In this document: positions 1-64,000 of the stretch, piece by piece
Position numbering within the stretch: the first letter of the stretch is position 1
How the letters are laid out: every line of letters begins with the position of its first letter
Assembly: GCA_021784575.1 (NCBI GenBank)
Contig: JAJYHX010000007.1
Location: 34,468 to 98,467, forward strand
DNA length: 64,000 bases
Direction of reading: 5' to 3'
Source: Nitrospirota bacterium
GTDB taxonomy: Bacteria; Nitrospirota; JACRHJ01
The notes under the pieces: model-generated
What the model was told of the DNA's origin: nothing
Seen by the model: the letters and a program-made list of their open reading frames with translations, nothing else
Database searches by the model: none
Position numbers and translations under genes: made by a program

Positions 1-101
1 TCGGAAATTACGGGGTTGTCCTCGACATAGTATTTCCGGTTATGATATTCTATTTGCCCTGTAAGTTCCTTTATCCTCTTTTCGGCCTCGCGCGCGTCCA
101 A
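1..101 (-). CDS. ligA: NAD-dependent DNA ligase, N-terminal fragment
   Basis: Only the first 33 codons lie in the window. Reading the minus strand from a TTG at 101-99 gives a peptide starting LDAREAEKRIKELTGQIEYH and continuing NRKYYVEDNPVISD. This is the Ia domain of bacterial LigA, where the HN-x-x-YY...D-x-P-x-ISD motif binds the NMN half of NAD+. A GGAGG box (complement of 109-113) sits 7 nt before the TTG and decides the start. A TATAAT hexamer on the minus strand (133-128) could be its -10 box. The gene is divergent from the regulator at 229. The rest of the enzyme lies outside the window, so intactness is unknown. Confidence 0.85.
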   Translation of the reverse strand, partial: MDAREAEKRIKELTGQIEYHNRKYYVEDNPVIS

Positions 102-169
102 GGTAACGCCTCCGTGGGATTTTTTTTATTATACAATACAATTTTCCCGCTTGGAACCAAGTTTTATAC

Positions 170-197
170 TTGAATTTTTCCTTTTAATCAATATACT
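170..197 (+). promoter_or_regulatory. sigma-70-type promoter of the REC-GAF-PAS gene
   Basis: TTGAAT (170-175) and TATACT (192-197) are separated by 16 bp in an AT-rich stretch. The predicted transcription start near 204 leaves a 25-nt leader before the ATG at 229. Confidence 0.5.
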
Positions 198-228
198 TGT
201 TCCTATAGCTCTGAAAGAGGAATACACA

Positions 229-1470
229 ATGTCCGAGAAAGTCCTTGTAATCGACGACGACGAAGAATTCGCAAACCTCCTTGGGCTTCTTCTGTCCAAG
301 AAAGGCTTTGAAACGCAGATCGCCTTCAGCGGCGTGGAGGGCATCAATAAAGCCGCCTCCTTCAAGCCCTCCGTCATTATCCAGGACCTCATGCTCCCGG
401 ACGTGCTCGGGATGGAGCTCCTCATCGGCCTTAAAAGGTCTTCGCCCTCCTCAAGGATTATAGCCATATCCGGACGCGGAGACGAAGCGATTGCCGTGGA
501 TATTATGAAAGGAGGGGCTTCGGATTACCTGAAAAAACCGTTCGAGTCCCAGAAGCTCTTCTCCGCCATAAGCAAGGCATTGAACCTGATGCCTCCGGAG
601 CAGGAGCTTCAGAAGCTGACCCGCGAGGTGGCGCATCATAACAAGGAATTTTTTGCGCTTAACGCCTTTTCCGCCGCGCTCCTGGCCATCAAGCCCCCGG
701 AAGAGAGATACATGTCCGTCCTTGAGATTGTCATGAACAGCATGGGCGGAACGGTTTCGGCGCTGAGGTTGGCGGACCAGGACGGCGGGAAGCTTTATGC
801 CGCGGTTTCCGGCGGCGGTAAAGCCGATGAACTCAAGACCTGTTGCATGTCGAGGAACGTGGGCCTTGTCTCGTATGTCTTCGAGATAAAAAAACCCGCC
901 GTGGTAAGGAACTTCGCCGAGGAAAAGAGGTTCCTTGTCCCGGAGGAGATAAAACAGCACGGGATAAAGTCCGGGATAGCGGCGCCTTTGATTGTCAAGG
1001 GCGTGGTTCGCGGCGTGCTGGGGCTGTTTTCGGCGGAAACCAGGGAGTATAACTCCTCGGACATAAAACTTATCTCAAGCTTCGCCAACAGCCTCGCGCT
1101 CTCCATCGACAACGACAGCTTAAGCGCCGTCCTGGCCGCGTTCCAGGCCCAGTGGCAGACGGTGCTCGACGCCATGCCGCACAGGATAAACATCCAGGAC
1201 ACCGACCACACGATAATAATGGCCAACGAGTCCATTGCGAAGTGGGCGAAGTTTCAGGTCAGGGAGATTGTCGGGCAGAAGTGCAGCTGGGTCCTTTGCA
1301 GCATGAAGGAGCCTATGCTGAACTGCCCCGTGAAAGAGGCCGTCCGCACCAAAAAGCCAATTTCAAGGAAGATCACTGCTGACGGACAGGATTTCATGGT
1401 CCATGCCAACCCGATTATGGGGCCGGACGGAGAGGTGGAGATGGTAGTCGAGCGCGTCGAGGACTTTTAG
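229..1470 (+). CDS. response regulator with GAF and PAS domains, no output domain
   Basis: Predicted cytoplasmic signalling protein of 413 residues. Residues 1-120 form a receiver domain: the acidic cluster D9-D11, the phospho-acceptor D53 in IQDLMLPD, and K103 before P104 in YLKKPF. Residues about 160-300 look like a GAF domain (SALRLADQDGGKLYAA, then APLIVKGVVRGVLGLFS). Residues about 320-413 form a PAS domain with four cysteines, three of them in KCSWVLCSMKEPMLNCPV, as in redox-type PAS sensors. No kinase, GGDEF, HTH or AAA+ domain follows, so the output is probably protein-protein. I chose ATG 229 over a frame that stays open back to 151 because GAGG precedes it and the receiver fold begins directly. 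It ends head-on with the hydrolase gene. Confidence 0.85.
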   Translation: MSEKVLVIDDDEEFANLLGLLLSKKGFETQIAFSGVEGINKAASFKPSVIIQDLMLPDVLGMELLIGLKRSSPSSRIIAISGRGDEAIAVDIMKGGASDYLKKPFESQKLFSAISKALNLMPPEQELQKLTREVAHHNKEFFALNAFSAALLAIKPPEERYMSVLEIVMNSMGGTVSALRLADQDGGKLYAAVSGGGKADELKTCCMSRNVGLVSYVFEIKKPAVVRNFAEEKRFLVPEEIKQHGIKSGIAAPLIVKGVVRGVLGLFSAETREYNSSDIKLISSFANSLALSIDNDSLSAVLAAFQAQWQTVLDAMPHRINIQDTDHTIIMANESIAKWAKFQVREIVGQKCSWVLCSMKEPMLNCPVKEAVRTKKPISRKITADGQDFMVHANPIMGPDGEVEMVVERVEDF

Positions 1471-2318
1471 GCCTCCATCATCTCGCCGGCGATGTCCTGC
1501 CCCGCCACGCCGATTCCTATCCCTTCCTCGCAAGAGCGCCTGACGAGCGCCTCCCTGGCGCATTGATACGCAAGGGCGGGCAGGTTGTTGATCTGGCTCA
1601 GGTGCGCGAGCGTGACATGTTTCAACCCCGAGTGGACCAGCGCCGACAGAAGCCTCCCGGAGTCCTCGTTCGAGAGGTGTCCTTCCTTCCCCGCGACACG
1701 CTGTTTGAGCGGCCAGGGATACGGGCCGTCTTTCAGCATGACAGGGTCGTGGTTGGATTCCAGGAGCAAGAGGTTGCATCCCTTCAGACGCTCCGTCACA
1801 AGGCCCGTCGCATAACCCAGGTCGGTCGCAAGGCCCATCTTCGCGTTCCCGGCATAAAAACAGAAACCTACCGGGTCAGCCGCGTCGTGCGGAGTGGAAA
1901 ACGGCTCGACGGTTATGCCGCCGATCTCGAATGCCGTCCCGGCCTCGAACTCGATTATCGTATACCCGTTCCCGCCGGTTGACCGGCCCTGCCACGGGCG
2001 GACGACCTTCCAGGTCTTTTCGGTGATATAAACCGGGATGTTCAGGCCGCGCGCAAGAGGGCCCAGGCCCTGCACGTGGTCGCGGTGGTCGTGGCTGATT
2101 ATTACTGCGGAAATCTCTTCGGGCTGGACGCCGACGGCCTTCAGCCTGGCCTTGGTCTCGCGCAGGGAAAGGCCCGCGTCCACAAGGATTTTCGTGCTTC
2201 CTGCCGGGCCGCCGCCGGCCGGCCGGCCCTCGACGAATATGCAGTTCCCCTTGCTCCCTGAGGCCAGAGTGCAGACCCTGATGTTTATGGCGTTCCTCCC
2301 TTCGATAATGACTTGCAA
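1467..2318 (-). CDS. MBL-fold metallo-hydrolase, WalJ/YycJ-like
   Basis: Metallo-beta-lactamase-fold protein of 283 residues. The metal motif H-x-H-x-D-H is present as SHDHRDH (H76, H78, D80, H81), with further likely ligands in FSTPHDAADPVGF and near GLKHVTLAHLS. The opening VCTLASGSKGNCIFVE is typical of the WalJ/YycJ branch, thought to act as a nuclease or hydrolase linked to DNA replication and repair. Exact substrate unknown. Two glycine/arginine-rich inserts (GRPAGGGPAGS near residue 31 and GRSTGG near 111) look like loop insertions; the second is one of the CCGG palindromes listed separately. An SD-like GGGAGG lies inside the first codons, so the true start could be slightly downstream. 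The stop overlaps the convergent regulator gene by 4 bp. Confidence 0.85.
   Translation of the reverse strand: MQVIIEGRNAINIRVCTLASGSKGNCIFVEGRPAGGGPAGSTKILVDAGLSLRETKARLKAVGVQPEEISAVIISHDHRDHVQGLGPLARGLNIPVYITEKTWKVVRPWQGRSTGGNGYTIIEFEAGTAFEIGGITVEPFSTPHDAADPVGFCFYAGNAKMGLATDLGYATGLVTERLKGCNLLLLESNHDPVMLKDGPYPWPLKQRVAGKEGHLSNEDSGRLLSALVHSGLKHVTLAHLSQINNLPALAYQCAREALVRRSCEEGIGIGVAGQDIAGEMMEA
1975..1986. repeat. CCGG palindrome copy in the MBL hydrolase gene
   Basis: CCGGTTGACCGG, one mismatch from the core CCGGTCGACCGG. It shares flanks with other copies (CGCCGG... ...CCGGCCC). Read on the gene's strand it encodes GRSTGG, the same peptide in the same frame as the copy at 54141. Confidence 0.6.
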
Positions 2319-2359
2319 TAAATAGCACAGCAGGCGCCGGAAGTCAAGGATTGCGCGGG

Positions 2360-2662
2360 ATGTGCTACTATATAAAAGACGCTGGGACAGGCAGGCTTGT
2401 CGACATGGCCGAGGATAACTTCAACCGCGCCGGGGAGAAAGGGGCGTTGAGGCTTAAATCCCGTGGAGTGGACAAGGTTTACGTGCGCAAGGCCCGGCCT
2501 GAGGAACGTGGAGTTTACGTAGGGCCGCAAAGGTTGTCGTTTATGAAAAACCCCTTGCATTACCGTATGCTTTGTGTTATAAATTGCAGGTTTCCGGTGC
2601 TGATGTTCAGGCCGGATATTTTATCTCGCACATCGGGGCATAAACGCCGGACGGTGTCCTGA
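2360..2662 (+). CDS. possible small protein of unknown function
   Basis: An open frame from ATG 2360, with AAGGA 9 nt upstream, gives about 100 residues. The first 60 (CYYIKDAGTGRLVDMAEDNF, then SRGVDKVYVRKARPEERGVYVG) have the GC-ending codon pattern of neighbouring genes and look coding. After about residue 65 the frame runs through the rpsB promoter and the composition deteriorates. It may be a degraded gene or chance. No family recognised. The rest of the 2319-2716 gap is the rpsB promoter and leader. Confidence 0.3.
   Translation: MCYYIKDAGTGRLVDMAEDNFNRAGEKGALRLKSRGVDKVYVRKARPEERGVYVGPQRLSFMKNPLHYRMLCVINCRFPVLMFRPDILSRTSGHKRRTVS
2555..2583 (+). promoter_or_regulatory. sigma-70-type promoter of the rpsB operon
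   Basis: TTGCAT (2555-2560), 17-bp spacer, TATAAA (2578-2583). Predicted start near 2590 gives an approximately 125-nt leader before rpsB. The leader could carry S2 autoregulation, but I could not match a specific leader motif. Confidence 0.6.
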
Positions 2663-2716
2663 AAGGACTTCCCGCGCGCGCCGGTGGAGGAAACAACCAG
2701 AAGACGGAGGGACAAA

Positions 2717-3538
2717 ATGGCGGTGATTTCTATGAAGGAGCTCCTGGAGGCCGGGGTGCATTTCGGCCACCAGGCGAAGAGGTGGAACCCCCGGATGAAG
2801 AAGTACATCTTCGGGGAGAGGAACGGGATTTATATAATCGACCTTCAGAAGACGCTTCGGAAGTTCAAGGAGGCGTATAATTTCGTCTCCGACACGGCGG
2901 CTGGCGGCAGGCCCGTCCTTTTTGTCGGCACGAAGAAACAGGCGCAGGACTCCGTCGCCGAAGAAGCCGCGAGGTGCGGCCAGTATTACGTTAACCAGCG
3001 CTGGCTGGGCGGGATGCTGACGAACTTCGAGACCCTCAGGAAGGGCATCGAGAAGCTCCGCAAGCTCGAACGCATGAAGGAGGACGGCACCTACGAGAAG
3101 ATAAGCAAGAAGGAGGTCGCGTCCCTCGAAAAGAAGCGCCAGCAGCTCCTTAAGAACCTTGGCGGCATAAAGGACATGCCCGCGCTCCCCGGCGCGGTTT
3201 TCGTGGTGGACCCCCGCAAGGAGGCCATAGCCGTCATGGAGGCCAGGCGCCTCGGCATCCCGGTTGTCGGCATAGTGGATACAAACTGCGACCCGGATGT
3301 CATAGACTACGTAATCCCCGGCAACGACGACGCCATACGCGCGATAAAGCTTATCGCCATGAAGATTGCCGACGCCGTTATCGAAGGCCGCCAGAGGCTT
3401 ACGGACAAAGCCGAAGGCCGGGTGGCCGCGTCCATGTCGGCTTCGGAAGAGGCGACGGGCGAGAAGCCCGAGGAAATTCCCGCCGCGCAAGAGTCCGATA
3501 CCGTCGCCGAGCCGGGCGACACGGGGAGCTTCGCGTAG
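2717..3538 (+). CDS. rpsB: 30S ribosomal protein S2
   Basis: 273 residues. The start [43 protein letters not shown] and the motifs [10 protein letters not shown] and [36 protein letters not shown] are diagnostic of S2, which binds at the back of the 30S head. A GGAGG box 6 nt before ATG 2717 decides the start over an in-frame GTG 33 bp upstream. The C-terminus carries an acidic, alanine-rich tail (about residues 232-273) beyond the usual fold, a common variable extension. First gene of rpsB-tsf-pyrH-frr, a conserved order linking ribosome supply, elongation and recycling. Confidence 0.97.
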
Positions 3539-3545
3539 CCCTACA

Positions 3546-3670
3546 CCCGGCGTTTTGCGCCGCCTTCTCCCGCGGGCGCGGAGAGGGTAAAACCTTTTAC
3601 CCCTCGCCCTTACATGGGAGAGGGGTCAGGGGAGAGGGCTAACGTCATTCCCGCGAAGGCGGGAATCCAG
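3546..3670. repeat. composite dispersed repeat (GAGAGGG type plus dRS3-like hairpin)
   Basis: The rpsB-tsf gap holds a CCCTC...GAGAGGG element (about 3546-3640, family B in the findings) followed by GTCATTCCCGCGAAGGCGGG continuing into AATCCAG (3644-3670, family A). Related copies occur at other gaps in the window. The element lies inside the operon, so it is transcribed. Confidence 0.7.
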
Positions 3671-3704
3671 TTTTTATTTAAGATTTCAGGAGGAACACGG
3701 ACAG

Positions 3705-4361
3705 ATGGCAATTTCGGCGGCAGACGTAAAGGACTTGAGGGAAAAGACCGGCGCTGGGATGATGGACTGCAAGAAGGCCCTGACCGAGACCGGCGGAGAC
3801 ATGGAAAAGGCGATAGACTACCTGAGGAAGAAGGGCCTGTCCGTCGCCGCCAGGAAGTCCGACCGCATAACGTCGGAGGGGCTTGTCGGCTCATACATCC
3901 ACATGGGAGGCAGGATAGGCGTCCTTCTCGAGGTGAACTGCGAGACGGACTTCGTCGCAAAGACGCCGGAGTTCCAGGACCTCGTGAAGGACATCACCAT
4001 GCACATCGCGGCGGCGAGCCCCAGATACGTCCGGCGCGAGGAAGTAGACCCGGCCGAGCTTGAGCGCGAGAAGGAGATATACAAGGACCAGGCGAGACAG
4101 TCCGGCAAGCCCGAAAAGATTCTCGACAAGATAATCGAGGGCAAGATAGAGAAGTTCTACGGCGATGTCTGCCTGATGGACCAGATATTCGTTAAAGACC
4201 CGGACGGCAGGAAGAAGGTCTCCGACATCATCACGGAGAAGATCGCTAAGATCGGCGAGAACATATCCGTGCGCCGCTTCGTCCGCTACCAGCTGGGCGA
4301 GGGCCTTCAGAAGAGGAGTTGTGACTTTGCCGCGGAAGTCGCCGAGCAGCTTAAAAAATAA
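3705..4361 (+). CDS. tsf: translation elongation factor Ts (short form)
   Basis: 218 residues. Guanine-nucleotide exchange factor for EF-Tu. The N-terminal UBA-like domain with [20 protein letters not shown] and the core segment [22 protein letters not shown] are family signatures. The C-terminal part (QIFVKDP...[14 protein letters not shown]) is complete. The length matches the short EF-Ts class, which lacks part of the coiled coil/dimerisation region of the E. coli protein. The RBS AGGAGG lies 10 nt before ATG 3705. Its 3' end overlaps pyrH by about 40 bp, indicating translational coupling. Confidence 0.97.
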
Positions 4362-5118
4362 GCCTACCCCCCGGCAGCGACCGGTAGACCGGCAACGATA
4401 CCGGCGCGTGCTGCTGAAACTCTCAGGCGAGGCGCTGATGGGCACGAAGCCCTACGGCATCGACCCGGAGGTCGTCGAGGATATCTCGCGGGAGATTAAA
4501 GAGGCCGTCAAAGACAGCGGCCTTGAGATGGCCGTGGTAATCGGCGGCGGGAATATCTTTCGCGGCGTGGCGGCCTCCGCTTCGGGCATGGAAAGGACTT
4601 CCGCCGATTACATGGGGATGCTGGCGACCGTCCTTAACGCCCTGGCCCTCCAGAATATCCTTGAGAAGCACGGAGTCCACACCCGCGTGCAGTCCGCGAT
4701 AGAGATGAAGGAGCTTGCCGAGCCTTACATCCGGAGGCGCGCGGTGCGGCACCTGGAGAAGAAGCGGGTCGTGATATTCGCCGCCGGCACCGGCAACCCC
4801 TACTTCACGACGGATACCGCCGCGGCCCTGAGGGCGATGGAAATAGGCGCGGACGTCATACTCAAGGCGACAAAGGTGGATGGCGTGTATACCGCCGACC
4901 CCATGCTGGACAAGAGCGCCAGGAAATACGACGAGCTCGATTACCTCGAAGTCCTTCAGAAGGGGCTTAAGGTGATGGACGCCACAGCAATATCACTCTG
5001 CATGGACAACAATCTCCCCATAATCGTCTTTAACCTTAAAAAACCCGGCAACGTAAGAAAAGCCCTCGAGGGCGGCAGGGTGGGCACCATGGTAAGAGGA
5101 AAGGGGGGCAAAAAGTGA
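4321..5118 (+). CDS. pyrH: uridylate kinase (UMP kinase)
   Basis: Amino-acid-kinase-fold enzyme that phosphorylates UMP to UDP. Signatures: [60 protein letters not shown], and [15 protein letters not shown] [11 protein letters not shown]. The start is uncertain: GTG 4321 gives a 29-residue extension before the usual start region, and TTG 4327 has AGGAG at a better spacing (7 nt). Both lie inside tsf and both keep an unusual arginine/proline-rich N-terminal tail containing a CCGG palindrome copy at 4381. The stop overlaps frr (GTGA). Confidence 0.95.
4381..4392. repeat. CCGG palindrome copy at the pyrH N-terminus
   Basis: CCGGTAGACCGG, one mismatch from the core. It encodes RPVDRQ in the non-conserved tail just before the kinase fold starts. 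Confidence 0.55.
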
Positions 5119-5672
5119 TACCCGAAATAAAGAAGAAGGCCGAAGAACACATGAAGTCCGCCATAGACTCCACGAAGCACGAGTTCTCCACCATCCGCAC
5201 CGGCAGGGCTTCTCTTTCGCTCCTCGACGATGTAAAGGTGGATTATTACGGGACGCCTTCTCCGCTCAACCAGGTGGCGACCCTCTCGCTTCCGGATGCG
5301 CGCACCATCTCCGTCGCGCCATGGGAATCCAAGATGTTATCCGCCATAGAAAAGGCCATCCAGAAATCGGATGTCGGCATAAACCCCGTAAACGACGGGA
5401 AGGTATTGCGTCTTATTGTGCCGCCGCTTACCGAGGAGCGCCGGAAAGAGCTTGTGAAAAAGGCCAAAAAAATGGCCGAGGACTCCAAGGTCATCATAAG
5501 GAACATCCGCCGCGACGCGAACGAGGGCCTTAAAAAGGCCGAGAAGGACAAGAAAATAACCGAAGACGACCTCAAAAAAAGCGAACAGGAAGTCCAGAAG
5601 ATGACGGACGATTACATAAAACGTCTTGACGAGGCCCTTGCGCACAAGGAAAAGGAGATAATGGAAGTCTGA
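5115..5672 (+). CDS. frr: ribosome recycling factor
   Basis: 185 residues, the usual family length. It splits post-termination ribosomes together with EF-G. The segments [48 protein letters not shown] and [47 protein letters not shown] cover both domains. GTG start in a GTGA overlap with pyrH, with GGGGGG upstream. Last gene of the translation operon; the sequence after it is repeat-rich. Confidence 0.97.
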
Positions 5673-5725
5673 CCGCGGCCCATGCGCCGGCAAAGATTTA
5701 AGCCTGCCAATGCCGGTCCGAATAT

Positions 5726-5806
5726 TGTCATTCTGAGCCCATTCGGCTGCCCCTTCGGCTTCGCTCAGGGCTGCGGCTTATCAGGGCAGGCTCCGCGAAG
5801 AATCCG
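5726..5806. repeat. dispersed repeat, GTCATTCTGAGC...GCGAAGAATC type
   Basis: Begins near GTCATTCTGAGC and ends CGCGAAGAATCCGCC, with an inner palindromic section around CTGCGGCTTATCAGGGCAG. Family D; reduced copies at 38337, 38424 and 49361. It reaches to within 6 bp of the ferredoxin start codon. Confidence 0.65.
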
Positions 5807-5811
5807 CCTTT

Positions 5812-5985
5812 ATGCCTTTTATTATTCTACAAGAAGAATGCATCGCCTGCGGGGCGTGCAGGGAAGAGTGCCCGAGCGGCGCTGTAGAACCCTCCGGCGC
5901 CGCATTCAGGATAATACCCGAAAAATGTATCGAGTGCGCCGCCTGTCTTGAGAACTGCCCCTCCGGGGCGATAGTGGAAGACTGA
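5812..5985 (+). CDS. small 2[4Fe-4S] ferredoxin
   Basis: 57-residue protein found by reading the frame directly: MPFIILQEECIACGACREEC continuing to CIECAACLENCPSGAIVED. Two C-x2-C-x2-C-x3-C-P motifs give eight cysteines, the pattern for two [4Fe-4S] clusters in bacterial ferredoxins. This implies a low-potential cytoplasmic electron carrier. No redox partner gene is adjacent, and a dispersed repeat abuts the ATG, so no clear Shine-Dalgarno is visible and expression may be weak or read through from frr. The longer open frame overlapping it in another phase is a shadow. Confidence 0.85.
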   Translation: MPFIILQEECIACGACREECPSGAVEPSGAAFRIIPEKCIECAACLENCPSGAIVED

Positions 5986-6013
5986 AAGCCCCCCGCGAGA
6001 GTCCCTTTTCCGC

Positions 6014-6042
6014 TTGATAAATCCCCCTGTTTGTGAGAAAAT
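6014..6042 (+). promoter_or_regulatory. possible sigma-70 promoter of the GH57 gene
   Basis: TTGATA (6014-6019), 17-bp spacer, GAAAAT (6037-6042) in an AT-rich gap. The -10 match is only partial. Confidence 0.35.
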
Positions 6043-6090
6043 TAAGGCTTCAAAATCCTGTTTTTTTAACAACTTATCTACAGGTGAAAA

Positions 6091-7851
6091 GTGGCCGTCC
6101 GGAAGAAAATCGGAAGCTTCACGTTCGTTTTGCACTCCCACCTCCCGTATGTCCTCTCGCACGGCAGATGGCCGCACGGGACCGACTGGCTGAACGAGGC
6201 CGCGGCGGAGACGTATATCCCGCTCTTAAACGTCATCGGGCGCCTGGTGGACGAGGGCATATCGCCGAAAATGACCATAGGCATTACCCCCGTCCTTACG
6301 GAGCAGATGAAAAGCCCGGCCTTTCAGGAAGAATTCACGGCCTATCTCGAGAACAAAATAGCGGCCGCAAGGGCGGATTCCTCGGAGTTCAGGGCCACGA
6401 GGGAGACCTCTCTCCTGAAGGTTTCGAGAATGTGGGAGGAATTCTACGGCGGCGCGTTGGACTCTTTTGTGAGCAGGTATAAGCGCGATATTGTCAAGGC
6501 CTTTGCGGACTTTCAGAGGAAAGGCCATATCGAGATAATCACATGCGGCGCAACGCACGGCTATTTCCCGCTCCTCTCGCGCGACGAGAGCATACAGGCG
6601 CAGATAAAGCAGGCCGTAGCCTCCTACCGCAGGAACTACGGGAGAAAGCCCAGGGGCATCTGGCTCCCGGAGTGCGCATACAGGCCGGGATACAAATGGT
6701 CGCCGCCCGTGTCCGCGCCGGGCCTTGAGCCGTATGAGCGAAAGGGCGTCGAGGAATTCCTGAGCGAGAACGGAATCGGGTATTTCATCGTGGACTCGCA
6801 CATGCTCGAAGGCGGCAGGCCCATAGGCGTTTATCTCGACAGGTACGAGGCGCTTGAGAGGTTGTGGGGGCAGTTCGAGGAGGGCTTTGCTCCGCGCCCG
6901 CTCGACCCGGAGAAATCGCCGTACGACGTATATTTCGTCGGCGCGAAGACAGGCCGGAGGCCGGTCGCGATACTCACGCGGGACCCGAAGACCGGCCTAC
7001 AGGTATGGAGCGGAGAGCACGGCTATCCGGGGAATTCTGATTACCTCGATTTCCACAAGAAGCGCTTTCCCGGCGGGCTTCGCTACTGGAGCGTTACGGA
7101 CATCAGGGCCGACCTGGCCGAGAAGAAAAACTACAGGCCGGAGGCGGCGGGGAAGTTTATCCCGGAGCAGGCCTATCACTTCAAGGAGATGGTGAAGGCC
7201 GCGCTTTCCGAACACCTGAAGAAGAAAAAGACACCCGGCATCCTGACGGCGCCGTACGACGCGGAGCTTTTCGGGCACTGGTGGTTTGAAGGCCCGGAAT
7301 GGCTCTATCATGTGATAAGGAATTTTGCCGAGGACGGCGAAGTTGAGCTGACCACCGGCGGCGAGTATGTCTCCGCCAAAAAGGGCGGACAGTTGGTGGC
7401 GCTCCCGGAAGGCTCGTGGGGCGAGGGCGGGTTCCATTACATATGGCTCAACGAATGGACGGCCTGGACATGGAAGCATGTCTACGAGGCCGAGACGAGG
7501 ATGGTGTCGCTCTCGCGCGAGTTCGCGGGCAAAGGGGACGAAAAGCTAAGCGACATACTGAAGCAGGCGGCTCGGGAACTCCTGCTCCTGCAAAGCTCCG
7601 ACTGGCAGTTCCTCATAAGCACGTGGAGCGCCAGGGACTATGCCGAGATGCGCTTCACGGAACATTTCTCCACGTTCAAACGGCTTGCCGACATGGCGGA
7701 AAAATACGGGCGCAAAGAGAAAGTCGCGCAGGGCGAATGGGAGTTCCTTGGAGTGACCAGGGAACGAGACGATATTTTCCCCGATATTGAGCCCGGCTGG
7801 TGGAAGCCCTCACCCCCTGACCCCCTCTCCCCGATGGCGAGTGGGAAATAA
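6091..7851 (+). CDS. glycoside hydrolase family 57, probable 1,4-alpha-glucan branching enzyme
   Basis: 586 residues. Opens with the GH57 signature FVLHSHLPYVLSHGRWPHGTDWL. The catalytic pair expected for the family is visible: nucleophile E194 in GIWLPECAYRPGYKW and acid/base D390 in TAPYDAELFGHWWFEGPEWL. An arrangement with a C-terminal helical domain fits the family's glycogen branching enzymes, so a role in storage-glucan synthesis is likely; an amylase-like role is the alternative. GTG start with AGGTG upstream. Odd feature: the last ~14 residues (KPSPPDPLSPMASGK) are encoded by a dispersed GAGAGGG-type repeat, so the native C-terminus (near EPGWW) has been replaced. DUF1844 gene follows 13 bp later. 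Confidence 0.85.
   Translation: MAVRKKIGSFTFVLHSHLPYVLSHGRWPHGTDWLNEAAAETYIPLLNVIGRLVDEGISPKMTIGITPVLTEQMKSPAFQEEFTAYLENKIAAARADSSEFRATRETSLLKVSRMWEEFYGGALDSFVSRYKRDIVKAFADFQRKGHIEIITCGATHGYFPLLSRDESIQAQIKQAVASYRRNYGRKPRGIWLPECAYRPGYKWSPPVSAPGLEPYERKGVEEFLSENGIGYFIVDSHMLEGGRPIGVYLDRYEALERLWGQFEEGFAPRPLDPEKSPYDVYFVGAKTGRRPVAILTRDPKTGLQVWSGEHGYPGNSDYLDFHKKRFPGGLRYWSVTDIRADLAEKKNYRPEAAGKFIPEQAYHFKEMVKAALSEHLKKKKTPGILTAPYDAELFGHWWFEGPEWLYHVIRNFAEDGEVELTTGGEYVSAKKGGQLVALPEGSWGEGGFHYIWLNEWTAWTWKHVYEAETRMVSLSREFAGKGDEKLSDILKQAARELLLLQSSDWQFLISTWSARDYAEMRFTEHFSTFKRLADMAEKYGRKEKVAQGEWEFLGVTRERDDIFPDIEPGWWKPSPPDPLSPMASGK
7809..7848. repeat. dispersed repeat forming the GH57 3' end
   Basis: CCCTCACCCCCTGACCCCCT followed by CTCCCCGATGGCGAGTGGG is a truncated family-B element (compare 3600-3640 and 51750-51785). 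It lies in frame and supplies the last codons of the GH57 gene. Confidence 0.55.
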
Positions 7852-7864
7852 TACTGGAGGCATC

Positions 7865-8254
7865 ATGGCGGAAGAAAATGAAAAATTCGAGGTAAGGGAC
7901 AGAAGGATATTCAACCAGGAGGGCGAGCAGGTTCAGGAGGTGCCGGACATAAAGGAATCCATGCCCGGAGATGCTCCCGGCCTCCACGTGCATCAGGAAG
8001 AACAGCCCCCGGTGGATTTTATGGCTTTCATAGGCTCGCTTGGGGCGTCCGCGCTCATGTACCTGGGAGAGAAAGTCGCCCCCGACCAGCCGGACGACCT
8101 CAAAGACCTCGCCGGCGCGAAACAGATGATAGACCTGATTGCGCTCCTGGAAGAGAAGACGAAGGGGAACCTGACTGCCGAAGAGGCGCATATGATGCAG
8201 ACGCTCCTTTACAACCTCCGGATGAGATACGTCCGGGAGGCGGAGAAGAAATAG
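7865..8254 (+). CDS. DUF1844 family protein
   Basis: 129 residues, mostly helical, no signal peptide. The core FMAFIGSLGASALMYLGEKVAPDQP ... LAGAKQMIDLIALLEEKTKGNLTAEEAHMMQTLLYNLRMRYV matches DUF1844, a small family of unknown function found in many Gram-negative and some other phyla. The N-terminal ~45 residues are charged and variable. TGGAGG 6 nt upstream of ATG 7865 decides the start; an in-frame upstream extension would read through repeat sequence. Stop is 6 bp before glnD, so the two are probably co-transcribed. Confidence 0.8.
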   Translation: MAEENEKFEVRDRRIFNQEGEQVQEVPDIKESMPGDAPGLHVHQEEQPPVDFMAFIGSLGASALMYLGEKVAPDQPDDLKDLAGAKQMIDLIALLEEKTKGNLTAEEAHMMQTLLYNLRMRYVREAEKK

Positions 8255-8260
8255 GCCGGG

Positions 8261-10879
8261 ATGAATGCTTCCCCGGCAGTATCGTCCTGGATAGAGACGG
8301 CCAGGAAAGATTTCGCCCTGGAGATAGCCCGCGCAAGGGAATCCCATTTCGGCGGGGCGGGCGGGCTTGCCGTGGTGAGGGAGATAACAGGCTGCACGGA
8401 CAGGCTTCTTGCGTCCGCATTCGCCAGGATATGCGGGGAAGCCGGTGTTGCCCCGGAGAAATCCGGATGGGCGCTGGCGGCGGTCGGCGGATACGGGCGC
8501 GGAGAGCTGAACCCGCACTCGGACATCGACATCATGTTCCTGGGCGACAAGGCCGGCGGCGACGAGATACCATCGCGCTCCCTGCACCTCTTCTGGGACC
8601 TTGGGCTTAACATCGGTTACAGCGTCAGAAGCGTCGACCACTGCGCCGCCCTGATGAAGGGGGATGTCACGATAATGACTTCGCTCATGGAGGCGCGGAT
8701 GATAACCGGCGAGAGCCGGGTTTTCGGGGAGTTCAGGCAGAAGACAGCCGCCGCCGTTAACCGCAAAAAATCAGAAGAGTATGTCCGGGAAAAGCTCTCC
8801 GAGCGAATCAGCAGGCATAAGAAATACGGCGACAGCATATTCCTGAGGGAGCCTAACGTAAAGGAAGGCGCGGGGGGATTAAGGGACATCCACGCGGCGC
8901 TATGGATAGCGCGCATGAAGCACGGCGCGACCAGCCTCGAAGGTATACACGAAAAGGGGATAATAGGAGACAGGGAATACAGAAGGCTTAAGGGATGCCG
9001 GGACTATCTCCTGCGGCTCCGGAACGAGCTGCACTTCAAGGCCGGCCACAGGCAGGACGTGCTGACGTTCGAGATGCAGGAGGAGGCGGCGAGGGATTTC
9101 GGATATCGTGGAGAGGCGTCGTTCGCGGCTGAGAATTTCATGCGCGCCTATTACCTCAGGGCAAGAGGCGTGCGCGAAATCTCCCTCGAAATAATCGAGC
9201 GGTCCCTGGAAGAAAAGAGGAAGTGGTGGGTTTTCTTCCCGCCGGTAAAGAAAAAACTGGACGGAAATTTCTTCCTGATGGGGCGCGTTCTCTGCTATTC
9301 CGGGGATGCCCGGAAGGATATATCCGCAAATCCAGAGATTGTCATCTCCGCGTTTTCATACTGCCAGGCCAGGAATGTCTCCATGAGCGGGGAGCTTAAA
9401 AATGCCATAGCCGACACGCCCGGCCTGAAGATAAGGAAGACGCGCGATTCGGCGAAGGCCGGAGAGCTTTTCCTGAAGATGCTCGGCAGGGTGGACAGGC
9501 TACACGAGACCCTCAGGGAGATGCACGGCATGAAGGCGCTTGGGAGGTTCCTGCCGGAGTTCGGGGCGGTATCGGCGCTTGTCCAGCACGACCTCTACCA
9601 CAAATACACGGTGGACGAGCATTCCCTTCTCGCCGTCAGGAAGATACAGGATCTCAAGACGGGCAGCGGGTTGTCATACCCGGAATTCTCCGAGGCGTTC
9701 AGGCGCGTAAACGACAGGCAGGTCCTTATGCTCGCGGCGCTTCTGCACGACTGCGGCAAGGCGAAAGGCAAGGGCCATGCGGAGACGGGCGCCCTGCTCG
9801 CAAGGCGCGCGGCGGCAAGGATGGGGATGCCGGAGGAGCAGGCGGATAAGGTGGAGTTCCTTGTGCGCAACCACCTCCTGATGGACCATGTCTCGCAGAG
9901 AAGGGAGCTTTCCGACAGGAAGGTTGTAGAACAATTCTGCGGGATAGTGGACTCCCGGGAACTCCTCGACATGCTCTATATCCTGACATATGCGGACATA
10001 TCGGCCGTCGGGCCGGAGATGTTCAACGACTGGAAGATGATGCTGTTAAAAGAGCTGCACGAAAACGCGGCGGCGTTCCTGGAAGACGAGGTGTCCTCTC
10101 TCGCATTCGAGAAGGAGCGCTTCGTAAAACTTAGGGAAAGCATTATCGGCGAGGCGGTTTCGAGAGGCGTCGGCAATCCGGACGACATTTCTAAATTTCT
10201 GGACAACATGCCGCGCAATTACGTTACGGCAATCCCGGTAGAAACCGCGCTCAGGCACTTCGGGCTTTCGAGGGGCATGCGGGGCGGCGACATTATCCTC
10301 GACTACCGCCACGACGAGCGGGGATACACCGACCTGACAGTGATACTGCACGACGTGATGGGCCTCCTTTATCTTACCGCCGGCGGGCTTGCATCCAAGG
10401 GACTCAACATCCTCTCCGCCCAGATATTCACCGGCAGAAACGGCGTAATAATCGACACCCTCCAGGTAACGGACTGCAATAAAAAACCGATGCGCGACGA
10501 AAAAACATGGGAAGACGTAAAACAGAGCCTGGTCAGCCTGCTTCGCGGACAGGCGAGGGTGAAGGATATTCTGCCCGGGTCTCCGGCATATCCCAGGAGG
10601 AAGGCCCTTAAGGACATGCCTGTCAGGGTTGAGGTGGACAACGAGGCGTCGGACAGGTTCACGGTAATCGAGGTCTTTGCGCCGGACAGGATAGGTCTCC
10701 TGTACGACATCACGAGGGAGCTTTATAATCAGGGCTGCCACATATCTTCCGCAAAGGTGGATACGGAGGTGGACCAGATTGTTGACGTGTTCTATGTCAC
10801 GGACATATTCAGGCAGAAACTGGAAGACCATGACCGCATCGCGGCGCTGAAGGCCGCCCTTAAAATGGCGGTGGCATAG
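8261..10879 (+). CDS. glnD: bifunctional PII uridylyltransferase / uridylyl-removing enzyme
   Basis: 872 residues, full length. It senses glutamine and modifies PII proteins, controlling nitrogen assimilation. Domains in order: nucleotidyltransferase with VGGYGRGELNPHSDIDIMFL (D88, D90 metal ligands) and NVKEGAGGLRDIHAALW; GlnE/GlnD-type helical linker; HD domain with LMLAALLHDCGKAKGKGHAETG (about residue 490) for deuridylylation; two C-terminal ACT domains (about 700-775 and 795-872, the second containing VIEVFAPDRIGLLYDITRELY). ATG 8261 is 6 bp after the DUF1844 gene with GGCCGGG upstream. No glnB or glnK is in the window. Confidence 0.95.
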   Translation: MNASPAVSSWIETARKDFALEIARARESHFGGAGGLAVVREITGCTDRLLASAFARICGEAGVAPEKSGWALAAVGGYGRGELNPHSDIDIMFLGDKAGGDEIPSRSLHLFWDLGLNIGYSVRSVDHCAALMKGDVTIMTSLMEARMITGESRVFGEFRQKTAAAVNRKKSEEYVREKLSERISRHKKYGDSIFLREPNVKEGAGGLRDIHAALWIARMKHGATSLEGIHEKGIIGDREYRRLKGCRDYLLRLRNELHFKAGHRQDVLTFEMQEEAARDFGYRGEASFAAENFMRAYYLRARGVREISLEIIERSLEEKRKWWVFFPPVKKKLDGNFFLMGRVLCYSGDARKDISANPEIVISAFSYCQARNVSMSGELKNAIADTPGLKIRKTRDSAKAGELFLKMLGRVDRLHETLREMHGMKALGRFLPEFGAVSALVQHDLYHKYTVDEHSLLAVRKIQDLKTGSGLSYPEFSEAFRRVNDRQVLMLAALLHDCGKAKGKGHAETGALLARRAAARMGMPEEQADKVEFLVRNHLLMDHVSQRRELSDRKVVEQFCGIVDSRELLDMLYILTYADISAVGPEMFNDWKMMLLKELHENAAAFLEDEVSSLAFEKERFVKLRESIIGEAVSRGVGNPDDISKFLDNMPRNYVTAIPVETALRHFGLSRGMRGGDIILDYRHDERGYTDLTVILHDVMGLLYLTAGGLASKGLNILSAQIFTGRNGVIIDTLQVTDCNKKPMRDEKTWEDVKQSLVSLLRGQARVKDILPGSPAYPRRKALKDMPVRVEVDNEASDRFTVIEVFAPDRIGLLYDITRELYNQGCHISSAKVDTEVDQIVDVFYVTDIFRQKLEDHDRIAALKAALKMAVA

Positions 10880-10903
10880 TAAATATGGCATAGGGTGATT
10901 AAT

Positions 10904-10966
10904 GGCAACGCCCCCTTTGTCCACCCTCTTGAGATAAGAGGGGAAGCGAAGCGGGGAAGTTATGAA
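10904..10966. repeat. dispersed repeat, ACGCCCCC...GGGGAAGTTATGA type, before tamB
   Basis: Imperfect inverted repeat: ACGCCCCCTTTGTCCACCCT then AAGAGGGGAAGCGAAGCGGGGAAGTTATGA. Family C; copies at 38368, 47666 and 50655. The ATG at 10962 belongs to the repeat end and is out of frame with tamB. Confidence 0.65.
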
Positions 10967-10983
10967 AGCAGCGAGTTGGACGC

Positions 10984-13900
10984 TTGAAAAAGAGAGCCTT
11001 GCTTATACTCCTTGCCCTTGCCCTGCTTGTCGGGGGAATCAACCTTTTCACGAGGGGGAGATATTTTTCCGGGAAGATAAAGACGTACATCGTCGAGCAG
11101 GCCGGGCGCGAGCTTGGGATGAAGGTCGGTATGAGAGGGCTTGTCTTTAACTTCTTCCCGGCGTATATAGACATCGAAAAACCCGCCGTGAGCGGATGGG
11201 ACCCGAAGAACCCGGCGCGTTCCGTCGGCGCCGAAAAGATACGGGCTTACATAAGCATAAGCTCGCTTTTAAACAGGCGTATCGACATACGCCGGATACT
11301 TGTATACGGGGCTTCTCTCGACGTCGCGAGGCTTCCGGACGGCAGTCTCGACATCGACCCGCTCCGGGCCAGGATTAACGAGCTTCTGAAGAAGAAACCG
11401 AAGCGTGGGGCGTATAATATCGAGGTGCATGAAATCGTCCTGCTGGGTGCGCGCGCCTCATATTCCGACGCGGCAAGAAAAATATTCGTCTCGGTGGCGG
11501 ACGCCGGGGTGGATTTCCGGATAAACGGTGCGGGTGGCAACCGGCCCGGCTTAACCAGTCTTGTCGGCGGCGTAAACAGGAGCCGGTCTGTCGGCTACTG
11601 GGCCGGTTTTAACCTGAAGGGCGTTTCCGTAAAGGCGGAAGGCCGTCCCGCCGTCCGGGCGAGCCTCGAAGGCGACGCCGAATATGCCCGCGGAAGTATT
11701 AATATCCGGAGCCTCAGACTTGATTCAAACGGGGCGAGTCTGAAAGTTTCCGGCCATGTGCTGCCTGCCAAGAGACCGGAGCTTGACGTGAAATTTTCAT
11801 CCCGCGCAGACCTTTCGCTTTTGGGAAGGCTCGGCCTTGTGAAAAACCCGCCTGCGGGCCTTGCGAGCCTTGCCGGGAGCCTGAGCGGGACGTATCCCCG
11901 GCTTTCCGGGACGGGTGTTTTTTCTCTCAAGAAAGGCGCATACCGCGGGATGAGGATCGACGACATTTCTTCCAGGGTAATATTTGACAAAGACCGGCTT
12001 TCCATGCCGGAGCTTAAAAGCAGGCTTTTCGGCGGTAGGATAAACGGAAACGTCCTGGTTGACTTTTCGGGAGGAAGGCCGTCGTTCAGCTCGCAGTGGA
12101 ACCTGAAAGACCTCGTGAGCGGAGAGTATACGGCCTCGAACCCGAAGCTTCGGTTTATCCCCTGGTATGTGGTAAACGGCGATGTTAACATCTCCGGCAC
12201 TGGGTTTAAAGGCTCCGAGATTACCGCCTCCGGCGCTGTTTCGGCCATAAAATACAAAAGGCCGCACAACAGAAGAGGCGTGAGCGGAGAGCTGGATGAG
12301 GTAGAGCGGGCGAAGGCGGTTTTTCGCATGGGCGGCGGGATGATACGGGTAGACCAGGGCTATGCGCGGTCCAGGAATACGACCGTCTCGTTCGCCGGTG
12401 TCGTGGGCTTCGACGGCGATTCCGATATATCCATAAAGGCGCATTCCGACGACGTGACGGACATATCGAAACTCATAGGGTATTCAAACGTCCACGGAAA
12501 GCTCGACCTCGGCGCCTACATGCAGGGAAGCATATTGAGGCCGACTATAACCGGAAGGGCGAGGATTACCGACGCCTCCGCAAACGGGATTTCGTTCCCG
12601 GAGGCCAAGGGAGACGTGAAACTCAAGGACTGGCAGCTGTCTTTAAGCAATTTCATGATGCGCAAGGGAAGCGGTAGCTTTGTCATGGACGGGACGGTGT
12701 TTTTCGACGGCGGCGGCGGAACGGTTAACGACCCTTATTTCAAGGCGAGGCTCTCCGTCCGCAAGGTTGACGCCAGGGAAATCATCGCGATATTTTATAA
12801 GGACATACCGGTTAACCTGACTGCCAGGGGCGTGATGAATTTCTCCGGCACCGCCGGCAAGTTCACCGGAGACGCCAGGCTTGTTACCGGCGCGGGCGAT
12901 GTCTACGGCCAGCCCCTGGACAAAGGCGTTGTAACGGCGAGACTTACCGAAAAGGGAATCAAATTCCCGAAGATAATCGCCGTGCTTGGCCGTGATGTCG
13001 TTACGGCGTCCGGGGCTATAGGTTTTGACAATACCTTCAGCGGCAAGGTCTCTTCCGCGAGGTTCAGCCTTGCGGCCCTGAAGGTTCTTTCCGATACCGG
13101 GGCCCCGGTAAGCGGCAGCGCCTCATTCTCCGCAACCGGCAAGGGGACGTTTAAAAAACCGTCGATAGACGCGGACGTAAACACGCTGAAACTCAGCTTC
13201 GGCGGCGTGGACTTGGGGCACGGCAAACTTAAGGCCAGGCTCCGGGATGATAACCTCAAGCTCGACGGGACGGCGCTTGGCGGGAAGGTGTCTCTCGCGG
13301 GCTCGCTCGGCCTGTCGGAGCCTTACAAATGGGGCGGAAGTCTTGTCTTTAACGGGGGCAGGCTGGAACCGTTCATCCGCCTTGTATACAAAGGGCTGCC
13401 GAAGGATGCCTCGATTGTCTCGACGGGCGTGGTCGCCGGCGGGGGCGAACTTTCAAATCCATCGCTTACGTCCGCGCAGCTTGACTTGAAAGATGTGAAC
13501 GCGATTGTATTTGGCAGGAAGCTTTCAAACGCCGGGGACATACGTATCGCATACCGTGACGGGAAGCTCGACCTCGAGTCTTTCAACATGCGGGGGGACA
13601 ATCTTTCGGTTTCAGCCTCCGGAGTCGCCGCCGGCGTGGACAATGTGGATGCGAAAATCCGCGTGGATGCGAGTCTCGATGTGCTAAAGCCCGTATTAAA
13701 AGACGTGGATTATATAAGCGGTCGAGGCCAGGCCGACATACAAGTAAAAGGCGGCCTTAAAGACCCGACCGTCTCCGGATCGGTAAGGGTAACGGACGGC
13801 GGGTTCAAGGTGCGGGAGATTCCGCAGAGGTTCGATAAAATAAACGCCGAGGCGCACATAGACGGTTCGGAGTTCCGCCTGACCAGGTTCGGGGCCGGTT

Positions 13901-14925
13901 TCGGCGGCGGGACAATCTCCGCAATGGGCGACGGGAACCTCAAGGGCTGGAGCATTGACAATTTCGGGTTCGGCATAACCGCAAAAAATATTGGAGTTAA
14001 GATTGCGGAAGGTCTTACCCCCGTCATCGACGCATCCATGAGATTCGAGGGCGCGGGCGGGGTGATGAACGTCGGCGGCAATGTTTCGGTTCGCAAGGCG
14101 CGGTATGCGAAGCGGATCGACTGGAAGAGCTGGCTTGTTCAGATACGCAAGAAAAGAAACCTGCCTGCCCCTTCCAGTTCGGGAGGTTTCAAGGACGTAT
14201 CGCTCGACATACACGTCACCGCGGCGGATACCTTGGAAATAGACGACAACGTGGCCAGGGTGCCCGCCTCGGCGGACGTTTATGTGCGCGGGACAATCGG
14301 GAGGCCGGTTCTGATAGGCAGGATGGAGGCCGGGAGAGGCAAGGTGTATTTCAGGAACAACGAGTTTACCCTGAAAAACGCCGTGCTGGAATTTGCCGAC
14401 CCTAACAAATTCAACCCGCTCATCGACCTTACAGCCGAGACCACGGTAAGGGACTACACGATAACGATGACGCTAACGGGTACGGTTGAGAGGGTAAACG
14501 TGGACCTCGTTTCCGACCCGCCGCTGGAGGAAGGCGACATCATAACGCTGCTGGCGCTTGGGAGAACCTCCGACGAACTGAAAGGGCATGAGGCGGCCAT
14601 TACGACCGGCGAGGCCGCGGGCTTTGTTACGGGACAGATACAGGACGCCGTGGAGAGCCGCGTCAAGATGATTACCGGTTTCGACCGCTTCCAGATAGAC
14701 CCGTACATGACGAGTTCCGGCGCATCCAGCGGGCCGCGTCTTACCGTGGGCAAAGGCCTTTTCTCGGACAAGATATACCTTACGTATTCCTCGAATGTCG
14801 GCACGACCGAAGACCAGTATGTAAAACTTGAATATATATTCAACAGGCACCTTTCCCTTGTCGGCGAGCGTGACGAACTCGGTCACTACGGCGGAGACCT
14901 GAAGTTCCGGTTCGAGTTTAAATGA
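10984..14925 (+). CDS. tamB: TamB/AsmA-like translocation and assembly module protein
   Basis: 1313 residues with an N-terminal membrane anchor (about residues 4-20, ALLILLALALLVGGINLF) and a very long, beta-rich periplasmic part of degenerate AsmA/DUF748-type repeats. The DUF490/TamB C-terminal domain (about 950-1313) includes SADVYVRGTIGRPVLIGRMEAGRGKVYFRNNEFTLKNAVLEFADP and ends in a barrel-like strand pattern (GGDLKFRFEFK). TamB-type proteins bridge the periplasm and are implicated in phospholipid transport and outer-membrane protein assembly with a BamA/TamA partner. The partner gene follows with an ATGA overlap. The first usable start is TTG 10984; an in-frame TGA sits 21 bp upstream and only a weak GAG precedes it, since a dispersed repeat abuts the gene. 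Confidence 0.88.
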   Translation: MKKRALLILLALALLVGGINLFTRGRYFSGKIKTYIVEQAGRELGMKVGMRGLVFNFFPAYIDIEKPAVSGWDPKNPARSVGAEKIRAYISISSLLNRRIDIRRILVYGASLDVARLPDGSLDIDPLRARINELLKKKPKRGAYNIEVHEIVLLGARASYSDAARKIFVSVADAGVDFRINGAGGNRPGLTSLVGGVNRSRSVGYWAGFNLKGVSVKAEGRPAVRASLEGDAEYARGSINIRSLRLDSNGASLKVSGHVLPAKRPELDVKFSSRADLSLLGRLGLVKNPPAGLASLAGSLSGTYPRLSGTGVFSLKKGAYRGMRIDDISSRVIFDKDRLSMPELKSRLFGGRINGNVLVDFSGGRPSFSSQWNLKDLVSGEYTASNPKLRFIPWYVVNGDVNISGTGFKGSEITASGAVSAIKYKRPHNRRGVSGELDEVERAKAVFRMGGGMIRVDQGYARSRNTTVSFAGVVGFDGDSDISIKAHSDDVTDISKLIGYSNVHGKLDLGAYMQGSILRPTITGRARITDASANGISFPEAKGDVKLKDWQLSLSNFMMRKGSGSFVMDGTVFFDGGGGTVNDPYFKARLSVRKVDAREIIAIFYKDIPVNLTARGVMNFSGTAGKFTGDARLVTGAGDVYGQPLDKGVVTARLTEKGIKFPKIIAVLGRDVVTASGAIGFDNTFSGKVSSARFSLAALKVLSDTGAPVSGSASFSATGKGTFKKPSIDADVNTLKLSFGGVDLGHGKLKARLRDDNLKLDGTALGGKVSLAGSLGLSEPYKWGGSLVFNGGRLEPFIRLVYKGLPKDASIVSTGVVAGGGELSNPSLTSAQLDLKDVNAIVFGRKLSNAGDIRIAYRDGKLDLESFNMRGDNLSVSASGVAAGVDNVDAKIRVDASLDVLKPVLKDVDYISGRGQADIQVKGGLKDPTVSGSVRVTDGGFKVREIPQRFDKINAEAHIDGSEFRLTRFGAGFGGGTISAMGDGNLKGWSIDNFGFGITAKNIGVKIAEGLTPVIDASMRFEGAGGVMNVGGNVSVRKARYAKRIDWKSWLVQIRKKRNLPAPSSSGGFKDVSLDIHVTAADTLEIDDNVARVPASADVYVRGTIGRPVLIGRMEAGRGKVYFRNNEFTLKNAVLEFADPNKFNPLIDLTAETTVRDYTITMTLTGTVERVNVDLVSDPPLEEGDIITLLALGRTSDELKGHEAAITTGEAAGFVTGQIQDAVESRVKMITGFDRFQIDPYMTSSGASSGPRLTVGKGLFSDKIYLTYSSNVGTTEDQYVKLEYIFNRHLSLVGERDELGHYGGDLKFRFEFK

Positions 14926-17741
14926 CAAGAAGAAAATTTATCCCGGTCATTTTCCTGATTATTTTTTTCCTGCCGTCTCTTGTATGCGCCGCCGGTCTTC
15001 AGGGCGGGCATAAGACAAATCCGACCGGCGCCCGGCCCAGGGTTGCGGATATAATATTCGACTATCCCGGAGAGCTGCCTTCCGATGTATGCCAGCTCGT
15101 GGAGATAAAAAAGGGCGGGCCTCTGTCTCCCAGGTTGATTCGGGATTCCATCAAGCTTTTATACCTTAAGGGGCTTTTCAAAAATATAATAGTCGATGGC
15201 AGGGATACCCCGCGGGGGACGGTGGTTACGTTTCACCTCGTGCCCAGGATGCTGATATCCGGGGTCGAAATCAGGGGCAACAAATATCTCTCAGGGAATA
15301 AAATAATATCGAGGATGACGCTCAAGGAAGGCGATTTCGCCGATCAGTTCAAGCTTCGCGCATCCAGGAACGCCGTGCTGAAATTCTGCCGCAGCGAGGG
15401 ATTCCCGGATGCCGGCGTTATTGTCAAGACCAGGAAAACAAGCCCCCTCGCCGGAGACCTTGTCGTGCAGGTGGAGGAAGGCAGGCCGACAACAATCAGC
15501 GCAGTGGGCTTCAGGGGCGTCCTTGCCGTGCCGGAGAAAAGACTTGATAAAATAGCCGCCAAGGCGGGCATAAAAAAAGGGAAAAGGCTTGTCGACAGCA
15601 AACTCGACGATGCGGTTACGCGGCTTACGGATTACTATGTCAGGAAGGATTATGTCAGGGCGGACGTGGAGCGGAAAATAGCGGTTTCGCCGGGCGCGGC
15701 GGCGGTTGTTTTCAAAATAAACGCCGGGCCGAAACTTAAGGTAACTTTCAAGGGGAACCGCACATTATCAAAAAAAGAGCTTAAAAAAATCCTCACGTTC
15801 CGCGAAGACAGGGACGTAAGCGAGGACAGCATCTCGGAGAACCTCGACAAGCTCCAGGCTTATTATAAAAAAGAAGGATTTTATTTCGTTCAGGTAAAAT
15901 CGGCCATGGAGGAGACCGCGAGGCCTCCAAGGGTAAGAGTCGCGTTCTCCATAACCGAGGGGCCGAGGACCGCTCTCGAACACGTGTATTTAAAGGGCAA
16001 CAAGGCCGTCAAGACAGGCCGGATAAAAAAGGTGATGGCGCTTAGGGGTTCCGGGCTTATCATAAAAGAGCGGGTAACAGACGAGGCCGTAAAGCAGGAT
16101 GCGGAGAGGATAAAAAACCTTTACGAGACGAAAGGCTTCCTTAAGGCGCGGATAAGGCCGGAACCGATAAGGTTTTACGACAGGGACAGAAAGGCCGACG
16201 TGACGTTCGATATTGCCGAAGGCCCGATGACTTACGTATTATCCCGCAACATCGTGGACGGCGCGGGTGTGCCGAAGGAAAAGATAGAGGCGGCGATAAG
16301 TCAGAAGGTCGGCGAGCCGTTTGACCCGCAGCTGATAAACGAAGACGAAAACAGCGTCATAAGCCTTTTCTCCAAGGCGGGGTATACCCGCGCGACAATA
16401 GACACAAAGCGGGAGTTTATCGACGGAGGCCGCGCAGTCAACCTCTCCTACGTTATCAGCCAGGGCTCCCCGGTAAAAATCGGGAGGATAATACTTCGCG
16501 GGAATGTGGTTACAAAGGACAGGACAATCCTTCGGGAGATGCTTGTAAAGACCGGAGACCCGCTCGATTACGAAAAGATACTCATCAGCCAGCAGAGGCT
16601 GTATAGTCTGGGTTTCTTCAGCCAGGTCCGGATAGAGCCCGTGGCTCCGGAAGAAGCCGGAGTTTCCAAAGACCTGCTGGTGAGCGTCCGGGAACGGGAT
16701 GCGGGCAGGGTAGAGTTCGGCGCCGGCTATGGGGACTGGGACAGGCTCCGCGGCTTTGCGCAGGTGGGATATATAAATCTCTTCGGGCTCGGCCATTCCA
16801 TATCGCTCAGGGGCGATGCGAGCTTCAAGGAGACTAAAGCGGTCGCGACATACAAATGGCCCTGGTTTATGGGGATGAACGTGAAATACCGTACAAGCCT
16901 GGTATACCTCAATGCCGACAAGCCGAATTATCATATCAGGGACTTAATCGGTATCACCGGCTTCGACAAGACCTTTGGAAAGCATGTCACGACATCACTG
17001 AATTACCAGTATGAGAAAATAAAGTTCGGCGATATAAATGCGGGGGCGGCGCTTGCGCCGGAGGACAAAAACAAATCGAACCTCGCCAGCATCACGCCGT
17101 CGGTGATCTTCGATTTCCGGGACAATCCGTTCAACCCTACGAAAGGCTCCGTTCACGCCCTGATACTGAAATACGCCAGCACGTTCTTCGGCTCTACCGT
17201 AAACATGTTCAAGGCCACCGCCCAGACAAGCTGGTACTACCCGCTTTACAAGGGAATAATCGGCGCGTTCTCCGCGCGCGGTGGCATAGAAAGCTCGCTT
17301 GGCGGGAAATTTGAAATACCCATATCTGAAAGGTTCTTCCTGGGCGGTGCGTCCAGCCTGCGCGGTTACAGCTATGAAAGCGTAGCTCCGCTCGACAGTT
17401 TCGGCAATCCCGTCGGCGGAGACTCGATGGCTATCTTCAACTTCGAGATACGTTTCCCGCTCCCTTATAATTTCGGAATAGTGACGTTCCTGGATGCCGG
17501 AAACGCATGGCTTTTAAACAAGAACGTCTCTGCCGCCGCTTCCGTAAATGGAAGCCCGATGACGGAGCCCGGAAGCGGTTTTACGAATGGCGGCACAAAC
17601 GGCCTGCGATACGGGGCCGGACTTGGCCTTAGGTATGAGACCCCTGTCGGCCCTCTCAGGCTCGACTACGGTTTCAAGCTGAACAGGCGCCCCGGCGAGT
17701 CCATCGGCGAACTGCATTTTACGCTTGGACAGGCGTTCTGA
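14922..17741 (+). CDS. BamA/TamA-family outer-membrane assembly protein with about seven POTRA domains
   Basis: 939 residues. Signal peptide (1-23, FLIIFFLPSLVCAA). I count seven POTRA units by recurring boundaries ending in G-x-P or equivalent: about 41-108, 110-188, 190-270, 271-348, 350-434, 435-516 and 517-595. Residues 596-939 are the 16-strand Omp85 barrel: GRVEFGAGYGDWDRLRGFAQVGYINLFGLGHSI, the loop-6 motif GGASSLRGYSYESV, and a C-terminal strand ending LGQAF with the terminal aromatic expected for BAM substrates. BamA normally has five POTRAs and TamA three, so the number is unusual. Direct coupling to tamB (4-bp overlap) favours a TamA-like partnership, but as the only Omp85 seen here it could be the main BamA. 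Confidence 0.88.
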   Translation: MTRRKFIPVIFLIIFFLPSLVCAAGLQGGHKTNPTGARPRVADIIFDYPGELPSDVCQLVEIKKGGPLSPRLIRDSIKLLYLKGLFKNIIVDGRDTPRGTVVTFHLVPRMLISGVEIRGNKYLSGNKIISRMTLKEGDFADQFKLRASRNAVLKFCRSEGFPDAGVIVKTRKTSPLAGDLVVQVEEGRPTTISAVGFRGVLAVPEKRLDKIAAKAGIKKGKRLVDSKLDDAVTRLTDYYVRKDYVRADVERKIAVSPGAAAVVFKINAGPKLKVTFKGNRTLSKKELKKILTFREDRDVSEDSISENLDKLQAYYKKEGFYFVQVKSAMEETARPPRVRVAFSITEGPRTALEHVYLKGNKAVKTGRIKKVMALRGSGLIIKERVTDEAVKQDAERIKNLYETKGFLKARIRPEPIRFYDRDRKADVTFDIAEGPMTYVLSRNIVDGAGVPKEKIEAAISQKVGEPFDPQLINEDENSVISLFSKAGYTRATIDTKREFIDGGRAVNLSYVISQGSPVKIGRIILRGNVVTKDRTILREMLVKTGDPLDYEKILISQQRLYSLGFFSQVRIEPVAPEEAGVSKDLLVSVRERDAGRVEFGAGYGDWDRLRGFAQVGYINLFGLGHSISLRGDASFKETKAVATYKWPWFMGMNVKYRTSLVYLNADKPNYHIRDLIGITGFDKTFGKHVTTSLNYQYEKIKFGDINAGAALAPEDKNKSNLASITPSVIFDFRDNPFNPTKGSVHALILKYASTFFGSTVNMFKATAQTSWYYPLYKGIIGAFSARGGIESSLGGKFEIPISERFFLGGASSLRGYSYESVAPLDSFGNPVGGDSMAIFNFEIRFPLPYNFGIVTFLDAGNAWLLNKNVSAAASVNGSPMTEPGSGFTNGGTNGLRYGAGLGLRYETPVGPLRLDYGFKLNRRPGESIGELHFTLGQAF

Positions 17742-17796
17742 GCGAAAAGGATGTGAGCGAGAAGACGCGGAAAAAAGAACGCGGAAGGTTTTTCAT

Positions 17797-18450
17797 ATGA
17801 AGAAAATTTTATTTCTTATTATAATATGTTCGGTTGTGGCCGTCCCGGAGGTCTGCCCGGCCTATGTCCTGGACAAGGTCGTGGCGGTGGTGAACGACCA
17901 TGTCATAACCAAAAGCGACATCGACCGCGCGGTGGAGGTCGAGAAGACCGAAATGACGCCTGAAGCCGGCGGGTCCGCCACCGCCGCCGGTGGACCGGTC
18001 TCTGCCTCGCTGGCCCGGAAAAAGGCGCTGGACTCGCTTATAGACCGGGCGCTTCTCATCGACGAGGCGCGCAAGTTCAATCTTGCGACCGTCAAGCCCG
18101 GCGAGGTGGAGAAGGCATACCGGCAGGTAAGGGCCGGGTATCCGGACGAGAAGTCGTTCAGGGCGGCGCTCGGCAGGGAAGAGATAACGAAGGACGAGCT
18201 TAAAAATAATCTCCGGGACCAGCTGCTCGTGGTAAAATACGTTGACAGGAGGATAAAGGCCTTTGTCCGGATAACCCCCCGTGAGGAGGAAAAATATTAC
18301 GAAAGGCATAAGAAGGATTTCGGCGCCAAGAAATTTGAAGACGTGGAGCCCGCAATAAAAAGTCTTCTCACGGAGCGTGGGACGAACCGGAAGCTTGAGG
18401 ATTATCTCCGGGATTTGAGGTCAAAGGCGGATATAATAATCAATCCATGA
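17797..18450 (+). CDS. SurA-like periplasmic chaperone without a PPIase domain
   Basis: 217 residues. Signal peptide MKKILFLIIICSVVAVPEVCPAY, then the SurA N-terminal signature VLDKVVAVVNDHVITKSDIDRAVEV, helices around ALDSLIDRALLIDEARKF, and a C-terminal helix ([38 protein letters not shown]). The parvulin repeats between these parts in E. coli SurA are missing, so this is a chaperone-core-only form, probably handing unfolded outer-membrane proteins to the Omp85 partner upstream. ATG 17797 preceded by GGAAGG is chosen over an upstream frame lacking a signal peptide at its start. A glycine/alanine-rich loop (about residues 55-68) contains a CCGG palindrome copy. The stop overlaps nfeD by 4 bp. 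Confidence 0.82.
   Translation: MKKILFLIIICSVVAVPEVCPAYVLDKVVAVVNDHVITKSDIDRAVEVEKTEMTPEAGGSATAAGGPVSASLARKKALDSLIDRALLIDEARKFNLATVKPGEVEKAYRQVRAGYPDEKSFRAALGREEITKDELKNNLRDQLLVVKYVDRRIKAFVRITPREEEKYYERHKKDFGAKKFEDVEPAIKSLLTERGTNRKLEDYLRDLRSKADIIINP
17987..17998. repeat. CCGG palindrome copy in the surA-like gene
   Basis: CCGGTGGACCGG preceded by CCGCCG as in other copies. It encodes AAGGPV in a low-complexity loop between two helices. Confidence 0.5.
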
Positions 18451-19739
18451 AAAAAATTACTGTTTGCTCATTATTTCTGGTATTCTTGTCCATGGTTGCC
18501 TTTGCGAATACGGGCGCGCAGGCGCCTCTGGTAAAGGTGGTCAGGCTGGACGGCGTTATAAACCCCGTAGCGGCGGAACTTGTAGGCGGCGCCATAAGAG
18601 AGGCCTCAAAAAGCAATGCGGAGGCGCTGGTTATAATGCTCGACACCCCCGGCGGCCTGGACAGCTCCATGAGGAAGATTGTGAAGGACATACTTGCGTC
18701 TCCCGTCCCCGTGGTTACATATGTCGCGCCGTCCGGGGCGCGCGCGGCCTCGGCGGGGACGTTCATTTTCCTGGCGTCTCCGGTTGCCGCCATGGCGCCG
18801 GGGACGAACATCGGGGCGGCCCATCCGGTCGGAATGGGCGGCGCGAACATTACCGGCGTGATGGCGGAAAAGGTGGAGAACGACGCGGCGGCGTTTATAA
18901 GAAGCCTTGCCGACCGTTACGGCAGGAACGCGGACTGGGCGGAAGACGCCGTTCGCAAGAGCGTGTCCGTCTCGGAAGAGGATGCGGTAAAAATGCATGT
19001 GGCGGATATGGCCGCGGACAACCTTTCGGACCTGCTCGGCAAGCTCGACGGGCGGCGGGCCCTGACGGCGCGAGGGACGGTAGTCCTGCATACGAAGAAC
19101 GCGCGCGTGGAATATATAGAGCCCGGCGCGAGGCTCAGGATCCTTTCTGTCATAACCGACCCGAATATCGCGTATGTGCTGATGCTGCTGGGGGTTATAG
19201 GGATCTTCTTCGAGTTGTCCAACCCCGGCCTTATCCTTCCGGGCGTCATAGGCGGCATATCGCTTGTCCTCGCCTTCTACGCGTTCTCCACCCTGCCGGT
19301 GAACTACGCCGGTTTTCTGCTTATCGCGCTCGGCATTATAATGTTCCTGGCCGAGATAAAAATACCGAGCTATGGAATGCTCTCCGTGGGCGGGATAATA
19401 TCGCTCCTTCTCGGCTCCCTCATGCTTTTCAACTCGTCATTTCCCTACATGCGCATATCGCTCTGGGTGCTTCTCCCGTCCGTGTTTATCATCTCCGGGT
19501 TCTTCATCATACTGGTGCGGGTCGGTCTTAAATCCCGCCGCTACGGGCATACCACGGGCAGCGAATCGCTCGTCGGGATGATGGCGGAGGCGCGCACGGA
19601 CATCCCCGCGGGCGGCGAGGGAGACGTGTTTCTCGATGGCGCGCACTGGCGCGCGGTGTCGGACGAGTATGTCAAGGCGGGCGAAAAGGTCCGGGTGCTG
19701 GAGGTAACGGGACTCCGGCTTAAGGTGGTAAGACATTGA
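18447..19739 (+). CDS. NfeD-family membrane-bound serine protease (ClpP class)
   Basis: 430 residues: signal peptide (1-25), ClpP/SppA-like protease domain (about 28-215) with [15 protein letters not shown] and the nucleophile region [33 protein letters not shown], then four or five transmembrane helices (about 235-350), and a C-terminal OB-fold NfeD domain (about 370-430, [10 protein letters not shown]...[19 protein letters not shown]). Homologues cleave the C-terminus of partner slipins. The slipin gene lies 13 bp downstream, the usual pairing. Starts in an ATGA overlap with the surA-like gene. Confidence 0.92.
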
Positions 19740-19752
19740 AAAGGAGGGGACT

Positions 19753-20532
19753 ATGTTGGGAGTTGGCATTTCGGGTTTCGCAATTGCCGCAGCAATAGTA
19801 ATCCTTATAGTCGTAAATTCCATAAAAATTCTGAAGGAGTATGAAAGGGCGGTGCTCTTTACGCTTGGCAGGGTTGACCCGGAGCACGGCGTAAGAGGGC
19901 CGGGGATAATAATCGTCCTGCCGATTATCCAGAAGTCGACGCGCGTCAGCCTCAGGACCATTACGATGGACGTGCCCTCGCAGGATGTCATAACGAGGGA
20001 CAACGTGACGGTGAAGGTGGGCGCGGTAATCTACTTCAAGGTAATGGACCCGAGGAAGGCGATAATCGAAGTCGAGGATTTCTACTTCGCAACCTCCCAG
20101 ATTGCCCAGACGACGCTCCGGAGCATCCTTGGCCAGTCCAACCTGGACGACCTCTTGAGCAAGCGCGACGAGCTGAACATGGAACTCCAGAAGATAATCG
20201 ACCAGCAGACGGAGCCCTGGGGGATAAAGGTAACGAACGTCGAGGTAAAGAACGTTGACCTCCCGGAGGGTATGCAGAGGGCCATAGCAAGGCAGGCCGA
20301 GGCCGAGAGGGAGCGCCGGGCGAAGGTGATAAACGCGGAAGGCGAGTATCAGGCCGCGCAGAAGCTTGCGGACGCAGCCAAGATAATCCAGACGGAGCCT
20401 GCCGCGCTTCAGCTGAGATTCCTCCAGACGGTGCTGACTCTTTCGGGGGACAAGAACTCGACGCTGATATTCCCGCTGCCGATAGACATCCTGTCGCCCA
20501 TAATAAAAGGGCTTCAGAAGGAGAAACAGTAA
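19753..20532 (+). CDS. slipin (stomatin/SPFH-family membrane protein)
   Basis: 259 residues: N-terminal hydrophobic anchor (about 5-25), SPFH/PHB domain ([37 protein letters not shown] ... [32 protein letters not shown]), a charged coiled coil ([34 protein letters not shown]) and a C-terminal hydrophobic stretch ([15 protein letters not shown]) of the kind recognised by NfeD proteases. It probably oligomerises on the inner membrane as a scaffold. AAGGAGGGG lies 7 nt before ATG 19753. Last gene of the envelope operon; the kinase gene follows 41 bp later. Confidence 0.93.
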
Positions 20533-20573
20533 AGACGCGTTCGTAAGTCGTTGGCCGTGTTCGTGGTGGAATT

Positions 20574-22403
20574 ATGAAATCAGGCGGTTTCCCATTGGAG
20601 GGCCTCTTAAAAGCCGCGACACTCTTCTTCGCGGCGCTGCTCGCGGTCTTGACCATCAGCAGCCTCTCGCTAATCTACAAGACGAGGAAATACCTTGAGA
20701 GCGGGATGGACAAGAGGCTTCTGAACGCCTCGGACATAGTCTCGAGGGAAATCCGCGACCGCTATCCGGAGTCCCTCAACGACCCGCGTTACCTGAACTC
20801 GCTGATGCAGCAGGAATCCCTTTTGAGCCTGATAATCCTCGATCTTCGTCAGGGCGTGATTATCGACGCTTCCGGGAGAAGGCATAGCGGCGAACAGTTC
20901 ATCCTCAAGGGCATTAACGGGCAGGATTTTAACCTTGCCGCTTCAGGCAAGGTTAAAATCTCTCCGATTTACATGAACAAAAAAATGAGGCTCCGCTCGG
21001 TCTATTTCCCGGTAAAGGACCCTATGGGCAGGATTATTGCCGTAGGCGAGGCCGCGCTCGACGCCGGTTATATCGAAGACCTTACGCAGCAGGGGACGAC
21101 TTACTTCATCCTGAAGTCCATGTCGATAGGTTTCCTGCTTATCGCCGTATTGTATGTCATCAGGACAATGGCCGGCTCTCGCAAGAAGCTCCTTCAGACG
21201 GCAAAAGGCGCGCCGGTGGATGTAAGCCGTAAAGACCGGGACGACATATCATTTGTAATAGACACGTTTCAGCTTACCATAGCCTCTCTGAAAGAGAAGG
21301 AGAAAGAACTAAACGAGCTTAAGAACAGGGCCGAAGAGCGGGCGCGCAGCGTAGAGAGCATTAGCGAGACCATCCTGAAAAACATTCAGAGCGGCGTTAT
21401 TACGTTCGACGCGGGGGGTACGGTGCTGACCGCCAACGAGTCCGCCGGGGCGATACTCGCAAGAGACAGGAACGCCTTGCCGGGAAACACTTGCCCGGAA
21501 TTGTTCGGAGCCGGAAGCTGGCTCTCCGCGCTGGTGGAAAAGGCCGTAAGGAAGGGACGGGCCCAGAACAGGTCCGAGGGGGAAATAAACACGCCCGCCG
21601 GGAAACGCTGGATAGGCGCGGGGATTTCACCTCTTCTCCGGGAAGGAGCTACGGGCGGCGCGGTGCTCGTGTTCACCGACATCACAGAGGTAAAAGAGCT
21701 CCGGGAGATGATGGAGCTTAAGGAGAGGATAGCGCTCTTGGGGGAGATGTCCGCGGGGATAGCGCACGAGCTTCGGAATCCCATGGGCGTCATATCAGGG
21801 TATGCGGATTTCCTGGCAAGAAGTTCCGGGGATGCGCCATCCCTTGAAGCGGCGCAGAGCATCCGGGAGGAGATAAAGGGAATGGACGAGATTATACGCG
21901 AGTTTCTCCATTTCTCCCAGCCTACGGAGCTTAACGTAACACAGGTGGACTTGGGCGGGATTGTCGAGGAATCCTTCCGCGCGCTCGGGAACGACGGCGA
22001 CGGAATAAAACGAAAGGCGCTTATTGACGAAAACCTCCCGTCAATCGAGGGCGATGCCGTGCTCCTTCGGCAGGCGTTTATAAACCTGATAAAAAACGCG
22101 TACGAGGCGATGGACGGCGGCGGGAGCCTTACAATAGCCGCGGAGGTTGAAAAAGGCGACGGGCCGGAGGCGTCCGACAGGAGGTTCGTCAGGCTCGATT
22201 TCCGCGATACCGGGCCGGGAATCGACGCTTCCTCGGCCGGGAAAATCTTTACCCCCTTCTTCACGACCAAGCCGCGCGGCACCGGGCTTGGATTATCCCT
22301 CGTCCAGAAGATAATTGTATATCACGGCGGCAGGGTTACGGCGTCCGCATCCGGGAGCGGAGGCGCGGTATTTTCGATATATCTCCCGGTAAAGGCTCAC
22401 TAA
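20574..22403 (+). CDS. PilS/NtrB-type sensor histidine kinase
   Basis: 609 residues. Two transmembrane helices (about 12-36 and 182-200) flank a periplasmic sensor (about 37-180). A short linker and coiled coil (about 235-265) lead to a PAS domain (about 265-375, ILKNIQSGVITFDAGGTVLTAN), then a HisKA box GEMSAGIAHELRNPMGVISGYADFL (His near 398) and HATPase motifs: N box FINLIKNAYEAM, G1 DTGPGI, F box FTPFFTTKPRGTGLGLSLVQKI. The kinase class is the one that pairs with sigma-54 activators. The activator gene starts 9 bp downstream and pilin genes follow, so PilS-like pilus control is the best inference; a ZraS-like envelope-stress role is the alternative given the upstream operon. Confidence 0.88.
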   Translation: MKSGGFPLEGLLKAATLFFAALLAVLTISSLSLIYKTRKYLESGMDKRLLNASDIVSREIRDRYPESLNDPRYLNSLMQQESLLSLIILDLRQGVIIDASGRRHSGEQFILKGINGQDFNLAASGKVKISPIYMNKKMRLRSVYFPVKDPMGRIIAVGEAALDAGYIEDLTQQGTTYFILKSMSIGFLLIAVLYVIRTMAGSRKKLLQTAKGAPVDVSRKDRDDISFVIDTFQLTIASLKEKEKELNELKNRAEERARSVESISETILKNIQSGVITFDAGGTVLTANESAGAILARDRNALPGNTCPELFGAGSWLSALVEKAVRKGRAQNRSEGEINTPAGKRWIGAGISPLLREGATGGAVLVFTDITEVKELREMMELKERIALLGEMSAGIAHELRNPMGVISGYADFLARSSGDAPSLEAAQSIREEIKGMDEIIREFLHFSQPTELNVTQVDLGGIVEESFRALGNDGDGIKRKALIDENLPSIEGDAVLLRQAFINLIKNAYEAMDGGGSLTIAAEVEKGDGPEASDRRFVRLDFRDTGPGIDASSAGKIFTPFFTTKPRGTGLGLSLVQKIIVYHGGRVTASASGSGGAVFSIYLPVKAH

Positions 22404-22412
22404 GAGCAGGCT

Positions 22413-23768
22413 ATGGCTGAGAAGTTCAGGATACTGATAATAGAGGACAAGAAGTCAATGGCGGAGATGCTGGCCAGGACGTTCGAGGCCGAAGGCTACA
22501 TCGCGCTCACTTCCGGGACCGGCGAGGACGGGATTTCGAAATTCCTGCGCGACGGGGCGGACCTCGTCCTGACCGACCTGAAGCTTCCGGGTATGAACGG
22601 CCTTCAGGTGCTGCGCGTCCTGAAGGAAAAAAGGCCGCTGACGCCGGTCATAATGATGACCGCGTTCGGCAGCATCGAAACGGCTGTCGAGGCGGTAAAG
22701 GCCGGGGCCTACGACTTCCTGACAAAACCGTTCGATACATCGCATATGCTGGCGCTCGTGGAAAAAGCTCTTGAGAGCGGTAAGCTTGCGGCGGAAAACC
22801 TCGTGCTGAAGGAGGAATTCGCCCGCGAGCTTTCGTTCCCGATGATAATCGGAAAGAGCAAGGCCCTTACAGATGCCCTGGAACTCCTTAAAAAAGCCGC
22901 TCCCACACGGGCGACCGTCCTGATAACCGGCGAGTCCGGCACGGGCAAAGAGCTTTTCGCAAAGGCCCTGCACCACCTCTCGCCCAGGAAGGACGGGCCG
23001 TTTGTGGCGGTGAACTGCGCGGCAATCCCGAAAGATCTGCTCGAATCGGAGCTTTTCGGGCACGAAAAAGGCTCGTTCACCGGGGCCGAGGCCAGGAGAC
23101 TCGGCAAATTCGAGCTTGCGGACAAGGGGACGCTTTTTCTGGACGAGATAGGAGACATGGCCCTTGCGCTTCAGGCCAAGCTTCTCCGGGCGCTTCAGGG
23201 CGAGATGATAGAGCGCGTCGGAGGGGCGGAGCCTTTCTCCGTCGATGTGCGGGTCGCCGCCGCAAGCAACCGGGACCTTGAAAAAGCCGTCCGTGAAGGA
23301 AGTTTCAGGGAGGACTTGTATTACCGCCTGAACGTGTTCCCGCTTCGCATCCCGCCTCTGCGCGATAGACGTGATGACATCCGGATCCTTGCGGAATATT
23401 TCATCGGGAAATACGCGGCGGAACTTAAGAAAGGGTTGTTCACAATTTCGGACGAAGCCATTGAAGCGCTCTCCGGCATGGAGTGGAAAGGGAACGTGCG
23501 GGAGCTTGCCAACTGCATAGAGAGGGCGGTCATAATCGCGGACGGAGGCGAGATCGGCCCGGAATGTCTTGGCCTGGCCCCGAAGTTTATGGACGAATCG
23601 TCCGGCAGCCTCCAGAGGACTGCGTCGATTGCCGCAAAGGCGGCGGAGATGGAGGCGATAAAGGGCGCTCTTGCCGCCTCCGGCGGTAACAAGAGCCGCG
23701 CCTCGGAGCTTCTCGGCGTGAGCTACAAGACACTGCTGACAAAGATAAAGGAATACGGCATTGGGTAG
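22413..23768 (+). CDS. sigma-54-dependent response regulator, PilR/NtrC type
   Basis: 451 residues. Receiver (1-120) with D55 in LVLTDLKLPGMNG and K in DFLTKPFD. AAA+ sigma-54 interaction domain (about 145-380): Walker A GESGTGKE, the sigma-54 contact loop as GSFTGA (second residue Ser rather than the usual Ala), Walker B TLFLDEIGDM, arginine-finger region FREDLYYRLNVFPLRIPPLRDRRDDI. C-terminal Fis-type HTH (about 410-451, AASGGNKSRASELLGVSYKTLLTKIKEYGI). It should activate sigma-54 promoters when phosphorylated by the adjacent kinase. A -24/-12 promoter lies 106 bp after its stop, in front of the pilin genes. Confidence 0.93.
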   Translation: MAEKFRILIIEDKKSMAEMLARTFEAEGYIALTSGTGEDGISKFLRDGADLVLTDLKLPGMNGLQVLRVLKEKRPLTPVIMMTAFGSIETAVEAVKAGAYDFLTKPFDTSHMLALVEKALESGKLAAENLVLKEEFARELSFPMIIGKSKALTDALELLKKAAPTRATVLITGESGTGKELFAKALHHLSPRKDGPFVAVNCAAIPKDLLESELFGHEKGSFTGAEARRLGKFELADKGTLFLDEIGDMALALQAKLLRALQGEMIERVGGAEPFSVDVRVAAASNRDLEKAVREGSFREDLYYRLNVFPLRIPPLRDRRDDIRILAEYFIGKYAAELKKGLFTISDEAIEALSGMEWKGNVRELANCIERAVIIADGGEIGPECLGLAPKFMDESSGSLQRTASIAAKAAEMEAIKGALAASGGNKSRASELLGVSYKTLLTKIKEYGIG

Positions 23769-23775
23769 CCGCTTA

Positions 23776-23787
23776 CACAACCCTGTG
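23776..23787 (+). promoter_or_regulatory. candidate activator-binding inverted repeat upstream of the pilin promoter
   Basis: CACA-ACCC-TGTG, an inverted repeat about 90 bp upstream of the -24 element, the usual distance for an enhancer site of an NtrC-family activator. Short, so chance is possible. Confidence 0.35.
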
Positions 23788-23850
23788 AAGGGAATTACAT
23801 ATTATTAACAAAAATTAATTGAACTAAACCGGGAAAACCAATAAAATAAA

Positions 23851-23886
23851 GCCACTCCCGATTTTATGCGGAGTGGCATTTTTTTT
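23851..23886 (+). terminator. rho-independent terminator of the kinase-regulator operon
   Basis: GCCACTCC (23851-23858) pairs with GGAGTGGC (23870-23877), 11-nt loop, followed by A and eight T. It would end transcription from upstream before the pilin genes. Its right arm and T-run are also the sigma-54 promoter at 23874. Confidence 0.8.
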
Positions 23887-23889
23887 GCT
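23874..23889 (+). promoter_or_regulatory. sigma-54 (-24/-12) promoter of the minor-pilin operon
   Basis: TGGCATTTTTTTTGCT has GG (23875-23876) and GC (23887-23888) exactly 10 bp apart, matching the RpoN consensus TGGCAC-N5-TTGCW in the invariant positions. The predicted start near 23900 gives a 15-nt leader holding the GGAGG of the first pilin gene. A weaker sigma-70-like pair, TTGAAC (23819) and TAAAAT (23842), 17 bp apart, lies just upstream. Confidence 0.7.
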
Positions 23890-23914
23890 TGTTCAGAATG
23901 GCAGGAGGGCCGGT

Positions 23915-24535
23915 ATGAGGTTTCTGAGAAATAAACGGGGTGTAACCCTGCTGGAATTGATGGTTGTGGTGGCGATTATAGGAGTGATGGTGGCAATTGC
24001 CGTCCCGTCCTATTACGCATGGCTGCCGAAGCTGAAGGTAAATCAGGCGATATTCCAGCTTTCCGGCGACTTGCAGTATGCCAGGTTGAGAGCCATATCC
24101 GAAAACATCCCCTGGGAAGTGCAATTCAACATTGCAGGCAATTCCTACAGCATATACAGGGATCCAAAAGACACCTTTAATCCCGCCAACCCTTCCGGCA
24201 CCGCCTCTCTCGTCAAGACCGTGCAGCTCGTGGACAATTCAGGCAGCATAATGGCCGTGAGGTCGGTTGTCTTCGGCTACAATGTCACAGGTAACGATCC
24301 CAACGGAGCGCCACTTCTGGCCGGGGGGGCCTCCAACGCGGTATTCAGTTCTTCTGATTATGAAAAATTCCTGCCGAACGGGACAGCCGATTACAACGGT
24401 GCGGTTTATCTTATACCGCAGGAAGACCTGACTGCAAACAGATACGACCGGAACAGGGCCATAACCATTACCGGCCTTACCGGTTTGATAAAGACCTGGC
24501 AGCATGACTCATCACAATCAGGAAGCTGGAAATGA
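23915..24535 (+). CDS. prepilin-like minor pilin, GspH/FimT family
   Basis: 206 residues. Class III prepilin signal KRG-VTLLELMVVVAIIGVMVAIAVPSYYAW: cleavage after G9 exposes V, E at position +5. The helix continues into LKVNQAIFQLSGDLQYARLRAISENIPWEVQFN, the GspH/FimT signature in which a short helix precedes a beta sheet. Probably assembled at the tip of a type IV pilus or pseudopilus. GGAGGG precedes ATG 23915. A frame that stays open to 23873 starts in the terminator and is discarded. Confidence 0.9.
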   Translation: MRFLRNKRGVTLLELMVVVAIIGVMVAIAVPSYYAWLPKLKVNQAIFQLSGDLQYARLRAISENIPWEVQFNIAGNSYSIYRDPKDTFNPANPSGTASLVKTVQLVDNSGSIMAVRSVVFGYNVTGNDPNGAPLLAGGASNAVFSSSDYEKFLPNGTADYNGAVYLIPQEDLTANRYDRNRAITITGLTGLIKTWQHDSSQSGSWK

Positions 24536-24539
24536 CAAA

Positions 24540-24995
24540 ATGAAAACCAATATCGGGAACGAAGGATTTACGCTGGTGGAGGTGATGATAGCCTCCGTCA
24601 TACTTGTGATAGGTCTGGTTGCCCTCCTCCAGCTTATCAGCATTGCCATTTACGGCAGCGTCGCCGGAAGAGATATTACGATAGCCGACAATATTGCGAA
24701 CCGGCTCCTGCAGGATATGGATAACCGGGGCTATCAGAACGCCATGAACAACATGACTTCTTCAGGCACGATCACGGATGGGACCAATACGGTCTATGTT
24801 TATGGAAGCGCTGTTACAACGGCCGGTTATTCCAGACAGCCGGTAACCGTGGGGCCGAAAAATTTTTACCTGAACGCCCAATATACGGACAATACGCCCT
24901 CAAAGGGTCTCTCGACCGTCAGAGTCTATGTAGACTGGACGACCACCGGCCATCCGCATACCGTATCGTTCACGTCTTATTTTGATATGTCCTAA
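24540..24995 (+). CDS. minor pilin PilV-like
   Basis: 151 residues. Prepilin signal NEG-FTLVEVMIASVILVIGLVALLQLISIAIYGSVAGRD with E at +5 after the predicted cleavage, the PilV pattern (VE-M-IA-VI-VIGL). The rest is a small beta-rich domain. ATG 24540 with GGA 9-10 nt upstream is preferred; an in-frame ATG at 24504 would overlap the previous gene. Part of a FimT-PilV-PilW-PilX series, the usual minor-pilin order. Confidence 0.87.
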   Translation: MKTNIGNEGFTLVEVMIASVILVIGLVALLQLISIAIYGSVAGRDITIADNIANRLLQDMDNRGYQNAMNNMTSSGTITDGTNTVYVYGSAVTTAGYSRQPVTVGPKNFYLNAQYTDNTPSKGLSTVRVYVDWTTTGHPHTVSFTSYFDMS

Positions 24996-25007
24996 GGGAG
25001 GAAAGTC

Positions 25008-28000
25008 ATGTCTGCCCAGAGAGGTTTGAAAGACAAAAAAGGTTTTACTCTTATAGAACTGATGGTCGCCATGGCTGTAAGTCTGATTATAATAGCCGCC
25101 ATATTTGGCGTCTACGAGACTATGAACAAGTCGAACCTCTCCATAAAGGCGTCCTCCGACATGCAGCAGAATGTCCGCACCGCTGTCGATTCGATAACGA
25201 AGATGATGGTAAACGCCGGTTACCAGGGCCAATGGAACAATATCCTGGGAAACCACAGCACTGCTGTTGACGGCCTTGTTTACCAGAGGGCCTCGTACGA
25301 CAATTCATTATCCGCCCCCAACAATACCGGCGTAGTCTCCGGCCCCAACTCGATATGTTTTACCTATTACGACGATAATCACGTGTTCAGCTCCGGCTCC
25401 AACGGAGAATGGCGGGTGCAGATATACATGGACAGCGCCGACCAGGAAATACTCGCCAATTTTGAACAGTTCAACACAACTTCGACCCTGTTCGGTCCGG
25501 CTGCGAACGGGTGGAGTGTTGTTCTGGCAAGGGGCATCAGCAACCTGAGGTTTCAGTATTACAACGCAGACGATAACGACATCACTTCGTCATTGTCTTC
25601 GCAAAGTATTGGAACCGTAAGAAAAATCACGGTTACCGTTACCGGGAAAACTTCCTTTGCGCAGTTTATATCTAACGGCTTCAGGTCGTTCAGTCTTTCG
25701 ACGGATGTTACGCCCGTGAACCTTGGCATCGCAGGGCATATTGTCGACGCTTATCCTCCGGCGACTCCCACGGGACTCTATGTAAGCGATCCGCATACCT
25801 GCACCAAGCTGACGGTTCAGTGGAACGCCAACAAGGAGGTCGATCTTGCCGGATATACTATATTTTACGGCATAGCTACCGGCAAATATGACCATAGAGT
25901 TGATGTGGGCACGGTTTCGAACAACGGCATCTGCACCTATACGCTGCCTCCTCCCGGCGAAACCCTGAATGCGGGCACGGAATATTATATTACCATAGGA
26001 GCCAGCAACACCAGCGGCCTGATGAGCAATCCTCTGGCGACGGAAGTTTCCACCGGTGTCGTGACGCCGGGCATTGGCACCAACCAGACTACCCCAACCG
26101 AGTATCCGCCCAGCGCGCCGGTTGTTATGGCCGCTGCCGGGCCGGGCGATGGCGCTATAACCCTTACGTGGACCGGCAACCCGTCCAACGAAGGAGTGAC
26201 AAGCTACAGGGTATACAGGATGTCGATTCCCAATCCGAGCAGTCCGCCTGCTTTCAGCTATCCGATACCCGATACCCCTGAGCCGGCAAATCCGGCCCCC
26301 GGGGTGCCATATCGCGTGGACACCGGCACTACAGGCAACAAGCCGGTGACCCAGGTGGTATTAAACAACAACCAATCGGGGTTTCAGTTTAAGGACTACG
26401 GCCTCCAGGGGTGCACAATGTATGAATATGCGGTTTGCGGCGTGAACTGCACGCAATCCGCCACCGGCCCGATTTCCAGTCCTTATTCCTCCGCCCAGTA
26501 TTGCACGTTATACGGCGGCAGTTATACCGACAGCAACGGCGTGCCCCATACGATAAGCTCTCCGGTTGCGGGCGAAGTGACCAAACCTACCGACGGCACG
26601 CCTCCGCCTCCGCCGACAGACCTTGTAGGCATTCCAGGGTCAAAAGTGGTGGACCTTTCCTGGACCAACCCGACCGGAGATCCGGATTTTCAGGGCGTTA
26701 TGATACGGAGGTCTACGGGCGGTTATCCCGCGTCGCCAACCGACGGCACCCTCGTGTACAACGATTACTCCTCAGCCGCCGGGCAATCCTGCACATATCA
26801 TGATACCGGCGTGGCCGATACAGACCCCCCAACCTGCTACTACTACTCCGCGTTTTCATACAACAAGTGCGGTATCTACAACAGCACTGCCGTGGAGAGT
26901 CTTAATTTTCAGGGGGCATCGACGCCCGCATGTTCCCAGCCGTGCAGCTCCGCGCTATATGGAGAGCCGCCGGCCCCGCCAATGGACAAGTACTCAATGT
27001 CGTACTGCGCGGACAAGGTAAACCTGGGCTGGCAAGACCCGTCCAACCTAACCAGCTATCCGGACTTTACCGGTTACGACATCTATCGTTCGGATAACGG
27101 CAGCACGCCGATACAGAGTAACTACAAATCGTCCAACACAAACGTCTATTCGGATACAACTTATATACAATCGCCAGGCGGCGACGGCGGCGTATACAGC
27201 TATCACGTAAGGACGACGGACTGTTCGGGCGGATTGAGCAACGCTACCTCGATAGTCACCCTTACAGCCTATCCGGGCCAGGTGCTTTACGACCCGAGCG
27301 CCGTCAACTCGACGAATACTAGCGCGCCGAACACGCCGCACACGAACATAACCGTTTCCACGGGCATGTATCATAACACGCTTATTTTTGACGCCAGCAA
27401 CACAAGCTCGCATGAGGCGGAGCTTGACGGCATGACGCTTACCTGGAAGGGCGGCGGCACCGAGACTAACGCCATGCTTACAGGCGTCTCCATTTACGAT
27501 CCGACCCAGAGCAAATGGGTCTTGGTTTACAACAACAGCAGCGGCGGCGTATCGACCGATACCCCCATAGTCTTTAATGCCAATACGCCGTTCTATATCC
27601 CACAAACCACGAACGGCATAGGCTCGGAAGAAACCGTCCCGATGCAGTTTACCTGGGAGAACGCCGACGGGACCGTGTCTTCAAGCGACGACATGCGCAA
27701 CGCGCTCGTCACCATAACCTTTAATTACAGGCTCTTCTACTACAGTTCTTACACCTCCGGTTATCTCTTGTCCGACCCCACCCTCGCCGGATGTTCCCCG
27801 GTAGTTTATAATGTTGTCCAGGCCGCAGGGCCGAATTTCATGGACGTAACGCAGAGTCAGCCCCTGCAGGGGACATTCGCCGAAACGCAGCTGGGCTATC
27901 TGACCGCTCAGCCCGGCCAGACTACGGACGTAAGTTCGTATGTTACGGATACCTCGCCGAACCTGGCGGGGATACAGTATGTGCATCTGTTCTATGCCGT

Positions 28001-29903
28001 TACCGCAAGGGATATTACCGCGCCGCCGGCCGTTGGCTCCGCGCCGGATAACATTAACCTGAAATCAAGCGTTAACCCCAGCGGCTACACCTGTATCACG
28101 ACCGTCCCTGCAAACACGGGCAATTACGTGCAGTATGAGACGTCTTTTACCAACAGCAGCGGTATCGGCACCAATAGGCCCATACCCGCGTTCGACAATT
28201 CCAGGATATGGTATTTCCTGGTCGCAAAGGACAATAACGGCAACTTTACCCGCTGGCCCGCTCCGAGCTCGCCTGACGCGATATATACTTACGACCAGCT
28301 CGGCGGCGGCGGCAACACGGCCACCACCGTTTCCGTAAAAATAACCTCGCCGGCAACCGGGAGCACTATCACTTCGTACACGACCGCCACGCTTGCCACC
28401 ACCGACACAGGCTCCGGCGTTACAAATGTCATGGTGAACGTAGACGGCGGCAGTTATCAGAGCTGCTCGTACGACTCGTCTACCGGACTATGGGACTTTG
28501 TCATTGACCCCGCGATATACAGCAACGGCACCCATACGCTGAACGCCGTGGCCACGACCGCCGACTACCACTCCGCGACGGATTCCATTACGTTCAATGT
28601 CGTCGGCGGCAGCGGGACAACAAGCGTATCGGCATCGATAGCGTCGCCGGCATCAGGCGCCACGGTATCCGGAACCCAGGTAATACAAGTCCAGTCCGCC
28701 GCGACCGGCGCACCCGCAGGCGGCATAACCGTATCGGTAAACATCGGCGGCACAATTTATCCCTGCACATACAACATCAGCGACGGCTATTACGAATATT
28801 CCTGGGATACCACTCATATTACGAACAATTCTTCGGTTTCGATATCCGCCACGGCGACATACATCGGCTCAAACGCCACTTCCTCGCCAATCTCCGTTAC
28901 TGTTAATAACGCTTCGGGCAACCTCCCGTCAGTCAGTATCGTATCGCCGGCCTCCGGCGGTCTTGTCACCGGGAGCACTACGCTTCAAATTGAGGCTAAT
29001 CCCAACGGCGGGATTATAAACTCGAGCGCTGGCGTGCAGGCGTCGTATGACAACGTCAACTGGACGCCCTGTCCGTATAACTCGGCCGACGGTTACTATG
29101 AACAGGCCATTACGGTAACGCCCCCGGTGGCATGTAAATCTTACACAATCTATGTATATGCGACCTCGACCAACGGCAGGTCAACCACGGTTCAGGAGAC
29201 CTTCTATGTAGACACGACAAGCGCCGTCTCGTGCACCATACAGCCTCCGGCCAATCCAGTGGCTACAGCATGGTATGTCGGGCCTCCGTCTAACGCGCAG
29301 GCGACTATTGGCATAACCACCGGAACAGACGGAGACGCCATAGGCGGGGTTACCGTCTCCATAGACGGCGGCACGCCCATCGCCGCAACAGGCTCCGGAA
29401 ATTCCTGGAGCTACGTGTGGAATATCCCGAGCAGCGATTCCAATACAAGCCATACCGTGTCGGCGACCGCCACAACCGTCTCCTGCACGGGCAAGTCCAT
29501 GATCGCCGCCGCGACGCCTGTAACCTTCAACGTGGGCGATGTTACGCCGCCGACGGTGAGCAACGTACAGGTCACATACACGACCAAAACGGGGTCTCAG
29601 ACAATCAGTCCCGGCACCAGTTCGAGCAGCCCCGGCAGTATTCCAAATAATACGACGCTCACGATTACGGCCACCGTTACCGATACGGGAGGTTCCGGGG
29701 TTGCTCCCGGCACTGTTAAACTGTATGATAACAATACCAATGGGAGCGGATTGGCTGCGACCAGTTATAGCGGGGGAGTTTATACATGGGACAACGTGCC
29801 GACCCCAACCAACTCCAACGCATCGTACGTCTTTAATTTCGATGCCGCCGATACTGCCGGGAACCTGACGATGACGCCCAATTACTACACCGTGACTCAA
29901 TAG
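25008..29903 (+). CDS. giant PilW-like minor pilin with fibronectin-III and Ig-like domains
   Basis: 1631 residues, several times the length of ordinary PilW (roughly 200-350). Prepilin signal DKKG-FTLIELMVAMAVSLIIIAAIFGVYETM, then a PilW-type pilin domain to about 245 (SDMQQNVRTAVDSITKMMVNAGYQG). Four fibronectin-III-like units follow (about 250-350, 370-530, 540-650, 665-765: TPTGLYVSD...LTVQWNANKEVDLAGYTIFYG; PPPTDLVGIPGSKVVDLSWTNP; APPMDKYSMSYCADKVNLGWQDP), carrying many paired cysteines. About 770-1150 is beta-rich and unassigned. From about 1150 come five Ig-like units (VKITSPATGSTI, ASIASPASGATV, VSIVSPASGGLV repeats). The modular ectodomain suggests an adhesin displayed at the pilus tip. 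AGGGAGGAAAG precedes ATG 25008. Confidence 0.85.
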   Translation: MSAQRGLKDKKGFTLIELMVAMAVSLIIIAAIFGVYETMNKSNLSIKASSDMQQNVRTAVDSITKMMVNAGYQGQWNNILGNHSTAVDGLVYQRASYDNSLSAPNNTGVVSGPNSICFTYYDDNHVFSSGSNGEWRVQIYMDSADQEILANFEQFNTTSTLFGPAANGWSVVLARGISNLRFQYYNADDNDITSSLSSQSIGTVRKITVTVTGKTSFAQFISNGFRSFSLSTDVTPVNLGIAGHIVDAYPPATPTGLYVSDPHTCTKLTVQWNANKEVDLAGYTIFYGIATGKYDHRVDVGTVSNNGICTYTLPPPGETLNAGTEYYITIGASNTSGLMSNPLATEVSTGVVTPGIGTNQTTPTEYPPSAPVVMAAAGPGDGAITLTWTGNPSNEGVTSYRVYRMSIPNPSSPPAFSYPIPDTPEPANPAPGVPYRVDTGTTGNKPVTQVVLNNNQSGFQFKDYGLQGCTMYEYAVCGVNCTQSATGPISSPYSSAQYCTLYGGSYTDSNGVPHTISSPVAGEVTKPTDGTPPPPPTDLVGIPGSKVVDLSWTNPTGDPDFQGVMIRRSTGGYPASPTDGTLVYNDYSSAAGQSCTYHDTGVADTDPPTCYYYSAFSYNKCGIYNSTAVESLNFQGASTPACSQPCSSALYGEPPAPPMDKYSMSYCADKVNLGWQDPSNLTSYPDFTGYDIYRSDNGSTPIQSNYKSSNTNVYSDTTYIQSPGGDGGVYSYHVRTTDCSGGLSNATSIVTLTAYPGQVLYDPSAVNSTNTSAPNTPHTNITVSTGMYHNTLIFDASNTSSHEAELDGMTLTWKGGGTETNAMLTGVSIYDPTQSKWVLVYNNSSGGVSTDTPIVFNANTPFYIPQTTNGIGSEETVPMQFTWENADGTVSSSDDMRNALVTITFNYRLFYYSSYTSGYLLSDPTLAGCSPVVYNVVQAAGPNFMDVTQSQPLQGTFAETQLGYLTAQPGQTTDVSSYVTDTSPNLAGIQYVHLFYAVTARDITAPPAVGSAPDNINLKSSVNPSGYTCITTVPANTGNYVQYETSFTNSSGIGTNRPIPAFDNSRIWYFLVAKDNNGNFTRWPAPSSPDAIYTYDQLGGGGNTATTVSVKITSPATGSTITSYTTATLATTDTGSGVTNVMVNVDGGSYQSCSYDSSTGLWDFVIDPAIYSNGTHTLNAVATTADYHSATDSITFNVVGGSGTTSVSASIASPASGATVSGTQVIQVQSAATGAPAGGITVSVNIGGTIYPCTYNISDGYYEYSWDTTHITNNSSVSISATATYIGSNATSSPISVTVNNASGNLPSVSIVSPASGGLVTGSTTLQIEANPNGGIINSSAGVQASYDNVNWTPCPYNSADGYYEQAITVTPPVACKSYTIYVYATSTNGRSTTVQETFYVDTTSAVSCTIQPPANPVATAWYVGPPSNAQATIGITTGTDGDAIGGVTVSIDGGTPIAATGSGNSWSYVWNIPSSDSNTSHTVSATATTVSCTGKSMIAAATPVTFNVGDVTPPTVSNVQVTYTTKTGSQTISPGTSSSSPGSIPNNTTLTITATVTDTGGSGVAPGTVKLYDNNTNGSGLAATSYSGGVYTWDNVPTPTNSNASYVFNFDAADTAGNLTMTPNYYTVTQ

Positions 29904-29917
29904 AAGGAGAGCGGGAT

Positions 29918-31414
29918 ATGAAGAAGCTCGACGGGGAAAGAGGAGCGGCGCTGATTACGGCCCTGATGATGTTGACCATCCTGATGCTGCTCGGGTTTGC
30001 ATCGCTGATACTCAGCAACATAGACATAAAGATTGCGGGAAACGAGCGCGAGTCCATAGCGTCCCAATATGCGGCGGAGGCGGGGCTTGCCGCCGCAACC
30101 GCCTTCCTGAACTCGACAACCGGCCAGCTCGAGTTAGGCCCGACGGGCACGGCGGGCATTCCGACAAACGAGGGCACATATGGCCCAGGATTCCAGCCGG
30201 AATATCCAAACTGGACGCAGGGCCTTTCCGGGAGCATTGCCGGGACATTATATAACTATTCGGCGACGATTTCCTTCAAGAAGAATCCGGGGGGTGGTGG
30301 GTACCCCTCGGCCACAAGCTATCCGGTCTGCGCCTTCGACGAGACGTTCAATTACCCGGACAGCCCGCCGGCCGACGAAGGTTATCCCGTGCTGGTTATA
30401 GACGCTACCGCATTCGGCCCCAACCACGCCAGTTGCAAGATCGAGGAGGAGGTCACAAAATACGAAATACCTATAGGAAAAGCCATCAAGGGCGCGATTA
30501 CGGCGAACAGCGGTGTCCAGATTTACGGCGACATGAAAATCAGCGGGCTCACCTACGACGAAAACGGCACCCCGGTTGCAGAACCCCCTCTGCCGGGTAT
30601 AGATGCCCAGGGGACAAGCACACTTCAAGGCACCCCCACGGCGAACGGTTCAAGCGGCACTTTCAGCAATACCACATCAGTCCCGGCGGATAATAATAGC
30701 GCTAATTTTTTAGCCACCCTTCCCGCGGCATTCGGAATGCAAAATGTAGACGCCACCATATATGATGACCCTCTGTATGGCTGGGTGACTCCGGATTTGG
30801 CCACAATACTCAAAACCTCGACGGTTTATTCAGGAGGTGTGGCTCCCACATCCGGCGCCCTTGCGGGCGGCGGGATCTTTTACATACAGGAAAATTACGG
30901 CTCTGCCGCTAATGCGGTTGGAGGACCAAACCTCTCCGGCAACGGTCTGCTCCTTGTCCATAACCCCAACTACGTCCCTGAGGCATGGAGGGTGTCAGAT
31001 CCTACGAACACAGCATATTACAACCCGCACTCGCAATATTACGACGCCAGGCTCGACAGCAGCAGTCCGCTGTATACGACTGACGCATACTGGCATACTA
31101 ACGATGTTAACGGCTACCCGGCCAGCGGCACCGGCCCGAAGGGCCTGCCAGGCGCCGCCCCGGAAAACCTCGGGAACATAACCGGCGGGAACTTCAAGGG
31201 AGTCATAATAGCCGATCAAATCAACAGCCTGGCCGGCAGCGTCAACATATACGGTGATGTCATATCACTCGGCGCTCTAAACGTAACGAGTCAGTTCGGC
31301 TCCGGCACCGGCCATATATATTACAGCCCGGACGCCATAAGCAAGTACGTAACGGGCAAAGCATCCATAAACAAGAGGCTGTCCTGGGAGAAGAAGGCCG
31401 CTTATAGTCATTGA
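29918..31414 (+). CDS. PilX-like minor pilin / PilX N-terminal domain protein
   Basis: 498 residues. N-terminus ERGAALITALMMLTILMLLGFASLILSNIDIKIAGNERESIASQYAAEAGLAAATAFLN is the PilX_N signature: a pilin-like helix whose cleavage site (ERG-A) lacks the Glu at +5, then the conserved AGNER...AEAGL segment. The remainder is large for PilX and contains a middle region around AIKGAITANSGVQIYGDMKISGLTYDENG, a stretch with repeated GN/GS turns, and GGNFKGVIIADQINSLAGSVNIYGDVISLGAL near the end, a beta-helix-like pattern. AGGAGAGCGGG precedes ATG 29918. Last gene of the pilin operon; terminator follows. Confidence 0.85.
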   Translation: MKKLDGERGAALITALMMLTILMLLGFASLILSNIDIKIAGNERESIASQYAAEAGLAAATAFLNSTTGQLELGPTGTAGIPTNEGTYGPGFQPEYPNWTQGLSGSIAGTLYNYSATISFKKNPGGGGYPSATSYPVCAFDETFNYPDSPPADEGYPVLVIDATAFGPNHASCKIEEEVTKYEIPIGKAIKGAITANSGVQIYGDMKISGLTYDENGTPVAEPPLPGIDAQGTSTLQGTPTANGSSGTFSNTTSVPADNNSANFLATLPAAFGMQNVDATIYDDPLYGWVTPDLATILKTSTVYSGGVAPTSGALAGGGIFYIQENYGSAANAVGGPNLSGNGLLLVHNPNYVPEAWRVSDPTNTAYYNPHSQYYDARLDSSSPLYTTDAYWHTNDVNGYPASGTGPKGLPGAAPENLGNITGGNFKGVIIADQINSLAGSVNIYGDVISLGALNVTSQFGSGTGHIYYSPDAISKYVTGKASINKRLSWEKKAAYSH

Positions 31415-31434
31415 CGCGCTTAAAGGCGGGTCAA

Positions 31435-31477
31435 GGCGGGAATCCGGTAATTTTTAAGCCTGGTTTCCCGCCTTTTT
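31435..31477 (+). terminator. rho-independent terminator after the pilin operon
   Basis: GGCGGGAA (31435-31442) pairs with TTCCCGCC (31465-31472), followed by TTTTTATTT. The arms resemble half of the dRS3-like GCGGGAAT repeat seen elsewhere, so the terminator may derive from that family. Confidence 0.75.
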
Positions 31478-31540
31478 ATTTCCCTTGATAGCTTCCCTTC
31501 CCTGTGATATTTTAAAATTAACTTGATAATGGCAATACCT

Positions 31541-31592
31541 TTTTACCCTCGCCCCCCGTGGGAGAGGGTGGCCCGAAGGCCGGGAGAGGGTT
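31541..31592. repeat. dispersed GAGAGGG-type repeat before the CBS gene
   Basis: CCCTCGCCCCCCGTGGGAGA then GGGTGGCCCGAAGGCCGGGAGAGGGT. Family B; the right end GGGAGAGGGTTTATCC directly precedes the CBS start codon and serves as its Shine-Dalgarno. Confidence 0.6.
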
Positions 31593-31597
31593 TATCC

Positions 31598-32050
31598 ATG
31601 CTTACCGCAAAGGACATAATGACCCGCGACGTGATTGTCGCTGGCCCGAGGACGACCGTCGAGGAACTGGCGAGGCTTTTAATCGAGCACCACATCTCCG
31701 GGGCGCCTGTCGTTGACGAAGCCGGGGAACTTGTTGGAATAGTTACGGAGCACGACCTCATAAACCGCGAGAAACGCCTGCATATCCCGACGGTCGTGCA
31801 GATATTCGACGCATTCATATACCTGGAGAGGTCGAAGAGGTTCGAGGACGACCTGAAAAAGATGGTGGGGACGAGGGTCGGGGATATATGCAACCCGCAT
31901 GTCGTGACTATAGTCGAAGACACGTCCATTTCCGAGATCGCCACCATAATGACGGAGAAAGACATACACCTACTGCCGGTAATGTCAGGCAGGAAACTCG
32001 TCGGTATTGTCGGGAAGGAAGATGTGCTGAAGGCCTTCTCCGGGCAATAA
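31598..32050 (+). CDS. CBS-domain pair protein
   Basis: 150 residues made of two CBS motifs: MLTAKDIMTRDVIVAGPRTTVEELARLLIEHHISGAPVVDEAGELVGIVTEHDLI and VGDICNPHVVTIVEDTSISEIATIMTEKDIHLLPVMSGRKLVGIVGKEDVLKAF, joined by a helical insert. Stand-alone CBS pairs bind adenosine nucleotides and regulate a partner. No obvious partner is adjacent, though tsaE begins 4 bp downstream. ATG 31598 is chosen because the receptor fold begins there; the 25 codons that stay open upstream are repeat sequence. Confidence 0.88.
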   Translation: MLTAKDIMTRDVIVAGPRTTVEELARLLIEHHISGAPVVDEAGELVGIVTEHDLINREKRLHIPTVVQIFDAFIYLERSKRFEDDLKKMVGTRVGDICNPHVVTIVEDTSISEIATIMTEKDIHLLPVMSGRKLVGIVGKEDVLKAFSGQ

Positions 32051-32053
32051 GAC

Positions 32054-32554
32054 GTGCGGGCCTGCTCACTTACGAGCCGCTCCGCCCTGGAGACCAGGGA
32101 CGCGGGAGCCAGGCTTGGCCGCCTGCTCCGCCCCGGAGATTTTATCTGCCTCAAAGGAGAACTCGGCGCGGGCAAGACGACGTTTGTCCAGGGAGCCGCG
32201 GAAGGGCTTTGCTCCGAAGAGGCGGCGACCAGCCCAAGCTTCGCCATAGTCAACGAATATCACGGAAGAATAACGCTGTATCACGTAGACCTGTACCGCC
32301 TGAGCGGCCCCGCCGACCTTGAAGACATAGGGTTCCGGGAGCTTGCAGGAGATGGAGCGGAGGAAAAAGCGGGTCTCGCGGCCAAGCCGTCCGCGGCGAT
32401 TGTCGAGTGGCCGGAGCGCGCGGGAGACGAGCTTCCCGTGGAGCGGCTGGAAATCGTTTTCGAGCATCTTGGCGGGGACACGCGGAAGATTACCGTTACC
32501 GCCGCCGCCCCGGAATACGAGAGGTTCCTGGAGGCAATATGCCAGCCCCGGTGA
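32054..32554 (+). CDS. tsaE: tRNA threonylcarbamoyladenosine biosynthesis ATPase TsaE
   Basis: 166 residues, usual length. Walker A GELGAGKTTFVQG, then SPSFAIVNEYHGRITLYHVDLYRLSGPADLEDIGF and a C-terminal EWPERAGDELP motif, all TsaE signatures. TsaE drives the TsaB-TsaD complex that makes t6A37 on ANN-decoding tRNAs. GTG 32054 lies 4 bp after the CBS gene. Its end overlaps nadK by 16 bp. No tsaB or tsaD is in the window. Confidence 0.93.
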   Translation: MRACSLTSRSALETRDAGARLGRLLRPGDFICLKGELGAGKTTFVQGAAEGLCSEEAATSPSFAIVNEYHGRITLYHVDLYRLSGPADLEDIGFRELAGDGAEEKAGLAAKPSAAIVEWPERAGDELPVERLEIVFEHLGGDTRKITVTAAAPEYERFLEAICQPR

Positions 32555-33405
32555 TTAAAAGAATCGGGATAATCTGCAAGCACGACAACGCCCCGGCCTG
32601 GGAGCTCGCAGGGAAGCTCAGGGACTGGCTGGGCGGTCGGTCTATCGAGACCGTATTCGACGACGGAACCGCCGCGCACCTTGGACTTACGGGAGTCCGG
32701 AAGGAGGATGTGCCGGAGCGCTCCGACGCGGTGGTGGTCTTCGGCGGCGACGGGACTCTTCTTTCCGTGGCGCGCCTTGTCGCGGAGAGGGGGACGCCTA
32801 TAATCGGCGTGAACCTCGGGACGCTGGGATTTTTGACGACCGTCCCGGTGGAACAGATTTACGCGACAATGGAGACCGTCCTCACCGGGCAGTACAACGT
32901 CCAGGAGAGGATAATGCTCCAGGTCTCCATAAAACGCGGCGGGAATGCGATTTCATCGAATCATGTCTTGAACGACATGGTGATAAACAAGGGCGCGCTT
33001 GCGAGGATAATCGACCTCGACACGTTCATCGACGGGAAATTCCTTACCGCCTTCCGCGCGGATGGTCTGATAGTATATACGCCGACAGGCTCCACGGGCT
33101 ACTCCTTAAGCGCGAACGGCCCGGTTGTGCACCCGACGCTCAGTTGTCTTGGCATAACGCCCATCTGTCCGCACACGCTCACGAACCGGCCCCTGATACT
33201 CCCGGACACGGTGGTGTTCGAGGCGGCTGTCCGCTCCGGGACGGAGGACGTATACCTTACGCTGGACGGCCAGGTGGGTTTCCTGCTGAAGCCGGAAGAC
33301 GTCGTTGAGGCGAAGGTCGCCTCGCACAAGATTTACATGGTGATGAGCCCGCAGGAGGACTACTACCACATGCTCCGGACGAAGCTGAAGTGGGGCGAGA
33401 GATGA
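32539..33405 (+). CDS. nadK: NAD kinase
   Basis: 288 residues. ATP-dependent NAD+ to NADP+ phosphorylation. Motifs: VVFGGDGTLLSVARL (GGDGT catalytic loop, about residues 68-72), IIGVNLGTLGFLT, FRADGLIVYTPTGSTGYSLSANGPVVHP (NE/D and TPTGSTAYS-type NAD-binding motif) and LDGQVGFLL. GGAGG at 32531 with ATG 32539 decides the start inside tsaE; a longer upstream reading is arginine-rich shadow. The stop overlaps the glycosylase start (ATGA). Confidence 0.95.
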   Translation: MPAPVIKRIGIICKHDNAPAWELAGKLRDWLGGRSIETVFDDGTAAHLGLTGVRKEDVPERSDAVVVFGGDGTLLSVARLVAERGTPIIGVNLGTLGFLTTVPVEQIYATMETVLTGQYNVQERIMLQVSIKRGGNAISSNHVLNDMVINKGALARIIDLDTFIDGKFLTAFRADGLIVYTPTGSTGYSLSANGPVVHPTLSCLGITPICPHTLTNRPLILPDTVVFEAAVRSGTEDVYLTLDGQVGFLLKPEDVVEAKVASHKIYMVMSPQEDYYHMLRTKLKWGER

Positions 33406-34247
33406 GCGTGAAGAGAACCGCCGCCGATATGCCGCCCGAATCCGGTCCGCCGGCTGCCGCCGAGCCGCTCGCCTGGTATGCCGAATACCTGCGAGACGCG
33501 GGCGTGACGGAAATATGGGGGCCGGGAAGCTTCCGGTGGGATGCCGCCGGTCGACCGGCCCATTGCGCGCCGGAAGATGGCTTCGAGGAAATTCCTGGGC
33601 CCCGTGTCAAGCACGGGGTAACAGGGAAAATTTATTCCGGCCTCGGCGAAAGTTACCCCGGCCTCGGCGATGTTCATACACTCGACACACTCCGGGATTT
33701 CATCGGGGACTGCAAGCGCTGCAAGCTCTGCGACGGCAGGACGAACATAGTCTTCGGAGTGGGTAGTCCCGAGGCGAAAATGGTATTCGTCGGCGAGGGG
33801 CCGGGACGGGACGAGGACATAAAGGGCGAGCCGTTCGTAGGCCGCGCGGGACAGCTCCTTACGGATATCATCGAAAAGGGCATGAAGCTAAAAAGGAGCG
33901 GCGTCTACATCGCAAACGTCGTGAAATGCCGCCCGCCGGAGAACAGGAACCCGGAAGAGGACGAGATTGCCGCCTGCGAGCCGTTCCTTAAGAAACAGCT
34001 TGAGATTATAAAGCCTAAGTTCATATGCGCCCTTGGGAAATTTGCCGCCCAGACGCTTCTGAAGACCAAGGAGCCGATAAGCTCGCTTCGCGGCAACTGG
34101 CGCGAATACGAAGGCATAAAGCTGCTCCCCACTTTTCATCCCGCCTATCTCCTCAGGAATCCGGGCGACAAGAAGCTCGTATGGGCGGACGTGCAGAAAC
34201 TCATGGCGGAGTATAACGGGGATGGGAACAAGGAGGATTCCATTTGA
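33402..34247 (+). CDS. family 4 (Fe-S) uracil-DNA glycosylase
   Basis: 281 residues. Catalytic domain from about residue 97: [70 protein letters not shown], and [12 protein letters not shown]. The cysteines in CKRCKLC, VKCRPP and AACEPF are those that bind the [4Fe-4S] cluster of the family. It removes uracil from DNA. An N-terminal extension of ~95 residues ([18 protein letters not shown]...) is poorly conserved in such proteins and here contains both a CCGG palindrome (33547) and an in-frame intergenic-type repeat (about 33590-33675). Starts in ATGA overlap with nadK. Confidence 0.92.
33547..33558. repeat. CCGG palindrome copy in the uracil-DNA glycosylase gene
   Basis: Exact core CCGGTCGACCGG with full flanks (GCCG before, CCC after). 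It encodes AAGRPA in the variable N-terminal extension. Confidence 0.7.
33596..33675. repeat. in-frame repeat insertion inside the glycosylase gene
   Basis: CCCCGTGTCAAGCACGGGG (33600-33618) is a 7-bp stem with a 5-nt loop, of a type normally found between genes. It is followed by a tandem near-duplicate CCGGCCTCGGCGA (33638 and 33658). Together they encode [25 protein letters not shown] in the linker, without a stop. Confidence 0.55.
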
Positions 34248-34732
34248 AGAGACTTTGGGCGCCCTGGAGGCTGGAGTATATTCTCGGCGAGAAGCCGGAC
34301 TGCTGCATCTTCTGCGCCATGCCCGCCGAGGACAAGGACAGGGAGAACTACATCCTCTACCGTGGCCGCGAGAACTTCGTCATCATGAACCGCTACCCCT
34401 ACAACAACGGCCACCTGATGGTCATCCCGTACCGGCACGCGGACGTCCTGGAAGACCTCTCCGACGGCATCCTTGCCGAGGCGATGGCCCTCACGCGCGA
34501 GTGTTGCCGGATAATCAGGGAGAGTATGCACGCCCAGGGTTTCAACGTCGGCCTGAATGTCGGCGAGGCGGCGGGCGCGGGCATAAAGGAGCACCTGCAC
34601 TTCCACATCGTCCCGCGCTGGGCCGGGGACACGAACTTCATGTCCGTCGTCGAGGACACCCGCATCATGCCCCAGCACCTGACGGAGTCTTACGAGCAAT
34701 TGTTGCCGGGATTCGAGAAACTGAAACCGTAG
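34244..34732 (+). CDS. HIT-family nucleotide hydrolase/phosphorylase
   Basis: 162 residues. Histidine triad HLHFHIVPRWAGDTNFM near residue 108-123 and NRYPYNNGHLMVIPYRHADVLEDL are typical of the Ap4A-phosphorylase-like HIT branch; CCIFCAMP near the N-terminus is a C-x2-C that may bind Zn with the later histidines. Substrate not determinable from sequence; dinucleoside polyphosphates are the usual ones. TTG start in a TTGA overlap with the glycosylase. Confidence 0.9.
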   Translation: MKRLWAPWRLEYILGEKPDCCIFCAMPAEDKDRENYILYRGRENFVIMNRYPYNNGHLMVIPYRHADVLEDLSDGILAEAMALTRECCRIIRESMHAQGFNVGLNVGEAAGAGIKEHLHFHIVPRWAGDTNFMSVVEDTRIMPQHLTESYEQLLPGFEKLKP

Positions 34733-34742
34733 GAGGTCTTTT

Positions 34743-37358
34743 TTGTCGCTTGACACGCCGCTGATGCGGCAGTACATGGAAATAAAAAAAAAGCATCAGG
34801 GCGAGATACTCTTCTTCCGCATGGGCGACTTCTACGAGATGTTCGGGGAAGACGCAATCAAGGCGTCCAGGGTCCTCGAAATCGCCCTCACCACGCGCAA
34901 TAAAAATTCCGACGAGCCAGTTCCGCTCTGCGGCGTGCCCTATCATGCCGCAGACGCATACATAGCGAAGCTCATCAAGCGCGGGTTCAAGGTCGCCGTC
35001 TGCGAGCAGGTGGAGGACCCGAAAACGGCCAAGGGCATAGTCAAGCGCGAGGTCATCCGCGTAATTACGCCCGGCACGCTGCTCGAGGACAACCTCCTCA
35101 CGCCCTCCGAGAACAACTTCCTCCTATCCATTGCCCCATTTAAGAAGAAAATCGGCCTCGCGTTCATAGACATTTCCACCGGCGAGTTCTATCTCGCGGA
35201 GTTCGCGGATAGCGAGCGGGAAAAGCTGCTTGGAGAGGTTGAGCGCATAGCGCCATCCGAGATACTCCTGCCCAGTGGCGCGGCGGATAAGGAGCCGCTG
35301 TCGGAAATCCGCCAGCGGTATAAGGAGCGCATCGACCTCTCCGACGACTGGCGGTTCGACCCCGGCGACGGCGAGAGCAGGCTCCTTGAGCATTTCGGCG
35401 TCGGCTCGCTCGACGGCTTCGGAGTGGCCGGCATGAGCGCCGCGCTGGCCGCCGCATCCGCCGCGTTCTTGTTCCTTTCCGAGACGCAAGGGAAGTCGCT
35501 TAAGAACATCAGGAAGGTCCGGGCGCACAAGCCGGCGTCGTACATGATGCTCGACGAGACCGCGCTCAAGAACCTCGAAGTCATCGAGAGCCCGTCCGGC
35601 AGGGATGGCACGCTCCTTCACTGCCTGGGCAGGACTGTTACGTCGATGGGCGGCAGGCGGCTTTCCTCGTGGCTTGTCAGGCCGCTTATGGACCTGCACG
35701 CCATCGCGCTTCGGCACGAGGCCGTCGCCGAGCTTGCGGATAATTTCTCCACGCGCGACATGCTCCGGGATTCGCTCAAGGGGATTTCCGACCTTGAGCG
35801 GCTGATGGGCAGGATATGCTCCGGCGTCGCCGGGCCGCGCGACCTTGCAAGCCTCAGGAATTCGCTTGACGCCTTGCCGAAGGTGCGCGCTGCGATAGCG
35901 GAATCCGGGGCGCTCAGGCTGAGCGAATTGAAATCCGTGTTCTCCGATAACCGCGAGCTTCGCGCCCTGCTTGGCGAGGCCCTTTCCGACGAGCCGCCGC
36001 CGGCGCTCAAGGACGGCGGAGTGATAAGGGCGGGATACAACCCGGAGCTCGACGAGCTTCGGAAATATTTCTCGGACGGCAGGGGGATAATCGCGGGCAT
36101 CGAGGCCGAAGAGCGGGCCAAGACCGGCATAGACACGCTGAAGGTCCGCTACAACAAGGTCTTCGGTTATTACATAGAGATTACGCGCGCGCACATGGCC
36201 AGGGCGCCGGACTATTTCATCCGCAAGCAGACGCTGGTCAACGCGGAGAGATACATAACGCCAAAGCTTAAGGAATACGAAGAGAAAGTCCTGGGCGCTG
36301 GGGAGCGGATGCTGGAGCTTGAGGCCAGGCTCTTCGCGGAGCTTCGGGAGCAGGTCTCGCTTTACGCCGCGGCCGTCCAGGCGACGGCGGAAGTAATCGC
36401 CGAGCTCGATGTCCTGGCGTCATTTGCCGAGGCGGCCGTGTCCCGCGGGTATGTGCGTCCGGAGATGGACGGCGGAGACGCAATCGAGATACGCGAGGGG
36501 AGGCATCCTGTCGTCGAGGAGGTGGTCGGGCGCGAGAAGTTCGTGCCGAACGATTGCAGGCTCGACTCCGATACGAAGCTTGCGATAATTACCGGGCCGA
36601 ACATGGCCGGGAAGTCCACGTATATGCGCCAGGTCGCGCTGATTGTCCTTATGGCGCAGGCGGGTTCTTTCGTCCCGGCGGCGTCCGCGAGGCTTGGGAT
36701 TTCTGACAGGATATTCACACGCGTCGGTGCGGCGGACAACATCGCGCGCGGCCAGAGCACGTTCATGGTTGAGATGAACGAGACCGCGAACATCCTCAAT
36801 AACGCTACCGGGAAAAGCCTCGTCATCCTCGACGAGATTGGCCGCGGGACGTCCACGTTCGACGGCCTGTCCATAGCCTGGGCAGTGGCCGAGTTCATCC
36901 ACGAAAACATCCGCGCGAGGACGCTCTTCGCAACGCACTACCACGAGCTTACAACGCTTGCATCGACTCTCGCGCACGCGAAAAACTTCAACGTCTCCGT
37001 GAAGGAGGACAAGGACGAGATTATCTTCCTGCGCAAGATAATAGAGGGCGGCACGGACCGGAGTTACGGCATACAGGTCGCGCGCCTTGCCGGGCTTCCG
37101 GGGGAAGTAATCTCTCGCGCGAAGGAGATACTGTGCGACCTTGAGAAGAAGTCTCACGACGGCTCCGAGACCCATCCGCACAAAGGCGATGGAAAACCGG
37201 GGCAGCCGGACCTCTTCTCGCCTGTTGTAGATTATACCTTTGCGGACGAACTCTCCGTGGTGGACATACTGAATCTGACGCCGCTCCAGGCATTAAAGCA
37301 ATTGTCGGAGCTTAAAGAACAGGCGATGAAGCTTAAGGGAAAAGATAACGGCGCATGA
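34743..37358 (+). CDS. mutS: DNA mismatch repair protein MutS
   Basis: 871 residues, full length. Mismatch-binding domain I starts TPLMRQYMEIKKKHQGEILFFRMGDFYEMFGEDA with the F-x-E mismatch contact (FYEMF). Core domains carry LDETALKNLEVIES and GRTVTSMGGRRLSSWLVRPL. ATPase: Walker A TGPNMAGKSTYMRQ near residue 618, Walker B LVILDEIGRGTSTFDGLSIAWAV, then ATHYHELTTL. The C-terminal tail (LQALKQLSELKEQAMKL) is the tetramerisation helix region. TTG start with GGAGGTC 5-8 nt upstream. Groups with the glycosylase as a DNA-repair segment. Confidence 0.96.
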   Translation: MSLDTPLMRQYMEIKKKHQGEILFFRMGDFYEMFGEDAIKASRVLEIALTTRNKNSDEPVPLCGVPYHAADAYIAKLIKRGFKVAVCEQVEDPKTAKGIVKREVIRVITPGTLLEDNLLTPSENNFLLSIAPFKKKIGLAFIDISTGEFYLAEFADSEREKLLGEVERIAPSEILLPSGAADKEPLSEIRQRYKERIDLSDDWRFDPGDGESRLLEHFGVGSLDGFGVAGMSAALAAASAAFLFLSETQGKSLKNIRKVRAHKPASYMMLDETALKNLEVIESPSGRDGTLLHCLGRTVTSMGGRRLSSWLVRPLMDLHAIALRHEAVAELADNFSTRDMLRDSLKGISDLERLMGRICSGVAGPRDLASLRNSLDALPKVRAAIAESGALRLSELKSVFSDNRELRALLGEALSDEPPPALKDGGVIRAGYNPELDELRKYFSDGRGIIAGIEAEERAKTGIDTLKVRYNKVFGYYIEITRAHMARAPDYFIRKQTLVNAERYITPKLKEYEEKVLGAGERMLELEARLFAELREQVSLYAAAVQATAEVIAELDVLASFAEAAVSRGYVRPEMDGGDAIEIREGRHPVVEEVVGREKFVPNDCRLDSDTKLAIITGPNMAGKSTYMRQVALIVLMAQAGSFVPAASARLGISDRIFTRVGAADNIARGQSTFMVEMNETANILNNATGKSLVILDEIGRGTSTFDGLSIAWAVAEFIHENIRARTLFATHYHELTTLASTLAHAKNFNVSVKEDKDEIIFLRKIIEGGTDRSYGIQVARLAGLPGEVISRAKEILCDLEKKSHDGSETHPHKGDGKPGQPDLFSPVVDYTFADELSVVDILNLTPLQALKQLSELKEQAMKLKGKDNGA

Positions 37359-37387
37359 ATCTTCCTCGGCCGGTGTACAATTAATAC

Positions 37388-37687
37388 ATGGCTGCCCATT
37401 TGAAAGTCATAAGCGTCAGGATAGATGACGGTCCCGGCGATATGTTTCCTGCCGCCCGCGCCGCCGCGGTTAAAGCGGTATCGGGACATGAAGGCGGCGC
37501 GATGCTCGTTTCCTGGAAGAACAGCCTGACAGGCGAATCCTTTCCGGATGTCGGCTCTTGCAGTTGCGACATGGAAGGCTGGGAGCTGTACGCCATTTCG
37601 CGCGGCGCGACGGTGCGCGTGGAAATCAACGGCGGCAGGATTATATTCATGTTCATGCCGATAGACGAAGAAGCGCTCACGTTTTGA
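37388..37687 (+). CDS. small uncharacterised protein, possibly AF1514/DUF5619-like
   Basis: 99 residues, no signal or membrane segment. Sequence (KVISVRIDDGPGDMFPAARAAAVKAVSGHEGGAMLVSWKNSLTGESFPDVGSCSC...WELYAISRGATVRVEINGGRIIFMF) has the look of the AF1514 small-protein family found in anaerobes, which I recall only by pattern. A TACAAT hexamer 10 bp upstream of ATG 37388 may be a -10 box giving a very short leader. No Shine-Dalgarno is evident. Confidence 0.7.
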   Translation: MAAHLKVISVRIDDGPGDMFPAARAAAVKAVSGHEGGAMLVSWKNSLTGESFPDVGSCSCDMEGWELYAISRGATVRVEINGGRIIFMFMPIDEEALTF

Positions 37688-37712
37688 AGCCGTTTTAAAA
37701 AAGGAGGCGTTC

Positions 37713-38096
37713 ATGCTGAAGAAAGCGCTGGTACTGGTTGCCCTGGTTTTTCTTGTTTCATGTCCGGCTTTCGCGTCCGCAACCAAAACAAAGCATGTCG
37801 GGAACAACAATACCGAATTTCAACGGAAGTCCAAGGCGCGGTTTAACGAATACGACCGGAAATTCAGGGAGTGGAACGGGAAGGCGAAGAGACAGGGCGA
37901 GAAAATTTACCGTGAACAGAAAATAGAGATTGAAAAGAGCAGGGCCAAGGCCGCAAGCGATATTAAACGCCTGAATGCAAAGGGCGAAAAATTCGGCAGG
38001 GAGTCCTGGATAAAGATCAGGAAAGAGACGAGCAAGGCCCTCGACAATTTCGGCAAGGCCCTCGAACGCGCCGGGTCGAAACTCAAAAGGAATTAG
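37713..38096 (+). CDS. small exported coiled-coil protein of unknown function
   Basis: 127 residues. Signal peptide MLKKALVLVALVFLVSCPAFASA, then an almost entirely helical, lysine-rich amphipathic chain (RFNEYDRKFREWNGKAKRQGEKIYREQKIEIEKSRAKAASDIKRL...). Cys in VSCPAF does not form a good lipobox. It resembles small periplasmic helical proteins but I recognise no family. AAAGGAGG lies 7 nt upstream of ATG 37713. Confidence 0.75.
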   Translation: MLKKALVLVALVFLVSCPAFASATKTKHVGNNNTEFQRKSKARFNEYDRKFREWNGKAKRQGEKIYREQKIEIEKSRAKAASDIKRLNAKGEKFGRESWIKIRKETSKALDNFGKALERAGSKLKRN

Positions 38097-38116
38097 GCAA
38101 AGTTAAATTAATCCGC

Positions 38117-38512
38117 GGGGGCGCGAGTTCATTGCGCCCGGCCTTCAGCCCTCTCCCACCGTCAGGAGCCGGTTCCCCCTCCCCCGGTGGCTGGGGAGGG
38201 TAAGAGCTTTTCACCCCTCTCCCTTTAATGGGAGAGGGTGGCCACAGGCCGGGAGAGGGTTCGCCGTCGACCTGCTCATCGTAGGGGCGCAACTTGTTGC
38301 GCCCGGCATTGGCCCGTCATTCCCGTCCCTGCGCCTGTCATTCTGAGCAACGCGAAGAAGCTACAGTTGTCATAACGCCCCCTCGTTCCCCATCTTATCT
38401 TAAGAGGGGGATGAAGGCAAGCTGTCATTCTAAGCACCGCGAATAATCCACCTTTCGTATGACATCCCAGCGCCCCCTGCTCATGGTAGGGGCGCAATTC
38501 ATTGCGCCCGGC
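38117..38512. repeat. array of dispersed repeats from four families
   Basis: In order: a GCGCGAGTTCATTGCGCCCGG relic (about 38117-38142), GAGAGGG-type (38146-38260), GTAGGGGCGCAACTTGTTGC type (38281-38307), GTCATTCTGAGC type (38337-38363), TCATAACGCCCCC type (38368-38420), GTCATTCTAAGC type (38424-38450) and a second GTAGGGGCGCAATTCATTGC type (38486-38512). No gene is visible in 38097-38734. The remainder (38513-38734) is partly AT-rich, with an imperfect inverted repeat GGCCGTTTTCGGGCAATTTC followed by GGGCC near 38681, function unknown. Confidence 0.75.
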
Positions 38513-38734
38513 TTTACTCATAAAACAACCCAAACGCCTGTGAGCAATCCTCATCAGTCGGCGAAGTTCGTTGTCAGCGGCTATTCCGGATTAGCGATAC
38601 AACATGTTGATTATTAAAGTAAAAAAGACTAAAAATCACATTTTTCCGCCGGTATCGAAAGCGGCTCGAAAACAGGCCGTTTTCGGGCAATTTCGGGCCA
38701 AAAAGGGGGCGCGGGGAAGGGGGCGTTTTCAGGA

Positions 38735-40156
38735 TTATTTATTCGGAGCGATTTTATGGTCTTTCAGTGGCGGCAGGTTAACAAGCTCCTTCATATCCCT
38801 AAGATATTGCTCGCTTTTTACGCGCGCCTTCTTTACGGATTGTTTGCCGTAGAGGCCGAGCATGCCGCAGTAGAAGTTAAACCTTGATATGTGCCGGAAA
38901 ATCTTGCTCCACGAGTAAAATTTCGCCATAGCCTTAAAGGTCTCGCGCTGAAGCTCGGAGGGAGACATCAGCAGGGGCCGGAAGACGGCGTAATGCGCGT
39001 CGTATTTGCTCCAGTCCTTATGCAAGAGCCTTCCCTGGGCCTCAAATTCCTTGTAAACCGGCGTGCCGGGAAGCGGCGTGAGGACAAGGAACTGCACGGA
39101 CTCAATGTCCATCTTCCTGGCGAAAAGCTGTGTGTTTCTGATGGTTTCGGCATCATCCGTATCCGAGCCGAGGACGAACATTCCGTGTATGCGGATGCCC
39201 CTGGCATGGAACGCCCTAACCGCACCGACGATGTCTTCAACCCCTTGTTTTTTATTGAAAAGACGAAGCGTTTTCTCGTTTACGGACTCAAATCCTATGA
39301 ACACGTTTTCGCACCCGGAGCGTTTCATGAGGTCTATAAGCTCCGGGTCGCTCGCGGCGTCGCTCCTGACTTGAGCGCTCCAGTTAAATTTCATGCCGGT
39401 CGTCCGGCCCTCGTCTATAATCCTTCGCAGGAGCTCCTTTGTCCTGTTCCTGTTTGCCGTGAAGTTGTCGTCTATGAAAAAGACGAAAGAACCTCCCGGC
39501 GCCCCGGCCCTTATCTCCCCGATGACCTTGTCTATGCTTTTGAACCTGTATTTCCTGCCGAACATGTGGATTACGGAGCAGAAGCTGCAATCGAACGGAC
39601 AGCCGCGCGAGGTGGCGACCGGAAGGATCGACTTCGGGCTCCAGCCCCGGACGAGCGAGAAATCCGGCGCGGGGTACGGGTCGAGATCGGAGATGAGTTC
39701 ACGCGGCTCGTTGTGCGCCGGGCCTTGCGGGGAATGCCACGAGAGGCCCTTTATGCGCCCGAAGGACGACCCGTCTTCGATGGCCTTTAGAAGCTCGACC
39801 ATCGTTTCCTCGCCCTCGCCGCGAACGACGAAATCGGCGTGCCTGAGCGCCTCGTCCGGCAGGAATGTGACATGGGGGCCGCCGATTATTACCGTCTTGC
39901 CTTTGGCCCTCAGCCTGTCGGCGATTTTATAGGCGCGCGGCGCGGTGGAGGTGATGGTCGAGATGCCGATTAACCGGCAGGAGTCCACCTCCTTCCAGTC
40001 TATCGCTTCGACGTCCTCTATGAACACGCGGGTCTCATATCCAAGACCCTTGAGGATTGTTGCGAGCAACACCGTGCCGAGACGCGGTATGGGAAACGCC
40101 GAGAAGACGTGCGCGCCCGGCGATTTCGCCTCGATGAAACAGATTTTTGCGTGCAT
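38735..40156 (-). CDS. B12-binding radical SAM protein
   Basis: 473 residues from ATG 40156. N-terminal cobalamin-binding-like Rossmann domain (about 1-140: FPIPRLGTVLLATILKGLGYETRVF, GISTITSTAPRAYKIADRLRAKGKTVIIGGPHVTFLPDEAL, FVVRGEGEETMVELLKAI). Radical SAM domain with the [4Fe-4S] motif ATSRGCPFDCSFCSV, then FFIDDNFTANRNRTKELL and NVFIGFESVNEKTLRLFNKKQ. The C-terminal part is the long, variable region of this class. Substrate unknown; relatives modify lipids, hopanoids or peptides. An in-frame TTG 36 bp upstream exists but coincides with a TTGACA element, so ATG is preferred. Same strand as, and 76 bp after, the kinase gene. Confidence 0.87.
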   Translation of the reverse strand: MHAKICFIEAKSPGAHVFSAFPIPRLGTVLLATILKGLGYETRVFIEDVEAIDWKEVDSCRLIGISTITSTAPRAYKIADRLRAKGKTVIIGGPHVTFLPDEALRHADFVVRGEGEETMVELLKAIEDGSSFGRIKGLSWHSPQGPAHNEPRELISDLDPYPAPDFSLVRGWSPKSILPVATSRGCPFDCSFCSVIHMFGRKYRFKSIDKVIGEIRAGAPGGSFVFFIDDNFTANRNRTKELLRRIIDEGRTTGMKFNWSAQVRSDAASDPELIDLMKRSGCENVFIGFESVNEKTLRLFNKKQGVEDIVGAVRAFHARGIRIHGMFVLGSDTDDAETIRNTQLFARKMDIESVQFLVLTPLPGTPVYKEFEAQGRLLHKDWSKYDAHYAVFRPLLMSPSELQRETFKAMAKFYSWSKIFRHISRFNFYCGMLGLYGKQSVKKARVKSEQYLRDMKELVNLPPLKDHKIAPNK

Positions 40157-40232
40157 GTATTTAAGGTTAAACTCATGCCGGGTTATTGTCAACCCTGGGA
40201 TGGCAGGCGAGGCGGGAATGACGCGGGTTCCA

Positions 40233-41378
40233 TTATGATGCGGCGGGCAGGTTCAGGATAAACGTAGCGCCTTTTCCTGCCGTGCTCTCGGCGGAGATTG
40301 TGCCTCCGTGAGCGGTCACAATGGCCTTGGATATATAGAGGCCGAGTCCGCTTCCCTGGGACGCGGAGCCGGCGCCCTTGTAGTATTTGTCGAAGAGCAT
40401 GGGTATCTCGTCCTGGACGATGCCCACGCCGGAATCCGTCAGGCGCACCTCTACGAAATCCCCGGCCCTCTTTGCGGAGAAGGATATCCTGCCGCCTTGC
40501 GGGGTAAACTTGACGGCGTTGGCTATGAGGTTGCACATGACACGTTCCAGGTGTTCCCTGTCCGCAAGCACCGGCGGGAGGTTCGGCTCGAACTCCATGC
40601 TCGCGGTATGGTTTTTGTCGTTTATCTGGGGCGCCATGCTCCTTACGGCCTCTGTTATCAGGGACTGTATCTTCACGGGCCTTCTGTCGAGTTCGAGCGC
40701 CTTATCCTTTATCCTGCCCGCGGAGAGCAGGTTCCTCACAAGCCCCAGTATCCTCTGCGCGTTCATCAGTATGCCTTCCAGGGGCTGTAATTGTTTTTCC
40801 GGCACGGGGCCAAGCTCGCCGGAGAGGATAATTGAACCGTAGCCGAGGATTGAGGTGAGGGGGGTTTTGAGGTCGTGTGTGAGCATCGCCGTGAACTCGT
40901 CCTGTTCCTTCATTTTTTCCCCGACGGCCTTTTCGAGGTTTGCCGCCTGCTCCTGGAGTTGTTCTTTTAGGCGGACGCGCTCGGTAACGTCCACGACAAT
41001 CTCCACGGCGCCGATTATCCTGCCGTCTTTGCCTTTGAGCGGGACGCCGATATTCTCGACGATAAAGTCATCCCGCACGTGTCTTACGAACTTGAATGGC
41101 TTGCCCGTGCCGATGGCGTTCTTAACGCCGCAGAAATCGCATATCCTCTCTCTGCCATTGCGGTTTTGGTCGTTCTTGTATATGCCGTTTACGTCGTAGC
41201 AGTATCGCCCCTTGACGTCTTCGGATTTTACGCCAAGCCTTTCTTCGAGGAACGGGTTGATCCTGATAAAGCGCATATCCGGGGTGAGATAGGATATGCC
41301 TATCGGGAGGTTTGAGAAGAGGGTCTCGAGATGTTCCCGCCAGTTTTCCAGTGCTTCCCCGGTTTCACGTTCAGGCAT
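40233..41378 (-). CDS. PAS-domain sensor histidine kinase (soluble)
   Basis: 381 residues, no membrane segment. PAS domain (about 15-130) with LFSNLPIGISYLTPDMRFIRINPFLEERLG and a cysteine cluster (RYCYDVNG...ERICDFCGVKNAI), ending in the PAC stretch GRIIGAVEIVVDVTERVRL. Short coiled coil, then HisKA DEFTAMLTHDLKTPLTSILGYGSIILSGE and HATPase motifs (MCNLIANAVKFTPQGG, LTDSGVGI, LFDKYYKGAGSASQGSGLGLYISKAI). Autophosphorylating kinase, probably sensing redox or a small ligand through the cysteine-rich PAS. No cognate regulator is adjacent. AGGA is 8 nt before ATG 41378. Confidence 0.9.
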   Translation of the reverse strand: MPERETGEALENWREHLETLFSNLPIGISYLTPDMRFIRINPFLEERLGVKSEDVKGRYCYDVNGIYKNDQNRNGRERICDFCGVKNAIGTGKPFKFVRHVRDDFIVENIGVPLKGKDGRIIGAVEIVVDVTERVRLKEQLQEQAANLEKAVGEKMKEQDEFTAMLTHDLKTPLTSILGYGSIILSGELGPVPEKQLQPLEGILMNAQRILGLVRNLLSAGRIKDKALELDRRPVKIQSLITEAVRSMAPQINDKNHTASMEFEPNLPPVLADREHLERVMCNLIANAVKFTPQGGRISFSAKRAGDFVEVRLTDSGVGIVQDEIPMLFDKYYKGAGSASQGSGLGLYISKAIVTAHGGTISAESTAGKGATFILNLPAAS

Positions 41379-41621
41379 TTTAACGATCCTGCTTTAGGGA
41401 ATAATCCTTATATGTATTTAGGTTATAAGCAAAAATCGGGCCACGCAATGTAAAGATAGGTTTTTCCATAAAAACTTCTGTATTTACAGTGAGTTATATT
41501 TTGAAAATCCATTTTCAAAATTTTGGGCTATAGTAAAGCGCGAAAGCACTCAATTTTGGTGAGCGGTTACGCTTGAAACCTTCGCCTTTGCAGACGCTTT
41601 CTTGACGCCTTTTCAATAGAG

Positions 41622-41650
41622 TTGACTTTTTGCCCGGATGAATATAGACT
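41622..41650 (+). promoter_or_regulatory. sigma-70-type promoter of ispE
   Basis: TTGACT (41622-41627), 17-bp spacer, TAGACT (41645-41650); a TATAGA overlapping it gives 15 bp. The predicted start (about 41657) falls almost on ATG 41660. The rest of the 41379-41659 gap is AT-rich, with no further gene or recognised RNA. Confidence 0.5.
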
Positions 41651-41659
41651 CCACGGGCC

Positions 41660-42622
41660 ATGAAAAGGGATATGCAGGTCATAATGAAGGCGCCGGCCAA
41701 GGTAAACTTCACGCTTGAGGTATTGGGCAGGAGGCCGGACGGCTACCACGACATAATAAGCGTCATGCAGGCGCTGGAACTCGCCGACGACGTAAAAATT
41801 ACCCTGACGGGAGAGGGTGAAAATTCCATAGAGGTTTTCTGCGACTCTCCCGACGTGCCGGACGGGCCGGGAAACGTCGCCTACCGGGCGGCCAGGGCGC
41901 TTCTCGAAGAGGCCGGCGGTTCAAGCCGAGTCAGCCCGGCCCCTACGCGCGGTATAACTATTGAGATAACCAAGAGAATACCTGTCGCCGCCGGCCTGGG
42001 CGGCGGTTCGAGCGATGCGGCGGCGGTCCTGAAGGGGTTGAATATTCTCCTGGGAGGAGCCGTCCCGGAGGAGCGCCTGCGGGAAACAGGGGCGAAAATC
42101 GGCGCGGACGTGCCATTCTTCCTCTCCTGGCCTCTGGCGCTCGCCGAGGGCATAGGCGAGAGGCTTAAGCCTCTTGAACCCTTGGGCGAGATGTGGCTTG
42201 TTCTCATAAAACCCGCCTTCGGCGTCTCGACGGCATGGGTTTATTCGCAGTTAACTTTAGGGTTGACAAACAAATCCGGTGATATTAAACTTTCCGAGCT
42301 TGGTATATTCGCCTGCGGGCGGGCAAAATCCGCAGATGCCGGTCAACCGGCTCGACCGGCGGACGCTTCTGCTGTTGCCTCCCGTTTGAAAAACGATCTT
42401 GAGCGCGTTACGGTTTTAAGGTATTCGGAGATAGACGTCCTGAAAAGAAGACTGACCGAAGCGGGGGCGCTGGGCGCTTTGATGTCCGGGAGCGGCCCGA
42501 CGGTCTTTGGCGTTTTCAGGACGGAGGCGGAGGCAAAAAGAGCCGCCGAAGGCCTTAAGGACACCGGCTGCAGATTGATTGTCACGAGGACCATCCCCAG
42601 TTGGCCGGCGCCTGTTCTCTAA
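41660..42622 (+). CDS. ispE: 4-diphosphocytidyl-2-C-methyl-D-erythritol kinase
   Basis: 320 residues. GHMP kinase of the MEP isoprenoid pathway. Motifs: MKAPAKVNFTLEVLGRRPDGYHDI, the ATP loop PVAAGLGGGSSDAAAVLKGLN, and ALMSGSGPTVFGVF. Three in-frame ATGs (41660, 41672, 41684) are possible; 41684, with AGG upstream and the family's usual MKAPAK start, is the most likely translation start if the transcript begins near 41657. A non-conserved insert (KSADAGQPARPADASAV, about residues 226-242) contains two overlapping CCGG palindrome copies. First gene of ispE-spoVG-tRNA-prs-rplY-pth. Confidence 0.94.
   Translation: MKRDMQVIMKAPAKVNFTLEVLGRRPDGYHDIISVMQALELADDVKITLTGEGENSIEVFCDSPDVPDGPGNVAYRAARALLEEAGGSSRVSPAPTRGITIEITKRIPVAAGLGGGSSDAAAVLKGLNILLGGAVPEERLRETGAKIGADVPFFLSWPLALAEGIGERLKPLEPLGEMWLVLIKPAFGVSTAWVYSQLTLGLTNKSGDIKLSELGIFACGRAKSADAGQPARPADASAVASRLKNDLERVTVLRYSEIDVLKRRLTEAGALGALMSGSGPTVFGVFRTEAEAKRAAEGLKDTGCRLIVTRTIPSWPAPVL
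42339..42359. repeat. double CCGG palindrome copy in ispE
   Basis: Two overlapping core-like units: CCGGTCAACCGG (42339-42350) and CCGGCTCGACCGG (42347-42359). They encode DAGQPARPAD, an insert in a poorly conserved surface region. Confidence 0.55.
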
Positions 42623-42677
42623 GAGCCCCGTTTTTTTATTAGCAGGGGACATGTGAGGGTAGACGAGAGGGGGGGGT

Positions 42678-42950
42678 ATGGAGGTAACCGAGGTCAAGGT
42701 ATTTCCCGTTTCCGAAGACAAGCTTAAGGCATACGTAACGATAACGCTTGATAATTCCTTCGTGGTGCGGGACTTGAAGATCATCCAGGGGAAATCCGGG
42801 ATGTTCGTGGCAATGCCGAGCAAGAAGAGAAAGGACGGCACCTACCGGGATATGGCGCACCCGCTCAATACCGAGACGCGCGAGATGATCGAGAAGAAAA
42901 TCATGGCGGAATACGACAGGGAGATGGCCGCTCTTCAGGGAAAAGTATGA
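42678..42950 (+). CDS. spoVG: SpoVG-family RNA/DNA-binding regulator
   Basis: 90 residues, typical length. MEVTEVKVFPVSEDKLKAYVTITLDNSFVVRDLKIIQGKSGMFVAMPSKKRKDGTYRDMAHPLN is the whole SpoVG signature. SpoVG acts as a global post-transcriptional and transcriptional regulator in Firmicutes and spirochaetes; in Gram-negatives it commonly sits between ispE and prs, as here. A run of GGGGGGG precedes ATG 42678. Confidence 0.95.
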   Translation: MEVTEVKVFPVSEDKLKAYVTITLDNSFVVRDLKIIQGKSGMFVAMPSKKRKDGTYRDMAHPLNTETREMIEKKIMAEYDREMAALQGKV

Positions 42951-42957
42951 CATGATT

Positions 42958-43031
42958 TGGGGCGTCGACAAGCGGTAAGTCAGGAGACTTTGGATCTCCC
43001 ATCCCAGGTTCGAATCCTGGCGCCCCAGCCA
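42958..43031 (+). tRNA. tRNA-Gln (UUG)
   Basis: Acceptor arm TGGGGCG (42958-42964) pairs with CGCCCCA (43021-43027). Anticodon stem GGAGA/TCTCC encloses loop CTTTGGA with anticodon TTG. T-arm CCAGG-TTCGAAT-CCTGG. Discriminator G and an encoded CCA at 43029-43031. It lies 7 bp after spoVG and 29 bp before prs, probably cut from the operon transcript. Confidence 0.95.
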
Positions 43032-43060
43032 GGATTCTTTTTTTATGGAATTATAAGGCA

Positions 43061-44002
43061 ATGGCGCACGAACTGAAGCTTTTTTCCGGCAACGCGAATA
43101 TCGTCCTGGCGAAGGAAATCGCCGCATATCTCGGCATACCCGTGGGCGACGCCTACGTAGCGACGTTTTCCGACGGCGAGATAAACGTAAAGATCAACGA
43201 GAACGTGAGGGGGATGGACGTGTTCGTTGTCCAGCCGACGTCGTCGCCGGTGAACCTCAACCTCATGGAACTGCTCATAATGATAGACGCCTTCAAGAGG
43301 GCGTCCGCCAAGCGCATAACCGCCGTAATACCATACTACGGCTACGCCCGGCAGGACAGGAAGGCCCAGCCCAGGGTGCCCATCACGGCGAGGCTCGTGG
43401 CGGACCTCCTGACCACCGCGGGCGCGGCCAGGGTCCTTACGGTAGACCTCCACGCCGGGCAGATACAGGGGTTCTTCAACGTGCCGGTGGACAACCTCTT
43501 TGCGACGCCGGTGCTGTTCGATTACTTGAAGGACATCGGTCTCGACAACCCCGTCGTAATATCCCCGGACGCCGGAGGCGTGGAGCGGGCGAGGGCGTTC
43601 TCGAAGCGGCTTGGCGGGAGCATTGCCATAATCGACAAGAGAAGAAGCGCGCCGAATGTGGCAGAGGTGATGAACATCATCGGAGACGTCAAGGGCCGAG
43701 ACGCGCTCCTGCTCGACGACATGATAGACACCGCGGGGACCATCACGAAGGCGGTGGACGCGATAAAGAGAAACGGGGCCAAAAAGGTCATGGCGGCATG
43801 TTCTCACGCCGTTTTGTCCGGGCCCGCGATAAAGAGACTCAACGAGTCCGAGATGGACAAGGTGGTCGTGACGAACACGATCGCAATGGACGGCAAGCAG
43901 AAGGAATGCCCTAAGCTCAAGGTGTTGACCGTGGCGCCTCTTATTGGCGAGGCGATAAAGAGAATACACGACGAGAGTTCGCTCAGCTCGTTATTTGCAT
44001 AG
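43061..44002 (+). CDS. prs: ribose-phosphate pyrophosphokinase (PRPP synthetase)
   Basis: 313 residues. Makes PRPP from ribose-5-phosphate and ATP for nucleotide, NAD and His/Trp synthesis. Signatures: KLFSGNANIVLAKEIAAYLGIPVGDAYVATFSDGEINVKINENVRG, PYYGYARQDRKAQPRVPITARLVADLL, VLTVDLHAGQIQGFFNVPVDNL and the PRPP loop LLLDDMIDTAGTI. AAGG precedes ATG 43061. It links metabolically to nadC elsewhere in the window. Confidence 0.97.
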   Translation: MAHELKLFSGNANIVLAKEIAAYLGIPVGDAYVATFSDGEINVKINENVRGMDVFVVQPTSSPVNLNLMELLIMIDAFKRASAKRITAVIPYYGYARQDRKAQPRVPITARLVADLLTTAGAARVLTVDLHAGQIQGFFNVPVDNLFATPVLFDYLKDIGLDNPVVISPDAGGVERARAFSKRLGGSIAIIDKRRSAPNVAEVMNIIGDVKGRDALLLDDMIDTAGTITKAVDAIKRNGAKKVMAACSHAVLSGPAIKRLNESEMDKVVVTNTIAMDGKQKECPKLKVLTVAPLIGEAIKRIHDESSLSSLFA

Positions 44003-44011
44003 GAGGAATAG

Positions 44012-44716
44012 ATGAACAAGACGGCATTGAAGGTTCAGGTCCGCGAGGGAAGAGGGAAGGGTCCTGCGAGGGGCCTTAGGCGCGAAGGCAGGATACCGGG
44101 AATAATATACGGCGTCGGAGAACCCACGCCGATTTCGCTCGACAGCAAGGAGCTCTCCAGGATAATAACTTCCGGCGACGGCGGGAGCAAGCTCCTCTCC
44201 ATAGAGATGGAAGGCAGGGAGAAGATGGCCATCCTGAGGGATTACCAGGTGGACCCTGTCAAGAACGTCCTGATACATGCCGACCTCCAGGAAGTCGCCG
44301 AAGACAAGACGGTTCACGTAACCGTCGCCGTCGTGCAGACGGGCGGCCAGCCCGTGGGCGTCAAGGAGGGCGGAATACTCTCCCACGCCGTGAGGGAGAT
44401 CGTCGTCGAGTGCCTGCCTGCCAGGATACCGGAACATGTCGAGGTGGACTGCTCCGGGCTTAAGATAAACGAGTCCGTCCACGTGGGGAACCTCGCCCTG
44501 CCCGAAGGCGTGAAGGCCCTTACCGACGCCGGCACGGTGCTCTTCTCGATAGCCCCGCCGATCTCCGCGGAGAAGCTCGACGCCATGCTCTCGACAGAGG
44601 CCGCCGCCGAGGTGAAGGAGCCTGAAGTCCTGACGAAGAAGAAGGAAGAGGAGCCCGAGAAGGCCGAAAAGGCGAAGGAAAAACCGGAGAAGGCGAAGAC
44701 GGAAAAGGCCAAATAG
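44012..44716 (+). CDS. rplY: 50S ribosomal protein L25 / general stress protein Ctc
   Basis: 234 residues, the long Ctc form. L25 domain (1-90, REGRGKGPARGLRREGRIPGIIYG ... YQVDPVKNVLIHADLQEV) binds 5S rRNA. TL5 C-terminal beta domain (about 95-185, VKEGGILSHAVREIVVECLPARIPEHVEVDCSGLKINESVHVGNL). A lysine/glutamate-rich low-complexity tail (205-234) follows. AGGAGG precedes ATG 44012. The prs-rplY-pth order is widely conserved. Confidence 0.96.
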   Translation: MNKTALKVQVREGRGKGPARGLRREGRIPGIIYGVGEPTPISLDSKELSRIITSGDGGSKLLSIEMEGREKMAILRDYQVDPVKNVLIHADLQEVAEDKTVHVTVAVVQTGGQPVGVKEGGILSHAVREIVVECLPARIPEHVEVDCSGLKINESVHVGNLALPEGVKALTDAGTVLFSIAPPISAEKLDAMLSTEAAAEVKEPEVLTKKKEEEPEKAEKAKEKPEKAKTEKAK

Positions 44717-44718
44717 TT

Positions 44719-45276
44719 TTGAAGATCGTCGCCGGACTGGGAAATCCCGGTGCCGAATATGCCGGCACGCGCCACAACGCGGGGTTCATGGTGGTGGACG
44801 CCCTCGCCGCCAAACTTCTGGGGAAAGGCTCTTACAAGAACGCCTTCGGCGCATTTACGGCAAGGGCCGAATTCGAGGGAGAATCCCTCTTCCTGATGAA
44901 GCCGCAGACTTACATGAACCTGAGCGGCGACGCCGTGGGCGAGGCAACAAGGTATTATAAGCTGACGCCGTCGGATGTGGTCGTAATTCACGACGACATG
45001 GACCTGCCCCTGGGCAGGATAAGGATACGTCCTTCGGGCGGCGGCGGCGGACACAGGGGCGTTGCCTCCGTGATAGCCCATGTGGGCGGGGATTTCATAC
45101 GGGTGAGGGTCGGCATCGGTCGGCCGGACCCGCGGCTCGACCCGGCTGATTATGTCCTTTCCAGGTTTACCGAGGAAGAGCGGAAGACGGTCGAGGATAC
45201 CGTCGCAAACGCGGCCGAGGCTGTCCTGACGATATTCAAAAAAGGGCTTCCGGCCGCAATGAACAGGTTCAATTAA
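44719..45276 (+). CDS. pth: peptidyl-tRNA hydrolase
   Basis: 185 residues. Releases peptides from prematurely dropped peptidyl-tRNA. Signatures: IVAGLGNPGAEYAGTRHNAGFMVVDALA (catalytic His after RHN region), FLMKPQTYMNLSG and VVVIHDDMDLPLGRIRIRPSGGGGGHRGVASVI with the catalytic Asp. TTG start 2 bp after rplY. Last gene of the group. Confidence 0.96.
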   Translation: MKIVAGLGNPGAEYAGTRHNAGFMVVDALAAKLLGKGSYKNAFGAFTARAEFEGESLFLMKPQTYMNLSGDAVGEATRYYKLTPSDVVVIHDDMDLPLGRIRIRPSGGGGGHRGVASVIAHVGGDFIRVRVGIGRPDPRLDPADYVLSRFTEEERKTVEDTVANAAEAVLTIFKKGLPAAMNRFN

Positions 45277-45287
45277 GGGGGATAACC

Positions 45288-45312
45288 GTCATTCCCTCGA
45301 AAGCGGGAATCA
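45288..45312. repeat. dRS3-like hairpin repeat (degenerate copy)
   Basis: GTCATTCCCTCGAAAGCGGG continuing AATCA; one arm mismatch relative to ATTCCCGCGAAAGCGGGAAT. It follows pth and could act as a weak terminator. Confidence 0.6.
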
Positions 45313-45435
45313 AAGGTTTTCCCTTGATTAATTTATGCAATTTGGTTATATATAGTCCGTAGGCCAGCAGTCTTATTATTGTATTAATATTTTTAATTTG
45401 GAAAACAGCCGTGGAAGGAGTAGAATTTCCGCGCC

Positions 45436-45452
45436 TTAAAACGACGTTTTAA
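45436..45452. promoter_or_regulatory. perfect inverted repeat (operator candidate) upstream of hppA
   Basis: TTAAAACGACGTTTTAA: 8-bp arms around a single A. It ends 15 bp before a TATAAT at 45468-45473, so it covers the -35 region of that promoter, where no good -35 hexamer exists. This fits an activator- or repressor-controlled hppA promoter. Confidence 0.5.
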
Positions 45453-45467
45453 ATAACTACAGCAACG

Positions 45468-45473
45468 TATAAT
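45468..45473 (+). promoter_or_regulatory. -10 box of the probable hppA promoter
   Basis: Exact TATAAT, about 80 bp before the hppA ATG. -35 match is poor and occupied by the inverted repeat at 45436. Confidence 0.45.
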
Positions 45474-45551
45474 ATGGAAGGGGGGATAGCGAGCAAATCT
45501 GCCTGCATTTCTTTATAACCGCAATATTTGAAAGGGGGTAATTCAGGGATC

Positions 45552-47663
45552 ATGGATACAAACGTATTGATAGCATTGGGTTGCAGTATCATCGCCGTGA
45601 TATACGGCATTATCAGCATAGGCTGGATTATGAAGCTGGGTCAGGGCGACGAGAAGATGCAGCGAATCTCGAAGGCCATTCAGGAGGGCGCCGGGGCGTA
45701 CCTCAAGCGCCAGTATACCACCATAGCGATAGTCGGCGTAATAATCGCCATAATCATCGGCGTCTCGCCGGCTTCCATAGGTCTTGGGCCTCTTACCGCC
45801 ATCGGTTTTGTTATCGGCGCTCTCGGCTCCGCGGCGGCGGGCATCATCGGCATGAACATCTCCGTCCGCTCGAACGTGCGCACCACCGAGGCCGCCAAGC
45901 AGGGCCTTAACCCGGCGATGAACGTCGCGTTCAGGGGCGGCGCCATAACGGGCATGCTGGTCGTTGGCCTTGGGCTCCTGGTTCTTTCCGGCTACTTTCT
46001 CGTCCTGCAGAAAGTAATGCCGGGCGCGGCGCCTGCCGACCTCGTCAGGCCGCTTATCGGTCTTGGTTTCGGCGGCAGCCTTATCTCCATCTTCGCGCGT
46101 CTCGGCGGCGGCATATTCACGAAGGGCGCCGATGTCGGCGCCGACCTCGTGGGCAAGGTCGAGGCCGGTATTCCCGAGGACGACCCCAGGAACCCCGCCG
46201 TCATCGCCGACAACGTGGGCGACAACGTCGGAGACTGCGCCGGCATGGCGGCAGACCTCTTCGAGACCTACGCCGTTACGATAGTCTCCTCAATGCTCCT
46301 CGGCGCGCTCCTCTTCAAGAACGCAGGGCCCGACGTTATAAGCAAGGCGCTTGCCTACCCGCTCGTTCTGGGCGGCATTTCCATACTGACCTCCATCTTC
46401 GGCACCTTCTTCGTGAAGGTCGGCAAAAGCGGCAACATCATGGGCGCCCTCTACAAGGGCCTCATCGTTTCGGCGATTGCCTCGGCCGTAATTTTCTATT
46501 TCGTTACGCAGAGGATGATGGGCGGCATAGCGGCCACGCCCGGCCTTGAGCAGTACACATGGGGCAATCTCTACATATCCGCGCTGGTGGGCCTCGTCGT
46601 TACAGGCGGCATGGTCATAATCACCGAGTATTACACCTCCACCGCATATTCGCCCGTCAAGTCCATAGCCCAGGCGTCGACCACCGGCCACGGCACGAAC
46701 GTCATCACCGGTCTTGCGGTCTCCATGAAGTCCACCGCCGCCCCGATAATACTTATCGTCGCGGGCATCCTTGTCGCGTATAACTGCGCCGGCCTCTACG
46801 GCGTCGCAATGGCCGCCGTCTCCATGCTCTCCATGACCGGCATAATCGTCGCAATCGACGCATACGGCCCCATCACGGACAACGCGGGCGGCATAGCGGA
46901 GATGGCCGAGCTCCCGGATTCCGTCCGTTCCGTTACCGACCCGCTCGATGCGGTCGGCAACACGACCAAGGCCGTAACCAAGGGATACGCAATCGCATCC
47001 GCGGCCCTGGCGGCGCTGGTGCTCTTCGCGGCGTACACACAGGAGCTTGGCGACGCCCTGGCGAAAAACGGCATGCCGCCGGTCACGTTCGACCTCTCCA
47101 ACCCGCTTGTCCTGGTCGGCCTGTTCATCGGCGGCCTGTTGCCGTATCTCTTCGGCGCGATAGCCATGCAGGCGGTCGCCAAGGCGGGCGGCGAGATTGT
47201 CAACGAAGTCAGAAGGCAGTTCCGCGAGATAAAGGGCATCATGGAAGGCACCGGCAAGCCGGACTATGCCGCGGCGGTCGACATCGTGACTAAGGCCGCC
47301 ATACGCGAGATGATCGTCCCGGCGCTCCTCCCGGTCCTCGCGCCGATAGTCGTCGGCTTTGTCCTCGGTCCGCAGGCTGTCGGCGGGATGCTGGTCGGCG
47401 CAATCATAACCGGCCTGTTCGTCGCCATCTCCATGACCTCCGGCGGCGGCGCGTGGGATAACGCGAAGAAGTACATCGAGAACGGCAACTTCGGCGGCAA
47501 GGGCTCCGACGCCCACAAGGCCGCGGTTACCGGCGACACCGTCGGCGACCCGTACAAGGACACCGCCGGCCCGGCTGTCAACCCGATGATAAAGATCATC
47601 AACATCGTTGCGCTTCTCATCGTCGGCCTCCTGGCCTCCGGCCACGTGCTGATACACATGTAA
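45552..47663 (+). CDS. hppA: membrane-integral proton-pumping pyrophosphatase
   Basis: 703 residues with about 15-16 hydrophobic helices. The substrate loop [49 protein letters not shown] and the C-terminal [21 protein letters not shown] motif are diagnostic. The residue deciding K+ dependence is Lys in [18 protein letters not shown] (about residue 472), the K+-independent, H+-pumping subtype in characterised enzymes. It couples PPi hydrolysis to a proton gradient, useful where energy is scarce. ATG 45552 fits the protein start; an earlier in-frame TTG at 45528 precedes the GGGGG and is less likely. Confidence 0.96.
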
Positions 47664-47665
47664 GA

Positions 47666-47747
47666 GTCATAACGCCCCTTCTGTCCCCCTCTTATCTTAA
47701 GAGGGGGATGAAGGACGACCGTCATTCCCGCGAAAGCGGGAATCCAG
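47666..47747. repeat. two dispersed repeats after hppA
   Basis: A TCATAACGCCCC...AAGAGGGGGATGAAGG element (family C, about 47668-47714) followed by a complete dRS3-like GTCATTCCCGCGAAAGCGGG with AATCCAG (47721-47747, family A). Confidence 0.7.
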
Positions 47748-47760
47748 TGACTTTTAAAAT

Positions 47761-47793
47761 AGCCCCGTCAGCGATGGCGGGGCTGTTATTTAT
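47761..47793 (+). terminator. rho-independent terminator after hppA
   Basis: AGCCCCG (47761-47767), 10-nt loop, CGGGGCT (47778-47784), then GTTATTTATT. Lies 21 bp before the AT-rich gene. Confidence 0.65.
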
Positions 47794-47805
47794 TGAGAGG
47801 TTCAG

Positions 47806-48219
47806 ATGGATGCTACAAAAGGAATGATCAAAAATTTTGATAAATTTGCAGAGACTCGCGATCCGGGACATTTAGAAGATGGATTAATTAAAGCCAGAGA
47901 AATATTTGAATCAGACGATGAAAGCTCTAAAGGGATAGCAAAGAATCTAATATCTAAAGCAGAGAAAAAAATAATTAATGAATTGAATGACCTTCTTCTC
48001 GCATTATCACTGCCGGCAGAAATAGAAAATAGCTTAAATAGTGCTAAGTTAATGGTAGACTTTGGAACTCCTAAGTCATCCGATATAGCCGACCTGCATG
48101 ATAAAGTTGAACATAGATTTAAGGAGGAAGAAGCAAGCAATCTTTTAAAAGGATTTTTTAGAGTTGCAAAAAAAGATGCTGATAAAAAAGCGCTTAAACA
48201 GAAAGGTAATAAAAAGTAG
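47806..48219 (+). CDS. AT-rich orphan gene of unknown function
   Basis: 137 residues, soluble, all-helical by inspection, lysine-rich C-terminus. No family recognised. Base composition is visibly AT-rich with A/T-ending codons (for example AAA AAT TTT GAT AAA TTT), unlike every neighbour, which indicates recent acquisition. GAGAGGTTC lies upstream of ATG 47806. Its TAG is directly followed by the ychF ATG (TAGATG), and the ychF Shine-Dalgarno (AAAGG) is inside its last codons. It sits exactly between a terminator and ychF, so the insertion was neatly accommodated. Confidence 0.8.
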   Translation: MDATKGMIKNFDKFAETRDPGHLEDGLIKAREIFESDDESSKGIAKNLISKAEKKIINELNDLLLALSLPAEIENSLNSAKLMVDFGTPKSSDIADLHDKVEHRFKEEEASNLLKGFFRVAKKDADKKALKQKGNKK

Positions 48220-49314
48220 ATGGGTTTCAACTGCGGCATAATCGGGCTCCCTAACGTCGGGAAGTCCACCATATTCAATGCGCTGTCCTCCGCCGGGGCG
48301 CAGGCGTCGAACTACCCGTTTACGACGATAGACCCGAATGTGGGCATAGTCGAGGTGCCGGACGCGCGGCTTATCAAGTTAAACGAGATGTATCACCCGA
48401 AGAAGCTCACGCCGACGACCATCGAGTTCGTGGACATCGCCGGGCTTGTGAAGGGCGCGTCGCGCGGCGAGGGCCTTGGGAACAAGTTCCTGGGCAACAT
48501 ACGCGAGGTGGACGCCGTAGCCCATGTCGTGCGCTGCTTTAAAGACCCCGATGTGGTGCACGTGGACGGCGACATCGGCCCCAGACGCGACATTGAAGTC
48601 ATCGAGGCGGAACTGATGCTTGCCGACCTCGAAGGCGTCGAGAAGCGGCTTACATCACGCCAGAAGACGGCCAAGGGCGGGGACAAAACGGCGAAGGCCG
48701 AGGCTGAGCTGCTTTCGCGCATAAAGGAAATGCTGGAGAAGGGCAAGGCCGTCCGGACCGGAAACTTTACCGACGAAGAACATGCGCTTATCAAGGGATT
48801 CTTTCTCCTTACGGACAAGCCGATACTTTATGTGGCCAATGTCTCCGAGGACGACATCGAGGGGAAGTCTCCGCTTGTGGCGGAGGTGCGGGAGATTGCG
48901 GCAAGCGAGGGCGCGCCGGTTGTCGTGATATGCGGGAAGACCGAGGCGGAGATTGCCGCGCTTGCACCAGAAGAGCGCCCGGAGTTCCTTGAGAGCCTCG
49001 GACTCCATGAACCCGGCCTGGACAGGCTGATAAGCGAGGGATACGGCCTCCTGGGGCTTATAACGTTCTTTACCGTGGGCGAGGACGAGGTCAAGGCCTG
49101 GACGATAAGCAGGGGGACAAAGGCTCCGCAGGCTGCCGGCAGGATACATTCCGACTTCGAGCGCGGCTTTATCCGCGCGGAGGTGGTGCATTACACCGAC
49201 CTCGTGAACCTCGGCTCCTGGAATGCCGCGAAGGAGAAAGGGGTACTCAGGCAGGAGGGCAAGGAATACGTCGTCGCCGACGGGGACTGCATGTTGTTCA
49301 AGTTCAATGTGTAA
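48220..49314 (+). CDS. ychF: redox-regulated ATPase/GTPase YchF
   Basis: 364 residues, family length. Obg-type G domain: G1 GLPNVGKSTIFNALS, G3 DIAGLVKGASRGEGLGNKFL, the ATP-favouring NxxE-type motif ANVSEDD in place of NKxD, coiled-coil arm (about 130-190) and C-terminal TGS domain (about 275-360, LITFFTVGEDEVKAWTISRGTKAPQAAGRIHSDFERGFIRAEV). It binds ribosomes and responds to stress. ATG 48220 abuts the stop of the upstream AT-rich gene. Confidence 0.96.
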   Translation: MGFNCGIIGLPNVGKSTIFNALSSAGAQASNYPFTTIDPNVGIVEVPDARLIKLNEMYHPKKLTPTTIEFVDIAGLVKGASRGEGLGNKFLGNIREVDAVAHVVRCFKDPDVVHVDGDIGPRRDIEVIEAELMLADLEGVEKRLTSRQKTAKGGDKTAKAEAELLSRIKEMLEKGKAVRTGNFTDEEHALIKGFFLLTDKPILYVANVSEDDIEGKSPLVAEVREIAASEGAPVVVICGKTEAEIAALAPEERPEFLESLGLHEPGLDRLISEGYGLLGLITFFTVGEDEVKAWTISRGTKAPQAAGRIHSDFERGFIRAEVVHYTDLVNLGSWNAAKEKGVLRQEGKEYVVADGDCMLFKFNV

Positions 49315-49325
49315 TAATAAAGTTC

Positions 49326-49352
49326 GTCATTCCCGCGAAAGCGGGAATCCAG
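49326..49352. repeat. dRS3-like hairpin repeat after ychF
   Basis: ATTCCCGCGAAAGCGGGAAT with GTC before and CCAG after: an 8-bp stem closed by a GAAA tetraloop. A degenerate GTAATTCCGAGC...GCGAAGAATCTGC element (family D) follows at about 49361-49390. Confidence 0.7.
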
Positions 49353-49397
49353 GTTTTGTCTGTAATTCCGAGCGGGCGCGAAGAATCTGCTTTTGAC

Positions 49398-49426
49398 TTG
49401 ATTTTTCCCCCGTCCCGTGCTATTAA
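49398..49426 (+). promoter_or_regulatory. sigma-70-type promoter of the rpsF operon
   Basis: TTGATT (49398-49403), 17-bp spacer, TATTAA (49421-49426). Predicted start near 49433. Confidence 0.55.
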
Positions 49427-49432
49427 TTACAA

Positions 49433-49566
49433 CTTCCGTATGATATACGGCGAAAGTTAAAGGTCGAAACTCCTTGCTCCCGGGCCGGGCCAGCTTCATG
49501 GCCGGGCGGTTTTAACCGCCAAATAACGCCGCCGGGGGCCAAAATGTCCAGAGGGAGGTGAATTTC
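49433..49566 (+). promoter_or_regulatory. rpsF 5' leader with hairpin
   Basis: An approximately 134-nt leader. CCGTAT (49436-49441) pairs with ATACGG (49445-49450). Further GC-rich segments (GGCCGGGC...) precede the AGGGAGGTG of rpsF. Many rpsF operons carry a leader bound by the S6:S18 complex; this one could be such an element, but I could not confirm the consensus bulge by eye. Confidence 0.35.
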
Positions 49567-49983
49567 ATGAACGATTACGAAAGCATCTTTATCCTTGCCC
49601 CGTCCACAGACGAAGGGGAATCGGAAAAGTTAAACCAGAGGTTCCAGGAAGTCATTGCCGCGAACGGCGGCGAGGTTGTCCGCGTCGAGAAATGGGGTAA
49701 GCGCAAGCTCGCATACCCCGTCCGGAAGCACAAGAAGGGCGAATACATCCTCTTGCAGTTCAAGGGCGGCGCAGTGGCCGTCTCCGAGCTCGAACGCAAC
49801 TACAAGATGACCGACGCGGTGATAAAGTTCCTGACCATCAGGCTCGAAAAAGATGCGCTGGCGCACATTGCGCGGCAGTTGCAGGCGCAGCAGAAGGCTG
49901 AACTGGCCGCCGTGGCCGCGAAAGGCGCGGAGGCTGCGGCGTCCGAGTCCGAGGCCGGCAGCGCGGCCGAGGCTGCCGAATAA
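49567..49983 (+). CDS. rpsF: 30S ribosomal protein S6
   Basis: 138 residues. MNDYESIFILAPSTDEGESEKLNQRFQEVIAANGGEVVRVEKWGKRKLAYPVRKHKKGEYILLQFKG is the S6 ferredoxin-like fold; a long alanine/glutamate tail (about 105-138) extends beyond the usual length. GGGAGGTGAATTTC precedes ATG 49567, which is preferred over GTG 49558 inside the Shine-Dalgarno spacer. Heads rpsF-ssb-rpsR. Confidence 0.96.
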   Translation: MNDYESIFILAPSTDEGESEKLNQRFQEVIAANGGEVVRVEKWGKRKLAYPVRKHKKGEYILLQFKGGAVAVSELERNYKMTDAVIKFLTIRLEKDALAHIARQLQAQQKAELAAVAAKGAEAAASESEAGSAAEAAE

Positions 49984-50019
49984 GAAAAACACGCATAAAG
50001 GCCTTTAACAAGGGATACG

Positions 50020-50406
50020 ATGGCAAGCTTCAACCGAGTAATCCTGATGGGCAACTTAACGCGCGACCCGGAGCTTCGGTACAACCCGAACGGAACGCCG
50101 GTGGCGAACTTCTCCATCGCCGTGAACCGCAAATACAAGCAGGGCGACGAACTCAAGGAGGAGGTCAGTTACTTCGACATCGTCGTCTTCGGCAAGCAGG
50201 CCGAGAACTGCGGCCAGTACCTGGGCAAGGGCCGGTCGGTGCTGATAGAAGGAAAACTTCAGCAGAGGCGGTGGGAGCAGGAGGGCCAGAAGCGGTATAA
50301 GGTTGAGATAGTCGCCGACAACATCACATTTATGCCGGGACGCCAGCCGGGACAGGACGACGCCGGGACCGGAAGCGCGCCGGACGAAGGGGATATACCT
50401 TTTTAA
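50020..50406 (+). CDS. ssb: single-stranded DNA-binding protein
   Basis: 128 residues. OB-fold start ASFNRVILMGNLTRDPELRYNPNGTPVANFSIAVNRKYKQ, then FDIVVFGKQAENCGQYLGKGRSVLIEGKLQQRRWEQEGQKRYKVEIVADNITFM. The C-terminus ends DEGDIPF, the acidic tip that binds partner proteins. The disordered linker is short. Its place between rpsF and rpsR is conserved in many phyla. Confidence 0.96.
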   Translation: MASFNRVILMGNLTRDPELRYNPNGTPVANFSIAVNRKYKQGDELKEEVSYFDIVVFGKQAENCGQYLGKGRSVLIEGKLQQRRWEQEGQKRYKVEIVADNITFMPGRQPGQDDAGTGSAPDEGDIPF

Positions 50407-50415
50407 GGAGACAAG

Positions 50416-50652
50416 ATGCAGGAGAAGAAAAGACGCTTTCAGAGGAAAAAAGTCTGCCATTTCTGCGCGGACAAGATTCCTTTCATAGACTACAAGGACG
50501 TAAAGACCCTGCGCGGCTTCGTGACCGACCGGGGCAAGATCGTTCCCCGCAGAATATCCGGCAGCTGCGCAAAGCACCAGCGGGAGTTGACCACCGCCAT
50601 AAACAGGTCGAGGAATATCGCGCTTCTGCCTTTCGTGGGCGAGAGATTCTAA
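50416..50652 (+). CDS. rpsR: 30S ribosomal protein S18
   Basis: 78 residues. [68 protein letters not shown] is S18 throughout. CHFC plus GSCAKH keep the zinc-binding residues (the Zn form). AAGGAG precedes ATG 50416. The DUF2232 gene is 79 bp downstream, behind a dispersed repeat. Confidence 0.96.
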
Positions 50653-50738
50653 ATGAGTAACGCCCCCTTAAGTCCCCCTCTTAAGCCTGCCCTGAGCGAA
50701 GTCGAAGGGATAAGAGGGGGCTGGGGGAGTTATGAAAA
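50653..50738. repeat. dispersed repeat supplying the DUF2232 start
   Basis: AGTAACGCCCCCTTAAGTCC at the left and AAGAGGGGGCTGGGGGAGTT then ATGA at the right, with an inner CTGCCCTGAGCGAAGTCGAAG section. Family C. The right end contains both the GGGGGAG Shine-Dalgarno and the ATG (50732) of the next gene. Confidence 0.7.
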
Positions 50739-51679
50739 GCACATCTTTGCGGCATCCCTTTTACACAAGACTTAAAGGCCCAACTGGCCCGGCGATTGTA
50801 TCCCTGGCCCTTGCGGCCTCCTTTGTATCCGTTCCGCTTATCGGTTCCTTTACGGTGCTTTTCCTCCCGGCGCCGCTCGCCTACGCCTATCTCAAATACC
50901 GCCCGTCCTCCTTTGCCGTAATTTCCCTGATAATCCTCGGCCTTGCCAGCATATGGGGATTTCCGGTGTTCACGGTGATGTTCTTCGGCCTCTGCATCTG
51001 CGGCCTGGCGCTGGGGATGGCCGCGGAGAAAAAGGCCACGGACGACAAGGCCGTGCTGTGGGGGACGATTGCGCCGATAATCGCCGTCCTGCCGCTTGTT
51101 GCGGCGTATCTTGCGGTAATCGGCGCGAACCCCATCCAGCACATAAACAGCGTAATGAACCAGGGAGTGGCCCAGTCCGCGGCGCTATACAAGCATATGG
51201 GAATGTCCCAGGCGCAGATCGAAGCGATGATGCCGTCTCTCAGAGAGGTGGCGCGACTAATAGAAGATTACTTCCCCGCCATTATCTTCGCGAGCGTAGC
51301 CGCGACGAGCTTCACGGCCTGGGTCATCCTGAGAATATATGCCCGGAGGGGCGGCATTCAGCTTGTGGAGTGGGATTTTTCCAGGTGGCGGCTTCCGGAC
51401 CACCTCGTCTGGGGCATAATAATCCCCGGCTTCCTGCTTATCCCCGATATTCCAATCCTCAGGATAATATCGGGGAATGTTCTCGTTATATTCGCCGTGC
51501 CGTATCTCTTCCTTGGAATCGCGCTGCTGGTTCATCTTTTCGATAAATACAAGCTCTCGCCTTTCCTGCGCGTCCTGATTTACATATTCATCACAATACA
51601 GCCGATTCTCGCCGCGCTTGTGTTGATAGCCGGTTTCTTCGACACCTGGGCGGATTTCAGGAAGATACGGAAAACCTGA
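50732..51679 (+). CDS. DUF2232 (YybS-like) membrane protein
   Basis: 315 residues with about eight hydrophobic helices (for example ILGLASIWGFPVFTVMFFGLCICGLALGMA and HLVWGIIIPGFLLIP...ISGNVLVIFAVPYLFLGIALLVHLFDKY). The family is unknown in function and commonly follows rpsR and precedes rplI. Here rplI is absent and a repeat region follows. The start codon and Shine-Dalgarno lie within a dispersed repeat; later starts (for example in-frame GTA/ATA region) would remove the first helix, so ATG 50732 is kept. Confidence 0.85.
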   Translation: MKSTSLRHPFYTRLKGPTGPAIVSLALAASFVSVPLIGSFTVLFLPAPLAYAYLKYRPSSFAVISLIILGLASIWGFPVFTVMFFGLCICGLALGMAAEKKATDDKAVLWGTIAPIIAVLPLVAAYLAVIGANPIQHINSVMNQGVAQSAALYKHMGMSQAQIEAMMPSLREVARLIEDYFPAIIFASVAATSFTAWVILRIYARRGGIQLVEWDFSRWRLPDHLVWGIIIPGFLLIPDIPILRIISGNVLVIFAVPYLFLGIALLVHLFDKYKLSPFLRVLIYIFITIQPILAALVLIAGFFDTWADFRKIRKT

Positions 51680-51682
51680 TGC

Positions 51683-51785
51683 ATCCTCTCCCGGCGCTAT
51701 GCGCCACCCTCCCCCACGGGTGGGGAGGGGAAATTCTTTCATCCCTCGCCCTTTTATGGGAGAGGGGCTGGGGGGAGAGGGTAAG
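51683..51785. repeat. dispersed GAGAGGG-type repeat after DUF2232
   Basis: CCTCTCCCGGCGCTATGCGC, CCCACGGGTGGGGAGGGG and CCCTCGCCCTTTTATGGGAG then AGGGGCTGGGGGGAGAGGGT. Family B, two units in tandem. Confidence 0.65.
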
Positions 51786-51822
51786 GCCCTGTTGCATTAA
51801 CGATACGGAGTTGTCCCGAAGC

Positions 51823-51863
51823 TGTGGAAAAAATGCCACACATTGTCCCTTTTTCGCCACACA
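51823..51863 (+). promoter_or_regulatory. candidate enhancer (activator) site of the porin promoter
   Basis: Two direct copies of GCCACACA (51835-51842, 51856-51863) spaced 21 bp, plus TGTGG (51823-51827) that pairs with the first copy's CCACA. They lie 98-138 bp upstream of the -24/-12 element, the normal distance for an NtrC-family activator. Confidence 0.4.
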
Positions 51864-51960
51864 ATCCTGGAATAAACGGCATCTGACCGTTTTGTAGAAT
51901 AGGCCTGTTTTGCCTGCCACGGCTTACGTTTCCGGTCTTTGCGCACAGTTTTGTATTTAA

Positions 51961-51976
51961 TGGCATTGAATTTGCA
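51961..51976 (+). promoter_or_regulatory. sigma-54 promoter upstream of the porin gene
   Basis: TGGCATTGAATTTGCA: GG and GC are exactly 10 bp apart and it matches TGGCAC-N5-TTGCW at 9 of the informative positions. Predicted start near 51988. Confidence 0.6.
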
Positions 51977-52015
51977 ACCTTAACCGGACTAAGGGGATTT
52001 TTGGGGAAAAATTGC

Positions 52016-52044
52016 TTGACAACGAAATTCCCGGATGCTATATT
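52016..52044 (+). promoter_or_regulatory. strong sigma-70 promoter of the porin gene
   Basis: Consensus TTGACA (52016-52021), 17-bp spacer, TATATT (52039-52044). Predicted start near 52051 leaves a leader of about 200 nt. Confidence 0.75.
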
Positions 52045-52138
52045 TCCCGAAATCTTTTTTTGATTAAGCCTTTTTAATGACGTTTTTCGAGGTGGGGAGG
52101 AGTTTATTTCGTAGTCTTATTCTTAAAATTCTGCAAGG

Positions 52139-52215
52139 AAAGGAGGGGGAATCTAAGCGTAATTTGCACTACCTACTGATTCGAGTTGCACTGCACCAGA
52201 AGTCTTAGATGCATC
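52139..52215 (+). promoter_or_regulatory. possible structured leader in the porin mRNA
   Basis: ATCTAAG (52151-52157) can pair with CTTAGAT (52204-52210), closing a 46-nt loop that contains TTTGCACT and GTTGCACTGCACC. An AAGGAGGGGG just before the left arm has no start codon behind it. It might be a structured RNA; no known class recognised. The rest of 51786-52250 has no gene. Confidence 0.3.
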
Positions 52216-52253
52216 AATCATAGCGGCAGGATTTAAAAAGGAGGAGAAATAAG

Positions 52254-53765
52254 ATGAAGAAATTAGTACTTGCTTTAACCGTCGTTTGCGCCATGATAGC
52301 AGGCTTTGCCTCCATGGCGGCGGCGGAAGTGACGGTCGGCGGCAGCGCCGAAATCCGCTACGATCTCTGGAAGAACATCGACCTGAACACCGGCGCGACG
52401 CTGTTCCAGTCCCAGAACTTCTTCGACGAGAGGGTCATGGTAAACGTGGACGCCAAGGTAACCCAGGGCCTCGAAGGCTTCGTCGAGTTCGACACCGATA
52501 ACCAGAACTGGGGCCAGCCGACGGCTGCGGGCAACATCCCCACCTACCTGAACCACGAGTTTGGCAACGGTGTTGCCGTCCGCCAGGCGTGGATCAACGC
52601 CATGGCGCCGGGCATTCCCGTCGGCGTGAAGATAGGCCACCAGCCCCTGGCGCTCGGCCACGGCATCTGGCTCGATACGAGCAGGTACGGCTCCGATGCA
52701 ATACTTGCGTACTCAAAACCCATACCGAACCTCCTCGTGGCGGCGGCGTATGTCCAGATGTCCCAGAACGGCAACAGGCTGAACAGCGGCGCGTTCAACA
52801 GGATAGGCGCGGGACTGGGTAATGATTTCGCCGGCTTCAACAATACAACGGGTATAATAGATTCCACCAAGGCCCACAGCGGCGTGCGCGCATATGCCGC
52901 GCTGGCCAACTACACCTGGATGCCGAACAACACCGTCGGCGTGAACTTCACCTACGTCCGCGACCACAGCTCGCTTGACAGCGCCATCGGCAACGGCCAC
53001 AGGATCTGGGCGACCAACATAGGTATACCCATCGACGGCACGATAGGCATGGTTAATTACAAGGGCGAGTTCGACTGGCTCTACACCAATACCAAGAACG
53101 CATTCGGCCAAGGCCTGTCCTACACGGAAAGCGGCTTCGCCGCCATGCTCGGCGCGAACGCGAACGTCGTGAAGATGGTCAACGTCGGTATGGAAGCGGC
53201 CTACGGCACCGGCAACTCGGCCTACGACCCGCAGATATTCTACAACCCGGGCGGCGTGGCCCCCGGCGGCTCAAAGCACATGGACCACGCGTATTACACC
53301 CCGTACGACAGCACGTCATACAACTACGCCTTCCTGTATAACGACAAGATAGGCCAGGGCCCGCTCGGTGAGGGCGGCGGCGCAGGGTTCGGCGACGGTT
53401 ACGGCGGCTTCGGTCTTGCTAACACCGGCTACATAAAGGTCTCCGCGAGCGTTGCCCCGACTGACAGGCTGAAAGCCGGCCTCGACTTCCTGTATCTCCG
53501 CGCCTCCGAGTCCATGCTCCCCGGCCAGTCCCGCGACCTGGGCTGGGAGCTTGACGGCCATGCCGACTACAAGCTCTACGACAACCTTACGCTTAACCTC
53601 ACCGGCGGCGTGTTCGATCCGGGCGCGTGGTATTCCTTCAAGGGCCATCCTGCGTTAAATGTCGCCTCCAACAGCGCCATCCTCACCGACCCGACTGATG
53701 GTTTAAGCCCGATCAAGAGGAACGTCGCCTGGGGTATGGAGACGAAGCTTACCATGAAGTTCTAA
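52254..53765 (+). CDS. outer-membrane porin (beta-barrel)
   Basis: 503 residues. Signal peptide MKKLVLALTVVCAMIAGFASMAAA, mature start EVTVGGSAEIRYDLWKNID. Alternating amphipathic strands and aromatic girdles through the whole length, last residue Phe (GMETKLTMKF). It fits the large alginate-/carbohydrate-porin-like barrels of anaerobic Gram-negatives; specificity unknown. Glycine-rich loops (GPLGEGGGAGFGDGYGGFGLANTGY) are probably extracellular. The strong AAGGAGGAG Shine-Dalgarno, consensus promoter and C-ending codons suggest very high expression, probably a major porin. Confidence 0.87.
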   Translation: MKKLVLALTVVCAMIAGFASMAAAEVTVGGSAEIRYDLWKNIDLNTGATLFQSQNFFDERVMVNVDAKVTQGLEGFVEFDTDNQNWGQPTAAGNIPTYLNHEFGNGVAVRQAWINAMAPGIPVGVKIGHQPLALGHGIWLDTSRYGSDAILAYSKPIPNLLVAAAYVQMSQNGNRLNSGAFNRIGAGLGNDFAGFNNTTGIIDSTKAHSGVRAYAALANYTWMPNNTVGVNFTYVRDHSSLDSAIGNGHRIWATNIGIPIDGTIGMVNYKGEFDWLYTNTKNAFGQGLSYTESGFAAMLGANANVVKMVNVGMEAAYGTGNSAYDPQIFYNPGGVAPGGSKHMDHAYYTPYDSTSYNYAFLYNDKIGQGPLGEGGGAGFGDGYGGFGLANTGYIKVSASVAPTDRLKAGLDFLYLRASESMLPGQSRDLGWELDGHADYKLYDNLTLNLTGGVFDPGAWYSFKGHPALNVASNSAILTDPTDGLSPIKRNVAWGMETKLTMKF

Positions 53766-53816
53766 CCTGTCGAAGGGGGGCAGATGATATTCCCCGTCGA
53801 ATAAGTCAACAAAAAA

Positions 53817-53843
53817 CCCGGCCCGTTTGGGCCGGGTTTTTTT
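53817..53843 (+). terminator. rho-independent terminator after the porin gene
   Basis: CCCGGCCC (53817-53824), loop GTTT, GGGCCGGG (53829-53836), then seven T. Flanking A-run makes it bidirectional-like. Confidence 0.9.
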
Positions 53844-53880
53844 GTTATGAGTAACTCCCCGCCCGTTATATACTTTTTAT

Positions 53881-55332
53881 ATGATTACCAGGTCATCCAG
53901 CCTCATCCTCCGCGCATTATCCGCTCTGCCCTGTCTGCGCGGCGCATATCTCGCAGGCGGTGCGGTGCGAGACCTCGTCATCGGCAAGAAGCCGGCAGAC
54001 CGGCGCGAAATCTCGGACATAGACATAGCTGTTCCGGGCGACGCCGGGGCTGTATGCCGGGAGATTGCGTCCGCGCTGAACGGCGCGGCATTTGTCCTCG
54101 ACCGACAAAGAGACGTCCGGCGCGTGTCGCTTCCCCGGGGCCGGTCGACCGGCGGCCTGCACGTGGACGTTTCGAGGATGAAAGGGGATGGGATATTTGC
54201 CGACCTCGCCGCGCGGGATTTTACGATAGACGCGATGGCGCTGCCCTTTCCGATGCCGCCCGACAGCCGGTCGGATTTCGCAATCATAGACCCGTTCGGG
54301 GGGCTGAAAGACATACAGGAAAGGCTGGTCAGGGCGCTGTCAAAAAACACTTTATCCGACGACCCCTTACGCATGTTGAGGGCCTTCAGGCTGGCAAACC
54401 GGCTTTGTTTTAAAATTGACGGCAAGACGCTTCGTGACATAAGGGAACTCGCGGTTTTAATTGAGAAAATATCCCCCGAGCGAGTCCGGGACGAGATATA
54501 TATCATGCTTGAAACGACGGATTCCTGGAGGGCGTTTTGCGCCATGTCCGATGCCGGAATACTGGAGCGTATCCTTCCGGAAACAAAGCCCATGCGCGGC
54601 CTTACGCAGGGCGGGGCGCACCGTTACGACCTCCTCGTCCATTCGCTGAAGACGATGGAATACGCCGAGGACGTAATGCGGAATACCGGAAAATATTTCG
54701 GGGCCAGGGGGGCGGAAGTATCGTCGTATCTCCGGGGACGCATAGACGAAAACCTTACGGCGGCGGGCATGGTCAAGCTGACCGCGCTCCTGCACGACTC
54801 CGGCAAGCCGTTTGCGATGTTCATGGATTCCGGCCGGGTAAGGTTTACGGGGCACGACCTCAGGGGGGCGGAGATAAACGGAACGGCCGCGGAACGGCTG
54901 AAGATGTCCTCGAAGGCAAAAGAGATGCTCTTCCTGACCGCGAGGCACCACATGAGGCCGCTCCACATGACAAAAGAGGGAATTAGCCGTCACGCGATGT
55001 ACAGGTATTGCCGGGAAATGGGCGCGCACCTGCCGGCTTCACTGGTCATTGCGCTTGCGGACGCGTTCGCAACACGTGAGGGGCCGGAATCGGTCACCAC
55101 GGATATTGAAGGAGTGACGATTGCGGTGTCAGAGTATTATTACGGCGAATTTCTCCGGGAAGCGGAAGCGCCGCTCCTGAGGGGACAGGACTTGATTGAC
55201 GAACTTAAACTCCCGCCGGGGCCGATGTTCTCAAGGCTCCTGGAGGATGTCCGAGATAGGCGGGCTAAGGGGGCAATCAAGACGCGGGACGAGGCGCTGG
55301 AATACGTTAAGAAAAATTTGGCGCGAAAATAG
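53881..55332 (+). CDS. class II poly(A) polymerase / tRNA nucleotidyltransferase family protein with HD domain
   Basis: 483 residues. Nucleotidyltransferase head: GAYLAGGAVRDLVIGKKPADRREISDIDIAVPGDA with the DxD metal motif, RDFTIDAMALPF, DPFGGLKDIQERLVRAL and DDPLRMLRAFRLANRL (RNA-binding helix). An HD domain follows (LTALLHDSGKPFAMF ... FTGHDLRGAEI). This matches CCA-adding/poly(A) polymerases, which cannot be told apart reliably by eye. Two CCGG palindromes fall in the head's loops (KKPADRR; RGRSTGG). No Shine-Dalgarno is obvious before ATG 53881. The 3' end overlaps an eroded minus-strand gene by 26 bp. Confidence 0.88.
   Translation: MITRSSSLILRALSALPCLRGAYLAGGAVRDLVIGKKPADRREISDIDIAVPGDAGAVCREIASALNGAAFVLDRQRDVRRVSLPRGRSTGGLHVDVSRMKGDGIFADLAARDFTIDAMALPFPMPPDSRSDFAIIDPFGGLKDIQERLVRALSKNTLSDDPLRMLRAFRLANRLCFKIDGKTLRDIRELAVLIEKISPERVRDEIYIMLETTDSWRAFCAMSDAGILERILPETKPMRGLTQGGAHRYDLLVHSLKTMEYAEDVMRNTGKYFGARGAEVSSYLRGRIDENLTAAGMVKLTALLHDSGKPFAMFMDSGRVRFTGHDLRGAEINGTAAERLKMSSKAKEMLFLTARHHMRPLHMTKEGISRHAMYRYCREMGAHLPASLVIALADAFATREGPESVTTDIEGVTIAVSEYYYGEFLREAEAPLLRGQDLIDELKLPPGPMFSRLLEDVRDRRAKGAIKTRDEALEYVKKNLARK
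53992..54003. repeat. CCGG palindrome copy 1 in the nucleotidyltransferase gene
   Basis: CCGGCAGACCGG, two mismatches from the core; encodes KPADRR between the GGAVRD and DID motifs. Confidence 0.4.
54141..54152. repeat. CCGG palindrome copy 2 in the nucleotidyltransferase gene
   Basis: Exact CCGGTCGACCGG with flanks GGG and CGGCC (the reverse complement matches the extended flanks of the 33547 copy). Encodes GRSTGG, as in the hydrolase copy at 1975. Confidence 0.7.
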
Positions 55333-55617
55333 AGATTCCAAGGACAATTGTCATGATTCCCGAAATAAAACTTAACAGCAGCAGCCATTGTTTGATTTCG
55401 TCGGGGCTTCTGTCCGGTTTCATGAATAGCGATTGGAGAAATTCCGATTTTTTCAGGCCAACGGAAACCAGAAATAAAAGCAATACGGCTATGAATATTT
55501 TCCTAACAGGGTAGCGTTAAGAACGATTCCGTATCTCGTAACCTTTAACGACGCGAGCGGCCAACTCGCACTTATAAAACCGATTCTTGCCCCGCCGGTG
55601 CGCGATATTTCGTTCAT
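55307..55617 (-). pseudogene. eroded small gene, two reading-frame fragments
   Basis: From ATG 55617, with AGGAG 6 nt upstream, the minus strand reads MNEISRTGGARIGFISASWP then LASLKVTRYGIVLNATLLGKYS and stops at 55489. It resembles the start of a small conserved hypothetical family (ASWPxAxLxV...L-GKY). In another frame the sequence continues with a hydrophobic tail (IFIAVLLLFLVSVGL ... WLLLLSFISGIMTIVLGISIF) ending at 55307. The simplest reading is one membrane protein gene damaged by an internal deletion or frameshift. No other gene is visible in 55333-55636. Confidence 0.5.
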
Positions 55618-55636
55618 GGCGTCTCCTGCCTGGGAG

Positions 55637-57466
55637 TTATGTCCTGATTCGCTCCATTAATGTCCGGGAGAGCCGGTTCTTCTCGAAGTATTCGCGCTCC
55701 AGGTCCTCGACGTAGAAGCGGTCGAGGCCGGAGTTCTCAAGAAAATCCGTCCGGAGCCTGCCGTTGCTCCCGGCGATTATCACGGGCAGGAGGTTGTGGA
55801 GATAGAATGCCTCTTTGCGGATGTTTATTACGGCATCCCGGAAAATCTTCTCGTCCGTGTCCGAGGTTATAATCTTCGCGTCGAGCATTTCCTTCCAGAC
55901 CTCGGAGATGAACTGGTCTTGCGAATTTTTGTCGGAGAGGTCGCTGTAGAAGCTCTTTATCTTGTCCTTCATGAACAAATGGATTGCTGTGTATGATTTT
56001 TCTTCCGCGATTATGAGATTTAACTCTTCGACGACGTCCCTGACGGACAAGTCGCCTTTTTCTATCGAGCCGAGGCCGATATAGAGGGCGTTCGCCTTTT
56101 TCCGGCCGTATGCCGTAAGGTATCTGTTCTTCTGCACGTCCTCGAAGAAAAGCTCATGGAATAGCCCATTCTTTACCTCGTCGAACGCCCTTTTGTTGCC
56201 CATAAGGCTCCGGATATTCTCTTCCGTTACCTGCGTGTTCTCCATGAAAGAAATCTTGCTTATCGTTGCGTACGTGGTGTCGTAACGGTCGAAGTATGTG
56301 ACTATGCGGCCAAAGTTCTCAAGGAGGCCCATGTCGTCCGAGCCGACCGAGCGCTCGTCGGCCAGTCTGCACGTTTCGAGCAAAAGCTCTTCAAAGGAAT
56401 TGTCGCGGTTTGAAATGGCCTGGCGTTTGGCGCGCAGGAGCTTCAAGAGGTCTTCCGAGTCGACAAACCTGCCGGTATGTCCTTTCAGGAACAGCCCCTC
56501 GAATATAGCGCGGCATTCGCGCATATACTCCGGCTCGTTCACCTCCTTTATCGTCTTGCCCTTCAGCAGAAGCTCGTCCAGGGTATCGAACAGGTTCGGC
56601 GGGATGCGGTTCCTTAAGGAGAGCGTCCGGAGCCTTGCGAGCTTTGCCATGTCGGTTGAGTCGATCTCGCTTTTATGCGCGCAGCTTATGAGCACCGCCT
56701 TGTATTCGTCCACGATGCGCTTGTTCTCGGGATGCTTGTACATGGAGTCTATCCTGATGCGCTCCTGCTGGTATCTGTCCAGCTCGCAGAGGGATGCCAT
56801 GCCGGCAAGTTTTGCCGCGCCTTCTTCGTCTATGGCCCTGTTCTTCTGGTACAGCTCCCTGAAGAGCCTCTGGAAGTCCTGATGGTAGAGGTGCACCAGC
56901 CTGATGAGGAAAATTATGCTTCTTTCCTCGTTCAGCTCCAGAAAAAGCTCCCGGACAAGCGCGGCGTCGTCTCCCTCGCCCACCCTGGACGTGTGCTTTA
57001 TATATTTCCCGACCTTGCGCAGTATCTCTTCCTGGCGGTATCTTGGCGAGGTTTTTTTGTCAGACTGTATGAAGAAGTAGTAGTTTGCGATGGCGTTGCC
57101 GCCCATGAACACACGGTCGAAGCTCTCCTCGCCGTAATTTGTATCGGTGAAGGCTATTCTGCCTTCCGGGGAATAGACCGCGCCGTACATCACCAGGCGG
57201 TTTAAGACGTCCCGCTTTATGATGTCCTTGACAGGCAGGTCGATGCCGAACATATATTCGCAGAAGCTTCCGCCGCAGGTATGGTATGATATGCCATTCG
57301 GAGAGATTGAGAACTCGTCGCCGGAATAAAAAAAGCGGATGAATGTGCCGTCCTTTGTCTCCCCGGTCTCGTGGAAATACCTGTTCGCCACGTCCGGCCC
57401 GGCTACGGTCGCGTAATATTCTATCCGGTCGTTTATCCTGCCGTGGAGCCTTATGTCCTGTATCAT
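55637..57466 (-). CDS. large protein of unknown function, possibly TIGR04442 family
   Basis: 609 residues, soluble, no signal peptide. The N-terminal ~150 residues are mixed alpha/beta (DIRLHGRINDRIEYYATVAGPDVANRYFHETG, then TCGGSFCEYMFGIDLPVKDIIKRDVLNRLVMYGAVYSPEG); the remainder is helical and charged, with repeated L-x-x-L patterns. From memory it resembles TIGR04442, a family without assigned function in deltaproteobacteria and relatives; unverified. No catalytic motif is evident. The start ATG 57466 is preceded by GGGATGATAC on its strand but no strong Shine-Dalgarno. Divergent from ald across a repeat. Confidence 0.75.
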   Translation of the reverse strand: MIQDIRLHGRINDRIEYYATVAGPDVANRYFHETGETKDGTFIRFFYSGDEFSISPNGISYHTCGGSFCEYMFGIDLPVKDIIKRDVLNRLVMYGAVYSPEGRIAFTDTNYGEESFDRVFMGGNAIANYYFFIQSDKKTSPRYRQEEILRKVGKYIKHTSRVGEGDDAALVRELFLELNEERSIIFLIRLVHLYHQDFQRLFRELYQKNRAIDEEGAAKLAGMASLCELDRYQQERIRIDSMYKHPENKRIVDEYKAVLISCAHKSEIDSTDMAKLARLRTLSLRNRIPPNLFDTLDELLLKGKTIKEVNEPEYMRECRAIFEGLFLKGHTGRFVDSEDLLKLLRAKRQAISNRDNSFEELLLETCRLADERSVGSDDMGLLENFGRIVTYFDRYDTTYATISKISFMENTQVTEENIRSLMGNKRAFDEVKNGLFHELFFEDVQKNRYLTAYGRKKANALYIGLGSIEKGDLSVRDVVEELNLIIAEEKSYTAIHLFMKDKIKSFYSDLSDKNSQDQFISEVWKEMLDAKIITSDTDEKIFRDAVINIRKEAFYLHNLLPVIIAGSNGRLRTDFLENSGLDRFYVEDLEREYFEKNRLSRTLMERIRT

Positions 57467-57511
57467 CCCGCAGGATTATAACATGCAAACCGGCGTTTAT
57501 TCAAAAGAAAA

Positions 57512-57561
57512 GTAGGGGCTCGATTTATCTCGCCCGAGGCGCAATGAAATTGCGCCCCTAC
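57512..57561. repeat. dispersed repeat GTAGGGGC...GCCCCTAC before ald
   Basis: Terminal inverted repeats GTAGGGGC (57512-57519) and GCCCCTAC (57554-57561), inner GGCGCAATGAAATTGCGCC. Family E; related copies at 38281 and 38486. Confidence 0.7.
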
Positions 57562-57579
57562 AGTTAATTCTGCTATAAT
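57550..57579 (+). promoter_or_regulatory. ald promoter with repeat-derived -35
   Basis: TTGCGC (57550-57555), 18-bp spacer, TATAAT (57574-57579). The -35 hexamer lies inside the right end of the dispersed repeat. Confidence 0.55.
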
Positions 57580-57605
57580 CATTATCAAAAAGGAGGCGTT
57601 CCGTT

Positions 57606-58712
57606 ATGATAATAGGGGTTCCGAAAGAGATAAAGGACAAGGAGTTCCGCGTCGGCATGGTCCCGTCGGGGGTGCGCGAGATGACGCTGACGGGGCACAG
57701 GGTGATTGTCCAGCGCGGCGCCGGGGAGGGAAGCGGCATTACGGATACGGAATACGAGAGGGCCGGGGCTGCGCTCGCGGGGTCGGCCAAGGCCGTTTAT
57801 GCCAGGGCGGAGCTTATCGTTAAGGTGAAGGAGCCTCTGCCGCGCGAATATCCAATGCTCCGGGAAGGCCAGGTCGTTTTCACGTTCCTGCACCTGGCGG
57901 CTGACAGGGGGCTTACGGAGGCGCTTCTGAAACGCGGCATCATAGGCATCGCGTATGAAACGATACAGAGGGAAGACGGCTCGCTGCCGCTACTTATGCC
58001 CATGAGCCAGGTGGCCGGCAGGCTGTCGATACAGTTTGGAGCGACATACCTTCAGGAGAATAACGGCGGGCGCGGAGTTCTCCTGGGGGGCGTGCCGGGC
58101 GTGAAGCCCGCCCGCGTGCTGGTTATCGGCGCGGGCACCGTGGGCCTGAACGCGGCCAAAATCGCGCATGGCATGGGGGCGGAAGTTACGCTGCTCGACC
58201 TCTCCGTTGACCGCCTGGACTACGCCGAGGACATATTTCACGGCACGATAAGGACACTTGTTTCCAACCGCCACGTGCTTGAGGAGTCGCTCATGGAGGC
58301 CGACCTTGTCATCGGCGCGGTTCTGGTGGCTGGCGCGAGGGCGCCGAAACTGGCGGGCAGAAAGGCCATAGCAAAAATGAAGCGGGGGGCGGTTATCGTG
58401 GACGTTTCCATAGACCAGGGAGGCTGTTTCGAGACATCCCGGCCCACTTCTTTTACTGATCCGGTATACGCCGTGGACGGCGTGATACATTTCTGCGTGA
58501 CGAACATGCCCGGGGCCGTTCCCAGGACGTCCACGTTCGCCCTGACGAACGTAACGCTCCCCTACGCGCTTAAAATCGCAAACATGGGGGTAGAGGCGGC
58601 GCTCAAGTCCGACATCGCCCTCATGCGCGGACTGAACCTCTGGGAAGGGATGCTGACGTCAAGGCCGGTCGCCGAGACGTTCGATATGAAGCCGAGGGAA
58701 GTGGAGTTTTAG
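57606..58712 (+). CDS. ald: alanine dehydrogenase
   Basis: 368 residues, family length. NAD-dependent interconversion of L-alanine with pyruvate and ammonia. MIIGVPKEIKDKEFRVGMVPSGV, the catalytic Lys/His regions (ELIVKVKEPLP, VVFTFLHLAAD), PLLMPMSQVAGRLSIQFGATYL and the NAD fold VLVIGAGTVGLNAAKIAHGMGAEVTLLDLSVDRL are signatures. AAAAAGGAGG lies 9 nt upstream of ATG 57606. Confidence 0.96.
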   Translation: MIIGVPKEIKDKEFRVGMVPSGVREMTLTGHRVIVQRGAGEGSGITDTEYERAGAALAGSAKAVYARAELIVKVKEPLPREYPMLREGQVVFTFLHLAADRGLTEALLKRGIIGIAYETIQREDGSLPLLMPMSQVAGRLSIQFGATYLQENNGGRGVLLGGVPGVKPARVLVIGAGTVGLNAAKIAHGMGAEVTLLDLSVDRLDYAEDIFHGTIRTLVSNRHVLEESLMEADLVIGAVLVAGARAPKLAGRKAIAKMKRGAVIVDVSIDQGGCFETSRPTSFTDPVYAVDGVIHFCVTNMPGAVPRTSTFALTNVTLPYALKIANMGVEAALKSDIALMRGLNLWEGMLTSRPVAETFDMKPREVEF

Positions 58713-58760
58713 TCTGCTATGCCGTTCCCCTTGGAATCGGGAATTCAGCGATTTTAAAAG

Positions 58761-59600
58761 TCATTTTATCTTCATCGATATATCCGACGCCCCGGCGGAG
58801 TGAGTCAGCGCGCCGACGGATATAAAGTCCACGCCGGTTCTTGCGACATCCGCGATACGCTCAAGCGTCATGTTGCCGGACGCCTCGATAAGCGCGCGGC
58901 CCGCGATTTCCTTTACGGCGGCCTTCATAGCCTTAAGGTTCATGTTGTCGAGCATTATTATGTCCGCGCCGCACGAGAGCGCCTCGCGGACATCGGCGAT
59001 GCTCTCGCATTCCACCTCTATCATAAGCGTGTGCGGAATCTTCTCCCTCGCGGCATCAACGGCCTTTGTTATTCCACCCGCCGCCTTTATGTGGTTGTCC
59101 TTTATCAGAAGGCCATCGAACAATCCAAACCTGTGGTTCTTCCCGCCGCCGACGGTTACGGCGTATTTCTCCAATGCCCGAAGGCCCGGAGTGGTCTTGC
59201 GGGTATCGAGGATCTGCGCCTTCGTGCCCGCCACGGCCCGCACGAACTGCGATGTAAGCGTCGCTATCCCGCACATGCGCTGGAGGATATTCAGCGCGAC
59301 TCTCTCGCCTGTAAGAAGGACGTTCAGCGGCCCGGAGATTTCCGCTATGACATTGCCCTTTTCAACTTTGTCCCCGTCGGCGAAACCCGTCGAGAAATCC
59401 ACGGAATTGTCGAGGAAGATAAATGTCTCAAGAAACACCTCTATTCCCGCCAGCACCAGTTCTTCCTTGGCGATTATTACCGCGCTGCCTTCCTTGTCCG
59501 GGTCAACCGTTGCGAAGGTCGTGACGTCTCCGCCCGGCCCCAAATCCTCGTCCAGCGCGCGTTTTATTATTCCCCGAATGTCCTTTAAGTTCAGGTTCAT
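58761..59600 (-). CDS. nadC: nicotinate-nucleotide pyrophosphorylase (quinolinate PRTase)
   Basis: 279 residues. Last step of de novo NAD synthesis to NaMN, using PRPP. Signatures: EDLGPGGDVTTFATV, GERVALNILQRMCGIATLT, ILDTRKTTPGLRALEKYAVTVGGGKNHRFGLFDGLLIKDNHI (PRPP and quinolinate contacts) and IEVECESIADVREALSCGADIIMLDN. Translationally coupled to valS by an ATGA overlap. nadA and nadB are not in the window. Confidence 0.96.
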   Translation of the reverse strand: MNLNLKDIRGIIKRALDEDLGPGGDVTTFATVDPDKEGSAVIIAKEELVLAGIEVFLETFIFLDNSVDFSTGFADGDKVEKGNVIAEISGPLNVLLTGERVALNILQRMCGIATLTSQFVRAVAGTKAQILDTRKTTPGLRALEKYAVTVGGGKNHRFGLFDGLLIKDNHIKAAGGITKAVDAAREKIPHTLMIEVECESIADVREALSCGADIIMLDNMNLKAMKAAVKEIAGRALIEASGNMTLERIADVARTGVDFISVGALTHSAGASDISMKIK

Positions 59601-62305
59601 TTAAGGCCCTCCATGCGCTTCAGGCTCTCGGAAAGCTTTTCTTTTTTCTGCGTAAGCTCCGCGATGATACCCTTCGTCTTCTCCAATACCTCCTCCGGGG
59701 CTTTTTTCACGAATCCCTCGTTATTCATCTTCGCCTCGAAGGGTTTAAGCTCGCGCTCGGCCTTTTCGATTTCTTTTCGTAGGCGCGCTGTCTCCGCATC
59801 AATATCCACTAATCCTTTTATTGGGATAAAGATCTCGGCGCCCGGAGTTACCGCCTTTGCCGCTCCCTCCGGAGCTTTTAGATTTCGCGCCACAGTCAAT
59901 TCCCCCACGCGCGCGAGCTTTTTTATAAGGTCGAGATTCGCGTTTATTGAAACCTCATAACCGATATCGCCGCCAAGGATATTAATCGACGCATCAATCT
60001 CTTTTGATGGAGGAATGTTTAATTCGCCGCGGACATTTCTAATCACTTCAACAATAACCTTCACTGTTTGTATCTCAAAGGCTTCGTTTGAAAATTCAAG
60101 GCCGATTCCCGGGGAAGACTTCTCGTCATATTTATCCACATATTGCGAGAGCATTATTGTTTCTTTATCATGCGAGAGCGGCAGGCTCTGCCATATCTCC
60201 TCGGTAATGAACGGCATGAAGGGATGCAGGAGGCGCATTGAAGCGTCAAAGACATTTACGAGCACATTTAGCGTTCTTTTCTTTTGCGGCTCGTCATTGC
60301 CGTATAAAACAGGCTTTATGAGTTCCAGGTACCAGTCGCAGAACTCGTGCCAGAAGAATTGATAAATCAAGCGCGCCGCCTCGTCAAATCGATAATCTTT
60401 CAAAGCATCGTTGATGGTTTGAGAGGCATCGTTCAACTTGTTCAGGATCCATTTATCAGGTTTATATGTAATGTCCTCTTTCCTCAGCGGCTCGGCCTCG
60501 AAACCGTCAAGATTCATCAATGTGAATCTCGCCGCATTCCATATCTTGTTGCAGAAGTTCCTGTAACCTTCGATGCGCTCCTCGCTGAGCTTTACGTCTC
60601 TGCCCTGCGCGGCCATCGCGGCCATCGTGAAGCGGAATGCGTCCGTGCCGTATTTCTCGATCATTACCAGCGGGTCGATTACGTTCCCCTTGGATTTCGA
60701 CATCTTCTGGCCCTGGGCGTCCCGCACAAGCGCGTGGATATACACGTCCTTGAACGGCGGCTTGCCCATGAACTTTATGCCCATCATTATCATCCGCGCG
60801 ACCCAGAAGAAAAGTATGTCGAACGCCGTCACAAGGACGGACGTGGGATAATACAATTTCAGCTCCGGCGTATCGTCCGGCCAGCCGAGCGTGGAGAACG
60901 GCCAGAGCGCGGACGAGAACCATGTGTCCAGCACGTCCGGGTCCTGGAACATATTCCTGCTGCCGCACTTCGGGCAGACCACGGGGTCTTCTCTCGACAC
61001 GACGACTTCCCTGCACTCCTCGCAATACCATGCGGGAATCCTGTGTCCCCACCAAATCTGGCGGGAGATGCACCAGTCCCGTATGTTGTTCATCCAGTCG
61101 AAGTATGTATTTTCCCAGCCCTTCGGGATGATGTTGACTTTCCTTAAGACGCCGTCGCCGCCAACAATACCTTCCCGCACCGCCTCGATGGCCGGTTCCG
61201 CGAGGGGCTTCATCTTCACGAACCACTGCTTGGAGACCGTAGGTTCGACGACAGTCTTGCACCTGTAGCAGTGTCCGACGGAATGCGCGTATTCATCCAC
61301 CTTGCGGAGATGTTTTTTGTCGTTCAGTTCGAGTACGAGTTTCGAGCGCGCCTGGAACCGGTCGATGCCCTTGTATTTACCGGCCTCGGCGGACATCTTC
61401 GCATCGTCTTCCATTATCCGTATGAGCGGCAGGTTATGGCGTCTTCCGAGTTCGAAATCGTTCGGGTCGTGCGCGGGAGTAATCTTTACGGCGCCCGTCC
61501 CGAAGCCCTTGTCAACATAGCTGTCGGCGATTATCGGTATGCGCCTGCCGACGATGGGAAGGATGACGAACTTGCCGATGTAGTCCCTGTAACGCTCGTC
61601 GTCCGGGTTTACGGCTACGGCGGTGTCTCCGAGCATTGTCTCCGGGCGTGTGGTTGCGACGGTGATATTTCCCGTGCCGTCCTCAAACGGGTAGTCGATG
61701 TAATATAATTTCCCGGCTTTCGCCTCGAAATCCACCTCAAGGTCGGAAAGAGCCGTCATGCATCTTGGACACCAGTTTATGATGTAATCGCCCCGGTAGA
61801 TAAGCCCTTCTTCGTAAAGACGGACGAAGACCTCACGCACCGCGCGCGATAATCCCTCGTCCATCGTGAAACGCTCACGCTCCCAGTCGCACGATGCCCC
61901 CAGCCTTTTGAGCTGGTTTATAATCGTCCCGCCGGACTGCTCCCGCCAGGCCCAGACGCGGTTTATAAACTGCTCCCTGCCGTACGCGTGGCGCGTGGTT
62001 CCCTCAGCAGCGAGCTGGCGCTCCACGACGTTCTGCGTGGCGATGCCGGCATGGTCCGTGCCAGGCATCCAGAGGGTGTTGTGGCCGCTCATGCGCTTCC
62101 AGCGCGCGAGGATGTCCTGCAAGGTGTTATTGAGCGCGTGGCCCATGTGCAGGACGCCCGTCACGTTCGGCGGCGGGATGACCATCGAATACGGCATACC
62201 GTCCCGCGCGGGGTCGGCATGAAAATATCTTTTCTCTACCCAGAACTTATACCAGCGGTCTTCCACTTCCGCCGGTTCGTAGACCTTGGCAAGCGTAAGT
62301 GCCAT
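59597..62305 (-). CDS. valS: valyl-tRNA synthetase
   Basis: 902 residues, class Ia. HIGH motif in PPPNVTGVLHMGHALNNTLQD (about residues 44-56), KMSKS in GQKMSKSKGNVIDPLVMIEKYGTDAFR (about 536), editing-domain motif VATTRPETMLGDTAVAVNP, and a C-terminal coiled coil (GLVDIDAETARLRKEIEKAERELKPFEAKM). ATG 62305 is 5 nt after GGAGG on its strand; a TTG one codon earlier is less likely. TATACT (complement of 62335-62340) may be its -10 box. Precedes nadC. Confidence 0.97.
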   Translation of the reverse strand: MALTLAKVYEPAEVEDRWYKFWVEKRYFHADPARDGMPYSMVIPPPNVTGVLHMGHALNNTLQDILARWKRMSGHNTLWMPGTDHAGIATQNVVERQLAAEGTTRHAYGREQFINRVWAWREQSGGTIINQLKRLGASCDWERERFTMDEGLSRAVREVFVRLYEEGLIYRGDYIINWCPRCMTALSDLEVDFEAKAGKLYYIDYPFEDGTGNITVATTRPETMLGDTAVAVNPDDERYRDYIGKFVILPIVGRRIPIIADSYVDKGFGTGAVKITPAHDPNDFELGRRHNLPLIRIMEDDAKMSAEAGKYKGIDRFQARSKLVLELNDKKHLRKVDEYAHSVGHCYRCKTVVEPTVSKQWFVKMKPLAEPAIEAVREGIVGGDGVLRKVNIIPKGWENTYFDWMNNIRDWCISRQIWWGHRIPAWYCEECREVVVSREDPVVCPKCGSRNMFQDPDVLDTWFSSALWPFSTLGWPDDTPELKLYYPTSVLVTAFDILFFWVARMIMMGIKFMGKPPFKDVYIHALVRDAQGQKMSKSKGNVIDPLVMIEKYGTDAFRFTMAAMAAQGRDVKLSEERIEGYRNFCNKIWNAARFTLMNLDGFEAEPLRKEDITYKPDKWILNKLNDASQTINDALKDYRFDEAARLIYQFFWHEFCDWYLELIKPVLYGNDEPQKKRTLNVLVNVFDASMRLLHPFMPFITEEIWQSLPLSHDKETIMLSQYVDKYDEKSSPGIGLEFSNEAFEIQTVKVIVEVIRNVRGELNIPPSKEIDASINILGGDIGYEVSINANLDLIKKLARVGELTVARNLKAPEGAAKAVTPGAEIFIPIKGLVDIDAETARLRKEIEKAERELKPFEAKMNNEGFVKKAPEEVLEKTKGIIAELTQKKEKLSESLKRMEGLK

Positions 62306-62373
62306 CAATTCCTCCGGATTTGTCCAAGCTTTTCAGTATAACGCGGCAAAAGATTATTGTAGCCCATTTTTCC

Positions 62374-62402
62374 TTGACGCACCATAATTTTTTTGCTACG
62401 TT
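62374..62402 (+). promoter_or_regulatory. sigma-70-type promoter of tRNA-Ala
   Basis: TTGACG (62374-62379), 17-bp spacer, TACGTT (62397-62402). The tRNA begins 11 bp after the predicted start. Confidence 0.55.
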
Positions 62403-62419
62403 ATGTATCTCGATTTTAC

Positions 62420-62495
62420 GGGGCAGTAGCTCAGCTGGGAGAGCGCATCCCTCGCACGGATGAGGCCGTCGGTTCGATCCCGATCTGCTCCACCA
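62420..62495 (+). tRNA. tRNA-Ala (CGC)
   Basis: Acceptor GGGGCAG (62420-62426) pairs with CTGCTCC (62485-62491). D-arm AGCTCAGCTGGGAGAGC. Anticodon stem CATCC/GGATG with loop CTCGCAC, anticodon CGC. T-arm GTCGG-TTCGATC-CCGAT. Discriminator A and encoded CCA at 62493-62495. A terminator follows and an integrase remnant lies downstream, so it may be an integration site. Confidence 0.95.
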
Positions 62496-62504
62496 ATAAT
62501 AACA

Positions 62505-62540
62505 AGGGGTTACGGTTTTAGCCGTAACCCCTGTTTTCTT
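62505..62540 (+). terminator. rho-independent terminator after tRNA-Ala
   Basis: AGGGGTTACGG (62505-62515), loop TTTTAG, CCGTAACCCCT (62522-62532), then GTTTTCTT. Confidence 0.85.
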
Positions 62541-62629
62541 CAACGTAACGATTTTGTAGCATCCTATTTTAAAACTGCCCGATTTTTCTCCAATTTTCTG
62601 CGACGAGTAGGTACAAAACCCGGCTATTT

Positions 62630-62878
62630 TTGAAAGGGCAGGACCGCGCGAAGGTAATCGAAATCCGGGACGAGATTCCAATCATCAGCAAGGGCAACGT
62701 ATTCAGGATAGTGCCGGTCTGCAAGCCTCTCAGGACGGTTCTTGAGGACTTTATCCGGGCGAAGCGCAGGGGCGGCGTCGAGAGCCTGGCCCCGGACGCC
62801 CCGCTGTTCTGCTCATTCTCGGGGAAGCGTCTGGCGTACCGCATGTATAACGCGAGATGCAGCGGCAGATGGAGGTAA
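62630..62878 (+). pseudogene. fragment of a tyrosine-recombinase (phage integrase)
   Basis: The frame reads KGQDRAKVIEIRDEIPIISK then GNVFRIVPVCKPLRTVLEDFIRAKRRGGVESLAPDAPLFCSFSGKRLAY, which resembles the middle of a phage-type integrase (R-x-VPV...L...L...LF-S-G). The catalytic R and the HxxR/Y parts are missing. It lies just after tRNA-Ala, the usual attachment target of such enzymes. It overlaps the start of the kinase gene, which suggests that a deletion joined the integrase remnant to the truncated kinase. Confidence 0.5.
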
Positions 62879-63561
62879 GGCACGAGGAGTTCAGGAAAAC
62901 TTTGAAAGAGCAGGAGACCCTTGCCCTGCTTGGGCGGATGTCCGCGACGCTGGCACACGAGCTTAAGACGCCTGTGGCTACAATATCGAACATGGTGCAG
63001 GTGCTACCCGAGCGAATAAAGGACGAAAAATTTACCGGTCGGTTCATTGCCATAACGGGAGAAGAGTTAAAACGCACCCAGCAGCTTATAGACAACCTGC
63101 TCGTTTACGGGAAGGAAATAGGCGTTGCGGGCCGCGACTGGATACATTTAAAACCCTTTATAGAAGACCTATCTAAGAGGAGCGGCATAACAATAAGCGG
63201 CTGCCCGGAGGCAAGCCTTCTTTGCGACAAATTTTATATGGGTCTTTTGCTTGAGAACCTGCTCAGAAACAGCCGTGCCGCGAAAGCCACCGAAGTTAAT
63301 GTAAGCCTGAACTCCGACAAGGGCATAACAATTGAGATGTCGTTTGAGGACAACGGCGTAGGGTTCCCGGCTAATACAGACCTTGAGCAGCTTTTGAGCC
63401 CGTTCATTACAATGCGTTCGAGCGGCGCGGGGCTGGGGCTTCATCTGGTAAAGAAGATAAGCGCGGCGCACGGCTGGAATATCGGGCTTTACAGGCCGGG
63501 GAACGGCGCAGGCGTCAGAATAATTATCCCTCAAGGCGAGGTTAGAATAAATGAAGGCTAA
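62857..63561 (+). CDS. histidine kinase, probably N-terminally truncated
   Basis: 234 residues without membrane or sensor domain. It starts in a coiled coil (MQRQMEVRHEEFRKTLKEQETLALLGRMSATLAHELKTPVATISNMVQVLPERI) whose H box (His near residue 35) is intact, followed by a poor N box (LLLENLLRNSRAAKA), FEDNGVGFP and SGAGLGLHLVKKI. ATP-binding motifs are present but the sensor is absent. The start ATG 62857 is within the integrase fragment, so the gene probably lost its 5' part. It overlaps the response regulator by 11 bp, so the two were an operon. Confidence 0.75.
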   Translation: MQRQMEVRHEEFRKTLKEQETLALLGRMSATLAHELKTPVATISNMVQVLPERIKDEKFTGRFIAITGEELKRTQQLIDNLLVYGKEIGVAGRDWIHLKPFIEDLSKRSGITISGCPEASLLCDKFYMGLLLENLLRNSRAAKATEVNVSLNSDKGITIEMSFEDNGVGFPANTDLEQLLSPFITMRSSGAGLGLHLVKKISAAHGWNIGLYRPGNGAGVRIIIPQGEVRINEG

Positions 63562-63883
63562 GACAACCGGTCGACCGGCTTCGAAGCCCCTCCTTCTTAT
63601 CGTTGACGACGAGCCGAACTTCAGTGAATCTCTCCAGATGGCATTGGAAGAGTCCTTCTCTATATCTTTGGTGCAGACAGTACAGAGCGCGCGGAATTAT
63701 TTTATGGAAAATCTCCCCGACGCTATGCTCATAGACCTCAAACTCCCCGACGGGGACGGCACGGAGCTGTTGCAGGATATTAAAGAGTTAAACCCGATAC
63801 CCGTGGTAATCATGATGACGGCATATGCCACCGTGGAGAACGCTGTAAAGGCCGTCAAGGACGGCGCGTCGGATTATTTGTAG
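63551..63883 (+). pseudogene. response regulator cut short at the end of its receiver domain
   Basis: 110 residues. The receiver reads LLLIVDDEPNFSESLQMALEESF, DAMLIDLKLPDGDG (phospho-Asp), VVIMMTAYATVENAVKAVKDGASDYL and then stops, just before the conserved K-P-F and any output domain (the type is most like NtrC/RegA receivers). The following sequence matches the edge of an insertion sequence, so the gene was broken by it. The stop TAG lies at the junction. The N-terminus TTGRPA contains a CCGG palindrome copy at 63567. Confidence 0.75.
63567..63578. repeat. CCGG palindrome copy in the truncated regulator
   Basis: Exact core CCGGTCGACCGG; encodes TTGRPA in the tail before the receiver fold. 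Flanks differ from the other copies. Confidence 0.6.
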
Positions 63884-63916
63884 TGGCCGCGACTTGACCT
63901 GACACCCGCCCCTCAG
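63884..63916. mobile_element. end of an IS481-like insertion sequence
   Basis: On the minus strand the transposase stop is followed by a short tail (TGTCAGGTCAAGTCGCGGCC) ending at the break in the response regulator. This is probably the terminal inverted repeat. The other end and the target duplication are outside the window. Confidence 0.5.
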
Positions 63917-64000
63917 TCATGCGACTGTCTGTAAGGTCTCGCCGAGCATCTTCTCCTTCGCAAGCGGTAGCGTGTCCATGAAGGTCTGCATCGGCGTCTT
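63917..64000 (-). CDS. transposase C-terminus, IS481-like (partial)
   Basis: The minus strand reads KTPMQTFMDTLPLAKEKMLG then ETLQTVA and stop, a C-terminal tail of the type found in IS481-family DDE transposases (RTPMQTF-D-LPLAKEK). Only the last 27 codons are present. The rest lies beyond the window. Confidence 0.6.
   Translation of the reverse strand, partial: KTPMQTFMDTLPLAKEKMLGETLQTVA

Follow-up and report, generated by a model that had tools for sequence, protein, structure and literature searches.

Does one pilin chain at this locus carry the adhesin of the pilus tip? In the window, by which we mean the whole 64,000-nucleotide stretch of a Nitrospirota genome analyzed here, the pilW gene between pilV and pilX is a single plus-strand ORF (25008–29903) that starts with ATG, has no internal stop and encodes 1631 aa. 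The phylum agrees with the MutS of this genome, whose closest named relatives belong to Nitrospirota (85% identity). A sequence-only reading had proposed that PilW and an adhesin are fused here, giving the pilus a built-in tip fibre. The prepilin signal noted in that reading was detected by Pfam (N_methyl, PF07963, residues 8–33, E 2.4e-8) and is of class III. Under the prepilin cleavage rule, the mature chain read from the sequence would start at Phe13 and have Glu at mature position 5. The head terminates where the short PilWs of the phylum end in the alignment. Its predicted fold, in a model of modest confidence (mean pLDDT 65.5), resembles the J-type minor pilins XcpW and GspJ, consistent with the pilin-like head claimed earlier. 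The alignment and the predicted fold place the pilin module ahead of the extra domains. None of the curated J/PilW family models scored above its own cut-off for the window PilW, and T2SSJ was sub-threshold in the relative P0008.

The arm behind this head spans nearly 1,400 residues, and we estimate about ten modules in the whole protein. Pfam recognised four stretches of Big_7 (PF17957, E 1.8e-17) above cut-off, indicating that the extra C-terminal domain is not specific to type IV pili. Only one fn3 stretch was returned (residues 253–343), at 19.9 bits against a Pfam cut-off of 25; fn3 is clear in related long pilins (P0009, E 6.4e-15; G291, E 2.2e-10). The earlier count of five Ig-like and four FN3-like modules was thus not reproduced by Pfam. 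The many cysteines noted in the FN3-like part are there, with 13 of 22 lying within residues 251–745. Residues 735–1101 are weakly predicted to form Ig/FN3-like sandwiches (mean pLDDT 58.7). When we aligned six arms (window, G001, G002, G005, and metagenome proteins P0002 and P0003), nearly all invariant columns fell before residue 1098 and only six beyond it, the conserved part terminating in a WYF...YTYDQ motif. Big_7 is present distally in the PilWs of the window genome (G000) and of G005; the domain scan did not find it in those of G002 and G004, whose distal ends align with each other. On contig 52 of G005, a 2442-aa protein (L031 4278–11606) combines SBBP propeller and TSP_3 repeats with a C-terminal part that copies the PilW arm, at 64% identity over 1554 columns to residues 261–1791 of the G005 PilW. 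One stalk is thus common to the G005 pilin and an apparently secreted protein.

We asked whether the fusion recurs in the other sampled genomes of the family (G001–G005). A giant pilW was found in five of the six family genomes; in the sixth (G003), the contig stops inside fimT, before pilW is reached. The PilW of G001 has 1603 aa and is 76–78% identical to that of the window, and those of G002 (1489 aa), G004 (1458 aa) and G005 (1802 aa) share the same build at 23–33% identity by BLAST. This build recurs in a second genus, and also among proteins from metagenomes. Over the whole gene, the dN/dS of pilW between G000 and G001 is 0.45; each of five segments gives a point estimate below 1, with the interval for the last 91 residues extending to 1.42. 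An assembly or sequencing error that joined two genes, which the earlier reading had named as fatal to its proposal, has nothing in its favour beyond the unusual size of the gene. Against the same build in all five readable family genomes, the constraint on pilW and the copies outside the genus, we consider such an error extremely improbable.

Table 1. Features of the minor-pilin locus, in window coordinates
Feature	Position	Strand	Basis
Sensor histidine kinase (PAS, HisKA, HATPase_c), PilS-like by position	20574..22403	+	Pfam; adjoins regulator in G001, G002, G003, G005
NtrC-type sigma-54 response regulator, PilR-like by position	22413..23768	+	Response_reg, Sigma54_activat, HTH_8; 88–93% identity in G001–G004
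Terminator-like hairpin, 8-bp stem, 11-base loop, with T run, 3' of regulator gene	23851..23886	+	Read from sequence
Sigma-54-like box TGGCAT-N5-TTGCTT, overlapping the hairpin	23874..23890	+	Pattern match; upstream of fimT in 6/6 family genomes
FimT/GspH-type minor pilin	23915..24535	+	N_methyl, GspH; start by RBS
PilV-type minor pilin	24504..24995	+	N_methyl; TIGR02523 E 2.1e-6, below cut-off
PilW head: prepilin signal and J-type pilin head, residues 1–245	25008..25742	+	Pfam, alignment to short PilWs, predicted fold
PilW stalk: FN3-like, cysteine-rich modules, residues 246–745	25743..27242	+	One sub-threshold fn3, alignment, Cys count
PilW middle region, conserved, ends WYF...YTYDQ, residues 746–1100	27243..28307	+	Alignment; two Ig/FN3-like sandwiches in low-confidence model
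PilW distal end: Big_7 Ig modules, residues 1101–1631	28308..29903	+	Pfam, alignment
PilX-type minor pilin, 498 aa, Thr not Glu at mature position 5	29918..31414	+	PilX_N E 3e-7; N-terminus

The operon begins at 23915, as read earlier: this ATG of fimT is preceded by AGGAGG, and the longer ORF opens at a GTG at 23873. For pilV, the internal ATG at 24540 is the likelier start. Upstream of fimT, the pattern TGGCAY-N5-TTGCTT, defined after the site was seen, has one match in the window versus 0.02 expected. In G000–G003 this box shares bases with the terminator-like hairpin of the regulator gene, which was not returned by a hairpin scan with a loop limit of 8. G004, in which the regulator gene flanks the operon at its other side and is oppositely oriented, retains the box, and in G005 the box upstream of fimT reads TGGCACGGAATTTGC. 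A sigma-54 promoter is likely here. Between G000 and G002, identity is 83% for the kinase and 88% for the regulator versus 23% for PilW, 30% for PilV and 54% for FimT, the last over 90 aa only; between G000 and G004, it is 90% for the regulator, 34% for FimT and 32% for PilV. Judged by these identities, the minor-pilin set either changes much faster than its regulators or was replaced en bloc.

To what extent is PilY1 absent? The sequence-only reading saw none in the operon (23915–31414), and we likewise found none there. The initial search of the window genome also returned nothing, but had no positive control and carries no weight alone. PF05567 matched 24 of 61 genomes and none of the six in the family; it missed the PilY1s of G018, G029, G037, G043 and G047. 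Because several operon PilY1s escaped PF05567, we built a profile from nine PilY1s of the phylum (G018 and G029 among the nine rows). This profile caught all five, matched 32 of the 61 genomes and 272 of 395 phylum genomes, most of them not used in building it, and again gave no match in the six family genomes. A separate PilY1 in the pilus operon, which the earlier reading had named as evidence against itself, was thus not seen. A PilY1 may still have been missed, because the assembly of the window genome is 96.7% complete. That one is present but too divergent for detection, or lies in the missing 3%, gains some credit from the PilY1s that PF05567 overlooks; given the reach of the phylum profile and the operons read, which have no gene at the usual PilY1 place, we regard it as very unlikely.

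We then compared PilY1 occurrence with PilW frame length, taken from matches to a PilW-head profile. In the 61-genome set, 47 genomes had a best match at E ≤ 1e-9, and 8 of these had a frame of at least 1000 aa; PilY1 was found in none of the 8 and in 30 of the 39 with shorter frames (p 7.7e-5), and, after collapsing to 14 families, in 0 of 3 versus 10 of 11 (p 0.011), shared ancestry being ignored in both tests. In the 395-genome set, among the matches listed, at least 12 giants occurred in 108 genomes with an N-terminal PilW match, with PilY1 in 0/12 versus 65/96 of the others (p 5.5e-6); adding G033, known from the 61-genome search only, gave 0/13 versus 272/382 (p 1.6e-7), again with shared ancestry ignored. 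The PilW matches listed in the larger set reach E ~4e-11, and giants with or without PilY1 may exist below that value. The 1000-aa threshold was chosen after the frames were seen; in neither set does a best frame fall between 581 and 1047 aa. The short frames may include non-PilW pilins (e.g. 126–250 aa, some with a stop) and were retained in the counts. Giant PilWs occur, among the matches listed, in at least seven families (f1, f2, f13, f19, f24, f25 and f36), and f13, f19, f24 and f25 contain both giant-PilW and PilY1 genomes. These within-family contrasts are better evidence than the p values. PilY1 is also absent, in the 61-genome set, from 9 of the 39 genomes with short frames and, among the matches listed, from 31 of 96 in the larger set; its loss therefore needs no giant PilW.

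PilX differs between the two kinds of operon as well. In 13 PilY1 operons read, all with a short PilW, the frame in PilX position has 154–215 aa, whereas in 11 giant-PilW operons, none with an adjacent PilY1, it has 399–595 aa; outside the window, PilX and FimT were named by position and N-terminus, not by family scan. Left out of this comparison were G002 and G271 (PilX cut or missing at a contig end), G003 (contig ends in fimT), G015, G029 and G037 (PilX not called by the ORF filter), G032 and G024 (no PilX or a cut one), G051 (a PilY1 operon of other order, 167 aa) and the PilY1-less G006, G023 and G056. These last three have an ordinary PilW and PilX-position frames of 521, 522 and 609 aa, indicating that a long PilX accompanies PilY1 absence even without a giant PilW. 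PilX may be another site for a built-in tip module. Such PilY1-less long-PilX loci (521–609 aa) lie at L092 5522–8314, L098 9080–10645 and L099 3177–5861.

Six giant arms were scanned for known domains. We detected fn3 clearly in G291 and below threshold in G130, and Big_1/invasin D3 clearly in G031 and Big_1 below threshold in G033; the domain scan recognised none in G119 and G227. Large PilW arms may thus have arisen more than once. In G291 (L102 3311–5979 and 10792–13806), a tandem pair of PilX-like genes follows the giant pilW, and a second, separate minor-pilin-like gene set lies upstream of it.

The search of the genome (2.1 Mb, 14 contigs) for pilA and pilBCD that the earlier reading had suggested as a check found PilA-type pilins, pilB, pilC and PilD. 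Three secretins and a single prepilin peptidase were counted, together with seven N_methyl matches (three in the fimT–pilX operon) and six T2SSE matches above cut-off. One locus encodes pilB (MshEN and T2SSE), pilT, pilC, a second kinase-like gene with an NtrC-type regulator, and two PilA-like pilins; another encodes pilM, pilN, a PilO/T2SSM-type gene and a secretin. The PilO model gave 21.5 bits against a cut-off of 22, T2SSM_b scored above its cut-off, and the ORF in PilP position (L040 8915–9736) had no Pfam match. A type IVa machine is thus represented by PilB, PilT, PilC, PilM, PilN, PilO, secretin, PilD and a PilA-type pilin. The secretin adjoining pilM–pilN (L040 6325–8883, contig 6) has an odd pairing of N-terminal TPR repeats and a C-terminal cohesin (E 4.5e-7). 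In the window, a TamB-like gene (1313 aa) lies next to a BamA/Omp85-type gene (939 aa; together 10984–17741), which fits a diderm envelope.

Taken together, the intact fusion, the lack of a detectable PilY1 and the fact that giant PilW and PilY1 never occur together among the matches listed from 395 genomes support the proposed adhesin–PilW fusion with a built-in tip fibre; we infer adhesion and the tip location of the arm. Probably, the giant PilW head joins a FimT–PilV–PilW–PilX priming complex at the tip and the fused arm replaces PilY1 as tip adhesin. The adjacent kinase and NtrC-type regulator would switch the operon on via the sigma-54-like box. Prepilin peptidase would cut PilW after Gly12, and the arm would be exported into the periplasm. 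The head would enter the complex with the arm projecting ahead, by analogy with M. xanthus, whose priming and tip complex is made up of PilY1 together with minor pilins (PMC7541494). PilX would cap the complex; the same paper describes lack of Glu5 as common to PilX and GspK and positions both at the pilin-complex tip. PilB would then extend the pilus through a secretin, arm leading, so that the distal Ig-type modules could meet a surface, and PilT would retract it. In S. sanguinis, which is without PilY1, modular pilins have been proposed as tip effectors (PMC9934059), and by analogy the giant PilW would be their diderm counterpart. Two results from M. xanthus count against a tip arm. Fusing sfGFP to PilW3 jams the machine and blocks function (PMC7541494), which speaks on physical grounds against a large arm; and in the modelled order PilV and PilX lie above PilW, which leaves PilW short of the extreme tip (PMC13190605).

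The operon could instead serve a pseudopilus resembling that of type II secretion, whose giant J subunit would stay periplasmic while its arm recruits or pushes substrates. The solved structures that match the head are mostly T2SS minor pseudopilins, the pilM, pilN, pilO locus also scores with T2SS models (T2SSM_b, GspD N0), and there are three secretins. However, PilX carries a PilX_N domain, the genome has pilB, pilT, pilC and two PilA-like pilins, and operons of the same kind in relatives contain PilY1, which T2SS lack according to the available text of PMC10191384; we regard a pseudopilus as unlikely. Alternatively, PilY1 may simply have been lost, with the arm acting passively as a spacer, steric cap or decoy rather than as an adhesin. 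In the window arm, Pfam recognised no domain of a ligand-binding type (vWA or lectin, for example), short-frame genomes can also lack PilY1, and within the genus the minor-pilin genes are highly divergent next to a kinase and regulator that keep 83–93% identity. A merely passive arm is nonetheless improbable too, since the giants in seven families are all without PilY1 among the matches listed and the six scanned arms differ in make, which suggests a shared role. An adhesive tip arm thus remains our preferred reading.

We take IPR003961 to be the FN3 entry. It is among the extra domains of the 15 commonest modular-pilin architectures (Raynaud et al. 2021, PMC8179133), and the modular pilins PilB and PilC of Streptococcus sanguinis resemble the giant PilW in having a class III signal, a small pilin module and grafted C-terminal domains; in PilC, an Ig-like module is followed by a lectin module (PMC9934059). 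Among multi-domain cases, the most extreme one named in the available text of PMC8179133 has 860 residues and 12 motif copies, versus 1631 aa here, and the carrier here is a J-type PilW in a diderm FimT–PilV–PilW–PilX operon that tracks PilY1 absence. PilY1/PilC would be alike in role, as a large effector on the minor-pilin tip complex, but PilY1 is no pilin: it carries a type I signal in M. xanthus (PMC7541494) and ends in a C-terminal beta-propeller (PMC8179133), whereas for the giant PilW Pfam finds a prepilin signal and no match to PF05567. The minor pseudopilins GspJ, XcpW and EpsJ share the predicted head fold, but they are T2SS components, and their solved chains, of 154–198 residues, lack an arm. 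In a different pilus class, the type IVb pili of ETEC, the large minor pilin CofB adds two beta domains behind its pilin module, as described in PMC8179133; CofB is a trimer and is set beside PilW by description, not sequence.

Modular pilins have thus been described already, and the new part is the exclusion between giant PilW and PilY1 in diderms. PilY1 is listed among type IVa pilus components in diderms (PMC10191384), and we found no report of this exclusion in the open literature (most subscription papers and all preprints lying outside it), nor in the available text of PMC10191384 and PMC13190605. It is possible, at a chance we put slightly below even, that in Nitrospirota the tip effector has switched again and again, across four families or more, between PilY1 and a covalent PilW arm with an enlarged PilX cap, the two being interchangeable; close relatives would swap the distal modules and the whole minor-pilin cassette while keeping the regulator conserved, and the pilus tip would be variable and exchangeable. 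A phylum in which PilY1 is absent wherever a long-armed PilW is seen offers a natural test of what PilY1 does, be it tip adhesion, priming or signalling. The view of modular pilins as tip effectors in the absence of PilY1, until now put forward for a monoderm, would also be widened to diderms and to arms of more than 1000 residues. Elsewhere in the window, Rfam identified two tRNA genes (42958–43028 and 62420–62492).
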